Source: a virus. From it: 35,054 nt of DNA. The translations under genes and the position numbers were made by a program. A model generated the notes under the pieces. The model made no database searches and had not been told where the DNA came from. It saw nothing but the letters and a program-made list of their open reading frames with translations. Positions 1 through 35,054 of the stretch are shown in pieces. Position 1 is the first letter of the stretch. Each line of letters starts with the position of its first letter. The stretch is taken from IMG/VR virus record IMGVR_UViG_3300031885_000068, positions 1 through 35,054 of that record. One strand, written 5' to 3'.

Positions 1-132
1 TAGCGTTTGGGCTATTCTGCCCATCCCGCGCTACGCAGTTTTCAATAGCATTGCAGACCGTAGTAAACATCGTATCAAACGCGGTCTGATCCGGCGCCGT
101 TTGTTGACTGCATTGGTTGTCAGACGGAACGT
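1..132. repeat. Left copy of the 132-bp terminal direct repeat
   Basis: Bases 1-132 match 34923-35054 except at position 6 (T here, C at 34928). The repeat lies inside the tail-fibre gene, and joining the copies restores one uninterrupted reading frame. It is therefore the overlap of a circular or terminally redundant genome and not a duplicated gene. The mismatch changes a Ser codon (right copy) to Asn (left copy) on the coding minus strand, so the two ends probably derive from different molecules in the population. Confidence 0.93.
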
Positions 133-184
133 GTGTTCCATCATAATTCAAAACTTGTCCTGCTCCATTCCATCCACCTGGCAT
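1..184 (-). CDS. Tail fibre protein, N-terminal part (continues at 35054 across the circle junction)
   Basis: This is the start of the fibre gene, read leftward from ATG at 184-182, preceded by the Shine-Dalgarno sequence GGGGAG. The protein begins MPGGWNGAGQVLNYDGT, the type of N-terminus seen on phage fibres that dock to the tail. The frame runs without a stop to base 1 and continues in the right-hand copy of the repeat, giving about 320 residues in total (38 before the internal Met at 34992, then 282). The start lies 3 bases downstream of the stop-side neighbour (ejection protein gene ending the main late cluster at 188), so it is translated as part of the late operon. It is truncated here only by the window edge. 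Confidence 0.85.
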   Translation of the reverse strand, partial: MPGGWNGAGQVLNYDGTHVPSDNQCSQQTAPDQTAFDTMFTTVCNAIENCVARDGQNSPNA

Positions 185-187
185 GTT

Positions 188-2425
188 TTATTCTCCCCTG
201 TTTAAATTAGTTAAGGCCCCTGCTACTGTTCCCGAAGGCGTAGAAAATGCCCTCATTAATGCTTGCCCCAGATCCGGCGCATTAAGTAACAAGTTCTGAT
301 TCCTAGCTTGCCTTTGAGCAAGCGGCAAAGATTTCTTGAGCATTTGTAATCCGTATTGCGGCTCAAAAAACGCCTTAGCTAGCGCCTCATTAAGCAAGTC
401 CTCGCGAGGCTCGAATGCTACATCTAAACTTTTACTACCAACCTTAAACGGGCTTTTAGCTAGCCTTGCAATTTTTGATACAAAATTCTTTTTAGATTCC
501 CTTTCCATCGCTCGCGAATCTGTTTGTGATCCGACAGCATATCTACCTTTAGCAACCTGATAGACCTGCTCCCGCTTGGCAGATTGGTTAAGTTTTTCTA
601 CCCCTTTCTTTCCTAAGATCAACTCAAGCTTTTGATTCATTACAGGATCATCCGCCGACCACTTCTTGAAGACGTTACCATACTGTTCGGTGTTATAAGC
701 CGAGTTGCTTAGCCGGACTCTAGCGGCATCGCGCATTAAGATCCGACCTTCCGGCGCATAGGTATCAAGTGCATCTAAGAATCGCTTAATCTGTTTAGGA
801 CTTTGATCGAATAGTTTATCAACTGCAACATCTAACTGATTTTCCTTTAAGCTCTCCAATACATCGACACCAGATTTATCAATGGATCTAATTTTGTCCA
901 TCATTTCGCCGTATTCGTCGCGGATAGCTTTATAGTTTGCAGCATGTTTATCTAACTCGTCACGCAGCGGTGTTACAAACGAATCTTTGATATCATTTGC
1001 TTCAGATGCCCCTTGAGTCATTTTGCCAGCCCGCTTGGCTTTAGCGGCTGATTTAGCCATTTCTCCGGTATCATCCCTAATATATCTATAGGCTCGCTCT
1101 AATACCCTAAAATGATCGTCTGGTAATTTTCTCAAATCACGATTTATGGCTTTCGCCCGCTTAATGCCCTCTTTCACCATTGGCTCTTTTAGTAGTTCCT
1201 GCGCCTCTGGACTCTTAACCTGCCCAACGGTCTTGTAAAGCTCACTATAAGCTTTTTCTGCGGCCTCTCCCGTCTCTGCTTTGGCCGCGTTGATTATTTT
1301 AGTTGCAGTCCCCTGCAATTCTTCTCCGACTTCAAAAGGCGCCCTTTCCGTCCCGACCTCGTCAAGGATTTTTGCCGTCCTGGTAAGCAACCCCATATCG
1401 CGGCCCGCTATAGCATTAGCCGCAATTCCTTGAGCTTCCGGCGTAGCTCCAACAAATTTAGTCCGAGTATAAAGCCCTGGCTTGCCTGTAGCCATCTCCG
1501 CAGCTTCCGAAACAAACGTTGGATTCCCCGCAGCCACCTCTTCTTTAAATCTGGCCAATGTAGCCGCAATCTCATCCGGGGATAGTCCGGACTTTGACAA
1601 CTCCCTAGCAAATGCCGCCACCACCAGATCATCCGGCACTTGCCTGGCGGCTATAGGTGGCTGTTCCCTAAATATGCCCTTAATCGAAGACATCAGATCT
1701 TCAGCCGTAGGCGCTAAACCGCGCACAATGCCCCCACCTGCCCCAAAAACAGCAGACCCGCTCCCACCTATAGCCCCGCCCAATTTGGCCGAATCTAGCG
1801 CCATTTGGAGCCTGGAATCTAATCCACCTTCGCCCCCAGCAAAGCCTGAAGCACCGCCAGCTAAAGCATTTTGAGCCGCTGCTTTAGCTACATTGCCAGC
1901 ATACGACCCCAGGGCCGATCTAGTGGCCTGTCTGCCAACCTGGCCAGCTATTGTAGGGGTTAAAGCCGCCTCAGAGACGCCAAACAGGTTGCCAATAGCC
2001 GGTCCAACAAAAGGCAAGGCGCTCGCTAGTTTTAAGGGTCCAAGGCTAGCTAAGCCGCCTGCTATGGTATTGGCCGTCGACGTATAGGGAATGTTTAAGG
2101 ACTCAGAAAGGCCGCCAGCCGCTTCAACTCCCTGTTTCCAGCGGGATCTATAGTTATCATAAGCTTGCCCAAATGTTTCCGGCCCCAGCGCTGAATCAAT
2201 TAATGCATTAGCTCCAGACGCCGCCTCTTTCATGCCTGGAATAGCATTTGCAAATTCAAGAATGGTGGAATATGCGCGATCAGGGCTGGCTTTTATACCT
2301 AACAAATCGTAGTTCTTGCCCATGTCAATTAAGCGATCTGAACCTTCGGCTTCGACACTAAACCTAGTAGGATCTAACACGGCACTTTCTTCAGTAGTAT
2401 CATCAAAGACAAACCTATCAGCCAT
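188..2425 (-). CDS. Large internal virion (ejection) protein
   Basis: The protein has 745 residues. The N-terminal 65 residues are acidic and polar. Residues about 110-250 are rich in Gly, Ala and Leu with amphipathic or hydrophobic stretches, and the rest is strongly helical and charged. This layout, its size and its place after the nozzle gene and before the fibre are typical of podovirus proteins packaged in the head and ejected with the DNA (T7 gp14-16, P22 gp7/16/20 class). The Gly/Ala-rich hydrophobic section could insert into the host envelope. No enzymatic motif such as an SLT domain is recognisable. It starts 3 bases after the stop of the upstream gene. The assignment rests on position and composition, not on a recognised family. 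Confidence 0.6.
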   Translation of the reverse strand: MADRFVFDDTTEESAVLDPTRFSVEAEGSDRLIDMGKNYDLLGIKASPDRAYSTILEFANAIPGMKEAASGANALIDSALGPETFGQAYDNYRSRWKQGVEAAGGLSESLNIPYTSTANTIAGGLASLGPLKLASALPFVGPAIGNLFGVSEAALTPTIAGQVGRQATRSALGSYAGNVAKAAAQNALAGGASGFAGGEGGLDSRLQMALDSAKLGGAIGGSGSAVFGAGGGIVRGLAPTAEDLMSSIKGIFREQPPIAARQVPDDLVVAAFARELSKSGLSPDEIAATLARFKEEVAAGNPTFVSEAAEMATGKPGLYTRTKFVGATPEAQGIAANAIAGRDMGLLTRTAKILDEVGTERAPFEVGEELQGTATKIINAAKAETGEAAEKAYSELYKTVGQVKSPEAQELLKEPMVKEGIKRAKAINRDLRKLPDDHFRVLERAYRYIRDDTGEMAKSAAKAKRAGKMTQGASEANDIKDSFVTPLRDELDKHAANYKAIRDEYGEMMDKIRSIDKSGVDVLESLKENQLDVAVDKLFDQSPKQIKRFLDALDTYAPEGRILMRDAARVRLSNSAYNTEQYGNVFKKWSADDPVMNQKLELILGKKGVEKLNQSAKREQVYQVAKGRYAVGSQTDSRAMERESKKNFVSKIARLAKSPFKVGSKSLDVAFEPREDLLNEALAKAFFEPQYGLQMLKKSLPLAQRQARNQNLLLNAPDLGQALMRAFSTPSGTVAGALTNLNRGE

Positions 2426-2428
2426 TTG

Positions 2429-3508
2429 CTACCTTTTTACCAGATAATGTTTACCAGTTAATTGATCTTTAACTCTGTGTTTATTTTTTGGTATAACTTT
2501 ATCGGGCGTCGTTTCCTCCCAGCCCTTTGGAATGGCATTTTGAGCATTTGCAGCATCTAACATCGCGCTAGGTACAGATTTGGTTTCTTTTTGAGGCTCA
2601 AACGCCATTTGCGGCATCTGTGGAAACACGATCTTGCTAGCCATAGGCCCGGCACTTAATTGGATCTGCTGATTCCATTGATCCGCCAGTTTTTTCTGTT
2701 GCGCTACTTTACCTTGAACCAAATCTTTTAGATCTACGCGATCTTGTGGTGACAGTTTTTCATTCTTAAGGAATTTTCCAACAAACGGCAATTTACTCCA
2801 CGTTGAAGCTTCACCTTCAAATGCTTTCGCATTTCCGAATGCCGCTTTAGCGGCATCTAAAAATGCTACATCTGATTTTGGGTTAGTCGAATCTAGATTT
2901 GCTTCCATGTTTTGAAGTGGCACCGATAGATCATATAAATCCTTAAGATAAGGATTCTTATCAGCCTGATCTTGTAACTGTTTTAGATTATTGCCACCCG
3001 ATGCCGCATTTTTGGCGTTTTCTACTGCGACGGCTTCTGCTACCTTCCGATTGATTAATGTACGATCGACTCCAGGTATAGATTGCACATTACCAGTTGC
3101 ATCCTTCATCAAAAATTGGCTCGTCAGTGCATTCGATAATAACTTTTCCTGATCCTTGGCCTCCTGTGCTGCAATTAGCTGCGGGAAACTAGAAAGGTAA
3201 TTTAGATTTTCGCTTGCCTTAAGTTGAGCTGCTTGTTCGTCTGCCGTACCTTGGCTCATGATACTACCCAGCTGTTGAGCATATTGATCCGTATCCGCCT
3301 GGTTCCGATATCCAGCATAGCTAGTAAGCCCAGAGCCTAGCAGATTAGTGCCAAGTGCTGTTAGAAACGTAGCCCAAGGGTTATCAAAGGCCATCTCTGG
3401 CACTGCCTTAAGAGCTGTCCCTGCTGCTAAACTTGGGCTATATGCCAAAGCCTGCTGCTGATGTTGCAGCAAGGCACTCATCATTGCATTGTCGAAGTCG
3501 TAAGCCAT
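2429..3508 (-). CDS. Probable internal virion protein
   Basis: The protein has 359 residues from MAYDFDNAMM. This ATG was chosen because it sits 7 bases after the upstream stop with an AGGAG ribosome site (TAGGAGAAATATG); the frame stays open further upstream inside the neighbouring gene. It has a short Ala/Leu-rich hydrophobic section near residues 35-75 (TFLTALGTNLLGSGLTSYAG), followed by Gln/Ala-rich helices. The C-terminus carries DQLTGKHYLVKR, which resembles a D-Q/P-x-T-G-x-W/Y motif in the two neighbouring proteins. Position and composition suggest an ejected or tail-associated structural protein. The family is not recognised. Confidence 0.55.
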   Translation of the reverse strand: MAYDFDNAMMSALLQHQQQALAYSPSLAAGTALKAVPEMAFDNPWATFLTALGTNLLGSGLTSYAGYRNQADTDQYAQQLGSIMSQGTADEQAAQLKASENLNYLSSFPQLIAAQEAKDQEKLLSNALTSQFLMKDATGNVQSIPGVDRTLINRKVAEAVAVENAKNAASGGNNLKQLQDQADKNPYLKDLYDLSVPLQNMEANLDSTNPKSDVAFLDAAKAAFGNAKAFEGEASTWSKLPFVGKFLKNEKLSPQDRVDLKDLVQGKVAQQKKLADQWNQQIQLSAGPMASKIVFPQMPQMAFEPQKETKSVPSAMLDAANAQNAIPKGWEETTPDKVIPKNKHRVKDQLTGKHYLVKR

Positions 3509-3515
3509 ATTTCTC

Positions 3516-4622
3516 CTATACCCTATGCCAACGGTTATCAGCAGAGCTATACCTAATGGGATTACCATCTTGATCGACACTCATATCGCCATCCCCTGGC
3601 CCGGATTCATTTTCTTGATTTGTAAGTGCGATATCCAATGCCCCCGCGTTCTGTGCTTCGATTTGCTTCATCTTGTACTGCTGTTGTGTATCAGCATACG
3701 GCCCCATTTGTGTGTAAGCCTGAGCTGTGCCGGTAACGTCCGGATTTTCAATTCTCTCTTGAGATATTGGATTAAATCCTTTCTGATAAGTAGATGCTGC
3801 CCCTGCCATGTTTCCAAAGGCCGCAATTGGCGCGTTATACTGTGCAATCTGCTGCTGTGATAACCGCTGCTGCTCTTGCCCGCCTGTCGTGTAAGCCTCA
3901 TTAGCCCAGCTACGTCGCATTTCATCCTGGCGCTTCATCATATCATCCTGCATTCGGCGATACTTCTCACTAGTTGGATCCACTCCACTATTCGCCATTT
4001 CCTGGCGAAAGTTCTCTTGCTCCCGATTAAACTGTGGTTCAAATTTACTAGAATAATTCTGGTAAACAGCATTTTCCGCCTTTGCCCGATCGGCACTAAC
4101 ATCTGTAAATGGATTAGTTTGGAATTGTTTCCCAAGCTGATCATACAGGCTTTGCATTGGCGCGCCAAAGGTTGTCTTTTGTGTCCAGCGGCCTGTTATA
4201 GGATCTTCGTAAAACTCTTGCCCGCCCATTGGCCCGGTCTGATTAATGCGATTAGAGTATTGATTGAGCCGTAGATTCTGCCGGTTCACCCATTCCTGAG
4301 CATCGATCACCTCTCCTGGATCATTAAGATCGTACTTCTGATCTACCGTTGGAGCTTGGCCTACTTCCGGCACCCGATTTCTAAGCACTCCCTGAGTATA
4401 GCGCTTAACAGCTTTTGCCCCACCTCTCGCAAAAGCATCTTGCCACTGAAGTTGCTCCTCCGGGCTAAGCTTATCATAGTTAGCCTTTTTCTTTGGATGA
4501 GTCGATAAAAAGCTTTGCCATTTTGGAGTATTTGGATTTGTAGGCTTCTTAGGCGGTTTTCGATTGTATTCACTGCCGCCTGGATAGATGCCGATTATAC
4601 TTTTACCTGGATTCTTAGCCAT
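3516..4622 (-). CDS. Virion-associated protein with SFLxxHPKxxANY domain, long form
   Basis: The protein has 368 residues. The start MAKNPGKSIIG follows GGAGGCAAGGCTAGCA and lies 2 bases after the upstream stop. Residues about 35-75 (WQSFLSTHPKKKANYDKL and on to GGAKAVKRYTQ) align with residues 4-47 of the next gene upstream, so the two are partial paralogues. The central part is Gln/Asn-rich and helical (QNRE, QQEQQRLSQQQ), with EDPITGRWTQK near residue 140 and a related NRWHRV at the C-terminus. There are no membrane segments. Together with its neighbours it forms a block of probable internal virion or tail proteins. The exact role is unknown. Confidence 0.6.
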   Translation of the reverse strand: MAKNPGKSIIGIYPGGSEYNRKPPKKPTNPNTPKWQSFLSTHPKKKANYDKLSPEEQLQWQDAFARGGAKAVKRYTQGVLRNRVPEVGQAPTVDQKYDLNDPGEVIDAQEWVNRQNLRLNQYSNRINQTGPMGGQEFYEDPITGRWTQKTTFGAPMQSLYDQLGKQFQTNPFTDVSADRAKAENAVYQNYSSKFEPQFNREQENFRQEMANSGVDPTSEKYRRMQDDMMKRQDEMRRSWANEAYTTGGQEQQRLSQQQIAQYNAPIAAFGNMAGAASTYQKGFNPISQERIENPDVTGTAQAYTQMGPYADTQQQYKMKQIEAQNAGALDIALTNQENESGPGDGDMSVDQDGNPIRYSSADNRWHRV

Positions 4623-4624
4623 TG

Positions 4625-5215
4625 CTAGCCTTGCCTCCATTGTCCAGTGGCTTGATCAAAGAAAACGCCTTGTGGAATTTGCGATTGCTGCGGCATTTGA
4701 TAGCCTCGGCCACTTCCTGGCTGCATTTGTGGATTTGTTTCCATTCCTTGGCTCATCTCGTATTGTGATCCACCTCCTGCATATAGTGGTACTGATTGCC
4801 CCGGTTGCGGCTGCTGCAAAGTTCCGCCAGTGGATCTCTGTGGCGCATCAAATTGCTGCTCTGCTGAAGCATATTGCGATGCCGGTGACCGCTGCCCCTG
4901 TGCATACGGCCCCATCTGATAATTTTGACTATTCGGTTGCATCTGTTGATACCTCTGCATCTGTTGCATTGGTCGCGTCTGTTGATATTCGCTAGGAATG
5001 CCTTGAGGTGTCATTTGTTGCATCGGTTGAAAATTCCCAACTGCGGTCGCTCTAGGCATCTGTTGCCGCCCCATCCTATCTTGAGTGAATTGCTTGACGT
5101 TAGCAGCACCACCAGCCTGGAACTTATTTTGCCACCTTCCTTGATCGCCAGATCCAAGCTGATTATAATTTGCTGCAAACTTCGGATGACTCGCTAAAAA
5201 AGACTTTACACCCAT
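4625..5215 (-). CDS. Gln/Met/Pro-rich virion protein with SFLxxHPKxxANY domain, short form
   Basis: The protein has 196 residues. The start MGVKSFLASHPKF follows the site GGAGGAGAG and begins one base after the upstream stop. Residues 4-47 are homologous to a segment of the downstream neighbour (HPK, ANY, W, GGA, VK, TQ conserved). From residue about 50 on, the chain is low complexity, dominated by Gln, Met, Pro, Gly and Tyr, and is likely disordered. It ends in FFDQATGQWRQG, matching the D-Q/P-x-T-G-x-W motif of its neighbours. This composition suggests a flexible linker or packaged protein. No catalytic role is visible. Confidence 0.55.
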   Translation of the reverse strand: MGVKSFLASHPKFAANYNQLGSGDQGRWQNKFQAGGAANVKQFTQDRMGRQQMPRATAVGNFQPMQQMTPQGIPSEYQQTRPMQQMQRYQQMQPNSQNYQMGPYAQGQRSPASQYASAEQQFDAPQRSTGGTLQQPQPGQSVPLYAGGGSQYEMSQGMETNPQMQPGSGRGYQMPQQSQIPQGVFFDQATGQWRQG

Positions 5216-5216
5216 G

Positions 5217-6731
5217 TTAATTCTCTCCTCCAACATTAAATCTTAATAAACATCTGTTCAGGTAAAGCTTTCCGCTGGCTGTTTGGGCTGCCAGCTTTAA
5301 CGATCCGGTGTAGCCTATGGCCTTTACTCCAAACTTACGGATATCTGTCTTAAGTATACTGCTCCAAGGGGTGCCCCAAGGATCCCCCCACGCGATGCCA
5401 TCTGCTATCGGGATTAATGGCGGATCTGCTAGCGTGATGGTATCATAATCAGCTGCAACCTCCACATCTATCGCAATATTGCCTTTAGTTGATAGCAGTG
5501 CGTAAACTTCGGTAAAATGTTTCTGTTGTCCAGCTATTCCAAAATCGCTAAAGGGGCTTTGATAAAACATCCGAGTATTGGAGCCATCAGCATTGGTAGT
5601 GCCACCGTATTTGTAAATCGTGCCATCCTGGCATCCAAAATACCACTCATTCCCGGCCACGCAGTGAGTTATGCCATTAAGTCCAATTAGATTAGCAGCA
5701 GAAAATTCAGAATCTGCAAATATAAGCTGCTCATAGTTTGCAGTACCGACGCTCCAGGGATAGATTGGGATATTGATAATCGTTATACCCTCCTTTGGGT
5801 AATAAACACCTTCCCACCCCTGTGCTGTGCCGTAATATTTTACCGCTTCTAGCCAAAAAGCCTTAATTTGTGCTGTTATTTCTGGCTCTGGCGAGCCTGA
5901 AGCAAGCATTCCAATGCTAATAATGCCCTGTTTTGTTAAAACCCAAAGATCTCCTGGTACGTGAACGAAGGAACGCCTGCCAAGAGGGGCTGCAATCTGC
6001 CATTTTGCAGTTAGTGCCCATGTATTACCGGGATAATCGCCTGCATAGGCTAAAATATCGCCCTCAGAGCTACAAACTACGAAAAAATCTTGGTTTACGG
6101 TGCCTGTAGACTTTGTAAAAGACTGTGCCCACATTACATAGCCACCCCGCGGCATAAATGCGCTAAAATCTACATCAACTAATGGCTGACTTGTGCCGTC
6201 AATTTGGTTAACAGCCCCATACCAAGCTACTCCCGTGTCTTTTTGAACGAAAAACTGTCTGTTTTTATAAGCGCCGATGTGAATAAAAGGCGGAGTTGCA
6301 GTATAAGCAGATCCAGACATGGAAAAAAGGGCCGTGGTCATGCTTGCGCCGGTGTATTTCAAGCAACTATCAACACCATTGACCCAAACGCTTTGTCCCC
6401 GGAATTGATGGCCCTGCCAGTAGTCATTTGTAATCGATAATCCGCCAGTCATGTCAGTTGCCGGATCTGTACTGGCGTCAAAAACTTTATGGTCTGCAAA
6501 ACCAAATAACTTTAGGTTTCCAGTGTTACTATTCCAAGCAAATAAACTTTCAATTGCAGAATGTAGCCCCTGCGACTCAATAGTAAACCCGTCTCGACTT
6601 TCAGTTTTTTGCTTTGGAATAAAGTTAGTAAGTTCCAGCGCATAGTTTAGTGGCATCTCATCAACTGGTAATGTTGCATTTATGCCTGCACTAGGCGCCG
6701 GAATACTTTGCTTAACAGTTTTCTCGCCCAT
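5217..6731 (-). CDS. Tail nozzle / packaged-DNA stabilisation protein
   Basis: The protein has 504 residues. The N-terminus (PAPSAGINATLPVDEMPL, then ALELTNFIPKQ and SRDGF) is the characteristic opening of the podovirus tail hub family related to P22 gp10 and the T7 gp12 nozzle. The rest is beta-rich with repeated W/F/Y-G segments (FAWNSNTGNLKLFGFADHKVFDA, GAYKNRQFFVQ, VHVPGDLWVLTKQG), compatible with a beta-propeller. Such proteins close the tail tube below the adaptor ring. ATG at 6731 overlaps the upstream stop by one base (TAATG), indicating coupled translation. Confidence 0.75.
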   Translation of the reverse strand: MGEKTVKQSIPAPSAGINATLPVDEMPLNYALELTNFIPKQKTESRDGFTIESQGLHSAIESLFAWNSNTGNLKLFGFADHKVFDASTDPATDMTGGLSITNDYWQGHQFRGQSVWVNGVDSCLKYTGASMTTALFSMSGSAYTATPPFIHIGAYKNRQFFVQKDTGVAWYGAVNQIDGTSQPLVDVDFSAFMPRGGYVMWAQSFTKSTGTVNQDFFVVCSSEGDILAYAGDYPGNTWALTAKWQIAAPLGRRSFVHVPGDLWVLTKQGIISIGMLASGSPEPEITAQIKAFWLEAVKYYGTAQGWEGVYYPKEGITIINIPIYPWSVGTANYEQLIFADSEFSAANLIGLNGITHCVAGNEWYFGCQDGTIYKYGGTTNADGSNTRMFYQSPFSDFGIAGQQKHFTEVYALLSTKGNIAIDVEVAADYDTITLADPPLIPIADGIAWGDPWGTPWSSILKTDIRKFGVKAIGYTGSLKLAAQTASGKLYLNRCLLRFNVGGEN

Positions 6732-8065
6732 TATAACTTACCAATTCCAGGGCTATTAAGATCAACTTCGGTTTCGTCTTTTACTTCCTTTTCTCCCACT
6801 TTTTTATATTTGTGTTCTATTGGGTCCCAGTAGTAACCGCCAGCTGATAGCCCCGCCTCTGGCTGATAGTTAGATCCGGCTCCATATTTATCAGGGGTCC
6901 CTAGCACTTCGTCGACTAAGGCTGAAAATGCCGTAGGATCATTAATATCAACAGTGCCGTGGTGCTCTCGATACATGCCCTGAGCTAGCGCTTCTTTAGC
7001 TGCCGCACGCCTCACCCACTCCGGCACGTTTAGCCAATCGTTATAGGCTTCGGTATTGGCCGAGTACCCCCAAACGTCTTCAGGGGCTAAAAAGCTTTCA
7101 TCGCCTTTGTTCGCTAGGAATGCAGTATTACTCCATTTCCCATTATCATCATATCCGATATAATTAGGCTTGGCTCCAGCTGCCAATGCCTCCTTAAGCT
7201 GCTCGTCTTGTCCCCTTTGCGTAAATGTACTACTGCCATCAGGGTTATATCTGCTTCCAAACATTACTGCTGCCTGCTCTTCTGTAATAAGGCCAGAAGC
7301 TAAAAGCATTCGGATGCGTTCTTCCTCAACTTTTGTTTGACTTACGCCAAATCCCTTTTCCATCAATTCCATTCCAGGCTTTCTAAACATCCCCATTCCC
7401 GCAGATACGAATGGGCCAACAACTGGAATAAAATTAGCTCCTATAGTTAAGGCATCGTAAGTGGCATCGGCATATCGTTTTTTATTATCTTTGCCCCTAG
7501 CTATGTTTACTAATCCAGGTAATAAATGAGTTCCGGCCACTGCTGCTGGGATATATGGACCATACGTTCCCGCTACTTCCCCAAATGAACTGGACGTACT
7601 AGGGGCTACAACACTACCATCACTCATAATAGTGCCTCCCGTAGCGGCGTCCGTTCCCACTGCATAGGCCCCGCCACTAGTAGAGGCAGCACCACTTCCG
7701 GTAATACTAGAACTGTTTTGCGCTGCGGTATTAGCTACTGTCTCTTTCGCTAATTCTTTTGTAACCTCCTGACCCCCCCTAGACATAATTTGATCCGCCA
7801 AAATCGGCCCTCCAATCAATCCGCCAGTAGTCCCGCCTGCAATCAAATATTGATCTTGCCTAGCTTGATCGGCAGCCTTGTTTGCTTCTCTATTCTGCTT
7901 ATTTGCTAGCGCCTCTTTTATGGCTTGCTCTTTCATCTGGTTTCTAGCCCTGCCATAGGCAATGTTTAGCGCTTCCTCATGCGTATATCCTCGTTGTCTG
8001 GCTAAGTAATAAACATACGGATAAGGTTTATCTTTCTGCTGTCTCTGGATATCTGCTAAGCTCAT
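6731..8065 (-). CDS. Probable internal virion / tail-associated protein
   Basis: The protein has 444 residues, beginning MSLADIQRQQKDKPYPYVYYLAR, with a helical charged N-terminal 75 residues. A Gly/Ala/Ser/Thr-rich stretch follows (about 75-190) with possible membrane-active hydrophobic parts, including GPYIPAAVAGTHLLPGLV and IGANFIPVVGPFVSAGMGMF. The C-terminal half is charged and ends near YYWDPIEHKYKKVGEKEV. The position between adaptor and nozzle genes and the composition fit a head-packaged ejection protein. The start follows AAGGGAAAT. The family is not recognised by name. Confidence 0.5.
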   Translation of the reverse strand: MSLADIQRQQKDKPYPYVYYLARQRGYTHEEALNIAYGRARNQMKEQAIKEALANKQNREANKAADQARQDQYLIAGGTTGGLIGGPILADQIMSRGGQEVTKELAKETVANTAAQNSSSITGSGAASTSGGAYAVGTDAATGGTIMSDGSVVAPSTSSSFGEVAGTYGPYIPAAVAGTHLLPGLVNIARGKDNKKRYADATYDALTIGANFIPVVGPFVSAGMGMFRKPGMELMEKGFGVSQTKVEEERIRMLLASGLITEEQAAVMFGSRYNPDGSSTFTQRGQDEQLKEALAAGAKPNYIGYDDNGKWSNTAFLANKGDESFLAPEDVWGYSANTEAYNDWLNVPEWVRRAAAKEALAQGMYREHHGTVDINDPTAFSALVDEVLGTPDKYGAGSNYQPEAGLSAGGYYWDPIEHKYKKVGEKEVKDETEVDLNSPGIGKL

Positions 8066-8074
8066 ATTTCCCTT

Positions 8075-8923
8075 TTAACTTACATTTTTAGGTACTGGCC
8101 ACATTGTGCGCCAATCTGGATTCTGCTGATCAAAGTTTGTTACCCACGCGCCCAAGCTTCGGGCATAAGCGGCATTTACCTCCCCCCAAAACTCGGCCAT
8201 GTCATCTTCCCAGCCTTCCAGCTTTTTTTCTCTCTTATAATAGGCTTTCATCCCCTGCTCTAATATGTCCTCTTCCCACTTGGAGCAATCAGTATCAAAC
8301 GCAAAGGTATCATAAGTCGCATCTGATACCGCCCAATCTGTTACCCCAGCATCGGCCAGTGGAGTAGCTCCGTTGGTAATCCCACCGCTAGTGCTATAAT
8401 ATAGGGTTCCATCATACCAGCAATAAGATGCTGCGCTATAAGTCTGGCCCGTGGCAAAGGTTCGCGGCTTAACTGTGGATCTAGTCTGATACTCGAAAAC
8501 CATAGTTTGCCCAGCATTACCACTTCCAGGAGTAGGATCGAGGTAATACTGATTTATGCCAAGTCCCTTAAGCCTGTACTGCTGATCTGTGGTCGTCACA
8601 GTCCCGCTTTTAATGAGCTGCCATTCCTGCGCACTCAGCGGGCCTATTAAACTCCAAGCTTCGCTTCGATTCCAATGCGTGCCCCAAATCTCAAAGTCAA
8701 AATCTGCCGGAAGTGGGTAGGCCGCTTGACCGGCAACCAAAGCAAATGTTTTTTCAACATTTAGCTCTGTAAACGGATGCCGACGCCGCATCTTCCTACC
8801 CACCTTGTCAGCAATCACCTTAAGCTGAAGCACAATATTTTCACTTGATCCAATTACAATGCTAGGATCTGCCGTCAATTGGCATTCCGTCACTACATTC
8901 TGGATCATGCTAAGTATTGTCAT
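8075..8923 (-). CDS. Head-to-tail adaptor protein
   Basis: The protein has 282 residues from MTILSMIQNVV, one base after the upstream stop. The pattern of an N-terminal helical region (TILSMIQNVVTECQL), RRRHPF..L, then AYPLPADFDFEIWGTHWNR, and a helical C-terminal part (WEEDILEQGMKAYYKREKKLEGWEDDMAEF) is typical of podovirus adaptors that bind under the portal, analogous to T7 gp11 or P22 gp4. Residues about 160-205 contain a small beta module (YCWYDGTLYYSTSGG) that looks like an inserted surface domain. Its place directly before the nozzle gene fits this role. Confidence 0.7.
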   Translation of the reverse strand: MTILSMIQNVVTECQLTADPSIVIGSSENIVLQLKVIADKVGRKMRRRHPFTELNVEKTFALVAGQAAYPLPADFDFEIWGTHWNRSEAWSLIGPLSAQEWQLIKSGTVTTTDQQYRLKGLGINQYYLDPTPGSGNAGQTMVFEYQTRSTVKPRTFATGQTYSAASYCWYDGTLYYSTSGGITNGATPLADAGVTDWAVSDATYDTFAFDTDCSKWEEDILEQGMKAYYKREKKLEGWEDDMAEFWGEVNAAYARSLGAWVTNFDQQNPDWRTMWPVPKNVS

Positions 8924-8924
8924 G

Positions 8925-9311
8925 TTATGTGCCAACAATTTCCAAACAGATCCAAGTAGTCGCAGAGTTTTTAAACATTAACGCCGTATAATACTGTGCA
9001 ATAATTGATCCAGTAGATTGGCCGTTAGCTGGTGTGTTAGTGCCTGCAATATAAAAAGTCTCAGTTGAACTGTTAGAATAAATGGTAACATTTCCGCTAG
9101 TCGCATTTCTAATAACTGCCATAGTGCCAATATCGCAAGCCGGAAGTTTCACACCTCCGGCGCTGCCGGTCACTACTGACACCAAAGGCGTAGCAGTAGC
9201 TGTGCCATGCACGCTACCCGCAGACGCTACAGTTCCACAACTCCACCCCACTCGCTGTGCCGTTTCCGATGGCAGCCCTAAACCCATTAGTCCAATATCA
9301 CTACAAGTCAT
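8925..9311 (-). CDS. Small structural protein, beta-rich
   Basis: The protein has 128 residues, Gly/Ser/Thr/Ala-rich, with alternating beta-strand patterns (MAVIRNATSGNVTIYSNSS, TALMFKNSATTWICLEIVGT). Only a short helix is expected. Its place between the coiled-coil protein and the adaptor suggests a head decoration, fibre-like or neck protein. ATG at 9311 overlaps the end of the upstream gene region closely (AAAATGAC after its stop). I do not recognise a named family. Confidence 0.45.
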   Translation of the reverse strand: MTCSDIGLMGLGLPSETAQRVGWSCGTVASAGSVHGTATATPLVSVVTGSAGGVKLPACDIGTMAVIRNATSGNVTIYSNSSTETFYIAGTNTPANGQSTGSIIAQYYTALMFKNSATTWICLEIVGT

Positions 9312-9312
9312 T

Positions 9313-9885
9313 TTAATGTCCTCCAGTTAAAGTAATAAATTTCTTATTAATTAATTCCATTTCTCTAGTTAAATGATCAAGCTTTTGTTTAAGCTCTTCA
9401 TTTTCCTTAATAAGCTTTGATTTCTCAGCTGTTTTTTTAGCTGCTTGATACCATCGCTTGGCCGATTTTTGGTACTCCATCCCCTCAAGAATACCTACTA
9501 GCGAGGTTGGTTCGGCTTCAATTAATTGCTCAACTGAAGTAAACCCCACATATCGAAATTGCTCGGCTATGGTTCTAGGAATTACTGGGCACTCCTGAAT
9601 TGGGCAACCTGTAACTGCATCTTTTTTACCGCCCTTCCATGCCTCATACTGTGGCTTAAACAACTCAGTAAACCTAGAATCACGCTTCCAAAAATCTTCA
9701 ACAGAGCAATCCCAACTATTGCCCTTCTCTCCAGGATACCACCACCGGGCCATATCCTTTTCAATAAATTGAGGCACTCCAGCCTCATCACTGGCAACAT
9801 TGGCTCTGGCCACCTCAACTCGAAATTCTACCGTTGGCCGCCTTAGTGCCATCTCTTCCACTGTTTCCGGATCAAACCCAACCAT
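9313..9885 (-). CDS. Head-cluster protein with C-terminal coiled coil
   Basis: The protein has 190 residues. The N-terminal part is mixed (PTVEFRVEVARANVASDEAGVP, WWYPGEKG). In the middle, GCPIQECPVIPRTIAEQF and then VGFTSVEQLIEAEPTSL looks like a helix-hairpin-helix-like module common in phage proteins encoded next to the coat gene. Residues about 145-185 form a coiled coil (SKLIKENEELKQKLDHLTREMELINKK). This layout recurs in podovirus head gene clusters, where the function is usually unassigned. It starts 3 bases after the upstream stop. Confidence 0.5.
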   Translation of the reverse strand: MVGFDPETVEEMALRRPTVEFRVEVARANVASDEAGVPQFIEKDMARWWYPGEKGNSWDCSVEDFWKRDSRFTELFKPQYEAWKGGKKDAVTGCPIQECPVIPRTIAEQFRYVGFTSVEQLIEAEPTSLVGILEGMEYQKSAKRWYQAAKKTAEKSKLIKENEELKQKLDHLTREMELINKKFITLTGGH

Positions 9886-9888
9886 ATT

Positions 9889-10209
9889 TTACCTTTTATT
9901 AATAAAATGCGGCCAGAATGCCCAGCAATAATTTCCAAAACCATCTTTGGTAAAAAAGATGCCCCCTTCACCTTTGTGTCGGAGGGCTAAAAAACGCTCA
10001 GATTGGAATAAGCTGCTCAAATCTTCCGGCGCATACACCCAGCTTCGAGGAAGGCGTGTTACGCCGTCGGCTAAGCTTCTTAAACATCTAGTTATAGTTA
10101 CGGGCAAAAAGCCGCACTTTTCCGCAACCCAGCGCGGCATTTTTTGCCCGTTTATTTCTACTTCTTCTAAACTCCTAATATTAGGCCGTTGTGCCTGGAT
10201 ATGCTTCAA
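9889..10209 (-). CDS. Unknown small head-cluster protein
   Basis: The protein has about 106 residues, starting at a TTG codon at 10209. That start is preceded by a strong AAGGAGGAG site and overlaps the 3' end of the decoration gene by 29 bases. A longer frame open to 10236 is possible but lacks a better site. The sequence is basic and Trp/Phe-rich (PRWVAEKCGFLPVTITRCLRSL, YCWAFWPHFINKR) with no membrane segment. I cannot name a family. Its position beside coat and decoration genes suggests a virion assembly or neck role. Confidence 0.45.
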   Translation of the reverse strand: MKHIQAQRPNIRSLEEVEINGQKMPRWVAEKCGFLPVTITRCLRSLADGVTRLPRSWVYAPEDLSSLFQSERFLALRHKGEGGIFFTKDGFGNYCWAFWPHFINKR

Positions 10210-10717
10210 GGAAGATCTCCTCCTTTGAAAAACCATCAGCGGTCAATGAAGTTCCGCTCTGAGCGAAATCACCGCCAGCCAACCCCACAATCTTATCTTG
10301 CGCTCCAACATTCCCAGCCTGTGCATAGCCAGCTGTTGCAGAGGCAAATAGTTGAACATTAGCTGACGCATTAATACAGCCAACATTATCAAACCATCCG
10401 CCGGTCTGTAGCCACCCATACAATGCGCCAGTTGCGCTAGTGGCAACAGTTTGGGCTACTCCAAGCGGGATTTGTACAGTCGCGCCTGATGCTGTGGTTG
10501 CAGTTGCCGCCATTGTTGCCTCAAAGTTGGAATTAATAACTTTGATTTCGCCAACTGTCAGAGCTGCATGGCTTTTGCAATATCGATAAATACGATATTT
10601 TTTTTCTGAAGCAGTATCACGCGTTACTACTCTAGTTCCTAACTCAAACTCCCGATCGGTAGTTGCTGCTTTTGTAACATCAACACCTAACGGGCCTTCA
10701 ATTACCCATTGTCCCAT
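10181..10717 (-). CDS. Probable capsid decoration or head-stabilising protein
   Basis: The protein has 178 residues, beta-rich with many Ala, Gly, Thr and Val and no hydrophobic helix. It starts MGQWVIEGPLGVDVTKAATTD, followed by ELGTRVVTRDTASEKKYRIYRY, and has a regular GWLQTGGWFDNV and AGGDFAQSGTSLTADGF. It sits directly downstream of the major coat gene, where podoviruses usually encode decoration or minor coat proteins. SD GGAG lies ahead of the ATG (AAAGGAGAATATATG). The assignment is by position and composition. Confidence 0.55.
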   Translation of the reverse strand: MGQWVIEGPLGVDVTKAATTDREFELGTRVVTRDTASEKKYRIYRYCKSHAALTVGEIKVINSNFEATMAATATTASGATVQIPLGVAQTVATSATGALYGWLQTGGWFDNVGCINASANVQLFASATAGYAQAGNVGAQDKIVGLAGGDFAQSGTSLTADGFSKEEIFLEAYPGTTA

Positions 10718-10735
10718 ATATTCTCCTTTATTAAA

Positions 10736-11704
10736 TTAAGCACCGACTACGCACTGCATCCGCGGATTATTACAAGTAAGCTGACCCATGACGGCCAAAT
10801 ATTGCACAACGGCATCTTGATCCACCGGCTCCCGCTTTCCACCCAATGGTGCGAAAAACAGATCCGAGTGAACAATAAACCGAAGATAATCTGTATTGAT
10901 TATATAGGTTAGCGGTGTTGCAGCATCGTCAGTAGCATTGTCTAACACAACGTTAGCATCCATGAACTGAAGACTTCTAAATCCAGCCTTTGCCAAACTC
11001 GAAGTATCTTCAGTCAAACGCTGAATTGCGGTCAAACTATTGTGAAAATAGCTCCAATGCGTATTTCCTGCTAAGAAAAGCTTAGGGCTATCATTACCAA
11101 CAGTAACTTTAATCCATGCTTTTAAATATGCGTCTTGAATCGTGGCAGCTGAAGCAGGTTTTGCTAAGTCAGACGCAAACGATATAGTAGCATTCTTGGC
11201 CCAGGCATAATCACTGCGCGCAATTCCACCATAGATGTTGGTAGGGGTCGTAGCAACTGCTGATCCCAAACCAATAAACTCAGTGCCTCCAAGTCTAGAT
11301 CCGTCAGACTTTAAAGAAGTCTGAAGTTCAATCTTAAGCGCCTTGCGGGCAGCTTTTACCTTAGTGTCCATCAGATTGATAATCTGAGTTTTGCTGCCCT
11401 TATTCTTACGCATGGTCATGCCGTCAATTGTTACCGGGGCTTGGCATTGCCGCCACGGAAACACAAAATCGGTTAACCCTTCATAAGAAGCATTATTCAG
11501 TTGTGCATAACCCGAAAAATACTGTACGGCGGGCAATGCAAACTCTGCCGGTTCTCTAAGCTCATAGCCTCCATCTACTTTTTCAACTTTGCCTTTGTCG
11601 ACTAGTTCATTTACCAGCGCAACAGAGGACATGATGTTGTCAGCAGCTTCCTCGCGTGTGCGAAATAAAGTGCTAGCAACAATTTCATTATATGTTAATG
11701 GCAT
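10736..11704 (-). CDS. Major capsid (coat) protein, HK97-fold class
   Basis: The protein has 322 residues. The opening MPLTYNEIVASTLFRTREEAADNI, the E-loop-like region KVDGGYELREPAEFALPAVQYFSGYAQLN, the VFPWRQCQAPVTIDGMTM segment and the spine-helix region TQIINLMDTKVKAARKAL are characteristic of a coat-protein family common in environmental podoviruses. No N-terminal protease or delta domain is evident, consistent with a separate scaffold. It follows the scaffold gene by 17 bases, with AGAGGAAATATG as the ribosome site. Length and context agree with coat function. Confidence 0.82.
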   Translation of the reverse strand: MPLTYNEIVASTLFRTREEAADNIMSSVALVNELVDKGKVEKVDGGYELREPAEFALPAVQYFSGYAQLNNASYEGLTDFVFPWRQCQAPVTIDGMTMRKNKGSKTQIINLMDTKVKAARKALKIELQTSLKSDGSRLGGTEFIGLGSAVATTPTNIYGGIARSDYAWAKNATISFASDLAKPASAATIQDAYLKAWIKVTVGNDSPKLFLAGNTHWSYFHNSLTAIQRLTEDTSSLAKAGFRSLQFMDANVVLDNATDDAATPLTYIINTDYLRFIVHSDLFFAPLGGKREPVDQDAVVQYLAVMGQLTCNNPRMQCVVGA

Positions 11705-11721
11705 ATTTCCTCTAAAATTAT

Positions 11722-12876
11722 TTACATTTCATTGACCATGGAAGCGATAGTGTCACGGGTTCCCATTTTCGCCGGTGCCATTGCGCCGCCACCACTTCCT
11801 TTAATTCCCGCAGCTCTGTCAGCTTTCGCCATCTTTGCGCGAGATTCTTCTAGTTGTTTTGCTTTAAGTGCAGATTCACGCTTTTGATTTATCGCATCCC
11901 TAACATCAGGATTAGCTCTAAGCGCAAGTTCATATGCATCGTCAAGCATTGATCCAATATCAGCGCTTGGATCTGCTTTAGATAAGGCGAGCGCCTTTTG
12001 TCTAAAGGTTTCCCCAAGGTCTTCGAGATAAGGATGCAAGGGGTTCCCATTCTCATCTGTCGCATCACGCCACTGCTGCACTAGCTGATTAAGTGCAGTC
12101 TGTTGGTGCGATGTAATGCCCTGTTTAAGCATATTGACTGTGTCCTTTATCTGTCCAAACTCTTGCTGAAATTCTTCAGGGAGTTCAAAAGATTGTGGGC
12201 TTTGTTGGAACTGCTGCGGCTGCGCGCCTTGCGGCATTGCTTGGCCTTGTGTTCCAAATATAGCCCTAAAGTCAATTCTTCCAGGGTTTAAAGCTATAAC
12301 CTGCTTTACAAATTCTGTCGGATCTGTTCGCTGTAGCTTATCCCATGCTAGCGCGCTTCCGATGGCCTTCTCTACTGGCACACCCATCAGCGCCAGATCT
12401 TGCGCGTAGGGTTTAACTTCACTCTCAAGAGATTCATATCTGCGCATTACGCTAGACATCTCTTGGAATTTTTGATTCATGCCGCGCGTCATCTCGCGGT
12501 TATACCTAGCAATAATGCTCTGCTCTTTTGCTGGTAACGTTTTAAAAAACGCTTTCTCCTCTGCATTCCAGTTGGGCGGAGGTATGATCGGATTAAGGTT
12601 CGCTTCGCCAGCTGGTATACCGACAACCGGTGCCACATGCGTAGGTGCCGGATCCATTCCATCTGCCTTAGCCAATATCTTTTCAGCTTTTTGCTTCGGC
12701 TTATAAGTGCCAGATTTGCTCTTTTTCTCGAAAGCCTCTAGCTCTTCTTTAGGCTCCGGCGCCGCGACTGTCTCAGATTTCGACGTTTCATCTGGCAAGT
12801 CTGCGATAACATCTTTAGTGTCAATTTCATCTGCAATCACAGATCTCAGATCTTCCCCACTGGTTTTATTATCCAT
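11722..12876 (-). CDS. Scaffolding protein
   Basis: The protein has 384 residues. It is acidic at the N-terminus, with a proline-rich NPIIPPPNWNAEEKAFFKTL segment (about residues 95-115). Long helices follow (REMTRGMNQKFQEMSSVMRRYESLE), then a Gln-rich central part (MPQGAQPQQFQQSPQSF), and a basic/Gly C-terminal tail with AKMAKADRAAG that could contact coat subunits. The P-W-x-x-E-K-x-x-F pattern and high helix content are typical of podovirus scaffolds, encoded immediately before the coat gene. SD GGAGG precedes the ATG (CAACGGAGGAAACGCAATG). Confidence 0.75.
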   Translation of the reverse strand: MDNKTSGEDLRSVIADEIDTKDVIADLPDETSKSETVAAPEPKEELEAFEKKSKSGTYKPKQKAEKILAKADGMDPAPTHVAPVVGIPAGEANLNPIIPPPNWNAEEKAFFKTLPAKEQSIIARYNREMTRGMNQKFQEMSSVMRRYESLESEVKPYAQDLALMGVPVEKAIGSALAWDKLQRTDPTEFVKQVIALNPGRIDFRAIFGTQGQAMPQGAQPQQFQQSPQSFELPEEFQQEFGQIKDTVNMLKQGITSHQQTALNQLVQQWRDATDENGNPLHPYLEDLGETFRQKALALSKADPSADIGSMLDDAYELALRANPDVRDAINQKRESALKAKQLEESRAKMAKADRAAGIKGSGGGAMAPAKMGTRDTIASMVNEM

Positions 12877-12910
12877 TGCGTTTCCTCCGTTGGATTTTTT
12901 GTTTTTTAAA

Positions 12911-13210
12911 TTAATGCTTGTCTAAATATTCACTAAGCATAGGATTAAAGTCTGGACTTTTTAGCTCCGGTTCCTTCCACGGCTTGCCATTCCAATCATT
13001 CCCGACCTCAACTAGGCCGCGGGCCTTATTCTCAGCCCTAAAGGCGCTTTTCGAGTCAAACATCTGACCGGTCGCCGGATGCTTTATTGGATCCATGCTA
13101 TCCTGAATTACATAGTGGCTTTGCCGTTTAGCATCTTGCTTAGCAGCATGCTGCGCATCTGTGATCATGGATTGGGTATCTTTATCCCAAAAATAAACTG
13201 TTCGACTCAT
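12911..13210 (-). CDS. Conserved-type small head-cluster protein
   Basis: The protein has 99 residues, hydrophilic, starting MSRTVYFWDKDTQSMITD. The segment GQMFDSKSAFRAENKARGLVEVGND resembles a short motif (Y/F-D-S-K-S-A-Y/F then G-x-x-x-V-G-N-D) that I recall from small proteins encoded between portal and scaffold in many podoviruses; their function is not known. Its ATG overlaps the stop of the upstream gene (ATGA). No catalytic residues are apparent. Confidence 0.55.
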   Translation of the reverse strand: MSRTVYFWDKDTQSMITDAQHAAKQDAKRQSHYVIQDSMDPIKHPATGQMFDSKSAFRAENKARGLVEVGNDWNGKPWKEPELKSPDFNPMLSEYLDKH

Positions 13211-13608
13211 AACATGGCCATTAATAATAAAAGATCATCCTCAGCCTGGCGCGCCATTTCCCTAGCAATATATTGATTTATTCTAGTTAAAACACTTAAC
13301 AGCATCGGATCTGTAGCCGCCATCTCTAAAAGCTTTTTCCTTAGTTCTCGCTCTTGTTGTGCAAGGGCTTTTAAAACTAATTGCTTATTGCGCGATTCCT
13401 CACTAACAAGTTTTTGTATGCGCTCAAACTCTTGTTTAAGTTCTTCGATTTCTGCATTCTCGCGCTCTATGATTTCAGTTTCTTGCTTTTCCTTTTCTTC
13501 TTTCTGTTGCTTTTTTTTCTTTAACGCTTCAAAGTATCCTGTTGGGATAAAGTCCGGCCACTGACTCGTTTGAGGGCTGTGCGGCCTAAGTAAAAGTAAT
13601 AAACTCAT
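13207..13608 (-). CDS. Coiled-coil protein of the head cluster
   Basis: The protein has 133 residues. It starts MSLLLLLRPH, an opening I recall from small podovirus proteins near the portal gene. Residues about 28-95 are a long charged coiled coil (ALKKKKQQKEEKEKQETE and on to EERLRKKLLE-like heptads), followed by a Leu/Ala-rich C-terminal helix ending LLLLMAML. There is no signal peptide. A structural or assembly role is likely, but no activity can be assigned. Confidence 0.5.
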   Translation of the reverse strand: MSLLLLLRPHSPQTSQWPDFIPTGYFEALKKKKQQKEEKEKQETEIIERENAEIEELKQEFERIQKLVSEESRNKQLVLKALAQQERELRKKLLEMAATDPMLLSVLTRINQYIAREMARQAEDDLLLLMAML

Positions 13609-13662
13609 GGATCCGTCTTAAACTAGATTGGGACTAAAGCCTTCCGTCGCAGCAGGCTTATG

Positions 13663-13902
13663 CTAGTATAGGAAAACGATAGCTCCAGCTCCAGGGGATG
13701 CGCCGCCCGATACCCTAGCCCCCTTAACTTGAATGGGGAGTAGTGATCCAGCAATGCATCCAGTAAAAGCAATCCAATTAGTGCCATCAAAGCAAAAGTC
13801 ATAATTAGCCGCTACGCCGACATATACAGCCTGGCAAGGTTCTGCGGTTGCTGTTACTACCGTGATCCCGACTCCTTTTGATTGTGTATCAATTTGTGAC
13901 AT
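13663..13902 (-). CDS. Small beta-barrel-like virion protein (spike-base type)
   Basis: The protein has 79 residues. The pattern GITVVTATAEPCQAVYVGVAAN, then FTGCIAGSLLPIQVKGARVS and a C-terminal GAIVFLY follows the short beta-rich phage and gene-transfer-agent proteins called spike-base or RCAP_rcc01079-like (A-V-x-V-G, then G-x-x-L-P-I, then R-V, then a hydrophobic C-terminus). Those are minor virion components. SD AAAGGAT precedes the ATG. The assignment rests on the motif pattern only. Confidence 0.5.
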   Translation of the reverse strand: MSQIDTQSKGVGITVVTATAEPCQAVYVGVAANYDFCFDGTNWIAFTGCIAGSLLPIQVKGARVSGGASPGAGAIVFLY

Positions 13903-13940
13903 AGGTATCCTTTAATCCAAACAATAAAAATTATTATTCA

Positions 13941-14273
13941 TTATGGCTCTAGCGGCTCTTCGTCAGCTCCGCCGACAGTAGGTTTAGCAGTTAGGATATA
14001 TTTATTATCCACTTCAGTTACTACTTTTTTCCGCTCCGTATCAACTGCTTTGCCTACAATGTTTACCTTTACGCTATCTTGAATAAACTTAATTACAACA
14101 TTTACTAAGTGCGTTTTCTTCCCAATAGGATTTAAGATGAGCTGCGGCTCCTGATCATTCCCAGGTGCAAATGCAGGATTATCAATCTGCTCTCTGTAGC
14201 CATGCGTCGCGCAAAACTCGTTTAGTGTATCATCTAAAATATCATCTGGTATCGTAAACGTAAAATCTGCCAT
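13941..14273 (-). CDS. Unknown acidic protein
   Basis: The protein has 110 residues, acidic, beginning MADFTFTIPDDILDDTLNEFCATHGYRE and ending in an acidic tail DEEPLEP. The first 30 residues look like a helical module. A helical KTHLVNVVIKFIQDSVKVNIVG section follows. No known motif is recognised. It starts 2 bases beyond the upstream stop, with the site AAAAAGGAA inside the end of the preceding gene. Its place among small head genes suggests a virion or assembly factor. Confidence 0.45.
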   Translation of the reverse strand: MADFTFTIPDDILDDTLNEFCATHGYREQIDNPAFAPGNDQEPQLILNPIGKKTHLVNVVIKFIQDSVKVNIVGKAVDTERKKVVTEVDNKYILTAKPTVGGADEEPLEP

Positions 14274-14275
14274 AA

Positions 14276-14422
14276 CTATTCCTTTTTCTCTTCCGGTTTA
14301 GGTTGATTGGCCTTATTGATTACCTCAACAATAGCCTTATTAACTTCCTGTAATTGCGCCTGAGCAATTTCAAGCTGCGTTACTAACTCGCCTTTTTTTG
14401 TGTAAAACTCTTTTAATTCCAT
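14276..14422 (-). CDS. 48-aa coiled-coil microprotein
   Basis: ATG at 14422 is preceded by the strong site AGGAGAAAT and opens a 48-residue frame ending TAG at 14276. The product (MELKEFYTKKGELVTQLEIA, then AQLQEVNKAIVEVINKA, and a KPEEKKE tail) is a single amphipathic helix with heptad spacing. It exactly fills the gap between its neighbours, 8 bases after the upstream stop and 2 bases before the next start, which supports real translation. Small head-tail or assembly factors in phages can look like this; no family is recognised. Confidence 0.65.
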   Translation of the reverse strand: MELKEFYTKKGELVTQLEIAQAQLQEVNKAIVEVINKANQPKPEEKKE

Positions 14423-14430
14423 ATTTCTCC

Positions 14431-14640
14431 TTATTCTGTTGGTATCTCAGCCTCGCCCAAAGCCTCACTATAGCCCTGACGAACGTGCTGTTTAATAAAT
14501 TCTAAAAGCTTTCTCTTTAAAAACTGCATCTTTGTTTCAACAGATGCTCCATGAATTCCCGTGAACCTAAGAGCAGCGCATAGAAAGTCAAGATTCCTGG
14601 CATCCTTTTGAGCATCAGTGATAGTGATATCAAGCCGCAT
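14431..14640 (-). CDS. Small unknown protein
   Basis: The protein has 69 residues, with a predicted mixture of helices (DAQKDARNLDFLCAALRF, KMQFLKRKLLEFIKQHVRQGY). The ATG lies inside the last codons of the glycosyltransferase gene (11-base overlap), so the two are translationally coupled. No motif is recognised. The acidic C-terminus ends EIPTE. Confidence 0.5.
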   Translation of the reverse strand: MRLDITITDAQKDARNLDFLCAALRFTGIHGASVETKMQFLKRKLLEFIKQHVRQGYSEALGEAEIPTE

Positions 14641-15262
14641 GTTTAACCTCGTCTCTTTTTAAGTGTTGGCAAATAACTGAGCCATTCATGTAAAGATCAT
14701 AACAATTATCTTGAGCATTAACTGAGAATGCCAAGCATGGTCCCATGTAAATCTTTCTACCAAATTCGTCGTTTACTTCCCGGTCAATGCCATTTCTAAA
14801 CTCTAAATCAGTTAGGGCTTTACGAGATAGCATTAAACATCCTAGCCCAATCATATCTACCTTGATAAGGCTTGGTTCAGGCTTTTTAAAGTGCCAGATT
14901 GTATTATCTGCTACCCACTTGCCAGCCACCCATTCCGGGGAATGGATCATAGGATACCAACCGCCCACAATATCAAATTGGCTTTGCTTCATAAGCTCGC
15001 TGATAGCATTTGGAGGCATTACTACATCAGAATCTAGGGTAATAAAGTAGTCTGCATCAGTTGCCAGTGCTTTAGTTCGAGCATCATTTAAATTTAGAGT
15101 AGAATTAAGGCTAATGTTTCGTCTATCTGGGTAAACTTGAACCGGTTCAAGTACGTTTATCTTCCAAGTGAAATTTGGATAGTCTTGGTTAACTAATGCT
15201 TCTAAAACTTCCGGCATTATCTCAGTTGTTGGGCTTGGTATAATTACTGAAACCTTATTCAT
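14630..15262 (-). CDS. Family-2 glycosyltransferase (GT-A fold)
   Basis: The protein has 210 residues. It opens MNKVSVIIPSPTTEIMPEVLEAL, the nucleotide-sugar-binding strand and helix of GT2 enzymes. YFITLDSDVVMPP carries the metal-binding D-x-D (residues about 77-79), and FDIVGGWYP and LGCLMLSRKAL follow as in short GT2 proteins. The acceptor cannot be told from sequence: candidates are the fibre encoded immediately upstream, other virion proteins, or modified DNA bases. The start overlaps the fibre stop as ATGA, so the two are produced together. There is no membrane segment. The enzyme is unusual inside a head gene block. Confidence 0.75.
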   Translation of the reverse strand: MNKVSVIIPSPTTEIMPEVLEALVNQDYPNFTWKINVLEPVQVYPDRRNISLNSTLNLNDARTKALATDADYFITLDSDVVMPPNAISELMKQSQFDIVGGWYPMIHSPEWVAGKWVADNTIWHFKKPEPSLIKVDMIGLGCLMLSRKALTDLEFRNGIDREVNDEFGRKIYMGPCLAFSVNAQDNCYDLYMNGSVICQHLKRDEVKHAA

Positions 15263-16707
15263 TTAACCCTCATAATCCAAAGGACTTCATAGTATGAAGG
15301 AAGCGTACTTTCACTGCTAGTTGTAAATGTATGAGTATGACAACCAGAAGCAAATGAGATTTGAGAACCATCCCCATTAGTATCCGCATTTGCCAGCGCA
15401 CTCTCTGTTGAAGTTGTACCAGTGTGGCTATGAGTCTCAGATCCGCCTGTAGTTCCCGAAGTGGTAGAACCTCGCAAAAATCGTTTAGTGCTGCTAGATC
15501 CGTTAAGATTTGGAATTACCTGGCCATTGTAAACTGAAGCAGCGTCACTAAGAGTCTGCCCATTACATTCTACAAACCAACTAGAGAGCGCCGGGGTATT
15601 TGTATAGCTCTTTAACCAGGCTACTACTCCACCAACCGGCACAGTCCCCGGCATAGCATCATCGGTATATGCAATGGTTTTTCTAGTCGGAGTTGAGTTT
15701 GTTATATAGAGTCTATTCGAGCTAAACTCTACAGCACCAGCCTCAGGGGTTGCTAAGACCGTTCCCGAACTATCTTGAAACTTTAGCGGCGCTTGATTCG
15801 CTCCAGCACCGCCCACGGTAAGTGTGAGCCAAGCCTGGGAAGCGACACTTGCCGCAGCCGAGCCAATTACTACTCCTTTATTAGCTATCAACATCCAACA
15901 GGAGCCAGTACCGAAATCTCCATTTACATAGAAGAAATGGCCGGTACTAGCAGAATTCGCATAACTCACCCAAGTTAGGTTTCCAGAAGAATTGCCACGA
16001 ATTTTGAAAGAGTTTGCTCCATTCACTAATGCCATTATGCCGGTAATCCCTGCGGCATTGGCGTTTGTGAGAAGAAGGTGAGTACCAGCGCCAGCAGTAT
16101 TTGTGTAATCCGTGTTGTTGCGTTCTATCGTTAGCTGTCCGGTAGGCGTGTCTGTATTTAGCCCCACCTTTCCACCGGCTGCCACCACTAAGTAGTTAAG
16201 AGAAGCCGCAGCATTTATCACCTTTAGTGGCGCATACAGTCCCGAAATATCGCCCCGAATGATGGCACCAAAACTAGCCGTAGATCCGGGCACTACCTGT
16301 AACGTGGCACCAGATGGAGCAGAGGTTGTGCCAATTGAAAGCGCCCCTACTATGTTAAAATTGCCTCCAGCTGTCGCAATGAGGCAATCAGAACCAGAAG
16401 CACTCTCGAAGTGATATTTTAACCTTAGATCCGCCTCAACAGGATCGCTTACCCAAGACCACCCGTGGCTATAATCAGTATGAAAAAGCCCAAGTTTGGA
16501 CAAATCGGCAGCGCCAGATCCTACATAAAGACTTCTTGCCCCACCATCATCTGGGTGTCCAACCGCCAACGTACTGGCGTCCCAAGTAAATGCATAATTA
16601 CAAGCGAGTTTCCCAGTGTTATTGATATAAAGCACAGCGTTATTAGTGCCACCAGAAATTATGGTGCCGATTTTGGTAGTGCTTGAACTTATGCTTGCGT
16701 TGCTCAT
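15259..16707 (-). CDS. Tail fibre / short-tail-fibre-like protein with collar-type C-terminus
   Basis: The protein has 482 residues. The N-terminal 330 residues are Gly/Ser/Thr/Ala-rich beta repeats of fibre type (SIGTTSAPSGATLQV, GKVGLNTDTPTGQLTIE). The C-terminal about 135 residues match the phage collar/short-fibre tip: PVGGVVAWLKSY, then WFVECNGQTL, RFLRGSTTSG and the H-x-H pairs ETHSHTG and CHTHTF, which in T4 gp12-type tips bind metal. It ends YYEVLWIMRVK. This is a candidate receptor-binding protein. It lies between a small portal-proximal gene and a glycosyltransferase, far from the second fibre gene, and couples to both neighbours by ATGA overlaps. Confidence 0.8.
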   Translation of the reverse strand: MSNASISSSTTKIGTIISGGTNNAVLYINNTGKLACNYAFTWDASTLAVGHPDDGGARSLYVGSGAADLSKLGLFHTDYSHGWSWVSDPVEADLRLKYHFESASGSDCLIATAGGNFNIVGALSIGTTSAPSGATLQVVPGSTASFGAIIRGDISGLYAPLKVINAAASLNYLVVAAGGKVGLNTDTPTGQLTIERNNTDYTNTAGAGTHLLLTNANAAGITGIMALVNGANSFKIRGNSSGNLTWVSYANSASTGHFFYVNGDFGTGSCWMLIANKGVVIGSAAASVASQAWLTLTVGGAGANQAPLKFQDSSGTVLATPEAGAVEFSSNRLYITNSTPTRKTIAYTDDAMPGTVPVGGVVAWLKSYTNTPALSSWFVECNGQTLSDAASVYNGQVIPNLNGSSSTKRFLRGSTTSGTTGGSETHSHTGTTSTESALANADTNGDGSQISFASGCHTHTFTTSSESTLPSYYEVLWIMRVK

Positions 16708-17171
16708 GATATATAATTCACCGAAACAAAGCCTTCTGTCGGAGCTATCACGTTATACGATACGTGCACTACAGTAGACGCCGCGACGTACCTATTGTTA
16801 GTTCTACCATCGATGCTAAACGTACTTTTTGGTGGAATGTTTACATGCCGGTGTGAATTGTCAAAGCTCACGTAAAGCTCGGCATCTGTATTGTTGTAAA
16901 ACCAAAGTATCACCGCATCTGCTTGAATTGTCCCAACCTCACTGAGTGAACCGAGGATTCCATTATAGGGCAGAAAAAAGGCAGCTTGAAACACGAAAGG
17001 GGAGGCAGAAGCTGCCACCGGGAGGCCGGACAGCCCTGTAACCTGCGACTCTGCTGTCCCCACTCCGACGTCGAGGCGAACATGTTGGATCTGTTTACTG
17101 TCAACCGTTTCGGTTGCTCTAACATTATAATCATATAGGGGAGAGTTGGATACTGTAACGTTATCGGTCAT
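16704..17171 (-). CDS. Small beta-rich virion protein
   Basis: The protein has 155 residues and is beta-rich. It begins MTDNVTVSNSPLYDYNVRATETVD, with AVILWFYNNTDAELYVSFDNS and PPKSTFSIDGRTNNRY in the second half. This resembles small phage proteins with a jelly-roll or Ig-like fold that attach fibres or decorate heads. It is sandwiched between portal and fibre genes with ATGA overlaps at both ends, so it may be an adaptor for the downstream fibre. No specific family is recognised. Confidence 0.5.
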   Translation of the reverse strand: MTDNVTVSNSPLYDYNVRATETVDSKQIQHVRLDVGVGTAESQVTGLSGLPVAASASPFVFQAAFFLPYNGILGSLSEVGTIQADAVILWFYNNTDAELYVSFDNSHRHVNIPPKSTFSIDGRTNNRYVAASTVVHVSYNVIAPTEGFVSVNYIS

Positions 17172-19432
17172 GAAATCACCATATCAGTTATCACAGCCTG
17201 CCTAGTGCCATCGGGTAATGTTTCAAACCTAGCAACCTTTGGTTTAGCTTCTGGCATTTGCACTGCGATTTGAATCGGTGGTAGATTAGCTTCTGCCGCG
17301 CTGGCCGGAGTTTCTGTTAATTGGGATTCAATGAGCGCCTTATCCGCTTCTCCCGCTTTGATCTTTAGCTCCTCAAGTTGTAGCCAGAAGTCATTTCGCT
17401 GCTTTTCAGCCTGTAACATCAACTCCTCTTTTTGTATCTGTAGTTTCTGCTGTTCAATTTGAGCGTCAGAAATTATTTGAGCCTCTTCTCTTGTCAAGTC
17501 GCGCTCGTGCTGCTGCAATTCCATTTGTTTAATCTGTAGTTGGTACTCGTTTTTCTCGTGCTGAATTGCCGTCTCATTTTGTAATTGTACTACTACCGGA
17601 TCTACTGGTGGAGGCGGTGGAGGTTGTTGTGCCGCTAGTTTCTGTTTCTCTAAGATGTCGCGCAATCCAATTTCTACCGAGTCCTCAACTCCACTACTGA
17701 TGTTAAATGATCGCATAAACATCAGTAGCATTTCAAGGAAAGACGGCGCCAATTCCGGAGCCTCCTTAAGACTTTGCATGGTCTGCTGTAGATATGGAGT
17801 AATGGAGTTGATAAATTCGGATACATTTTGTTTGTCGCGCCGCTCGTCGGCAATAATGGTGCTATCTGTTTCAATGTTAATCGCGTAGTCGCGCATAGTG
17901 TCGTTTTTAAGCAAATCAATGCAAGCGAAGTATTCCTCTTGTGTCATCTGCTCACTGAATCCGCCTGCGCCGGTCATGGCGTATAGGATTTCTGGCTCGA
18001 ATTGCTCTGCAACTATTTCAGCTTTAATGCGAATAGCATCACGCAAAAATTTCTGAAACTTACGCTGTTTTGATTTAAGTGTAACGTCAGCATATCCACT
18101 CTTAATATCCTGTGCTGAAGCGGTCTCGGTAGGATCCGAAACACCGCGCATCAAGTCTGATTGCCGGGTTACTTCATAATAAAGTTGTTTCGCGGTTTCA
18201 CGAGCACCTAGTAGCTGTTGCAACACGGTAATATGTTGCTCGATTGGCAAGAATCGCATAAGTTCAAGCCCACCGTTCTGCTGAAATGCCATCCAATTAG
18301 GAATGCCAACGATTATGTTATCGCCGCCTAAGAGTTGATCAAGCTTATCCTTAAGCTCTGCCGGGCAAGCTGCATTGGCACGAATGATCTTAACAATGGC
18401 GTCGATTCTGTCGGTGAGGCTATTAATTTCCTCTAGCTGATCTTGCGCCATGCAATACTCAGGTGTTGGCAACAACTCTTGAGGCGTAACAAAATCATAG
18501 ATTGTAGTGCTTGGAAAAAAGTTCTTCAGCCCTAGCGGATCGTCTTTTATCTCGATGGCTCCCTGATCATAGCCTGGACTAAAGTAGTAAACCTTCCGAT
18601 CTTCTAGATTCCAAATCTCGAACACTTCGGCTTTCTTATACCGTTTTTGTTCTTCTTTATTAATTTTTAGCCCGTTTAGGCCCTCAGGCTCTTTAGTTAA
18701 TTCAATGCTATCAGCTAATTTAGGCCAAAGTGTATTTAGTTCGGCCTTAGTGAAATAGTGGCGTCTAGCTTGCCAACGAATTTCATCTTTTGTGCGTGCT
18801 GGATTATGTAAAAAATCTTCGAAGCTGACATAATCGGTAATGGATTCCTGGCTTGTGATTTTCTCTACAGGCTCCCAAACAAAATAGCCCTGTTCATCTT
18901 GCTGCACCTCTTGGGGCTGGATCTGCCGGTTAAGAGCCTGTGACATGCCAGATTGCAACTCTTCCGGCAGTATCGGAATCCTCTCTTCGGTTTTTTCCTT
19001 CTTAAATTTATATCGCTCCCAAAATACAGCCCGGCCAGCTACTAAGAAATCATCTAGTGCCGACGTTGCCACTACCTCAAAGTCCTGATGGCAATCAAGA
19101 CTATATTCCGTGGCACGTTCTAAGATCTCGGCTGACATCCGCTTGATTCTATCACGGTCAGCATTTCGCCTACGCACATCCACCTTTGGCACGCTAGCGA
19201 AAACGCTTGGCTTCATCGTTTGCAAGCTAGACCAAAAGAGATTTACTTTTTTGTTACTATTGGCGCTGCCGTGTTTGCGATCATCTTTATAGATCTTATA
19301 AACCTCCGAAACTTTCTCTTGGCATCCAGACTGCCAATCTGTAGCTATGGCTATTTCGGTTTTTAAAAAGGCATAAAGCCCCTCGCCCTGTGTTAGTTCA
19401 CCATCTTGTAATTGATCTTTATCTTCTGCCAT
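17168..19432 (-). CDS. Portal protein
   Basis: The protein has 754 residues. The N-terminal helical region (AFLKTEIAIATDWQSGC), NKKVNLFWSSLQTMKPSVFASVPKVDVRRR, SYDYVSFEDFLHNPARTKDE-like and DQLEEINSLTDRIDAIVKIIRANAAC segments are typical of the large podovirus portal family. Residues about 610-710 form a Gln/Glu-rich coiled coil preceded by a PPPPPPVDP run. This may be the C-terminal barrel or crown projecting into the head. It is encoded immediately after the large terminase (TAAATG), the standard packaging order. It forms the dodecameric ring for DNA packaging and exit. Confidence 0.85.
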   Translation of the reverse strand: MAEDKDQLQDGELTQGEGLYAFLKTEIAIATDWQSGCQEKVSEVYKIYKDDRKHGSANSNKKVNLFWSSLQTMKPSVFASVPKVDVRRRNADRDRIKRMSAEILERATEYSLDCHQDFEVVATSALDDFLVAGRAVFWERYKFKKEKTEERIPILPEELQSGMSQALNRQIQPQEVQQDEQGYFVWEPVEKITSQESITDYVSFEDFLHNPARTKDEIRWQARRHYFTKAELNTLWPKLADSIELTKEPEGLNGLKINKEEQKRYKKAEVFEIWNLEDRKVYYFSPGYDQGAIEIKDDPLGLKNFFPSTTIYDFVTPQELLPTPEYCMAQDQLEEINSLTDRIDAIVKIIRANAACPAELKDKLDQLLGGDNIIVGIPNWMAFQQNGGLELMRFLPIEQHITVLQQLLGARETAKQLYYEVTRQSDLMRGVSDPTETASAQDIKSGYADVTLKSKQRKFQKFLRDAIRIKAEIVAEQFEPEILYAMTGAGGFSEQMTQEEYFACIDLLKNDTMRDYAINIETDSTIIADERRDKQNVSEFINSITPYLQQTMQSLKEAPELAPSFLEMLLMFMRSFNISSGVEDSVEIGLRDILEKQKLAAQQPPPPPPVDPVVVQLQNETAIQHEKNEYQLQIKQMELQQHERDLTREEAQIISDAQIEQQKLQIQKEELMLQAEKQRNDFWLQLEELKIKAGEADKALIESQLTETPASAAEANLPPIQIAVQMPEAKPKVARFETLPDGTRQAVITDMVIS

Positions 19433-20902
19433 TTAAATCCGTTTGTATTTACTGCCATTGCCGAGTGTTAACTTCAGCAAATCTTGTGCACTCAAATCTT
19501 GGAAACTGTCTTCCTTGGGTTTTGGAGCAGTTATCACATAAGGCCGCGACATCATGGCGTAGCGAGTTTCATCAGCTGCATGATCTTCACCTCGACTGTC
19601 CAGATCTTCCGGCTTATGCCTATCGTGTTGAAGGCTTGGAAATGTCCGAATCAGATCTACACAGCAATCGAACACCACAAACAGCGGATTGCCATCACTG
19701 CCGCGCTGCCTGATCTTAATCTGCTGCCAGCCTGGAATACGGCTATTGTCTGCCGGTCTGAATATGATCCCGTGATTAGCAAACACTTCAGCCTTTGAAG
19801 GGCCGCCATCGTGGATAAAAATACTAGGATCGGCTACGCTATAGCCGTAATCCTCACCCAAACTACGCTCTACAATGCCCCTAGCAACCTCAGGAACGGT
19901 CAAATCAAGCCCTATATTTGCTGACTTGGCTCCGTACCACTCCCGATACTTAATCAAGCAATCTGGAGGCAGGTAGACCTCTCTGACCTGTCTCTTTCTG
20001 TCAACCAGCGTTATAGCTTTGCCCTCGCTGACCGCGTACCATCCAACGCTAAAGGGCTTTGCGCTACCCCAATCTAATGATCTAAACCGCATCCAGTGCT
20101 TAGGTATCTCAAACGGCTCGCATACGAATAGCCGGTCCTTGAAATAGGCGCCCGCTATCATGTCCCAACGGCCATGTTTCCACGCTTCTACTAGCTCTTC
20201 ATTGCCAACCGCTTCAAGCCGGTTAAGGTATTGAGGATCTTTTGCTAGTCCTAGCTGGTTATCCTCAGCAAAACTCGGAATAAAACATCGCAACATTCCG
20301 CTGCGGGCATCTTGGATCAGGTGATAGCCTCCTGGATACTTATCCAGCTGAAAATGCTCCATTACTGCTTGATGCCCTGGCCCTCCAGGGTTAGCCGTGC
20401 ACCTAATGCGCTTATTAGGGATCTCGTAGTCAGCCCAGCGCAAGCAGCCTTTGAGCATGTGATAACCTTCAAGGCTAGGCCACTGTCCAAGCTCATCTAT
20501 GCCAATCCATGGGAAGGAATGCCCGTTGTAGCGGTAGAAGTCTTTAACCGACTCTAAAAACCTAAGTTTAAGACTTGCACCGTTAGCAAATACCCATTGC
20601 CTTTTACCTTCCTTCCACTCGCCGTTGACCTTAGGGAATAGCTGCAAGCTACGCCTTAGTATTTCCTCAAGCTCCGGATAGCTGGATCTGAATATGATGC
20701 CATGCCAGTGTTTATTATATTTCTCTAAATCACTAAGATAATCACCTAACAACCCGTCGGATTTGCCCCCAAACTTTGCTCCACCATAGAGCACCTCTGG
20801 AATTGACTTGCTGTACAGTAGTGCTGATTGCGGACCCTCTTGAGGCCACCAAACATAGGGTCTTTCTAATGAATCTGGGGTTTTGCAAATGTTGCTTGCC
20901 AT
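19433..20902 (-). CDS. terL: Terminase large subunit
   Basis: The protein has 489 residues. It has a Walker A-like loop GGAKFGGKS at residues 40-48, a Walker B IGIDE at about 133-137 and a coupling motif TANPGGPGH near 166-174. The nuclease half starts near RSLDWGSAKPFSVGWYA (first catalytic Asp about residue 275) and contains later acidic residues around DLDSRGEDHAADETRYAM. It cuts and pumps DNA into the procapsid using ATP, acting at the portal. The start overlaps the small subunit gene by 37 bases. Family signature and location leave little doubt. Confidence 0.92.
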   Translation of the reverse strand: MASNICKTPDSLERPYVWWPQEGPQSALLYSKSIPEVLYGGAKFGGKSDGLLGDYLSDLEKYNKHWHGIIFRSSYPELEEILRRSLQLFPKVNGEWKEGKRQWVFANGASLKLRFLESVKDFYRYNGHSFPWIGIDELGQWPSLEGYHMLKGCLRWADYEIPNKRIRCTANPGGPGHQAVMEHFQLDKYPGGYHLIQDARSGMLRCFIPSFAEDNQLGLAKDPQYLNRLEAVGNEELVEAWKHGRWDMIAGAYFKDRLFVCEPFEIPKHWMRFRSLDWGSAKPFSVGWYAVSEGKAITLVDRKRQVREVYLPPDCLIKYREWYGAKSANIGLDLTVPEVARGIVERSLGEDYGYSVADPSIFIHDGGPSKAEVFANHGIIFRPADNSRIPGWQQIKIRQRGSDGNPLFVVFDCCVDLIRTFPSLQHDRHKPEDLDSRGEDHAADETRYAMMSRPYVITAPKPKEDSFQDLSAQDLLKLTLGNGSKYKRI

Positions 20903-21276
20903 TCTTCTGGACTCAGTGCCTTAAATTCAGGAGTTGGATGCTTATGCGCTATCTCTCCGGAGTGTTCGAGTTCAAGTCTGTCAGTTTCGCGCCAGTGCAA
21001 TTGTGTTTTACACCAGAAAATTGCGGCGACCGGGTTATCTCCTCGGCTAGCCAATCTAAAAAGGTTAGACAGTACGGCACCGTTAGCCTCTTCCTTAGCC
21101 GTATCAATTTCTCTTTTATAATGTAAATTTAATGTTACGTGGCTAATACCTAAGATCTTAGCTATAGTTCGCTTATCTAAGCCTCTAATTGCTAAAATCT
21201 TGGCCTTTTTCAGATCATTATCATTCGGTATGTATTTCGGTCTGCCTCTCGGCTTTTTTTCTTCTTCAATCGCCAT
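20866..21276 (-). CDS. terS: Terminase small subunit
   Basis: The protein has 136 residues. The N-terminal basic GRPKYIPNDNDLKKAKILAIRGL leads into a helix-turn-helix (KRTIAKILGISHVTLNLHYKR, about residues 36-56). NPVAAIFWCKTQLHWRETD follows, the A-x-F-W-x-K-x-x-x-x-W-R-E pattern found in small terminase subunits of this class. It recognises the packaging site and recruits the large subunit. The ATG overlaps the end of the ParB-methyltransferase gene by 11 bases. Confidence 0.8.
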   Translation of the reverse strand: MAIEEEKKPRGRPKYIPNDNDLKKAKILAIRGLDKRTIAKILGISHVTLNLHYKREIDTAKEEANGAVLSNLFRLASRGDNPVAAIFWCKTQLHWRETDRLELEHSGEIAHKHPTPEFKALSPEEWQATFAKPQIH

Positions 21277-22465
21277 TTAAGCTCTTAATAAATGTGATAA
21301 TATATTCATGACATTTAACCGTCCGACGGTTATTATATGCGCCACGTCGTATCCGAATTGCCTGACTTAAAACTTCCGCTACGACAAAATCATGTAAAGC
21401 AAATCCAACCGACATCCCCCAGTCAATTACATGCTTTTGAATTGGAAGGAGACAGCCCTCTTCCCTTTTATCATTTATAGTTATAACGCATAAATTATTC
21501 GGCTTTAGCACTCTAAAATTTTCAGCCATCAATTGCTTAAACTTGACGCCGAATGAACTAAAATCTGAATCGGCCACATCCGAGGGAAGCCCACTATATT
21601 TCTCTTGATCCATAAACGGCGGATTGCAGTACACAAAATCAAAAGTATTTTCGGGAAAATCGAGAGCTAACCCGTTCATTTCCCGCACCTCTACCTGTCC
21701 CTTTCCAGGTGTCGCCTCCAATTGTCGCCGACTATGATCTAGTGCGACATTCCAGATGTCGACGCCCACACCGCTATATCCCCAAAGTTTTGCAGAGCTG
21801 CCAAATGTAGACCAACCGCAGCAATTTTCTAAAAAGTAATCCCCCGTCCGCATATATGTAGTAATAACTCGTTGGATCTCCTCTAAATTTGTTTTGCTGT
21901 ATTTTGCTCGAATGAGATTATGCGGGTCTTGAATAGGTAAATCGATCATATATGGAAATAGTTTTGCGTTTTCTGGAACTATATCTTTCCAAAAAGAAGC
22001 CAAGCTATAACCACACAATTCCCCGATTCCATCGCCGACTTGTGCGTCAAATGTTTTCTCCGGATCCCATCTGATGTGGCCTAATTTCGCGGTTAGTGTA
22101 TCTAGCCCCCAATCGGCAAGGTTAAGCCCGTTATCCTCTAAAAAGCCTAGGTCTAGCTCCAGGTTATTAAACGCCCAAGTGCTATCATTTTGCAGCTTGT
22201 TATCTAAGATTCGATAGGCTTTGATCTGTAGCTCGGTTAGGTTCTCTTTGCGAACTACTGGCACCTTAGCAAGGCTAAGTTTCTTAGCTGCCAGATATCT
22301 GCCATGCCCGGCAATGATAGTGTTTGCTTTATCAATAACTATCGGCTGGTTAAAGCCAAACTCTTTGATACTATTAGCAATCCAGTTGATCTGCTCCTCT
22401 GAGTGATTGCGGCTATTGAACTCATAAGGGATTAACTCGCTAATGTGCAGCTCTGCAATATCCAC
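21266..22465 (-). CDS. ParB-like domain fused to DNA methyltransferase
   Basis: The protein has 399 residues. Residues about 1-100 are a ParB/Srx domain: FNSRNHSEEQINWIANSI and the nucleotide-binding-type motif AGHGRYLAAKKL at 52-63. The remainder is a SAM-dependent methyltransferase with FLENCCGWST at 211-220, GVGVDIW at 232-238 and the catalytic NPPF at 281-284, the amino-methyltransferase motif expected for N6-adenine or N4-cytosine. Such fusions are common beside phage terminases. The start is GTG, overlapping a tiny upstream reading frame as TAGTG. It may protect phage DNA or mark packaging sites; no paired restriction enzyme is seen. Confidence 0.8.
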   Translation of the reverse strand: MDIAELHISELIPYEFNSRNHSEEQINWIANSIKEFGFNQPIVIDKANTIIAGHGRYLAAKKLSLAKVPVVRKENLTELQIKAYRILDNKLQNDSTWAFNNLELDLGFLEDNGLNLADWGLDTLTAKLGHIRWDPEKTFDAQVGDGIGELCGYSLASFWKDIVPENAKLFPYMIDLPIQDPHNLIRAKYSKTNLEEIQRVITTYMRTGDYFLENCCGWSTFGSSAKLWGYSGVGVDIWNVALDHSRRQLEATPGKGQVEVREMNGLALDFPENTFDFVYCNPPFMDQEKYSGLPSDVADSDFSSFGVKFKQLMAENFRVLKPNNLCVITINDKREEGCLLPIQKHVIDWGMSVGFALHDFVVAEVLSQAIRIRRGAYNNRRTVKCHEYIITFIKSLNGD

Positions 22466-22500
22466 TATCTCTTTTTCCCTTTGCCCTTCTTACATGCCAT
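22465..22500 (-). CDS. Possible 11-aa Lys-rich leader peptide
   Basis: ATG at 22500 opens MACKKGKGKKR followed by TAG, whose G is also the first base of the GTG start of the ParB-methyltransferase gene (TAGTG). It lies 2 bases after the stop of the upstream HTH gene, filling the gap exactly. Translation would couple the two genes. The product is too short for any family judgement, so it may simply be a coupling device or chance. Confidence 0.3.
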   Translation of the reverse strand: MACKKGKGKKR

Positions 22501-22502
22501 AA

Positions 22503-22919
22503 CTATTCATCTTTATTAACTTTTAAAATGTTTCTGCGCTGCAAATCTTCGTGCAAATCGTCTTTTATCCGCCTAAGCAACCGATAGGCTGTGCGTTCGC
22601 TGATGTGAATCAACTTTGCAGCGTCTCGCGGATGGAGACGGCTACCGAATGGCCGACCCAGTTCACAGAGATTAAATATCAATCTTGCATCGCGGGAATT
22701 ATTTGAGAGAGCGCCATAAATGCTATTCAAAATCTCACAAAATAGCCGCTGTGGATGTTCGGTTGAAAAGTCCTCGGGCAAATACGAACCGCCAGAGTGA
22801 GGTTCAAATGGGTTAAAGCTCCGACATCTGGCCGGATTGTTTGTCAAAAACCACGATAGAACCGAACCGAGCGTAACAAACATAGTGGCTATTGCACTCT
22901 CAGTATGAATAAAAAGCAT
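22503..22919 (-). CDS. Helix-turn-helix protein, candidate late-gene activator
   Basis: The protein has 138 residues. A C-terminal HTH (RDAAKLIHISERTAYRLLRRIKDDL, about residues 99-123) resembles sigma region 4 and late-regulator HTHs, and the C-terminus is charged. The N-terminal 30 residues are hydrophobic and odd (ATMFVTLGSVLSWFL), so the true start could be further in. The gene stands alone at the switch from early genes to the methyltransferase-terminase late block, the usual place of a phage late regulator. This role is inferred from position only. Confidence 0.5.
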   Translation of the reverse strand: MLFIHTESAIATMFVTLGSVLSWFLTNNPARCRSFNPFEPHSGGSYLPEDFSTEHPQRLFCEILNSIYGALSNNSRDARLIFNLCELGRPFGSRLHPRDAAKLIHISERTAYRLLRRIKDDLHEDLQRRNILKVNKDE

Positions 22920-22947
22920 AGATTCTCTGCCAAGTCAACATGCTTTA

Positions 22948-23172
22948 TCAACTTCCATTAATCACTAACCTTCTAATTATCGATTCGAGTTCAGGGTTTT
23001 TCATTAGCTCTTCCCAAATTAATTTTTCTGCTAAAGCAAGTTTATCTTTAATTAAATCCCTCAACTTAGTGCCGTCCTTATTTAAGAACATTTCTCTTTC
23101 CGTTAGCCAAATAACGGCCTCAACAACTCGCGCATCACGTGGATCGCGAACCATTACATTTAACTCTTTCAC
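22948..23172 (-). CDS. Small charged helical protein
   Basis: The protein has 74 residues, starting at GTG (CGGGGTGGTAAGTG gives a purine-rich site) and sharing GTGA with the stop of a 19-residue reading frame upstream. The short N-terminal strand MKELNVMVRDPRDARVVEAV, with helices after it (KLRDLIKDKLALAEKLIWEEL), could be a DNA-binding ribbon-helix type fold, but no defining residues are clear. Unknown function. Confidence 0.5.
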   Translation of the reverse strand: MKELNVMVRDPRDARVVEAVIWLTEREMFLNKDGTKLRDLIKDKLALAEKLIWEELMKNPELESIIRRLVINGS

Positions 23173-23228
23173 TTACCACCCCGCCCGTTTTGGAAACCTG
23201 GCTTTATCCAGTTGCTCCCGTTGTGCAT
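23169..23228 (-). CDS. Possible 19-aa peptide between coupled genes
   Basis: ATG at 23228 follows GGTGGAGTAAT at the end of the upstream gene. It encodes MHNGSNWIKPGFQNGRGGK and ends at a TGA overlapping the GTG start of the downstream gene. The overlap arrangement matches the other junctions in this genome. Its shortness leaves real translation uncertain. Confidence 0.3.
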   Translation of the reverse strand: MHNGSNWIKPGFQNGRGGK

Positions 23229-23229
23229 A

Positions 23230-23808
23230 TTACTCCACCCAGAAGCGAACCGTTAGCGGCCTCTGCGGTTTTTCATCTCCGTATTGATCGGGGAAAGCCT
23301 TATTCCAGAGTGAAGGTAAAGATCCTTCGAAATAAATCCCGCCGAAGCCGACCATTGAGAAAGCTTCGTGCAAATCGTAATCAATAAGCCTCTGAATCGG
23401 ATCGTGCGGAGATCTTCCGATCCGCTGCCGACTGAACCAATATGTATCGAAACACGGAGATCCAAAATCAATATAGCCGCGATCCGGCTTGGCTCTAGTT
23501 CTAACCTCGCACACTTCCCAGTGCCCTTGTTGATAGACTTTTTTCTTTGCATCTTCTAAAATAGCTGACCATATTGTTTCCGACCGCTGCCAGTCTTGCC
23601 TTAGCCTCAGTACGGTGCCATCAGAATCGAAAGGTGCAAACGCCACCACCCTATTCCATTTACCTACATGGTCTAAGTATTCTCCATCACATTGGACTCC
23701 AAACTTAAAAGCCTCCTGCATCCATTCCGGGCAAAACATTAGCGGCCTAATGTTATCTTTCAATTCTAGGATCTGTGCATTACTTAAATTCTCATACCAG
23801 TTACTCAT
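23230..23808 (-). CDS. Unknown Trp-rich protein
   Basis: The protein has 192 residues, with unusually many Trp, Phe and Tyr (WYENL, CPEWMQEAF, WNRVVAFAPF, YWFSRQRIG, VRFWVE). SD GGAGG lies before ATG (CGGAGGTTTAAAATG). No signal peptide or membrane helix. The aromatic content and the DYDLHEAFSMVGFGGIYFEGS segment do not match a family I can name. It lies in the block of early accessory genes. Confidence 0.45.
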   Translation of the reverse strand: MSNWYENLSNAQILELKDNIRPLMFCPEWMQEAFKFGVQCDGEYLDHVGKWNRVVAFAPFDSDGTVLRLRQDWQRSETIWSAILEDAKKKVYQQGHWEVCEVRTRAKPDRGYIDFGSPCFDTYWFSRQRIGRSPHDPIQRLIDYDLHEAFSMVGFGGIYFEGSLPSLWNKAFPDQYGDEKPQRPLTVRFWVE

Positions 23809-23809
23809 T

Positions 23810-24091
23810 TTAAACCTCCGTTACTTTGACTTTTTTAATTTCGATATGCCTACCTCTCATTTTCCACATATTTGCAAAACGCTGTAGGGGATCAAACGCA
23901 ATGAGCTGGCCATTGTCGATCACCGCCCACATAGTCCAGCTTCGTTTTTTCTTAGATAATTTCGGTACAGTTACCATCGTCTGTGTTGGGATACTAGTTT
24001 TTATAGAAGCAAGGGAAACATTATCCGGTGCCCACCGGTCCTCAAAGTCGAGCAATCGTTTTGCTGTTGAGTGTTTACTTTTCTTTTTCAC
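23810..24091 (-). CDS. Small basic unknown protein
   Basis: The protein has 93 residues, starting at GTG with MKKKSKHSTAKRLLDFEDRW. The start lies 17 bases inside the upstream gene. Strongly basic at the N-terminus and C-terminus (RGRHIEIKKVKVTEV), with an aromatic core (SWTMWAVIDNGQLIAFDPLQ). The first 16 bases after the first base of the start codon are identical to those of the gene before it, which marks a repeated gene-junction sequence. Function unknown. Confidence 0.5.
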   Translation of the reverse strand: MKKKSKHSTAKRLLDFEDRWAPDNVSLASIKTSIPTQTMVTVPKLSKKKRSWTMWAVIDNGQLIAFDPLQRFANMWKMRGRHIEIKKVKVTEV

Positions 24092-24365
24092 TTATTCTTT
24101 TCCCCGATAAAATCTCTGCTTCTTCTTTGGAGCCGCCGCGGTTCTCGCTTGAGATGCCGTGTTTGTGGCGAAGCGCTAATACTGACAGATCATCTTCTTC
24201 AAGAAAACAGTGCCCGCACCACGGACAAAAAGAGATCAAAGGTAGGCCCGTGCCAATACGTTGCCCGTTGCTCCAGACTACTGCCCCGTACCCCTCGTTA
24301 TCAGTGCCGCTACATCCAGCTCGATAAAAGTTCTCACAGCAACAATTATTACTTTTCTTTTTCAT
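24075..24365 (-). CDS. Small Cys-rich protein with zinc-ribbon-like motif
   Basis: The protein has 96 residues from MKKKSNNCCCENFYRAGCSG. Cys residues at about 8, 9, 10 and 18 pair with CPWCGHC at 47-53, suggesting a zinc ribbon or a four-Cys zinc site. The second half is charged (ALRHKHGISSENRGGSKEEA). The ATG lies within the closing codons of the upstream gene (17-base overlap). It may bind nucleic acid or a host protein; this is inferred only from the Cys pattern. Confidence 0.55.
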   Translation of the reverse strand: MKKKSNNCCCENFYRAGCSGTDNEGYGAVVWSNGQRIGTGLPLISFCPWCGHCFLEEDDLSVLALRHKHGISSENRGGSKEEAEILSGKRISEKEK

Positions 24366-24579
24366 CTTCCTCAATCTTGGTTAGCGCGCACAACAATTCC
24401 CGCGATGCTGGGGAGTAGACAGTTGCGCATCGAACATTCCCGTCCATCCACTCTAGAGCATATTTTGCACCTGCTTTAAATGCCCCTCTGGTTGTAGTTT
24501 GTGGGACATCCAGGCCAAACTCTGCTTCGATTTTCGCTATCCAATCGTTAGCCGCTTTTTCCAGCTCACTTTTTCTCAT
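24349..24579 (-). CDS. Paralogue B of a small duplicated early protein
   Basis: The protein has 76 residues from MRKSELEKAANDW. The start was chosen because the sequence aligns with the neighbouring gene from its own first residue: KSELEKAA against KSELEKTA, FKAGAKYALEWM against FQAGARWALEWV, and an IEEDEKEK end against IEEDEKK. The frame is open further upstream but those codons lie in the neighbour. Tandem duplication is the simplest origin. The A-G-A-K/R-x-A-L-E-W segment is a conserved helix. Function unknown. Confidence 0.6.
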   Translation of the reverse strand: MRKSELEKAANDWIAKIEAEFGLDVPQTTTRGAFKAGAKYALEWMDGNVRCATVYSPASRELLCALTKIEEDEKEK

Positions 24580-24829
24580 CTTCCTCAATCTCCAAATCTT
24601 TAGACTCAATGCTTCGAATGTCCACATTCTCGCCGTAGCCGTAGCTCTCTTCCTGCACCCACTCCAGCGCCCACCTTGCGCCTGCTTGGAATGATTTAAC
24701 ATTGTCTGGGTTAGGGTGTTTGATCCCCGTCAGTAGTGGGCCAACACTCCCGACTACAGCATCGTACATTACCAAGTTGTTATCAAAGCAAAATTCTCTA
24801 GCCGTTTTTTCGAGTTCAGATTTTTTCAC
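24566..24829 (-). CDS. Paralogue A of a small duplicated early protein
   Basis: The protein has 87 residues, starting at GTG 24829 (AAGGAATCCTGTG) and overlapping the upstream gene by 14 bases. The opening MKKSELEKTAREFCFDNNL, the FQAGARWALEWVQEE helix and the IEEDEKK end match the following gene (paralogue B). It has an extra NPDNVKS-type loop. The duplication and the conserved A-L-E-W core suggest two versions of the same factor, perhaps varying in target. No known family is recognised. Confidence 0.6.
   Translation of the reverse strand: MKKSELEKTAREFCFDNNLVMYDAVVGSVGPLLTGIKHPNPDNVKSFQAGARWALEWVQEESYGYGENVDIRSIESKDLEIEEDEKK
24576..24591. repeat. Gene-junction repeat (copy of 24362-24377)
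   Basis: TCATCTTCCTCAATCT occurs at 24576-24591 and at 24362-24377, 214 bases apart. Both copies cover the end of one gene (coding IEEDE) and the ATG of the next. A second 16-base identity, TGAAAAAGAAAAGTAA on the minus strand, occurs at 24364-24349 and 24090-24075, again over stop/start junctions. The repeats flank whole genes, as expected after tandem duplication or junction-directed exchange. Confidence 0.7.
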
Positions 24830-25166
24830 AGGATTCCTTTTTTGAAAGCATATCGACAACGCCTTGCACTAAAATTAAATCGCTATCAGCTAAACTGGCT
24901 ATCCTCGCCGCTATCGCTTCTCTCTTGTTTAGCTTCCGCACCTTTTCATGCGGCTTTGGCACTTCTTCATAGCGTAGATTTCGCCCCTCCGCTCTAGTAA
25001 GCCGATATTCTCTGCAAGACATCTCGATCATGTCGCACTCATCAAGTGATTTGTCGAAGCAATTATCAGGAATAATTAACTCTCGATAGATTACCGGGCG
25101 CGCTTCATCCGTTTGGATTTCTTTTGTGCAATTATCTGCTGTGATAAGCCGGGCGTTAAATTTCAC
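24816..25166 (-). CDS. Unknown early protein
   Basis: The protein has 116 residues from GTG at 25166 (GGGGTGGTAGTG; the stop of the upstream gene overlaps as TAGTG). A beta-rich start MKFNARLITADN is followed by Cys/Asp-containing PDNCFDKSLDECDMIEMSC and a charged helical C-terminus (KLNKREAIAARIASLADSDLIL). No recognisable domain. It is part of the string of overlapping early genes. Confidence 0.5.
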   Translation of the reverse strand: MKFNARLITADNCTKEIQTDEARPVIYRELIIPDNCFDKSLDECDMIEMSCREYRLTRAEGRNLRYEEVPKPHEKVRKLNKREAIAARIASLADSDLILVQGVVDMLSKKESCEKI

Positions 25167-25456
25167 TACCACCCCTTTTGTCGTCTTGGCAGTTTCTCGC
25201 TTGAAAGATCATCGATAAATTCCTTGTGCGGTAAGCCTTCGACTTTATTTTTTTGTACATCCAAGCAGTACAGATCTAAATACCTGTTAATTAGATCTGG
25301 ATTCTCCTTGAGCATGTTTGTTAAAATTCTAGCAGTACGCGCTTGGAATTCTTTGGACGCGTTACACTCCCAATAACGTAATCCTGATAGTGCCATCACA
25401 GCAGCGATGTCGTACTGTCGAGTTTTAAATTCTTTAGGAACGTGAAAATCTGTCAT
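25166..25456 (-). CDS. Unknown early protein
   Basis: The protein has 96 residues. The start ATG at 25456 overlaps the stop of the 43-residue membrane protein (ATGA) and is preceded by a GAGGGG site. It opens MTDFHVPKEFKTRQYDIAAVM, then has mixed helices (FQARTARILTNMLKENPDL). It ends in basic LPRRQKGW. No motif recognised. Confidence 0.5.
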   Translation of the reverse strand: MTDFHVPKEFKTRQYDIAAVMALSGLRYWECNASKEFQARTARILTNMLKENPDLINRYLDLYCLDVQKNKVEGLPHKEFIDDLSSEKLPRRQKGW

Positions 25457-25584
25457 AACCCCTCTGTTTCCTCTTCTTCTAATTGCCAATTAAAAATCAT
25501 GTTCTCTTCAGTGAGCTGAAGCGCCCACCAAAAAGCCAGTAACAAAATCGCCATGCTAATTATTAGGTAAATTATCTTTTTCAT
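25453..25584 (-). CDS. 43-aa single-pass membrane microprotein
   Basis: ATG at 25584 overlaps the stop of the PLA2-like gene (ATGA), and its own stop at 25453 overlaps the next ATG. The product opens with a hydrophobic helix (KKIIYLIISMAILLLAFWWA, residues 2-21), followed by an acidic tail (EEEETEGL). This two-sided coupling supports real translation. It would sit in the inner membrane with the acidic tail on one side. Possible role with the adjacent PLA2-like protein; function unknown. Confidence 0.6.
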   Translation of the reverse strand: MKKIIYLIISMAILLLAFWWALQLTEENMIFNWQLEEEETEGL

Positions 25585-25901
25585 TGCTTACCCCAAGGCC
25601 AGCTAAAAATAGATTTGCCAGCAAATCGTCCGATGCCGTAGATCCGCGCGCATCTGTAATACACCAGTGCTCTTGCTTTTAAAAACGGATCACCATTAGC
25701 AAGTTCCAAGCAATTGACCAGAAGCTCTCTATCAATTTCCTTTGTTGACTCCCACGGCTTTAGATCCAAATATTGCTGATCGTGAATTATACAGGCTGGA
25801 AAAAACACATCACAGGTGCCGGTGTTTAGCCAGCCCGGCAATCCGCACTCGTAATCTTGAGGCTTGCCCGCTATTGTAATTTCTTTTAATCGCTTATTCA
25901 T
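25581..25901 (-). CDS. Phospholipase A2-like protein
   Basis: The protein has 106 residues. The motif GTCDVFFPACIIHDQQYLD (residues 28-46) carries the C-x-x-H-D-x-x-Y signature of the PLA2 active site, with the catalytic pair His40-Asp41. A second Asp at about 57 and a Cys at 64 (EIDRELLVNC) follow at the spacing seen in this superfamily. The rest is helical. No signal peptide is visible. Phages carry small proteins of this kind with no settled role. It is followed, with an ATGA overlap, by a membrane microprotein, which may hint at a membrane task. Confidence 0.6.
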   Translation of the reverse strand: MNKRLKEITIAGKPQDYECGLPGWLNTGTCDVFFPACIIHDQQYLDLKPWESTKEIDRELLVNCLELANGDPFLKARALVYYRCARIYGIGRFAGKSIFSWPWGKQ

Positions 25902-26166
25902 TCTCTACCTTTTTGTCTTTATACAAAACACACCCAAAGTCTGGCCTAACCTTCATAGGATCATCCACAAAATCTAACTGGCAGTCTATTCTTTCAAATA
26001 TTTTTATGCAAAAATGCCAATCGCTGGGGTCGCCCAAGTTAAAAGGCTCGGATGCGTAAACACAAGTTTGACAAAATGGTCGAAGCAGCCTTTTTAAATC
26101 ACCTGCAATTGCCTTGGCCTCTGCCAAGATATGTTCTTCAATTGCTACAGCATCTTGATCAGGCAC
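25894..26166 (-). CDS. Cys-containing early protein
   Basis: The protein has 90 residues from GTG 26166, with GGAGG five bases ahead (CGGAGGTAAGAGTG) and overlap with the upstream stop. Residues about 30-80 hold Cys at RPFCQTCVYAS, WHFCIKIF, RIDCQ and FGCVLY, suggesting metal binding. The N-terminus is acidic and helical. No family named. Part of the overlapping early string. Confidence 0.5.
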   Translation of the reverse strand: MPDQDAVAIEEHILAEAKAIAGDLKRLLRPFCQTCVYASEPFNLGDPSDWHFCIKIFERIDCQLDFVDDPMKVRPDFGCVLYKDKKVENE

Positions 26167-26410
26167 TCTTACCTCCGTTAATTACTGAGAGTTCAGTGCC
26201 TGGTATTTTTTCGGATTCTTCGGGCAAGCAAATCGCATTTATAATTGCATTAGATACGCCCGTTGCCATAAAATCCTTTTGCGCTTGTATGTGTTTTGTA
26301 AGCTTAACCAATTCGACTAAAGCCGTATGTGCTTCAACGCTTCTACCTAAACCACTCTGGATCACATTAGACAAAGCATCGATAAGTTGATTTGTGATTT
26401 GCCTGTTCAT
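26159..26410 (-). CDS. Small helical early protein
   Basis: The protein has 83 residues, with SD AAAGGAAAT before ATG. It overlaps the previous gene's 3' end by 44 bases. Helical and moderately hydrophobic (LIDALSNVIQSGLGRSVEAHTALVELVKLTKHIQ), with a Gly/Ser C-terminus (GTELSVINGGKSA). No recognisable motif; unknown function. Confidence 0.5.
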   Translation of the reverse strand: MNRQITNQLIDALSNVIQSGLGRSVEAHTALVELVKLTKHIQAQKDFMATGVSNAIINAICLPEESEKIPGTELSVINGGKSA

Positions 26411-26615
26411 ATATTTCCTTTCTTTTATATAATTCCCGTAAAAATCCTTTATAGTCTAATCCAAGCATTTCAAATATTTCTTTTGCCCAAAGAGATCTAA
26501 AAAACTCCCAGTCTTTATCTCCGATTGCTTGTTTAATTGTAGCAACCCAAAGCTGCTGTTCTGCTGTTCCTGACGCTGCGCAATCTTGATCGAAATTTAT
26601 GCAAAAATTTGTCAT
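26367..26615 (-). CDS. Small early protein
   Basis: The protein has 82 residues from ATG 26615, which follows GAGGCGGAACAA just after the nuclease gene stop (the frame is open a few codons further). Mixed charged and aromatic (DWEFFRSLWAKEIFEMLGLDYKGFLRELYKRKEIYEQ). No domain recognised. Overlaps the following gene by 44 bases. Confidence 0.5.
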   Translation of the reverse strand: MTNFCINFDQDCAASGTAEQQLWVATIKQAIGDKDWEFFRSLWAKEIFEMLGLDYKGFLRELYKRKEIYEQANHKSTYRCFV

Positions 26616-26626
26616 TTGTTCCGCCT

Positions 26627-26938
26627 CTACCAAATTAATGGATGTTTCAACTCGCCTTTCTCTAATTCGTAGCCCATGCCTCGTAAAACCTCCTCAGTGG
26701 TTGTCGCCACTATGATTTTTTTCCCTGTCCAAGTTCGAACAAACTGCCGCTGCCGCGCGTTCAGAGACGCGGTTGGCATTTTCACTTCCACTAAGTAGAT
26801 CTGTGATAAATCCGAAACCAGCAGATCCGGGCACCCCTTCCCCACAAGATGCAGATCCAAAACACACATCCCCAGCTTCCGAAGTTCCTTCATTATTTTC
26901 GATTGATTCGCATCCGTCCGTTTTTTCCAAAATCCCAT
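26627..26938 (-). CDS. VRR-NUC type nuclease (PD-(D/E)xK)
   Basis: The protein has 103 residues from MGFWKKRTDANQSKI. KGCPDLLVSDLSQIYLVEVK holds the PD...ExK nuclease signature (P37-D38, E51, K53). LNARQRQFVRTW follows, the usual VRR-NUC signature end. VRR-NUC proteins are small structure-selective nucleases of phages. It may process recombination or replication intermediates with the Bet protein, and it is the only nuclease of this kind found. The gene lies almost wholly within the 3' part of the upstream HTH gene in another frame (245 bases shared). Confidence 0.75.
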   Translation of the reverse strand: MGFWKKRTDANQSKIMKELRKLGMCVLDLHLVGKGCPDLLVSDLSQIYLVEVKMPTASLNARQRQFVRTWTGKKIIVATTTEEVLRGMGYELEKGELKHPLIW

Positions 26939-27242
26939 ATCGTTTCGCCTTTTCAAAAAGTGTAGTCCGTTTTAGTCCGAGTGCCCTAGCTGCCTTGCTC
27001 ATGTTGTAATCAGCCAAACCGAGGGCGCTACTAAGCAAATGAATTTCAAATAGTGCTACTGAATCGTCGAATTTCTCGGAGTAAAAGCTCCTTTTAATTT
27101 GAGCGAGTTCCTCTCTGGCGGTAACTCCTTCCAGAAGCATGTCCATAACTATCTCAGCTTTTTCGATCGATTCGCAAAGGCAAATTGGGATATCGCCGCA
27201 CTGTATCCAGGCTCTACCGCCCTCTTGAGGGATCACTCTCAC
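26694..27242 (-). CDS. Fis-type helix-turn-helix protein
   Basis: The protein has 182 residues. Residues about 60-105 carry a Fis/NtrC C-terminal HTH: LFEIHLLSSALGLADYNMSK, then AARALGLKRTTLFEKAKRYGI. The N-terminus has a small module (IQCGDIPICLCESIEKAE). After residue about 105 the protein is Gly/Ser/Glu-rich and low complexity, exactly where its DNA is also coding for the VRR-NUC gene in another frame. Either the tail is a by-product of the overlap or a frameshift exists. Likely DNA-binding regulator; target unknown. Confidence 0.6.
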   Translation of the reverse strand: MRVIPQEGGRAWIQCGDIPICLCESIEKAEIVMDMLLEGVTAREELAQIKRSFYSEKFDDSVALFEIHLLSSALGLADYNMSKAARALGLKRTTLFEKAKRYGILEKTDGCESIENNEGTSEAGDVCFGSASCGEGVPGSAGFGFITDLLSGSENANRVSERAAAAVCSNLDREKNHSGDNH

Positions 27243-27475
27243 TGCATCACCTCATCATTGTAAGCAAAGGTTTTTTTTCCAATAGCATAGCGCACTAGTT
27301 TTAAAAAGTTTGCCATACACCGCGCCCAGACTTTTTTTCTATCAGCAAATTCGTTTTCGGACTCGCCTTCTAAAACTTCAATGCCACACGATAGCCTAGC
27401 TAGCATGTCGGCCTCAATTTCTTTTAAAACTTCAGTGTCAATTTTATTTAGCTGATCTGTGATTTTAAGCGGCAT
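27239..27475 (-). CDS. Small unknown early protein
   Basis: The protein has 78 residues. The ATG overlaps the end of the upstream gene by 11 bases, and its stop overlaps the HTH gene start. Helical and charged (LNKIDTEVLKEIEADMLARL, NEFADRKKVWARCMANFLKLV). No recognised motif. Confidence 0.5.
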   Translation of the reverse strand: MPLKITDQLNKIDTEVLKEIEADMLARLSCGIEVLEGESENEFADRKKVWARCMANFLKLVRYAIGKKTFAYNDEVMQ

Positions 27476-27806
27476 GTTTTAGCTCCTTTAATGCAAAAGC
27501 ATCTTTGTGCTCAGGGAATTTGAGGATAAATAAACGGGCATAGAGCGCCGTGTAGTTGTTATTGAGTTTGAACTCTTGTTTCGTAAATAAATCCTGCTTA
27601 AATCCTCCGCCCTGATCCCATCGCAGTTGCTCAAATAGTCCCTTTGCTCCCATTTTTCTACGGCCACCACGAATGGCACTGAGCGCGCACTCCTCAAATG
27701 CCTTCCATACCCAAATATTTTCTGTGTGATATTTAACAAAATCCGTAACATTTTCATAAGTCCCACCCATCCTGATTAAACCATTGATAGCATCACGCTG
27801 GTTCAT
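27465..27806 (-). CDS. Conserved phage protein of unknown function
   Basis: The protein has 113 residues. The layout WVWKAFEECALSAIRGGRRKMGAKGL, then LRWDQGG, and FKLNNNYTALYARLFILKFP matches a phage family I recall by pattern (helix, F-x-x-x-A-L, then I/L-R-W, then F-K-I/L-N-N-N, then Y-A-R-x-F), whose function is unassigned. It overlaps the upstream gene by ATG/stop. Possibly linked to replication given its neighbours. Confidence 0.55.
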   Translation of the reverse strand: MNQRDAINGLIRMGGTYENVTDFVKYHTENIWVWKAFEECALSAIRGGRRKMGAKGLFEQLRWDQGGGFKQDLFTKQEFKLNNNYTALYARLFILKFPEHKDAFALKELKHAA

Positions 27807-28030
27807 AATGTCCGACTCGCGGCTAAATAGATATTTTGCAACCGTTGAAAATATCCTGCTTCCAAAGTCCTTTTTGCGGTATCCATAATTTTCAACTTTT
27901 CAGCCTCTATCGTTGTCTCCATCTCCTCAGTCAAGGATTTTTGGTTTTCGTACCACTGTCGGCGATTCTCCAAGTCCATTAACAACTGAAACGCCTGGTA
28001 GTGCGGTAGCCTCGTTATTTTTTCGATCAT
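27803..28030 (-). CDS. Small helical protein overlapping the loader-like gene
   Basis: The protein has about 75 residues if it starts at ATG 28030 (GATGATCGAAAAAATAACG-type start with a poor ribosome site). A shorter form starting at ATG 27922, directly after GAGGAG, would have 39 residues. The longer form opens MIEKITRLPHYQAFQLLMDL and continues with charged coiled-coil-like helices (EEMETTIEAEKLKIMDTA). It overlaps the last 100 bases of the loader-like gene in another frame. No family recognised; start uncertain. Confidence 0.4.
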   Translation of the reverse strand: MIEKITRLPHYQAFQLLMDLENRRQWYENQKSLTEEMETTIEAEKLKIMDTAKRTLEAGYFQRLQNIYLAASRTL

Positions 28031-28523
28031 TTCCAATTGCACCAAATATCCCTCCAATTATTTTTTTTGCAGACTCAGAATCGATTTCCATTAAATCGTC
28101 TTCAATCGATTCCTTTTTAATTAGATCATTATAAATTTGAATAAAATCGCGGCGGACAAAATCAAGCTGAGCGTAGTCCGTAAAAGAGATTCGCTGCATC
28201 CCGGTTAATTTTGCCGCACGCAATACAAGGGGAAAGTCTTTTAAGTGCTGATCCAAAATTCTAAAATTTTCAGAAGCGGCAACCGCATAGTCCCAAGCCT
28301 CCTGAGCTGTCATTTTTCCAACCAATAAAGCGTTTTTGACATCGCCAGGCGTTGGAAACTTTCCACTATTTTTTATGGCCGTCAACATCGCCGTTCGAAA
28401 AACCTTAGCTTCGGTTTTAGAAAACATCCGAAACCAGCTATCCACATTGTTGGTTTCAAGTTTATACTGCGGGAAAAAACCATAAGCCTCGCCCAATATG
28501 AGCGCGCACTCTGATCGGTTCAT
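27927..28523 (-). CDS. Helicase-loader-like replication protein
   Basis: The protein has 198 residues from MNRSECALILGEAYGFFPQY, chosen since its ATG overlaps the stop of the replisome organiser gene (ATGA) with a GAGGG site before it. The opening matches the loader/inhibitor fold of phage helicase loaders: VDSWFRMFS, AMLTAIKNSGKFPTPGDV (residues about 50-65), W-x-x-A. Like SPP1 gp39/G39P-type proteins, it probably binds the host replicative helicase and brings it to the origin organiser encoded just upstream. No P-loop ATPase is seen, unlike DnaC-type loaders. Confidence 0.6.
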   Translation of the reverse strand: MNRSECALILGEAYGFFPQYKLETNNVDSWFRMFSKTEAKVFRTAMLTAIKNSGKFPTPGDVKNALLVGKMTAQEAWDYAVAASENFRILDQHLKDFPLVLRAAKLTGMQRISFTDYAQLDFVRRDFIQIYNDLIKKESIEDDLMEIDSESAKKIIGGIFGAIGNDRKNNEATALPGVSVVNGLGESPTVVRKPKILD

Positions 28524-29404
28524 ATTACGCCCTCTTCCTTTAAAATTTGGTTGACCGTTTCCACAGTTCCAGCCGTTCCCCATTTAGAGGATCCGCCGCC
28601 GTTGCGCCGAATCGTAGCAAATGAACGCTTAAGCCAGTTGCGCATAAAGGCCGCTGCATCCTTGTGTGATTTTCCTTTGCTCAGAGTCCAGTCTGAGGCT
28701 ATTTGTATCTGCTCTTTTAGGTATTTTTCATCTTGAGTGTTTGCGACACAAAGGTTGATTAGGGCTTTATACTCATCAGGACACATCCTAATCCGAGGAG
28801 CAAACGTTTCTTTGAGATCGTTAATCGGATAATTACTAGGGTTAGCCGGGTCGTTAATCGACCCGGTATGCTTTTCTATACTATCCTTTCCTATACTATC
28901 CTTTAATATAATATGTGTATTTATCCCCGGATTAACTACCATTAATTCCGGATTAACCTCCGGTTTTTCCAGGATTAACTCGGGTAAATCCGGAAGATTG
29001 AAAAAGTCGAGTTTTTCGGGCAGTGGAACGAGCAAAAACTCGCGTTGGACTGTCACTTGAGTACGATCTTTAGCGGCAAAGAAAAATCGGTTTTGTATCC
29101 CCTGCGAGGTTAATATTTTGTATTCTGAATAGAGTTTATCGTCGAAGAACCCCCAGTTAATGGCAGATTTAACCACATTATCCACCTGAGAAACGGCTAT
29201 TCCGCACCGCTTTGCCATCAAAGCCGACTCTTTAGCGGTCCAAGGATACCAATATCCGTTTGAATAGATTTTCATTAGCAGTTTAATAACTACCCCCCAG
29301 CCAACTATGCCGTGTTCGCCTTCTATGAGTTGAATTTTATCGTCAGAATCCGCGGTAATGTCAAGATTGAAATAATCTAATCCTTGTTTGATTGGTCTAG
29401 CCAT
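28520..29404 (-). CDS. Replisome organiser (Lin1244/Lin1753-type N-terminus)
   Basis: The protein has 294 residues. Residues 1-115 follow the phage replisome organiser N-terminal domain: MARPIKQGLDYFNLDITAD, then IVGWGVVIKLLMKIYSNGYWYPW, then ALMAKRCG and VDNVVKSAINWGFFD, a winged-helix type DNA-binding fold. Residues about 135-195 are low complexity and coincide with DNA repeats (VNPELMVVNPGINTH, KDSIGKDSIEK). The C-terminal WLKRSFATIRRNGG is basic. It likely binds the origin and recruits the loader encoded next. The lambda O gene has the same order: DNA-binding domain, iterons, partner-binding domain. It starts via a TAATG overlap. Confidence 0.72.
   Translation of the reverse strand: MARPIKQGLDYFNLDITADSDDKIQLIEGEHGIVGWGVVIKLLMKIYSNGYWYPWTAKESALMAKRCGIAVSQVDNVVKSAINWGFFDDKLYSEYKILTSQGIQNRFFFAAKDRTQVTVQREFLLVPLPEKLDFFNLPDLPELILEKPEVNPELMVVNPGINTHIILKDSIGKDSIEKHTGSINDPANPSNYPINDLKETFAPRIRMCPDEYKALINLCVANTQDEKYLKEQIQIASDWTLSKGKSHKDAAAFMRNWLKRSFATIRRNGGGSSKWGTAGTVETVNQILKEEGVI
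28818..28995. repeat. Iteron-like repeat block inside the replisome organiser gene (candidate replication origin)
   Basis: The block contains the following. (1) TCGTTAATCG at 28818-28827 and 28851-28860. (2) A perfect 8-bp inverted repeat CCGGGTCG/CGACCCGG around TTAAT at 28846-28866. (3) Tandem 15-base units CTATACTATCCTTTC, with cores at 28876-28889 and 28891-28904. (4) An AT-rich stretch at about 28902-28924. (5) Three GGATTAAC elements at 28929, 28950 and 28972, spaced 21 and 22 bases. Direct repeats beside an AT-rich segment within an initiator gene is the classical layout of the lambda-type origin. Origin function is inferred, not shown. Confidence 0.6.
28846..28866. repeat. Perfect inverted repeat within the candidate origin
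   Basis: CCGGGTCG at 28846-28853 pairs with CGACCCGG at 28859-28866, with loop TTAAT. It lies between the two TCGTTAATCG elements and the AT-rich segment and has no adjacent T-run, so it is unlikely to be a terminator. It could extrude or form an initiator-binding site. Confidence 0.7.
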
Positions 29405-29694
29405 TATGCGTTACTCCTTGCATAATGACCGCGATTTTGGTATCTTTTGGTTGTGGTCATCTTTGCTAATCCCAAAGTTGGCCGCGCTAAAAGCTGGAAG
29501 AAATTCCGGCTTTTTTTGTCGGCGTGTTTCCAAATTAATTTAGCACCTCGCACGTAGGCTTGCAACAAAAATCTAGTAAGTAATTCACCTAGTCGCATAT
29601 AAAACAGTGTTATTTTAATTACAAAAGGGGAGCTATCCCCGTTCAAAAACGAAAATTGATAGCTCCCAAACGAGTCAACAGTGTTACTTTTCAT
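29404..29694 (-). CDS. Small basic early protein
   Basis: The protein has 96 residues if it starts at ATG 29694, overlapping the lipoprotein stop by 11 bases. A 64-residue form MRLGELLTRFLLQ starts at ATG 29598, after the hairpin-operator region described separately; neither start has a strong ribosome site. The C-terminal part is basic (KKSRNFFQLLARPTLGLAKM, TTTKRYQNRGHYARSNA). Its stop overlaps the replisome organiser ATG (TAATG), supporting translation of this frame. No family recognised. Confidence 0.45.
   Translation of the reverse strand: MKSNTVDSFGSYQFSFLNGDSSPFVIKITLFYMRLGELLTRFLLQAYVRGAKLIWKHADKKSRNFFQLLARPTLGLAKMTTTKRYQNRGHYARSNA
29603..29685. promoter_or_regulatory. Structured promoter region with two AACAGTGTT palindromes and a nested hairpin
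   Basis: Palindromes AACAGTGTT (odd palindrome, centre G) occur at 29603-29611 and 29677-29685. Between them, GGGAGCTATC at 29628-29637 pairs perfectly with GATAGCTCCC at 29658-29667, and CGTT/AACG at 29640-29651 forms an inner stem. On the minus strand TTGAAC (29646-29641), 17 bases, then TGTAAT (29623-29618) resembles a sigma70 promoter, whose start would fall at the left palindrome. The design suggests a repressible promoter for the replication genes, but this is inference. Confidence 0.5.
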
Positions 29695-29926
29695 AATTGC
29701 GCCAAATTTCCTCTGCTGCCCTATTCTGTAGGGGCAGGCTTTGCCCCTGGCTTGTAGCTAAATCGATGCCTGCGGACTGGATAGAGCTGCTAGAGCTGTT
29801 CTTTGACCAAGTACTGGTCGTTTTTGAACCAGCCTCTAAAGAGTCAATCGATAATGTCATAGTGCAAGCATTCAAAATAATTCCGAGTAACCCTAAAATT
29901 AAAACGATAACCAATTTTATAACCAT
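29684..29926 (-). CDS. Predicted lipoprotein
   Basis: The protein has 80 residues from MVIKLVIVLILGLLGIILNA, chosen since GAGGTTTTATGG places the ribosome site correctly (the frame is open 14 codons further). The hydrophobic signal ends in the lipobox LNAC (Cys21), then a short Ser/Thr/Gln-rich mature part (SKNSSSSSIQSAG, then QSLPLQNRAAEEIWRNYEK). It would be anchored in the membrane and act at the envelope. Neighbouring a small membrane protein in the early region, it could be a superinfection or envelope-modifying protein rather than a spanin; no match found. Confidence 0.65.
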   Translation of the reverse strand: MVIKLVIVLILGLLGIILNACTMTLSIDSLEAGSKTTSTWSKNSSSSSIQSAGIDLATSQGQSLPLQNRAAEEIWRNYEK

Positions 29927-29939
29927 AAAACCTCTTAAA

Positions 29940-30092
29940 TTATAAACCAAAAAAGAAAACCTGAGCATCTCTTACTGCTGGCAGAATCCCACGCACTAGC
30001 AGATCTAAAAATCCGTTAATGCAAAGATAAGTCACCAGCAAAAAACCAACCCAAGAAAATACGCCTGGCATTTTTTCCATTAATGCGTTCAT
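29940..30092 (-). CDS. 50-aa membrane microprotein
   Basis: ATG at 30092 follows GTGAGGTTTTT, a good ribosome site, giving MNALMEKMPGVFSWVGFLLV and TYLCINGFLDLLVRGILPAV as hydrophobic segments and ending VFFFGL. The frame is open to an ATG at 30164 but that lies within a hairpin and has no ribosome site. A single long membrane helix or a hairpin of two short ones is likely. Function unknown. The stop is followed 13 bases later by the lipoprotein start. Confidence 0.6.
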   Translation of the reverse strand: MNALMEKMPGVFSWVGFLLVTYLCINGFLDLLVRGILPAVRDAQVFFFGL

Positions 30093-30162
30093 AAAAACCT
30101 CACAGTAAAAATAACCTAAAACAGAGTCTAAACCCTGTGCTGCTGGCCTGATTGTCGGCAGC

Positions 30163-30180
30163 ATCGGGCTTATGCCCGAT
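30163..30180. repeat. Short hairpin in the gap upstream of the membrane microprotein
   Basis: ATCGGGC at 30163-30169 pairs with GCCCGAT at 30174-30180. There is no T-run on either side, so it is not a clear terminator. It lies in the 90-base gap between the 50-aa basic protein and the 50-aa membrane protein, where it could stabilise or attenuate the mRNA. Confidence 0.45.
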
Positions 30181-30182
30181 AT

Positions 30183-30335
30183 TTATCGCGATAAACTACG
30201 CAAAACCACCTCTAAGTCACGCCGCCGCCGGATCTGAGCGCCTTTGAGAGGCCGCTGCTGCCGAAGTCGCATTAGTTCCCCGCTGAGTTTTACATACAAA
30301 GATCTCGCCACAAGTTCGGAATTATATGTTTTCAT
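30183..30335 (-). CDS. 50-aa basic protein coupled to the double-HTH gene
   Basis: ATG at 30335 overlaps the stop of the upstream gene (ATGA, site GGCAGG before it) and the frame closes at TAA 30183. The product is basic (MKTYNSELVARSLYVKLSGE, LMRLRQQRPLKGAQIRRRRD), compatible with nucleic-acid binding. The exact stop/start coupling supports translation even though it is short. No named family. Confidence 0.6.
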   Translation of the reverse strand: MKTYNSELVARSLYVKLSGELMRLRQQRPLKGAQIRRRRDLEVVLRSLSR

Positions 30336-30850
30336 TTTGACCTGCCACCTGAAATAGTTTCGTTGTCACCTAATATTGAGAACTCCATATCAGCATCCAA
30401 TTCATTCCCAAATTCAATAAGCTTACTTTTCATCTCTGCGTCAAATTTGTGCGCATCGTCTTTAGAACGCAAAGCAGCTAGTACGGCATCGGAATCAAAT
30501 CGATACCGCCCACCCATTTTGATCGCTGGTATCCGTCCAGATCTAGCCCAATTTAACATGCAGGCGTCAGAAAACGAAAACATCCTGCCCAGCGTTGCCG
30601 CGTCAACATATTTAACACCGACGCGCCTTGGCAAAATTGTTGGTAGTTTTATTTCAGGCTCGGTTCTTGGATTATCTGTAATCCACTGGTGGACTTCCTT
30701 CTCCTCACATAAGATCATCCCTTCAATAATATCGTCATAAAATTTAGGGCCGATATCTTCCCCATTTTTCTGCCGAATCCGCCATGCATATACAACCTTG
30801 TCACTAAGCCCTACAAGCTTGGCAACATCTTTGACTCTCAAATAACCCAT
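30332..30850 (-). CDS. Double helix-turn-helix (MerR/excisionase-type) protein
   Basis: The protein has 172 residues from MGYLRVKDVAKLVGLS, with the site GGAG six bases ahead (TATGGAGAAAATATG); the frame stays open 8 codons further. Two HTH_17-like domains: residues 1-57 (YLRVKDVAKLVGLSDKVVYAW) and about 80-130 (YVDAATLGRMFSFSDACMLNW, then GRIPAIKMGGRYRFD). Such proteins bind two half-sites and are excisionases, regulators or origin-binding factors. No integrase is present, so a regulator is more likely. Target unknown. Confidence 0.65.
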   Translation of the reverse strand: MGYLRVKDVAKLVGLSDKVVYAWRIRQKNGEDIGPKFYDDIIEGMILCEEKEVHQWITDNPRTEPEIKLPTILPRRVGVKYVDAATLGRMFSFSDACMLNWARSGRIPAIKMGGRYRFDSDAVLAALRSKDDAHKFDAEMKSKLIEFGNELDADMEFSILGDNETISGGRSK

Positions 30851-30874
30851 ATTTTCTCCATAAATAAAAAACAA

Positions 30875-30980
30875 ACAAAATGGATGCGACCTAATATGCT
30901 ATTGCCCTAGGCGGCTATTGCTGTTCAGCGGCATCCAATGACGGCCATAAATGGCCGCCAATGCAGACCGATTCCACGCA
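30875..30980. other. Intergenic gap with short inverted repeat
   Basis: The gap between the Bet gene and the double-HTH gene holds CGGCCAT/ATGGCCG at 30942-30957 (7-bp arms, loop AA) and two copies of GCAATAGC on the minus strand. No consensus promoter or T-tailed terminator is visible. It could contain a binding site for the double-HTH protein, whose gene is immediately downstream. Confidence 0.35.
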
Positions 30981-31940
30981 TTACTGATTACGTTGTAAAT
31001 GCTGGAGTTCCTCCGCCTCAAATTTTGGTTCTTTCTGGCTATCGTAAACGCCAGACGAGTCTAGGATGTCGCGCTGCGCGTCAAACTCAGCGTCGGCCCC
31101 TACTACAGCCGCCTTGCCTTCCCTTTGCGCTTTGGGAGGCGTTCGGTTGTTAAACTCGTATGCTGATATTTCGAGGTTTTTAAGCTTCGGATGCGTCTTA
31201 TAGCCCATATAAGCATCATGCTGGACAATGTAAGTTAACCCTAGTTGCATCATTAGCCGCTGTGCCGCTTCTGGTTTTTTAGCCTTATCTAGCGCAAAGT
31301 AATGAGACTTGTTTTGGTCCTCGCTCTCTTCAACTGTTGACCCCGGAAACGACTGTAAAATCGGCTTTGGGACTTCAACCTTGGCCTCTACCGGCTTGGT
31401 TTCAACTAATTCAAATCGTGGCTCCCCTGCCCCGTTCTCTTGGTATTCGGCGGGCATTTCCTCCTTAGTGTAAAGGCCGCCCAGCTCCTGCGGAAACGCT
31501 TTTCTAAGCGCTAAACTCTCAGCGCACTTGCTTAGCATCAGCCTCGGCATGGTTTTCCAATTGCCATACTGCTTGGCATATTCCGAGAAGTAGGCTTCTG
31601 CTACGGTAGGCCGTGATCGGTCTTTCCTGTAAGCTTTAGCAATCACCTTAACCAGCTTTCCGGATTCCTCTATCGTCTCAACTTCCAGCCCGTCAAATTG
31701 CGGATGACTGTTAGCGATGGCATAATAGCCGTTGACTCCCGTCATCATTTGCACCTGGCCGTTTTGGGTTTTAATAAACCAGATTTCACGTTTGAAAGGG
31801 TTTAGCCCGGTGCTCTGCGCAATGCCTGCAAACATTGCAAACTCGGCATCCGTAGCACCCTTAGCAACAGTTTCTTTCAGCGTCTTAATTGTCGCCGGAT
31901 TTGTGTAATCTAATTTAATTGTAAGATTTTTGTCAGTCAT
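30981..31940 (-). CDS. bet: Bet/RecT-family single-strand annealing protein
   Basis: The protein has 319 residues. The family core is clear: GLNPFKREIWFIKTQNGQVQ at 45-64, then TGVNGYYAIANSHPQFDGLE at 67-86, and MPRLMLSKCAESLALRKAFP. It promotes annealing of complementary strands for recombination and concatemer formation. Residues about 175-319 form an extra C-terminal region of polar, Glu/Lys-rich sequence, longer than lambda Bet (261 aa). No lambda-type exonuclease gene is recognised; the VRR-NUC protein is the nearest candidate partner. The ATG follows AAAGGTGAATT, 18 bases after the upstream stop. Confidence 0.85.
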   Translation of the reverse strand: MTDKNLTIKLDYTNPATIKTLKETVAKGATDAEFAMFAGIAQSTGLNPFKREIWFIKTQNGQVQMMTGVNGYYAIANSHPQFDGLEVETIEESGKLVKVIAKAYRKDRSRPTVAEAYFSEYAKQYGNWKTMPRLMLSKCAESLALRKAFPQELGGLYTKEEMPAEYQENGAGEPRFELVETKPVEAKVEVPKPILQSFPGSTVEESEDQNKSHYFALDKAKKPEAAQRLMMQLGLTYIVQHDAYMGYKTHPKLKNLEISAYEFNNRTPPKAQREGKAAVVGADAEFDAQRDILDSSGVYDSQKEPKFEAEELQHLQRNQ

Positions 31941-31957
31941 AATTCACCTTTTATTTT

Positions 31958-32206
31958 TTAAAAACAGCAAACGGCTTGACGCTTAGTTGTACCATCTGGC
32001 AGCGCCAAAATATAAATCGTATCAAAACTGCACTGATCATCATTACCATTAGTGCAGGCGTCAGATTGATATTTTTTAAGTTCCTGCGGCTCCCCAGTTT
32101 TTTTTGCTAGCTCAAAAATCAACGCGACCCTTGCCGCCTCCTTGTCAACTTTCGATTTTAGCCCCTCAAGTTTTTCGATTGTTATATAAGCTGCTTTTTT
32201 ATCCAT
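31958..32206 (-). CDS. First gene of the early operon, unknown
   Basis: The protein has 82 residues, with ATG preceded by the site GAGGAAACAGT. The N-terminus is helical (AAYITIEKLEGLKSKVDKEA, then ARVALIFELAKKTG). The C-terminus has Cys (SDACTNGNDDQCSF, AVCCF). It is the first gene after the early promoter, so it may act on the host or on transcription. No known family. Confidence 0.5.
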   Translation of the reverse strand: MDKKAAYITIEKLEGLKSKVDKEAARVALIFELAKKTGEPQELKKYQSDACTNGNDDQCSFDTIYILALPDGTTKRQAVCCF

Positions 32207-32230
32207 ACTGTTTCCTCGTTTTAAAATAGA

Positions 32231-32259
32231 TTGACAAGGTGTCTTGTCTCTGTTATCAT
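32231..32259 (+). promoter_or_regulatory. Sigma70 promoter for the XRE operon
   Basis: TTGACA (32231-32236), 17-base spacer, TATCAT (32254-32259): close to consensus. The start would lie near 32266, giving a 74-base leader to the 32340 ATG. Its -35 box is inside the palindromic operator, so autorepression is expected. Confidence 0.65.
32233..32248. promoter_or_regulatory. Palindromic operator over the plus-strand promoter
   Basis: GACAAG-GTGT-CTTGTC is a perfect 6-bp inverted repeat with a 4-base spacer. It overlaps the -35 box of the plus-strand promoter (TTGACA, 32231-32236). A CTTGTC half-site also overlaps the -35 of the minus-strand early promoter (32282-32287). This is likely the operator of the XRE repressor encoded at 32340. 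Confidence 0.6.
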
Positions 32260-32260
32260 T

Positions 32261-32289
32261 AGATTAGATCAGTCGACGAATCTTGTCAA
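32261..32289 (-). promoter_or_regulatory. Early promoter of the minus-strand operon
   Basis: On the minus strand, TTGACA (32289-32284), 17 bases, TAATCT (32266-32261). Start near 32254, about 48 bases before the 32206 ATG. It faces the plus-strand promoter: the two -10 boxes lie side by side, so RNA polymerase cannot use both at once. The -10 is weaker than consensus. Confidence 0.5.
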
Positions 32290-32339
32290 CATATCTTTAT
32301 AGACTAGGCGCATTTATTTAGCTAGAATGGCATAACGCT

Positions 32340-32546
32340 ATGAATTGTTTAAAGAATTTAAGAAAAAAACTAGGTTTTACTTTCAACGAAATGGGAGCAA
32401 AAACAGGCATTTTGCCACAAACTTTGTGGGCTATCGAAGCTAAAAAGTATAATTTTAGCCTTTCAACTTTAATCAAGTTAAAGCAAAGTTTAAAACTAGA
32501 TTGGAGTGAATTAGGGAAGATGATAGAAGAGGAATTTAAGGAATAA
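32340..32546 (+). CDS. XRE-family repressor (HTH)
   Basis: The protein has 68 residues and is an HTH of the lambda Cro/XRE class: KKLGFTFNEMGAKTGILPQT, then LWAIEAKKYNFSLSTLIKLK. The HTH covers nearly the whole protein, with an acidic end EEEFKE. It is one of only two plus-strand genes. It should bind the operator in the divergent/face-to-face region and switch the early operon off. No cleavable (CI-type) C-terminal domain is present. Confidence 0.7.
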   Translation: MNCLKNLRKKLGFTFNEMGAKTGILPQTLWAIEAKKYNFSLSTLIKLKQSLKLDWSELGKMIEEEFKE

Positions 32547-32547
32547 A

Positions 32548-32802
32548 ATGACAACAAACATATACGGCGGAGAGCTGAGCGAAACATTAAAAGACGCGGT
32601 ATCCCGGCTAAGCCAAAAGCCGCTTAATACTTGGAAAGTAGCAGAACCATTACGAACTGCAGCGGCGCTTGTAGAATGCCGCGATCCCAGAATCGACGGC
32701 ATCATTAAGGACGTGGGAGAAAAGGAGCTGGCGCATATGATGGCTGCGATCTTTTTGGGCCTGCTAGACCGGATCAACACGTTCTCAGAAACTGGATTTT
32801 AG
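32548..32802 (+). CDS. Unknown protein in the repressor operon
   Basis: The protein has 84 residues, SD AAGGAATAAAATG, one base after the repressor stop. Helical with MTTNIYGGELSETLKDAVSR and a C-terminal ELAHMMAAIFLGLLDRINTF. No family recognised. Co-expressed with the XRE protein, so a modulator of it is plausible. Its 3' end overlaps the end of the convergent lipoprotein gene by 4 bases. Confidence 0.5.
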   Translation: MTTNIYGGELSETLKDAVSRLSQKPLNTWKVAEPLRTAAALVECRDPRIDGIIKDVGEKELAHMMAAIFLGLLDRINTFSETGF

Positions 32803-32999
32803 TGGCCGAACGTTACGTTGACGCGCTGGCTGCCCATAGCTCCGGTAGTTTTGTAATTCCCATAAGGATGAGGATATTTTTGAACATGCCACTCTGGCTC
32901 TTGGCCTGGCAACCAAGCTTTTTGATCTCGGTTCCAATATTGTGGCTGCGGCATACAAGCAGACAGGCAAACGACAATAAGTAGTGTTAGTATTTTCAT
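32799..32999 (-). CDS. Small lipoprotein with its own promoter (possible superinfection-exclusion protein)
   Basis: The protein has 66 residues. Signal peptide MKILTLLIVVCLSAC ends in lipobox LSAC with Cys15. The mature part is short and aromatic/Pro-rich (MPQPQYWNRDQKAWLPGQEP, then YPHPYGNYKTTG). SD AAGGGGTGAG is excellent. It is separated from the lysis genes by a terminator and has its own sigma70 promoter, a moron-like arrangement. T5 Llp-type lipoproteins of similar size mask receptors on infected cells; an outer-membrane spanin is the alternative. Function inferred. Confidence 0.65.
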   Translation of the reverse strand: MKILTLLIVVCLSACMPQPQYWNRDQKAWLPGQEPEWHVQKYPHPYGNYKTTGAMGSQRVNVTFGH

Positions 33000-33017
33000 A
33001 ACTCACCCCTTTAGCTG

Positions 33018-33046
33018 ATTATACACCCTACCCTACTTTTACTCAA
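33018..33046 (-). promoter_or_regulatory. Promoter of the lipoprotein gene
   Basis: On the minus strand, TTGAGT (33046-33041), 17 bases, TATAAT (33023-33018). The -10 is a perfect consensus, followed by the AAGGGGTGAG ribosome site and the ATG at 32999. Start near 33011, leader about 12 bases. Likely constitutive. Confidence 0.75.
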
Positions 33047-33109
33047 GATAATAAATAGTATCTAAGCTATTGATATTGCTATGCTTATCCTGCCGGCATT
33101 TTGGGCAAC

Positions 33110-33143
33110 AAAAAAGCGGATAGCCTGGTCAGAGGCTATCCGC
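33110..33143 (-). terminator. Intrinsic terminator after the lysis genes
   Basis: GCGGATAGCC at 33116-33125 pairs with GGCTATCCGC at 33134-33143 (10 bp, loop 8). On the minus strand it is followed by TTTTTT (33115-33110). It lies 25 bases after the endolysin-holin stop and should end the late transcript there. Confidence 0.88.
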
Positions 33144-33167
33144 GAAAAGAGGTAAGATCGTTTATTT

Positions 33168-33398
33168 TTATGGAAGAATCTGTTTTTGCGCAATCCGTTT
33201 TTCTACCAAACTCCAGCCTTGGGCGATTAGGTATAGCAATACTGCAATTAAAATCTGAGTTGTGCCGTCGGTCCACTGGTTAACCAGCGTAGGGTCTAAT
33301 CCGATCCCAACTAGCACGCCAGCTAGCAATGTCATTAGTTTTCGAATTACGCTTTTCCCAACACTTCCAAGTATCCACTGCTTAATTTTTTCAATCAT
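33168..33398 (-). CDS. Holin reading frame with its own start (inside the fusion)
   Basis: ATG at 33398 follows GGGGG by 9 bases, so independent initiation is plausible and would give a 76-residue holin: MIEKIKQWILGSVGK, two membrane segments (about residues 25-40 and 48-65) and a basic end. The pattern resembles small phage holins of the Pam3-gp28 type. It would let the enzyme cross the inner membrane. It is the in-frame 3' part of the endolysin-holin reading frame. Confidence 0.5.
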   Translation of the reverse strand: MIEKIKQWILGSVGKSVIRKLMTLLAGVLVGIGLDPTLVNQWTDGTTQILIAVLLYLIAQGWSLVEKRIAQKQILP

Positions 33399-33881
33399 GT
33401 TTTTTTTCCCCCAAAGATTAACTTCATCAAATTTATCGAGCATTGCTTCAATGCCATTGATCTGATTTCTTCGCTGATTACCGTATCCGCTTGCATGTCG
33501 CTCCAGGACCCGCGTAACGTAGTTTGCTGTTTCTTCGGGGACGTGAAGTTGATAATAGTCCCAAGTCTGGCCAGGATATTTTTCCAGAAGTTTTTTAACA
33601 TTTCCCATTCCCCAGTTATAGGCGGCTAGTGCAAGTTCGGTAGTTTCAAACATGTTTAGCAAGTGCGCTAGATAGGCCGAACCAATTTTGACATTTTGCT
33701 CTGTGTCGAATGGATCGTAAGGCTCTTTGATTTTAAGCTTAGCCCACCATTCCCGCCCGGTTGCAGGCATTAGCTGCATCAGCCCACAAGCCCCTACAGG
33801 GCTTTCAGCTTGCGGATTGAACGCGCTTTCGACAGATATCACAGCCCTAACCAGTCTGCGAAAACTATCCGATTCAAACAT
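33168..33881 (-). CDS. Endolysin (SLT lytic transglycosylase) fused in frame to a holin-like membrane domain
   Basis: The protein has 237 residues. Residues 1-140 are an SLT domain: catalytic Glu18 in AVISVESAFNPQAE, GLMQLMPATG at 33-42, and AYNWGMGNV near 86-94. It has no signal peptide. Residues about 162-237 look like a small phage holin: MIEKIKQWILGSVGKSVIRK, then a short membrane helix LMTLLAGVLVGIGL and ILIAVLLYLIAQGWSLVEKR. The join lies at GGGGGAAAAAAAAC before an internal ATG (33398). One A fewer would end the enzyme at TGA overlapping that ATG. Real fusion, slippage site or sequencing indel are all possible. Confidence 0.75.
   Translation of the reverse strand: MFESDSFRRLVRAVISVESAFNPQAESPVGACGLMQLMPATGREWWAKLKIKEPYDPFDTEQNVKIGSAYLAHLLNMFETTELALAAYNWGMGNVKKLLEKYPGQTWDYYQLHVPEETANYVTRVLERHASGYGNQRRNQINGIEAMLDKFDEVNLWGKKNMIEKIKQWILGSVGKSVIRKLMTLLAGVLVGIGLDPTLVNQWTDGTTQILIAVLLYLIAQGWSLVEKRIAQKQILP
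33398..33415 (-). other. G5A8 homopolymer junction between endolysin and holin domains
   Basis: On the minus strand the sequence is TGG GGG AAA AAA AAC ATG in the endolysin frame. It contains A AAA AAC in the correct phase for -1 slippage. A -1 shift would add H-D and stop, giving an enzyme without the holin part. Loss of one A from the DNA or mRNA gives GGG AAA AAA ACA TGA, a stop overlapping the holin ATG as ATGA. Confidence 0.6.
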
Positions 33882-34128
33882 GTTTAATCACTGCCCAAAT
33901 AACACTAACTGCTACCGAAATAAGCACCCCTATTTTCGCGAGAGACTCAGCCCTTCCAAAATTAGAGGCTTTTTCATGTTCATGTTGGCGAAGTAAGCAC
34001 ATGTCTTTGGTCACAAAACGCTCATGGAGATCGCACCTAAGCTCGTTCATAGCGCTAGTTAAATACTCCACTCTTTCCGAGATTCTAATTAGAAGTTCCT
34101 CGTTTGTTTTGTGCGTTGCTTCTAACAT
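33874..34128 (-). CDS. Small protein with C-terminal membrane anchor in the lysis block
   Basis: The protein has 84 residues from ATG 34128 (a TTG at 34143, directly after the upstream stop, would add 5 residues). The N-terminal 55 residues are a charged helix (ELLIRISERVEYLTSAMNEL, then RCDLHERFVTKD), followed by a C-terminal membrane segment (AKIGVLISVAVSVIWAVIKH). This is the layout of XhlA-type lysis accessory proteins. The stop overlaps the endolysin start by 8 bases. Confidence 0.55.
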   Translation of the reverse strand: MLEATHKTNEELLIRISERVEYLTSAMNELRCDLHERFVTKDMCLLRQHEHEKASNFGRAESLAKIGVLISVAVSVIWAVIKHV

Positions 34129-34143
34129 TGCACTATCCAGCAA

Positions 34144-35054
34144 TTACACTTGGGCATTATTGATAACAATCCAATTGCTAGCGGATACGCATTTAAAAAG
34201 CCCCCCAGATTGTTCATGAAGATAGACGTAGTCGTTAGTACTGCGAGGCCAGATAGATCCTCCGCTCTCAGGGTATATCTTTAGCCAGGCTGCTCCAGCG
34301 TTGCTGTTACTAATATAAATTTCTCGCCCAACAATTGTTGTGGCTGGTAGGATTAATCCGCTGTCATTGGCCCCTGTAGCATTAACAAACTGCTTACTGA
34401 TAGCGGTCGCAGTCCCCTGTGTAGTCCCCGCTCCAACCGGCGATTCTACGCCAGTCCCGTCCTGAATGCCCTGCGTGTAGATTGAAGCAACCCTATGAGT
34501 TGAGTCGCCAATATATTGTGTTAAGTCCGCTGCGGGGACTAATTGAAGATTAATAGTCCAAGTGTTTTGGGTTAATAAAATGAAATTGGTTCCATCATAG
34601 ATGACATCTTGAACGCATCCAGCCCTCACTTCCCCAGCCGCTAAGTCTGCCGCTGGAAATGCCTTGATCGTCTTAGCGCCCAAACTGTTAACGTTTAGCG
34701 TTGTAATTCCCGAGTTGGTATATCCAGCTAAAAACGCAAAACGTTGTCCAGCTACATAGGCACTTGGGGCTATCGTAACACTAATGGCGTGGGTATTAGC
34801 CGATCCCGTTGAAGTGCCGCCCCAGAGCAAGGTGCTGTTAACTACCTGCGTAGCGCTAACTGAGTCGGTCAAAGCCGATCCAGTAGTTAGCCCGGTTAAT
34901 TTCTTGCTATTCATCGGCAAATTAGCGCTTGGGCTATTCTGCCCATCCCGCGCTACGCAGTTTTCAATAGCATTGCAGACCGTAGTAAACATCGTATCAA
35001 ACGCGGTCTGATCCGGCGCCGTTTGTTGACTGCATTGGTTGTCAGACGGAACGT
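34144..35054 (-). CDS. Tail fibre protein, main part (N-terminus at 184-1 across the junction)
   Basis: This is the rest of the roughly 320-residue fibre protein; in this copy it is open at the right window edge. Features: NLPMNSKKLTGLTTGSALTD near the start, the repeat-type AYVAGQRFAFLAGYTNSGIT, and LNVNSLGAKTIKAFPAADLA, AGCVQDVIYDGTNFILL, all typical of phage fibre shafts (y-x-x-G...NtG-x-T-L-N-v-n...yDGt-x-F). The C-terminal beta domain (GREIYISNSNAGAAWLKIYP) ends SNWIVINNAQV. It follows the ejection protein and precedes the lysis genes. Probably one of two fibres with the 15259-16707 product. Confidence 0.75.
   Translation of the reverse strand, partial: VPSDNQCSQQTAPDQTAFDTMFTTVCNAIENCVARDGQNSPSANLPMNSKKLTGLTTGSALTDSVSATQVVNSTLLWGGTSTGSANTHAISVTIAPSAYVAGQRFAFLAGYTNSGITTLNVNSLGAKTIKAFPAADLAAGEVRAGCVQDVIYDGTNFILLTQNTWTINLQLVPAADLTQYIGDSTHRVASIYTQGIQDGTGVESPVGAGTTQGTATAISKQFVNATGANDSGLILPATTIVGREIYISNSNAGAAWLKIYPESGGSIWPRSTNDYVYLHEQSGGLFKCVSASNWIVINNAQV
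34923..35054. repeat. Right copy of the 132-bp terminal direct repeat
   Basis: Matches bases 1-132 with one mismatch (34928 C; position 6 T). Perfect identity runs 126 bases from 34929 to the end. The right copy encodes Ser and the left Asn at the same codon of the fibre. Confidence 0.93.

Follow-up and report, generated by a model that had tools for sequence, protein, structure and literature searches.

The C proteins of restriction-modification systems are small regulators that time the expression of neighbouring genes, and their operators lie upstream for activation. According to the P2 GenBank record and PMC7498355, phage P2 (Pe/Pc, with C and Cox) and likewise phage 186 (pR/pL) have opposed promoters between a divergent gene for a small HTH repressor and an early operon. 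The P2 -10 boxes (25907-25912 and 25962-25967) are about 50 bp apart, so that the P2 RNAs overlap and run through each other, and an integrase gene stands beside C. The "bidirectional promoters" of bacteria (Warman/Grainger), as defined in PMC10268837, start RNAs in divergent directions from points 7-25 bp apart on a single core and usually show symmetry of the -10 alone, the second RNA often being non-coding. The locus described here, 59 bases at 32231-32289 of a 35,054-base stretch of viral DNA analysed as a whole ("the window"), resembles P2 and 186 in having predicted opposed promoters between a small HTH regulator gene (xre) and an early operon. It is read, with fair though far from complete confidence, as a repressor-controlled bidirectional promoter, at which the XRE protein would act as repressor of its own gene and of the early operon, so that early transcription would be limited or ended.

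The window is an entire IMG/VR record, the ends of which carry a 126-base repeat (7-132 and 34929-35054), so that it is probably a complete phage genome. A megablast of 20001-35054 against the phage collection revealed no near DNA relative, and a capsid query found no relative; by TerL, the nearest named records are Pseudanabaena phage Pam5 (41% identity), in which two genes annotated as "C repressor" stand divergent to each other, and Bacteriophage sp. ctMlz233 (40%), with no member of the window's XRE subfamily found in either. Nearly all of the window's genes lie on the minus strand (judged by eye from the ORF list), the clearest plus-strand ones being xre (32340-32546) and the 84-aa ORF directly 3' of it (32548-32802; no Pfam or PHROG match), which probably belongs to the same operon. 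A terminator-like hairpin is seen on the plus strand at 32900-32917, some 100 bases past this operon.

The product of xre is a 68-aa single-domain HTH_3 regulator (25.9 bits against a Pfam gathering cut-off of 23), and by eye no clear Shine-Dalgarno sequence precedes its gene. Its fold model (pLDDT 84.7, five helices) is closest to the controller proteins C.BclI and C.Esp1396I, whose single-domain five-helix XRE fold it appears to resemble (TM 0.78-0.84, at Foldseek E values of about 0.01-0.05, with no fold match at E 0.001), and its sequence profiles reach HipB and C proteins. The putative operator covers the -35 of xre itself instead of forming an upstream activating site, as in C proteins, and no restriction enzyme gene was noticed beside xre, an ORF fusing a ParB_N domain to a methyltransferase domain (21266-22465) being 10 kb off. 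Elsewhere in the window, a 106-aa ORF (25581-25901) shows, by eye, a phospholipase A2-like Cys/His-Asp stretch, with no Pfam match.

On the minus strand, the first early gene (31958-32206; 82 aa, ribosome site GAGGA) has its ATG at 32206, leaving 133 bases between it and the xre ATG at 32340; a match of 14 residues between the 82-aa query and loci L002 and L003 was taken as chance. It is followed by genes for a RecT ssDNA-annealing protein (30981-31940; PF03837, E 4.3e-36), a protein with two HTH_17 (excisionase/Cox-type) domains (30332-30874; Pfam, with PHROG matches to excisionase/regulator families) and, further into the early block, a replication initiator (Lin1244_N domain match; 28520-29404).

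The predicted xre promoter, Pxre (32231-32259, plus strand), consists of TTGACA (32231-32236) and TATCAT (32254-32259) at a spacing of 17, with a TG extension one base upstream of the -10 and a start at about 32266; it has 11 of the 12 consensus letters and is the top match of the promoter scan of the 20-35 kb part. The predicted early promoter, Pearly (32261-32289, minus strand), consists of TTGACA (32289-32284) and TAATCT (32266-32261), again 17 apart, with a start at about 32254. Scored with a log-odds matrix of E. coli frequencies, which may not suit the sigma factor of the phage's host, Pxre (15.0) ranks first and Pearly (11.1) third among the 35,049 positions of their respective strands. 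Over a 2.5-kb stretch of P2 the same matrix gave the annotated Pe the top rank on its strand (11.8) but the annotated Pc only 5.6, and thus misses some real promoters. As a superimposed pair the two score 26.0, which none of 1000 dinucleotide-shuffled versions of the intergenic sequence reached, and 32231-32289 is the best opposed pair of the 35-kb genome (runner-up 19.2), whereas the window's back-to-back pair, tried as an alternative, reached 19.4. Both the pair score and the permitted gap between the -10 boxes (-6 to +10) were set after the site had been seen, which makes the same statistic applied to relatives the stronger test. The opposed pair does fail a simple scan that requires four of six letters, since the -10 of Pearly shares just three with TATAAT.

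The earlier note on this DNA had proposed two opposed promoters sharing the same 59 bases, with xre read one way and the early genes the other; both points are supported by the sequence. Its term "face-to-face" holds for the promoters alone: the predicted starts, 12 bp apart, are directed outward, so the RNAs run apart and would not collide. With a single base between the -10 boxes, one polymerase should exclude the other. It is here that the likeness to P2 becomes incomplete, as P2 has its -10 boxes about 50 bp apart and RNAs running through each other where the window has 1 bp and predicted divergence; the window has predicted opposed promoters and no detectable integrase gene, convergent overlapping RNAs are not predicted for it, and its HTH_17 pair is a candidate counterpart of Cox. 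The predicted spacing of 12 bp, and of 21 bp in each of the two closest relatives (G005 and G007, introduced below), lies within the 7-25 bp range, and the geometry predicted from these letters fits the bidirectional-promoter definition, as given in PMC10268837, better than it fits the P2 pair. Compared with the usual members of that class, however, as characterized there, the window would have a good -35 in both directions, genes in both directions, and a regulator's operators overlapping both promoters.

One could argue that only Pxre is real, the minus-strand TTGACA being an operator half-site that happens to resemble a -35 and the early operon being driven from elsewhere. The poor -10 of Pearly, with its failure in the simple scan, would suit such a reading, as would the fact that TTGACAAG doubles as an operator word, confounding -35 and operator letters; yet Pearly still ranks third on its strand, the 82-aa gene with its good ribosome site begins 48 bp past the predicted start, and both G005 and G007 have, in other letters, an early promoter that is oriented alike and ranks first on its strand, which leaves this reading improbable.

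Two putative operators lie over the promoter pair, within a long inverted symmetry, TTGACAAG ... CTTGTCAA, that occupies 32231-32289 and is centred at 32260. O1 (32233-32248) is a perfect palindrome, GACAAG-GTGT-CTTGTC, containing part of the Pxre -35 just as had been noted earlier, and by its coordinates it spans -33 to -18 of Pxre and +7 to +22 of Pearly. O2 (32272-32287) is an imperfect palindrome, GTCGAC-GAAT-CTTGTC, with three mismatches to O1; it includes the CTTGTC half-site that had been pointed out at the Pearly -35, and spans the same positions with the promoters exchanged (-33 to -18 of Pearly, +7 to +22 of Pxre). The P2 operators O1 and O2 differ from these palindromes in being two 8-bp sites arranged as direct repeats. 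O1 is the sole exact match of its pattern in the window; with up to three mismatches allowed there are nine matches against a mean of 12.2 expected. Chance thus accounts for the number of such loose matches, and the palindrome by itself counts for little as evidence. Of the four exact occurrences of TTGACAAG or its complement in the window, three fall within 32141-32289. The third copy of the word in these 149 bases is an exact CTTGTCAA at 32141-32148, inside the first early gene, which may be an auxiliary site or chance.

Instead of being an operator, the O1 palindrome might work at the RNA level, the early mRNA beginning with a hairpin that serves attenuation or stability. The early leader does fold into an O1 hairpin (-7.1 kcal/mol), but the fold is not unusual (z -1.31; 22 of 200 shuffles are as stable), it has no Rfam match, and the repeated words of the relatives, TTCAGTATAC, sit on promoter elements, so that a role of this kind seems very improbable.

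The stronger test requires relatives, and these were gathered with a RecT profile, which collected 52 viral loci, 40 of them with at least 3.5 kb of upstream DNA present. Of the 52, 20 have an XRE-profile member, which in every case lies upstream of recT on the other strand. As the XRE profile was built with the members it found, a leave-one-out check was made, in which all 16 distinct rows were recovered (E 1e-25 to 5e-5). The window's XRE protein used alone as a query gave none in viral_contigs and only weak matches in phages (E 0.04 or worse), a profile of the window's XRE with those of L011 and L013 found no member beyond these two, and the 80 further loci collected with a TerL profile gave three weak XRE matches at E<=0.01 (the best being L130, 1.5e-4) and no match to the window's recT. 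The closest XREs are those of L011 (35% identity) and L013 (32%), whose records are G005 (36,961 bases) and G007 (37,459 bases), respectively; these two also have counterparts of the window's portal, capsid and tail genes, encode TerL proteins 44% and 40% identical to its own, and likewise carry end repeats. In both (L011:3234-3923 and L013:3962-4684, minus strand) the XRE domain forms the C-terminal third of a longer ORF of 229 or 240 aa with Cys pairs, an internal Met of which aligns with the XRE start of the window; to the eye the N-terminal part resembled HNH, but HTH was all that Pfam gave, and the idea of HNH-XRE fusions was dropped.

At the xre/early junction, G005 has TTGCCT-17-TATACT (early) and TTGACT-17-TATACT (xre), and G007 has TTGACG-18-TATACT (early) and TTGCAA-17-TATACT (xre), all four ranking first on their strand by the log-odds matrix; the -10 elements overlap by 4 bp in both, compared with the 1-bp gap in the window. 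The top opposed pair of either genome is the one at this junction (24.7 in G005, next 17.3; 23.9 in G007, next 15.1). The shuffle test covered 15 of the 17 listed switch regions (all but L005 and L007; of near-identical loci the others were not entered), and for G005 and G007, as for the window, no shuffle out of 1000 was as good, which also applied to L044 (20.7), a possible further case of the superimposed form. Values were marginal for L017 (0.006), L014 (0.043), L029 (0.049) and L016 (0.050), the remaining 7 of the 15 were unremarkable for this geometry, and L008 and L014 fit ordinary back-to-back promoters better. Most of the 20 recT-divergent XRE loci thus do not clearly share the superimposed form, which, as predicted from these scores, belongs to the window's own clade and is not universal.

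The words over the promoters differ between these genomes. TCAGTATAC is confined to the switch region of G005 (three places, both strands counted) and G007 (two places), being absent from the rest of both genomes and from the window, and the two switch regions have a 12-mer in common, a shared word of that length occurring in 1 of 1000 random pairs. The palindromic operator of G005 and G007, AGTATACT, favours both -10 boxes at once, so that only the -35 boxes of these relatives count as independent evidence for the promoters. Operators fall on the -35 boxes in the window but cover the -10 boxes in these two relatives, so that details of the mechanism may not be the same. What is presumably the recognition-helix region is alike in G005 and G007 (QTYYY, QSYYY) and unlike that of the window (QTLWA), and L014 and L016 (TPRGYR), two closely related loci, have TATGATAC-4-GTATCATA at the same place. 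Such co-variation of operator and helix is what binding of XRE to these words would lead one to expect. A search of viral_contigs for the exact two-arm operator pattern gave no match.

Operon layout varies as well: in G005, xre heads the terminase-side (packaging-gene) operon (G005:12421-14756), whereas G007 and the window have it as a short separate unit. In L014, L016 and L023, too, genes of terminase type (small terminase, judged by eye) follow xre in the same direction. That the circuit is retained while the layout changes speaks for xre/early control as its central function, and an xre leading a packaging operon (in G005 and, by eye, several others) agrees with a timed shut-off of the early genes no less well than with lysogeny.

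Under the favoured reading of a repressor-controlled bidirectional promoter, a single 59-bp stretch would accept RNA polymerase in either of two orientations, giving either the RNA from about 32266 for XRE or that from about 32254 for the RecT/replication early operon. XRE, presumably as a dimer, would occupy O1 first, covering its own -35 and the +7 to +22 stretch of Pearly, and would then fill the weaker O2 in the mirrored position, so as to repress itself and, while accumulating, the early operon. Activation of Pearly by XRE at O1 was considered and is sterically unlikely, as O1 lies at +7 to +22 of that promoter. In a phage with no integrase, the likeliest role would be to set a ceiling on early transcription and later end it, a possible added one being to block a second infecting copy.

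A lysis/lysogeny switch of P2 type operating without integration, in which XRE would be the immunity repressor (like P2 C), the double HTH_17 protein the opposing repressor (like Cox/Apl), and the outcome a bistable carrier state, appears rather unlikely, although P2 does have opposed promoters between C and cox, the early operon encodes the double HTH_17 protein with its excisionase/regulator matches (which makes it a candidate opposing regulator), and L004, which has a subfamily XRE, encodes an integrase. The L004 XRE, however, is the weakest family member (E 5e-5), no HTH_17 match was found in G005 or G007, xre leads packaging-gene operons in G005 and other relatives, and integrase, resolvase and ParA are all absent from the window. 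Moreover, O1-bound XRE should silence its own promoter, as a self-sustaining repressor would not; with both operators expected to silence both promoters, negative feedback and early shut-off are favoured over self-sustaining lysogeny.

A regulated bidirectional promoter serving as a phage early switch was not found reported in a limited search of open papers. If the reading is true, the locus would be a very compact natural regulated two-way promoter, with one core, two exclusive outputs and one small repressor; it would test whether phages decide or time events by the way in which polymerase is oriented on a shared core, connect phage control circuits with the bidirectional promoters described recently, and show what a CI/Cro-type regulator does in phages seemingly unable to integrate. 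A wider and decidedly tentative proposal is that phages of one clade without integrase have fused early and regulator promoters and their operators into one regulated two-way promoter, keeping its geometry while operator and recognition helix co-change, as a stand-alone infection timer or an immunity device for a non-integrated carrier state, retained across operon layouts.

As to the carrier state, the absence of an integrase proposed in the earlier note was confirmed for this end-repeat-bearing record, neither PF00589 nor PF00239 being found in it; among the 28 records searched, PF00589 occurs in four (G005 and G007 not being among them) and PF00239 in none. The bistability, pseudolysogeny or plasmid-like state suggested in the same place found no support, ParA (AAA_31) being absent from all 28 records, the window included, and the replication protein giving partial matches, in 14 records. 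The portal query had one match in the plasmid collection, in a Burkholderia cenocepacia replicon of 3.2 Mb that contains related virion genes; this replicon was rejected as support for a plasmid-like state, as it holds no clear member of the XRE subfamily (best E 0.018). A RecT profile search of genome_contigs gave 48 loci at no more than 38% identity, and thus no prophage of the window's clade was seen there. An unannotated prophage-like region, L195 (NZ_CP091013.1 1671178-1712920), the portal and capsid proteins of which are 32-34% identical to those of the window, lies in a Burkholderia cenocepacia replicon.

Follow-up and report, generated by a model that had tools for sequence, protein, structure and literature searches.

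A lytic transglycosylase and a holin-type domain in one reading frame, with a separate internal holin start, in an uncultured tailed phage

Results

A single frame joins a transglycosylase to a holin

On the minus strand of the window, the whole 35,054-base record of an uncultured virus analysed here, one open frame of 237 codons carried a lytic transglycosylase domain followed by a holin domain, which kept a start codon and a strong ribosome site of its own. An intrinsic terminator followed the frame. The locus carries the paired lysis genes of an uncultured tailed phage: the endolysin, a lytic transglycosylase of family GH23, comes first, and a two-helix holin resembling PF23987 follows it. 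We propose that this one gene gives both a membrane-tethered transglycosylase and a free holin, a reading to which we attach about an even chance. The elements of the locus are listed below.

33168–33881, minus strand: joined lytic transglycosylase-holin frame, 237 aa (open frame; SLT match; AlphaFold2 mean pLDDT 83.9)
33492–33869, minus strand: predicted SLT/GH23 catalytic domain, residues ~5–130, with Glu18 (PF01464; Slt70 1sly; pLDDT; Foldseek)
33399–33491, minus strand: interdomain linker and helix, residues 131–161 (pLDDT <50 at 134–136, helix from 138)
33400–33412, minus strand: G5A8 tract at the join, its G5 being a Shine-Dalgarno-like site for the internal ATG (anti-Shine-Dalgarno duplex)
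33168–33398, minus strand: holin domain as judged by homology, 76 aa from the internal ATG (Met162)
33306–33365, minus strand: predicted first membrane helix, residues 173–192 (hydrophobicity; AlphaFold2 helix)
33189–33266, minus strand: predicted second membrane helix, residues 206–231 (hydrophobicity; AlphaFold2 helix)
33116–33143, minus strand: intrinsic terminator at the end of the transcript, behind the joined gene (11-pair stem, then T6; -20.9 kcal/mol, z -5.4)
33874–34143, minus strand: 89-aa protein encoded upstream, with a single membrane helix at its C terminus; its gene shares 8 nt with the joined gene
32799–32999, minus strand: 66-aa predicted lipoprotein (LSAC lipobox) beyond the terminator, with no Pfam match

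An earlier sequence-only reading of this DNA had given the frame, its coordinates and its lengths correctly, leaving out the strand, and had recognised in it a transglycosylase and a holin with a separate internal start. These elements stood (SLT, E 5.1e-27; holin HMM, 44.1 bits). Of the two explanations that it offered, a switch controlled by the homopolymer was not supported, and an indel is still a serious contender.

The transglycosylase domain

The features that had been picked out by eye, Glu18 and the segments GLMQLMPATG and AYNWGMGNV, were all present, and PF01464 matched residues 9–102 with 94 bits, far over its cut-off of 21.3. With phmmer, the domain was closest to the catalytic domain of the soluble lytic transglycosylases (Slt70 1sly, E 1e-12). 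Glu18, the catalytic glutamate of the ES motif, was invariant across 26 aligned sequences. The pLDDT of the AlphaFold2 prediction was about 97 over the first 130 residues, and the predicted catalytic domain superposed on Slt/Slt70 with an rmsd of 1.8 Å (Foldseek). This prediction was built from the rows of the SLT alignment only, because MAFFT misplaced the holin rows when they were aligned with the fusion. On its sequence, the N-terminal part falls within the GH23/SLT (PF01464) family, and it is predicted to cut peptidoglycan to 1,6-anhydro products.

Most SLT relatives were virion proteins or host enzymes and had no C-terminal membrane helix. In a GC-rich phage, an SLT protein of 179 aa carried a membrane helix at its C terminus (L017:5388–5924); its gene directly follows a second SLT gene in tandem (end 5384). 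This protein is an independent junction of an SLT domain to a membrane segment, and we counted it in support of the joined gene.

The holin domain and its relatives

Taken in isolation, the C-terminal domain scored 18.9 bits (E 0.0016) against PF23987 (Phage_holin_10), which is under the curated 27-bit cut-off. A free 62-aa holin found in loci L014 and L018 was over that cut-off (32.6 bits for L014), and the L014 holin was 39% identical to the C-terminal domain. An HMM made from 32 distinct free-standing phage holins matched the domain with E 4.8e-12; the same model gave 10.0 bits for the best of 5,000 shuffles and 2.9 bits for the next-ranked ORF of the window. By homology, the C-terminal part is an entire holin, and more precisely a divergent relative of PF23987 reached through the L014-type subgroup, not a Pfam-certified member.

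An alignment-based search with the L014/L018-type holin matched 47 viral loci. No fusion was seen in the 45 whose frames were inspected, the holin being each time a separate gene of about 60 aa with its own ATG. It was likewise unfused in six prophage hits and in phage Pam3, where the lytic enzyme gene lies 13 nt ahead of the separate holin gene. The lack of fusion in all examined holin relatives speaks against the joined gene, as does the textbook ATGA overlap obtained, as described below, when one base is removed; the terminator placed directly after the gene speaks for it.

Large open frames at the prophage holins were, on the evidence of their sequences, long frames lying upstream of the holin, and were rejected as fusions. 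In most examined loci from L167 to L213, a protein of about 270 aa encoded upstream overlapped or abutted the PF23987-type holin gene. It had a signal-peptide-like N terminus and, in the three members tested, no Pfam match. The two genes form a conserved pair, perhaps encoding a spanin.

The G5A8 tract and the junction

The join, ...NLWGKK-NMIEK..., was encoded by TTTGGGGGAAAAAAAACATGATTGAA, and the tract was located directly before the internal ATG (33398). On the strand as deposited it is C5 (33408–33412) and T8 (33400–33407), the complement of the G5A8 described earlier. The removal of one A shortened the enzyme to 161 aa (...WGKKT), with a stop TGA (33397–33395) overlapping the ATG; the addition of one A ended it at 163 aa. 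The ATGA overlap expected from the sequence-only reading was therefore found, and the statement that many other junctions use it was fair but loose, 4-nt overlaps being present at 7 of the 54 junctions in the gene list.

Alternatively, A7 may be the true length of the tract, or at least the usual one. The locus would then consist of two ordinary genes, for an endolysin of 161 aa and a holin of 76 aa, coupled through ATGA, and the A8 would stem from an indel made in sequencing or assembly, or be a variant carried by a minority of the population. We regard this as a serious contender, somewhat short of an even chance. The deletion of one A yields exactly an overlap of the kind used elsewhere in the window, the start region of the holin is complete, and the holin is separate in every examined relative. 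Against this, the window has five further A8 tracts, all inside genes and all crossed in frame, so that tract lengths look reliable and the record does not look error-prone.

No second example of the junction was found. A search with its exact pattern matched no relative, and searches with the 89-aa protein, a 745-aa protein and the isolated holin found no close relative covering it. None of 26 terminase-related phage records (including Pam5 and ctMlz233) covered it either; two of them gave weak partial SLT matches only, inside a 583-aa frame. Judged by the terminase, only L082 (78%) was close kin; it is 5.9 kb long and without lysis genes. The region had no nucleotide similarity to known phages. 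The join was seen once because no close relative covers the junction, which also counts against the joined gene.

A strong ribosome site precedes the holin start

The purine-rich site that had been noticed before the internal ATG is supported by the calculated pairing. Of the 719 ATGs of the minus strand, that of Met162 was among the top 3% for its anti-Shine-Dalgarno duplex, which reached -8.4 kcal/mol as compared to -3.0 kcal/mol for the first ATG of the fusion itself. In strength, its site lay between that of the start at 11704 (-5.8), which is weaker, and that of the start at 12876 (-9.5), which is stronger. A run of at least four G followed by at least seven A occurred once in the window for 0.045 expected, and this one occurrence provides the internal ATG with its ribosome site. 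Since the site is strong, a free holin would be expected at any tract length. The frame has, at the level of the sequence, an in-frame internal start with a ribosome site and a stop shared by both polypeptides.

We propose the following model for the joined gene. As recorded, the A8 sets both domains in one frame, and translation from 33881 would give a 237-aa enzyme ending in a holin-type hairpin. The internal ATG and its ribosome site would give the free 76-aa holin from the same message; we infer that both products are made. The long form would be anchored in the inner membrane, keeping its enzyme part on the cytoplasmic side, and may join the holin assemblies, so that the enzyme would reach the wall when the holin triggers.

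One sub-case of the joined gene, whose probability overlaps with that of the general reading, is that the holin start is unused and only the fusion is made. The protein would then be a pure endolysin with a C-terminal anchor, and the upstream 89-aa membrane protein would be the holin. The gene for this protein is directly upstream, and phages Enc34 and AP1 share such a layout, in which a small holin precedes an endolysin that carries its membrane domain at the C terminus (PMC8943055, PMC8879335). The internal ribosome site, on the other hand, is among the strongest on the minus strand, and we consider the sub-case improbable.

No evidence for a frameshift signal

The tract had also been described as a possible homopolymer-controlled switch. 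In such a switch, ribosomal, transcriptional or replication slippage on the A8 would set, in a programmed or phase-variable way, how much of the enzyme is fused and how much is free. The heptamer A_AAA_AAC is indeed in phase for -1 slippage, as had been stated, and the other two frames stop within a few codons. However, A8/T8 tracts were at chance frequency in the window (6 for 5.7 expected), and in-phase slippery heptamers were common, with 48 in the 11,113 codons of the gene list, 14 of them A_AAA_AAN. No stimulatory RNA structure was visible downstream (z 0.1 as compared to shuffles), and the search with the exact junction pattern found no relative in which conservation could be examined. 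On the tract counts, the heptamer counts and the RNA folding, the frameshift signal was rejected as unsupported, and we hold the switch to be very improbable.

A more elaborate model would have the tethered transglycosylase and the free holin from the internal start share the hairpin, the long form acting as a brake on, or a passenger in, the holin assembly, and variation between A7 and A8 in the population toggling the tether. We consider it unlikely, if a little less so than the fusion-only sub-case.

Neighbouring elements

The upstream 89-aa protein matched no family over its cut-off and is possibly a second holin-like protein. The predicted lipoprotein beyond the terminator is possibly an outer-membrane spanin, an assignment which is uncertain. 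Two short frames beside the lysis terminator (32340–32802) were on the plus strand, when the other likely genes of the window were on the minus strand; the first resembled a helix-turn-helix regulator. Elsewhere on the minus strand, the segment 14630–15262, among structural genes, gave a weak match to family-2 glycosyltransferases, and the segment 21266–22465, just before the terminase genes, encoded a ParB N-terminal domain joined to a methyltransferase domain.

Discussion

The route by which endolysins with a C-terminal membrane domain cross the inner membrane is not yet understood (PMC8943055). The presence here of a recognisable holin domain of the free-standing type, with its start kept, suggests that such endolysins can originate when an enzyme gene fuses with an adjacent holin gene, and that the fused and free holins could co-assemble. 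The locus is probably either one gene with two lysis products, as a rare variant of something known, or two ordinary neighbours with a one-letter difference in length.

Comparison with known systems

Holins and endolysins are normally separate, as the sequence-only reading had stated, yet endolysins with C-terminal membrane domains have been published: M4Lys of phage BSPM4, Enc34 ORF39 and LysAP of phage AP1 (PMC7143992, PMC8943055, PMC8879335). M4Lys and LysAP lyse Escherichia coli when expressed, and lose this activity without the membrane domain (PMC7143992, PMC8879335). A literature search found no description of an SLT enzyme with a holin of the free-standing type behind it and an intact internal start.

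Other systems share parts of the arrangement. In phages of Gram-positive bacteria it is common for an endolysin gene to yield two polypeptides by means of an in-frame internal start, as experiments have validated (PMC9430671). As in LysP7951, CTP1L and others, one frame here contains an internal ribosome site and a shared stop, and would give a short C-terminal product; the short product of CTP1L is a wall-binding domain, whereas here it would be a holin. The TpeE-family protein of Clostridium sporogenes is a holin-endolysin fusion (PMC9527704) and similarly places both functions in one polypeptide, but its holin is N-terminal, that of the present frame is C-terminal, and the families differ. 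Pam3 gp28, of Phage_holin_10 (PF23987), is also a small holin, and its gene follows that of the lytic enzyme; unlike the present domain as recorded, PF23987-type holins were always separate genes in the examined relatives.

The closest resemblance is to M4Lys, Enc34 ORF39 and LysAP. The joined protein, like them, has an N-terminal wall-cutting domain and a C-terminal membrane domain, of two helices in Enc34 and of two predicted helices here; it is of similar size (about 227–237 aa) and has no obvious signal peptide. The gene for a small membrane protein lies upstream, as in Enc34 and AP1. Their catalytic domains are PHA02564 or GH24, whereas that of the joined protein is GH23/SLT, and its membrane part differs from theirs in matching a family of free-standing holins and in having a strong start of its own. 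The joined protein may thus work like the Enc34, M4Lys and LysAP proteins while standing outside their families.
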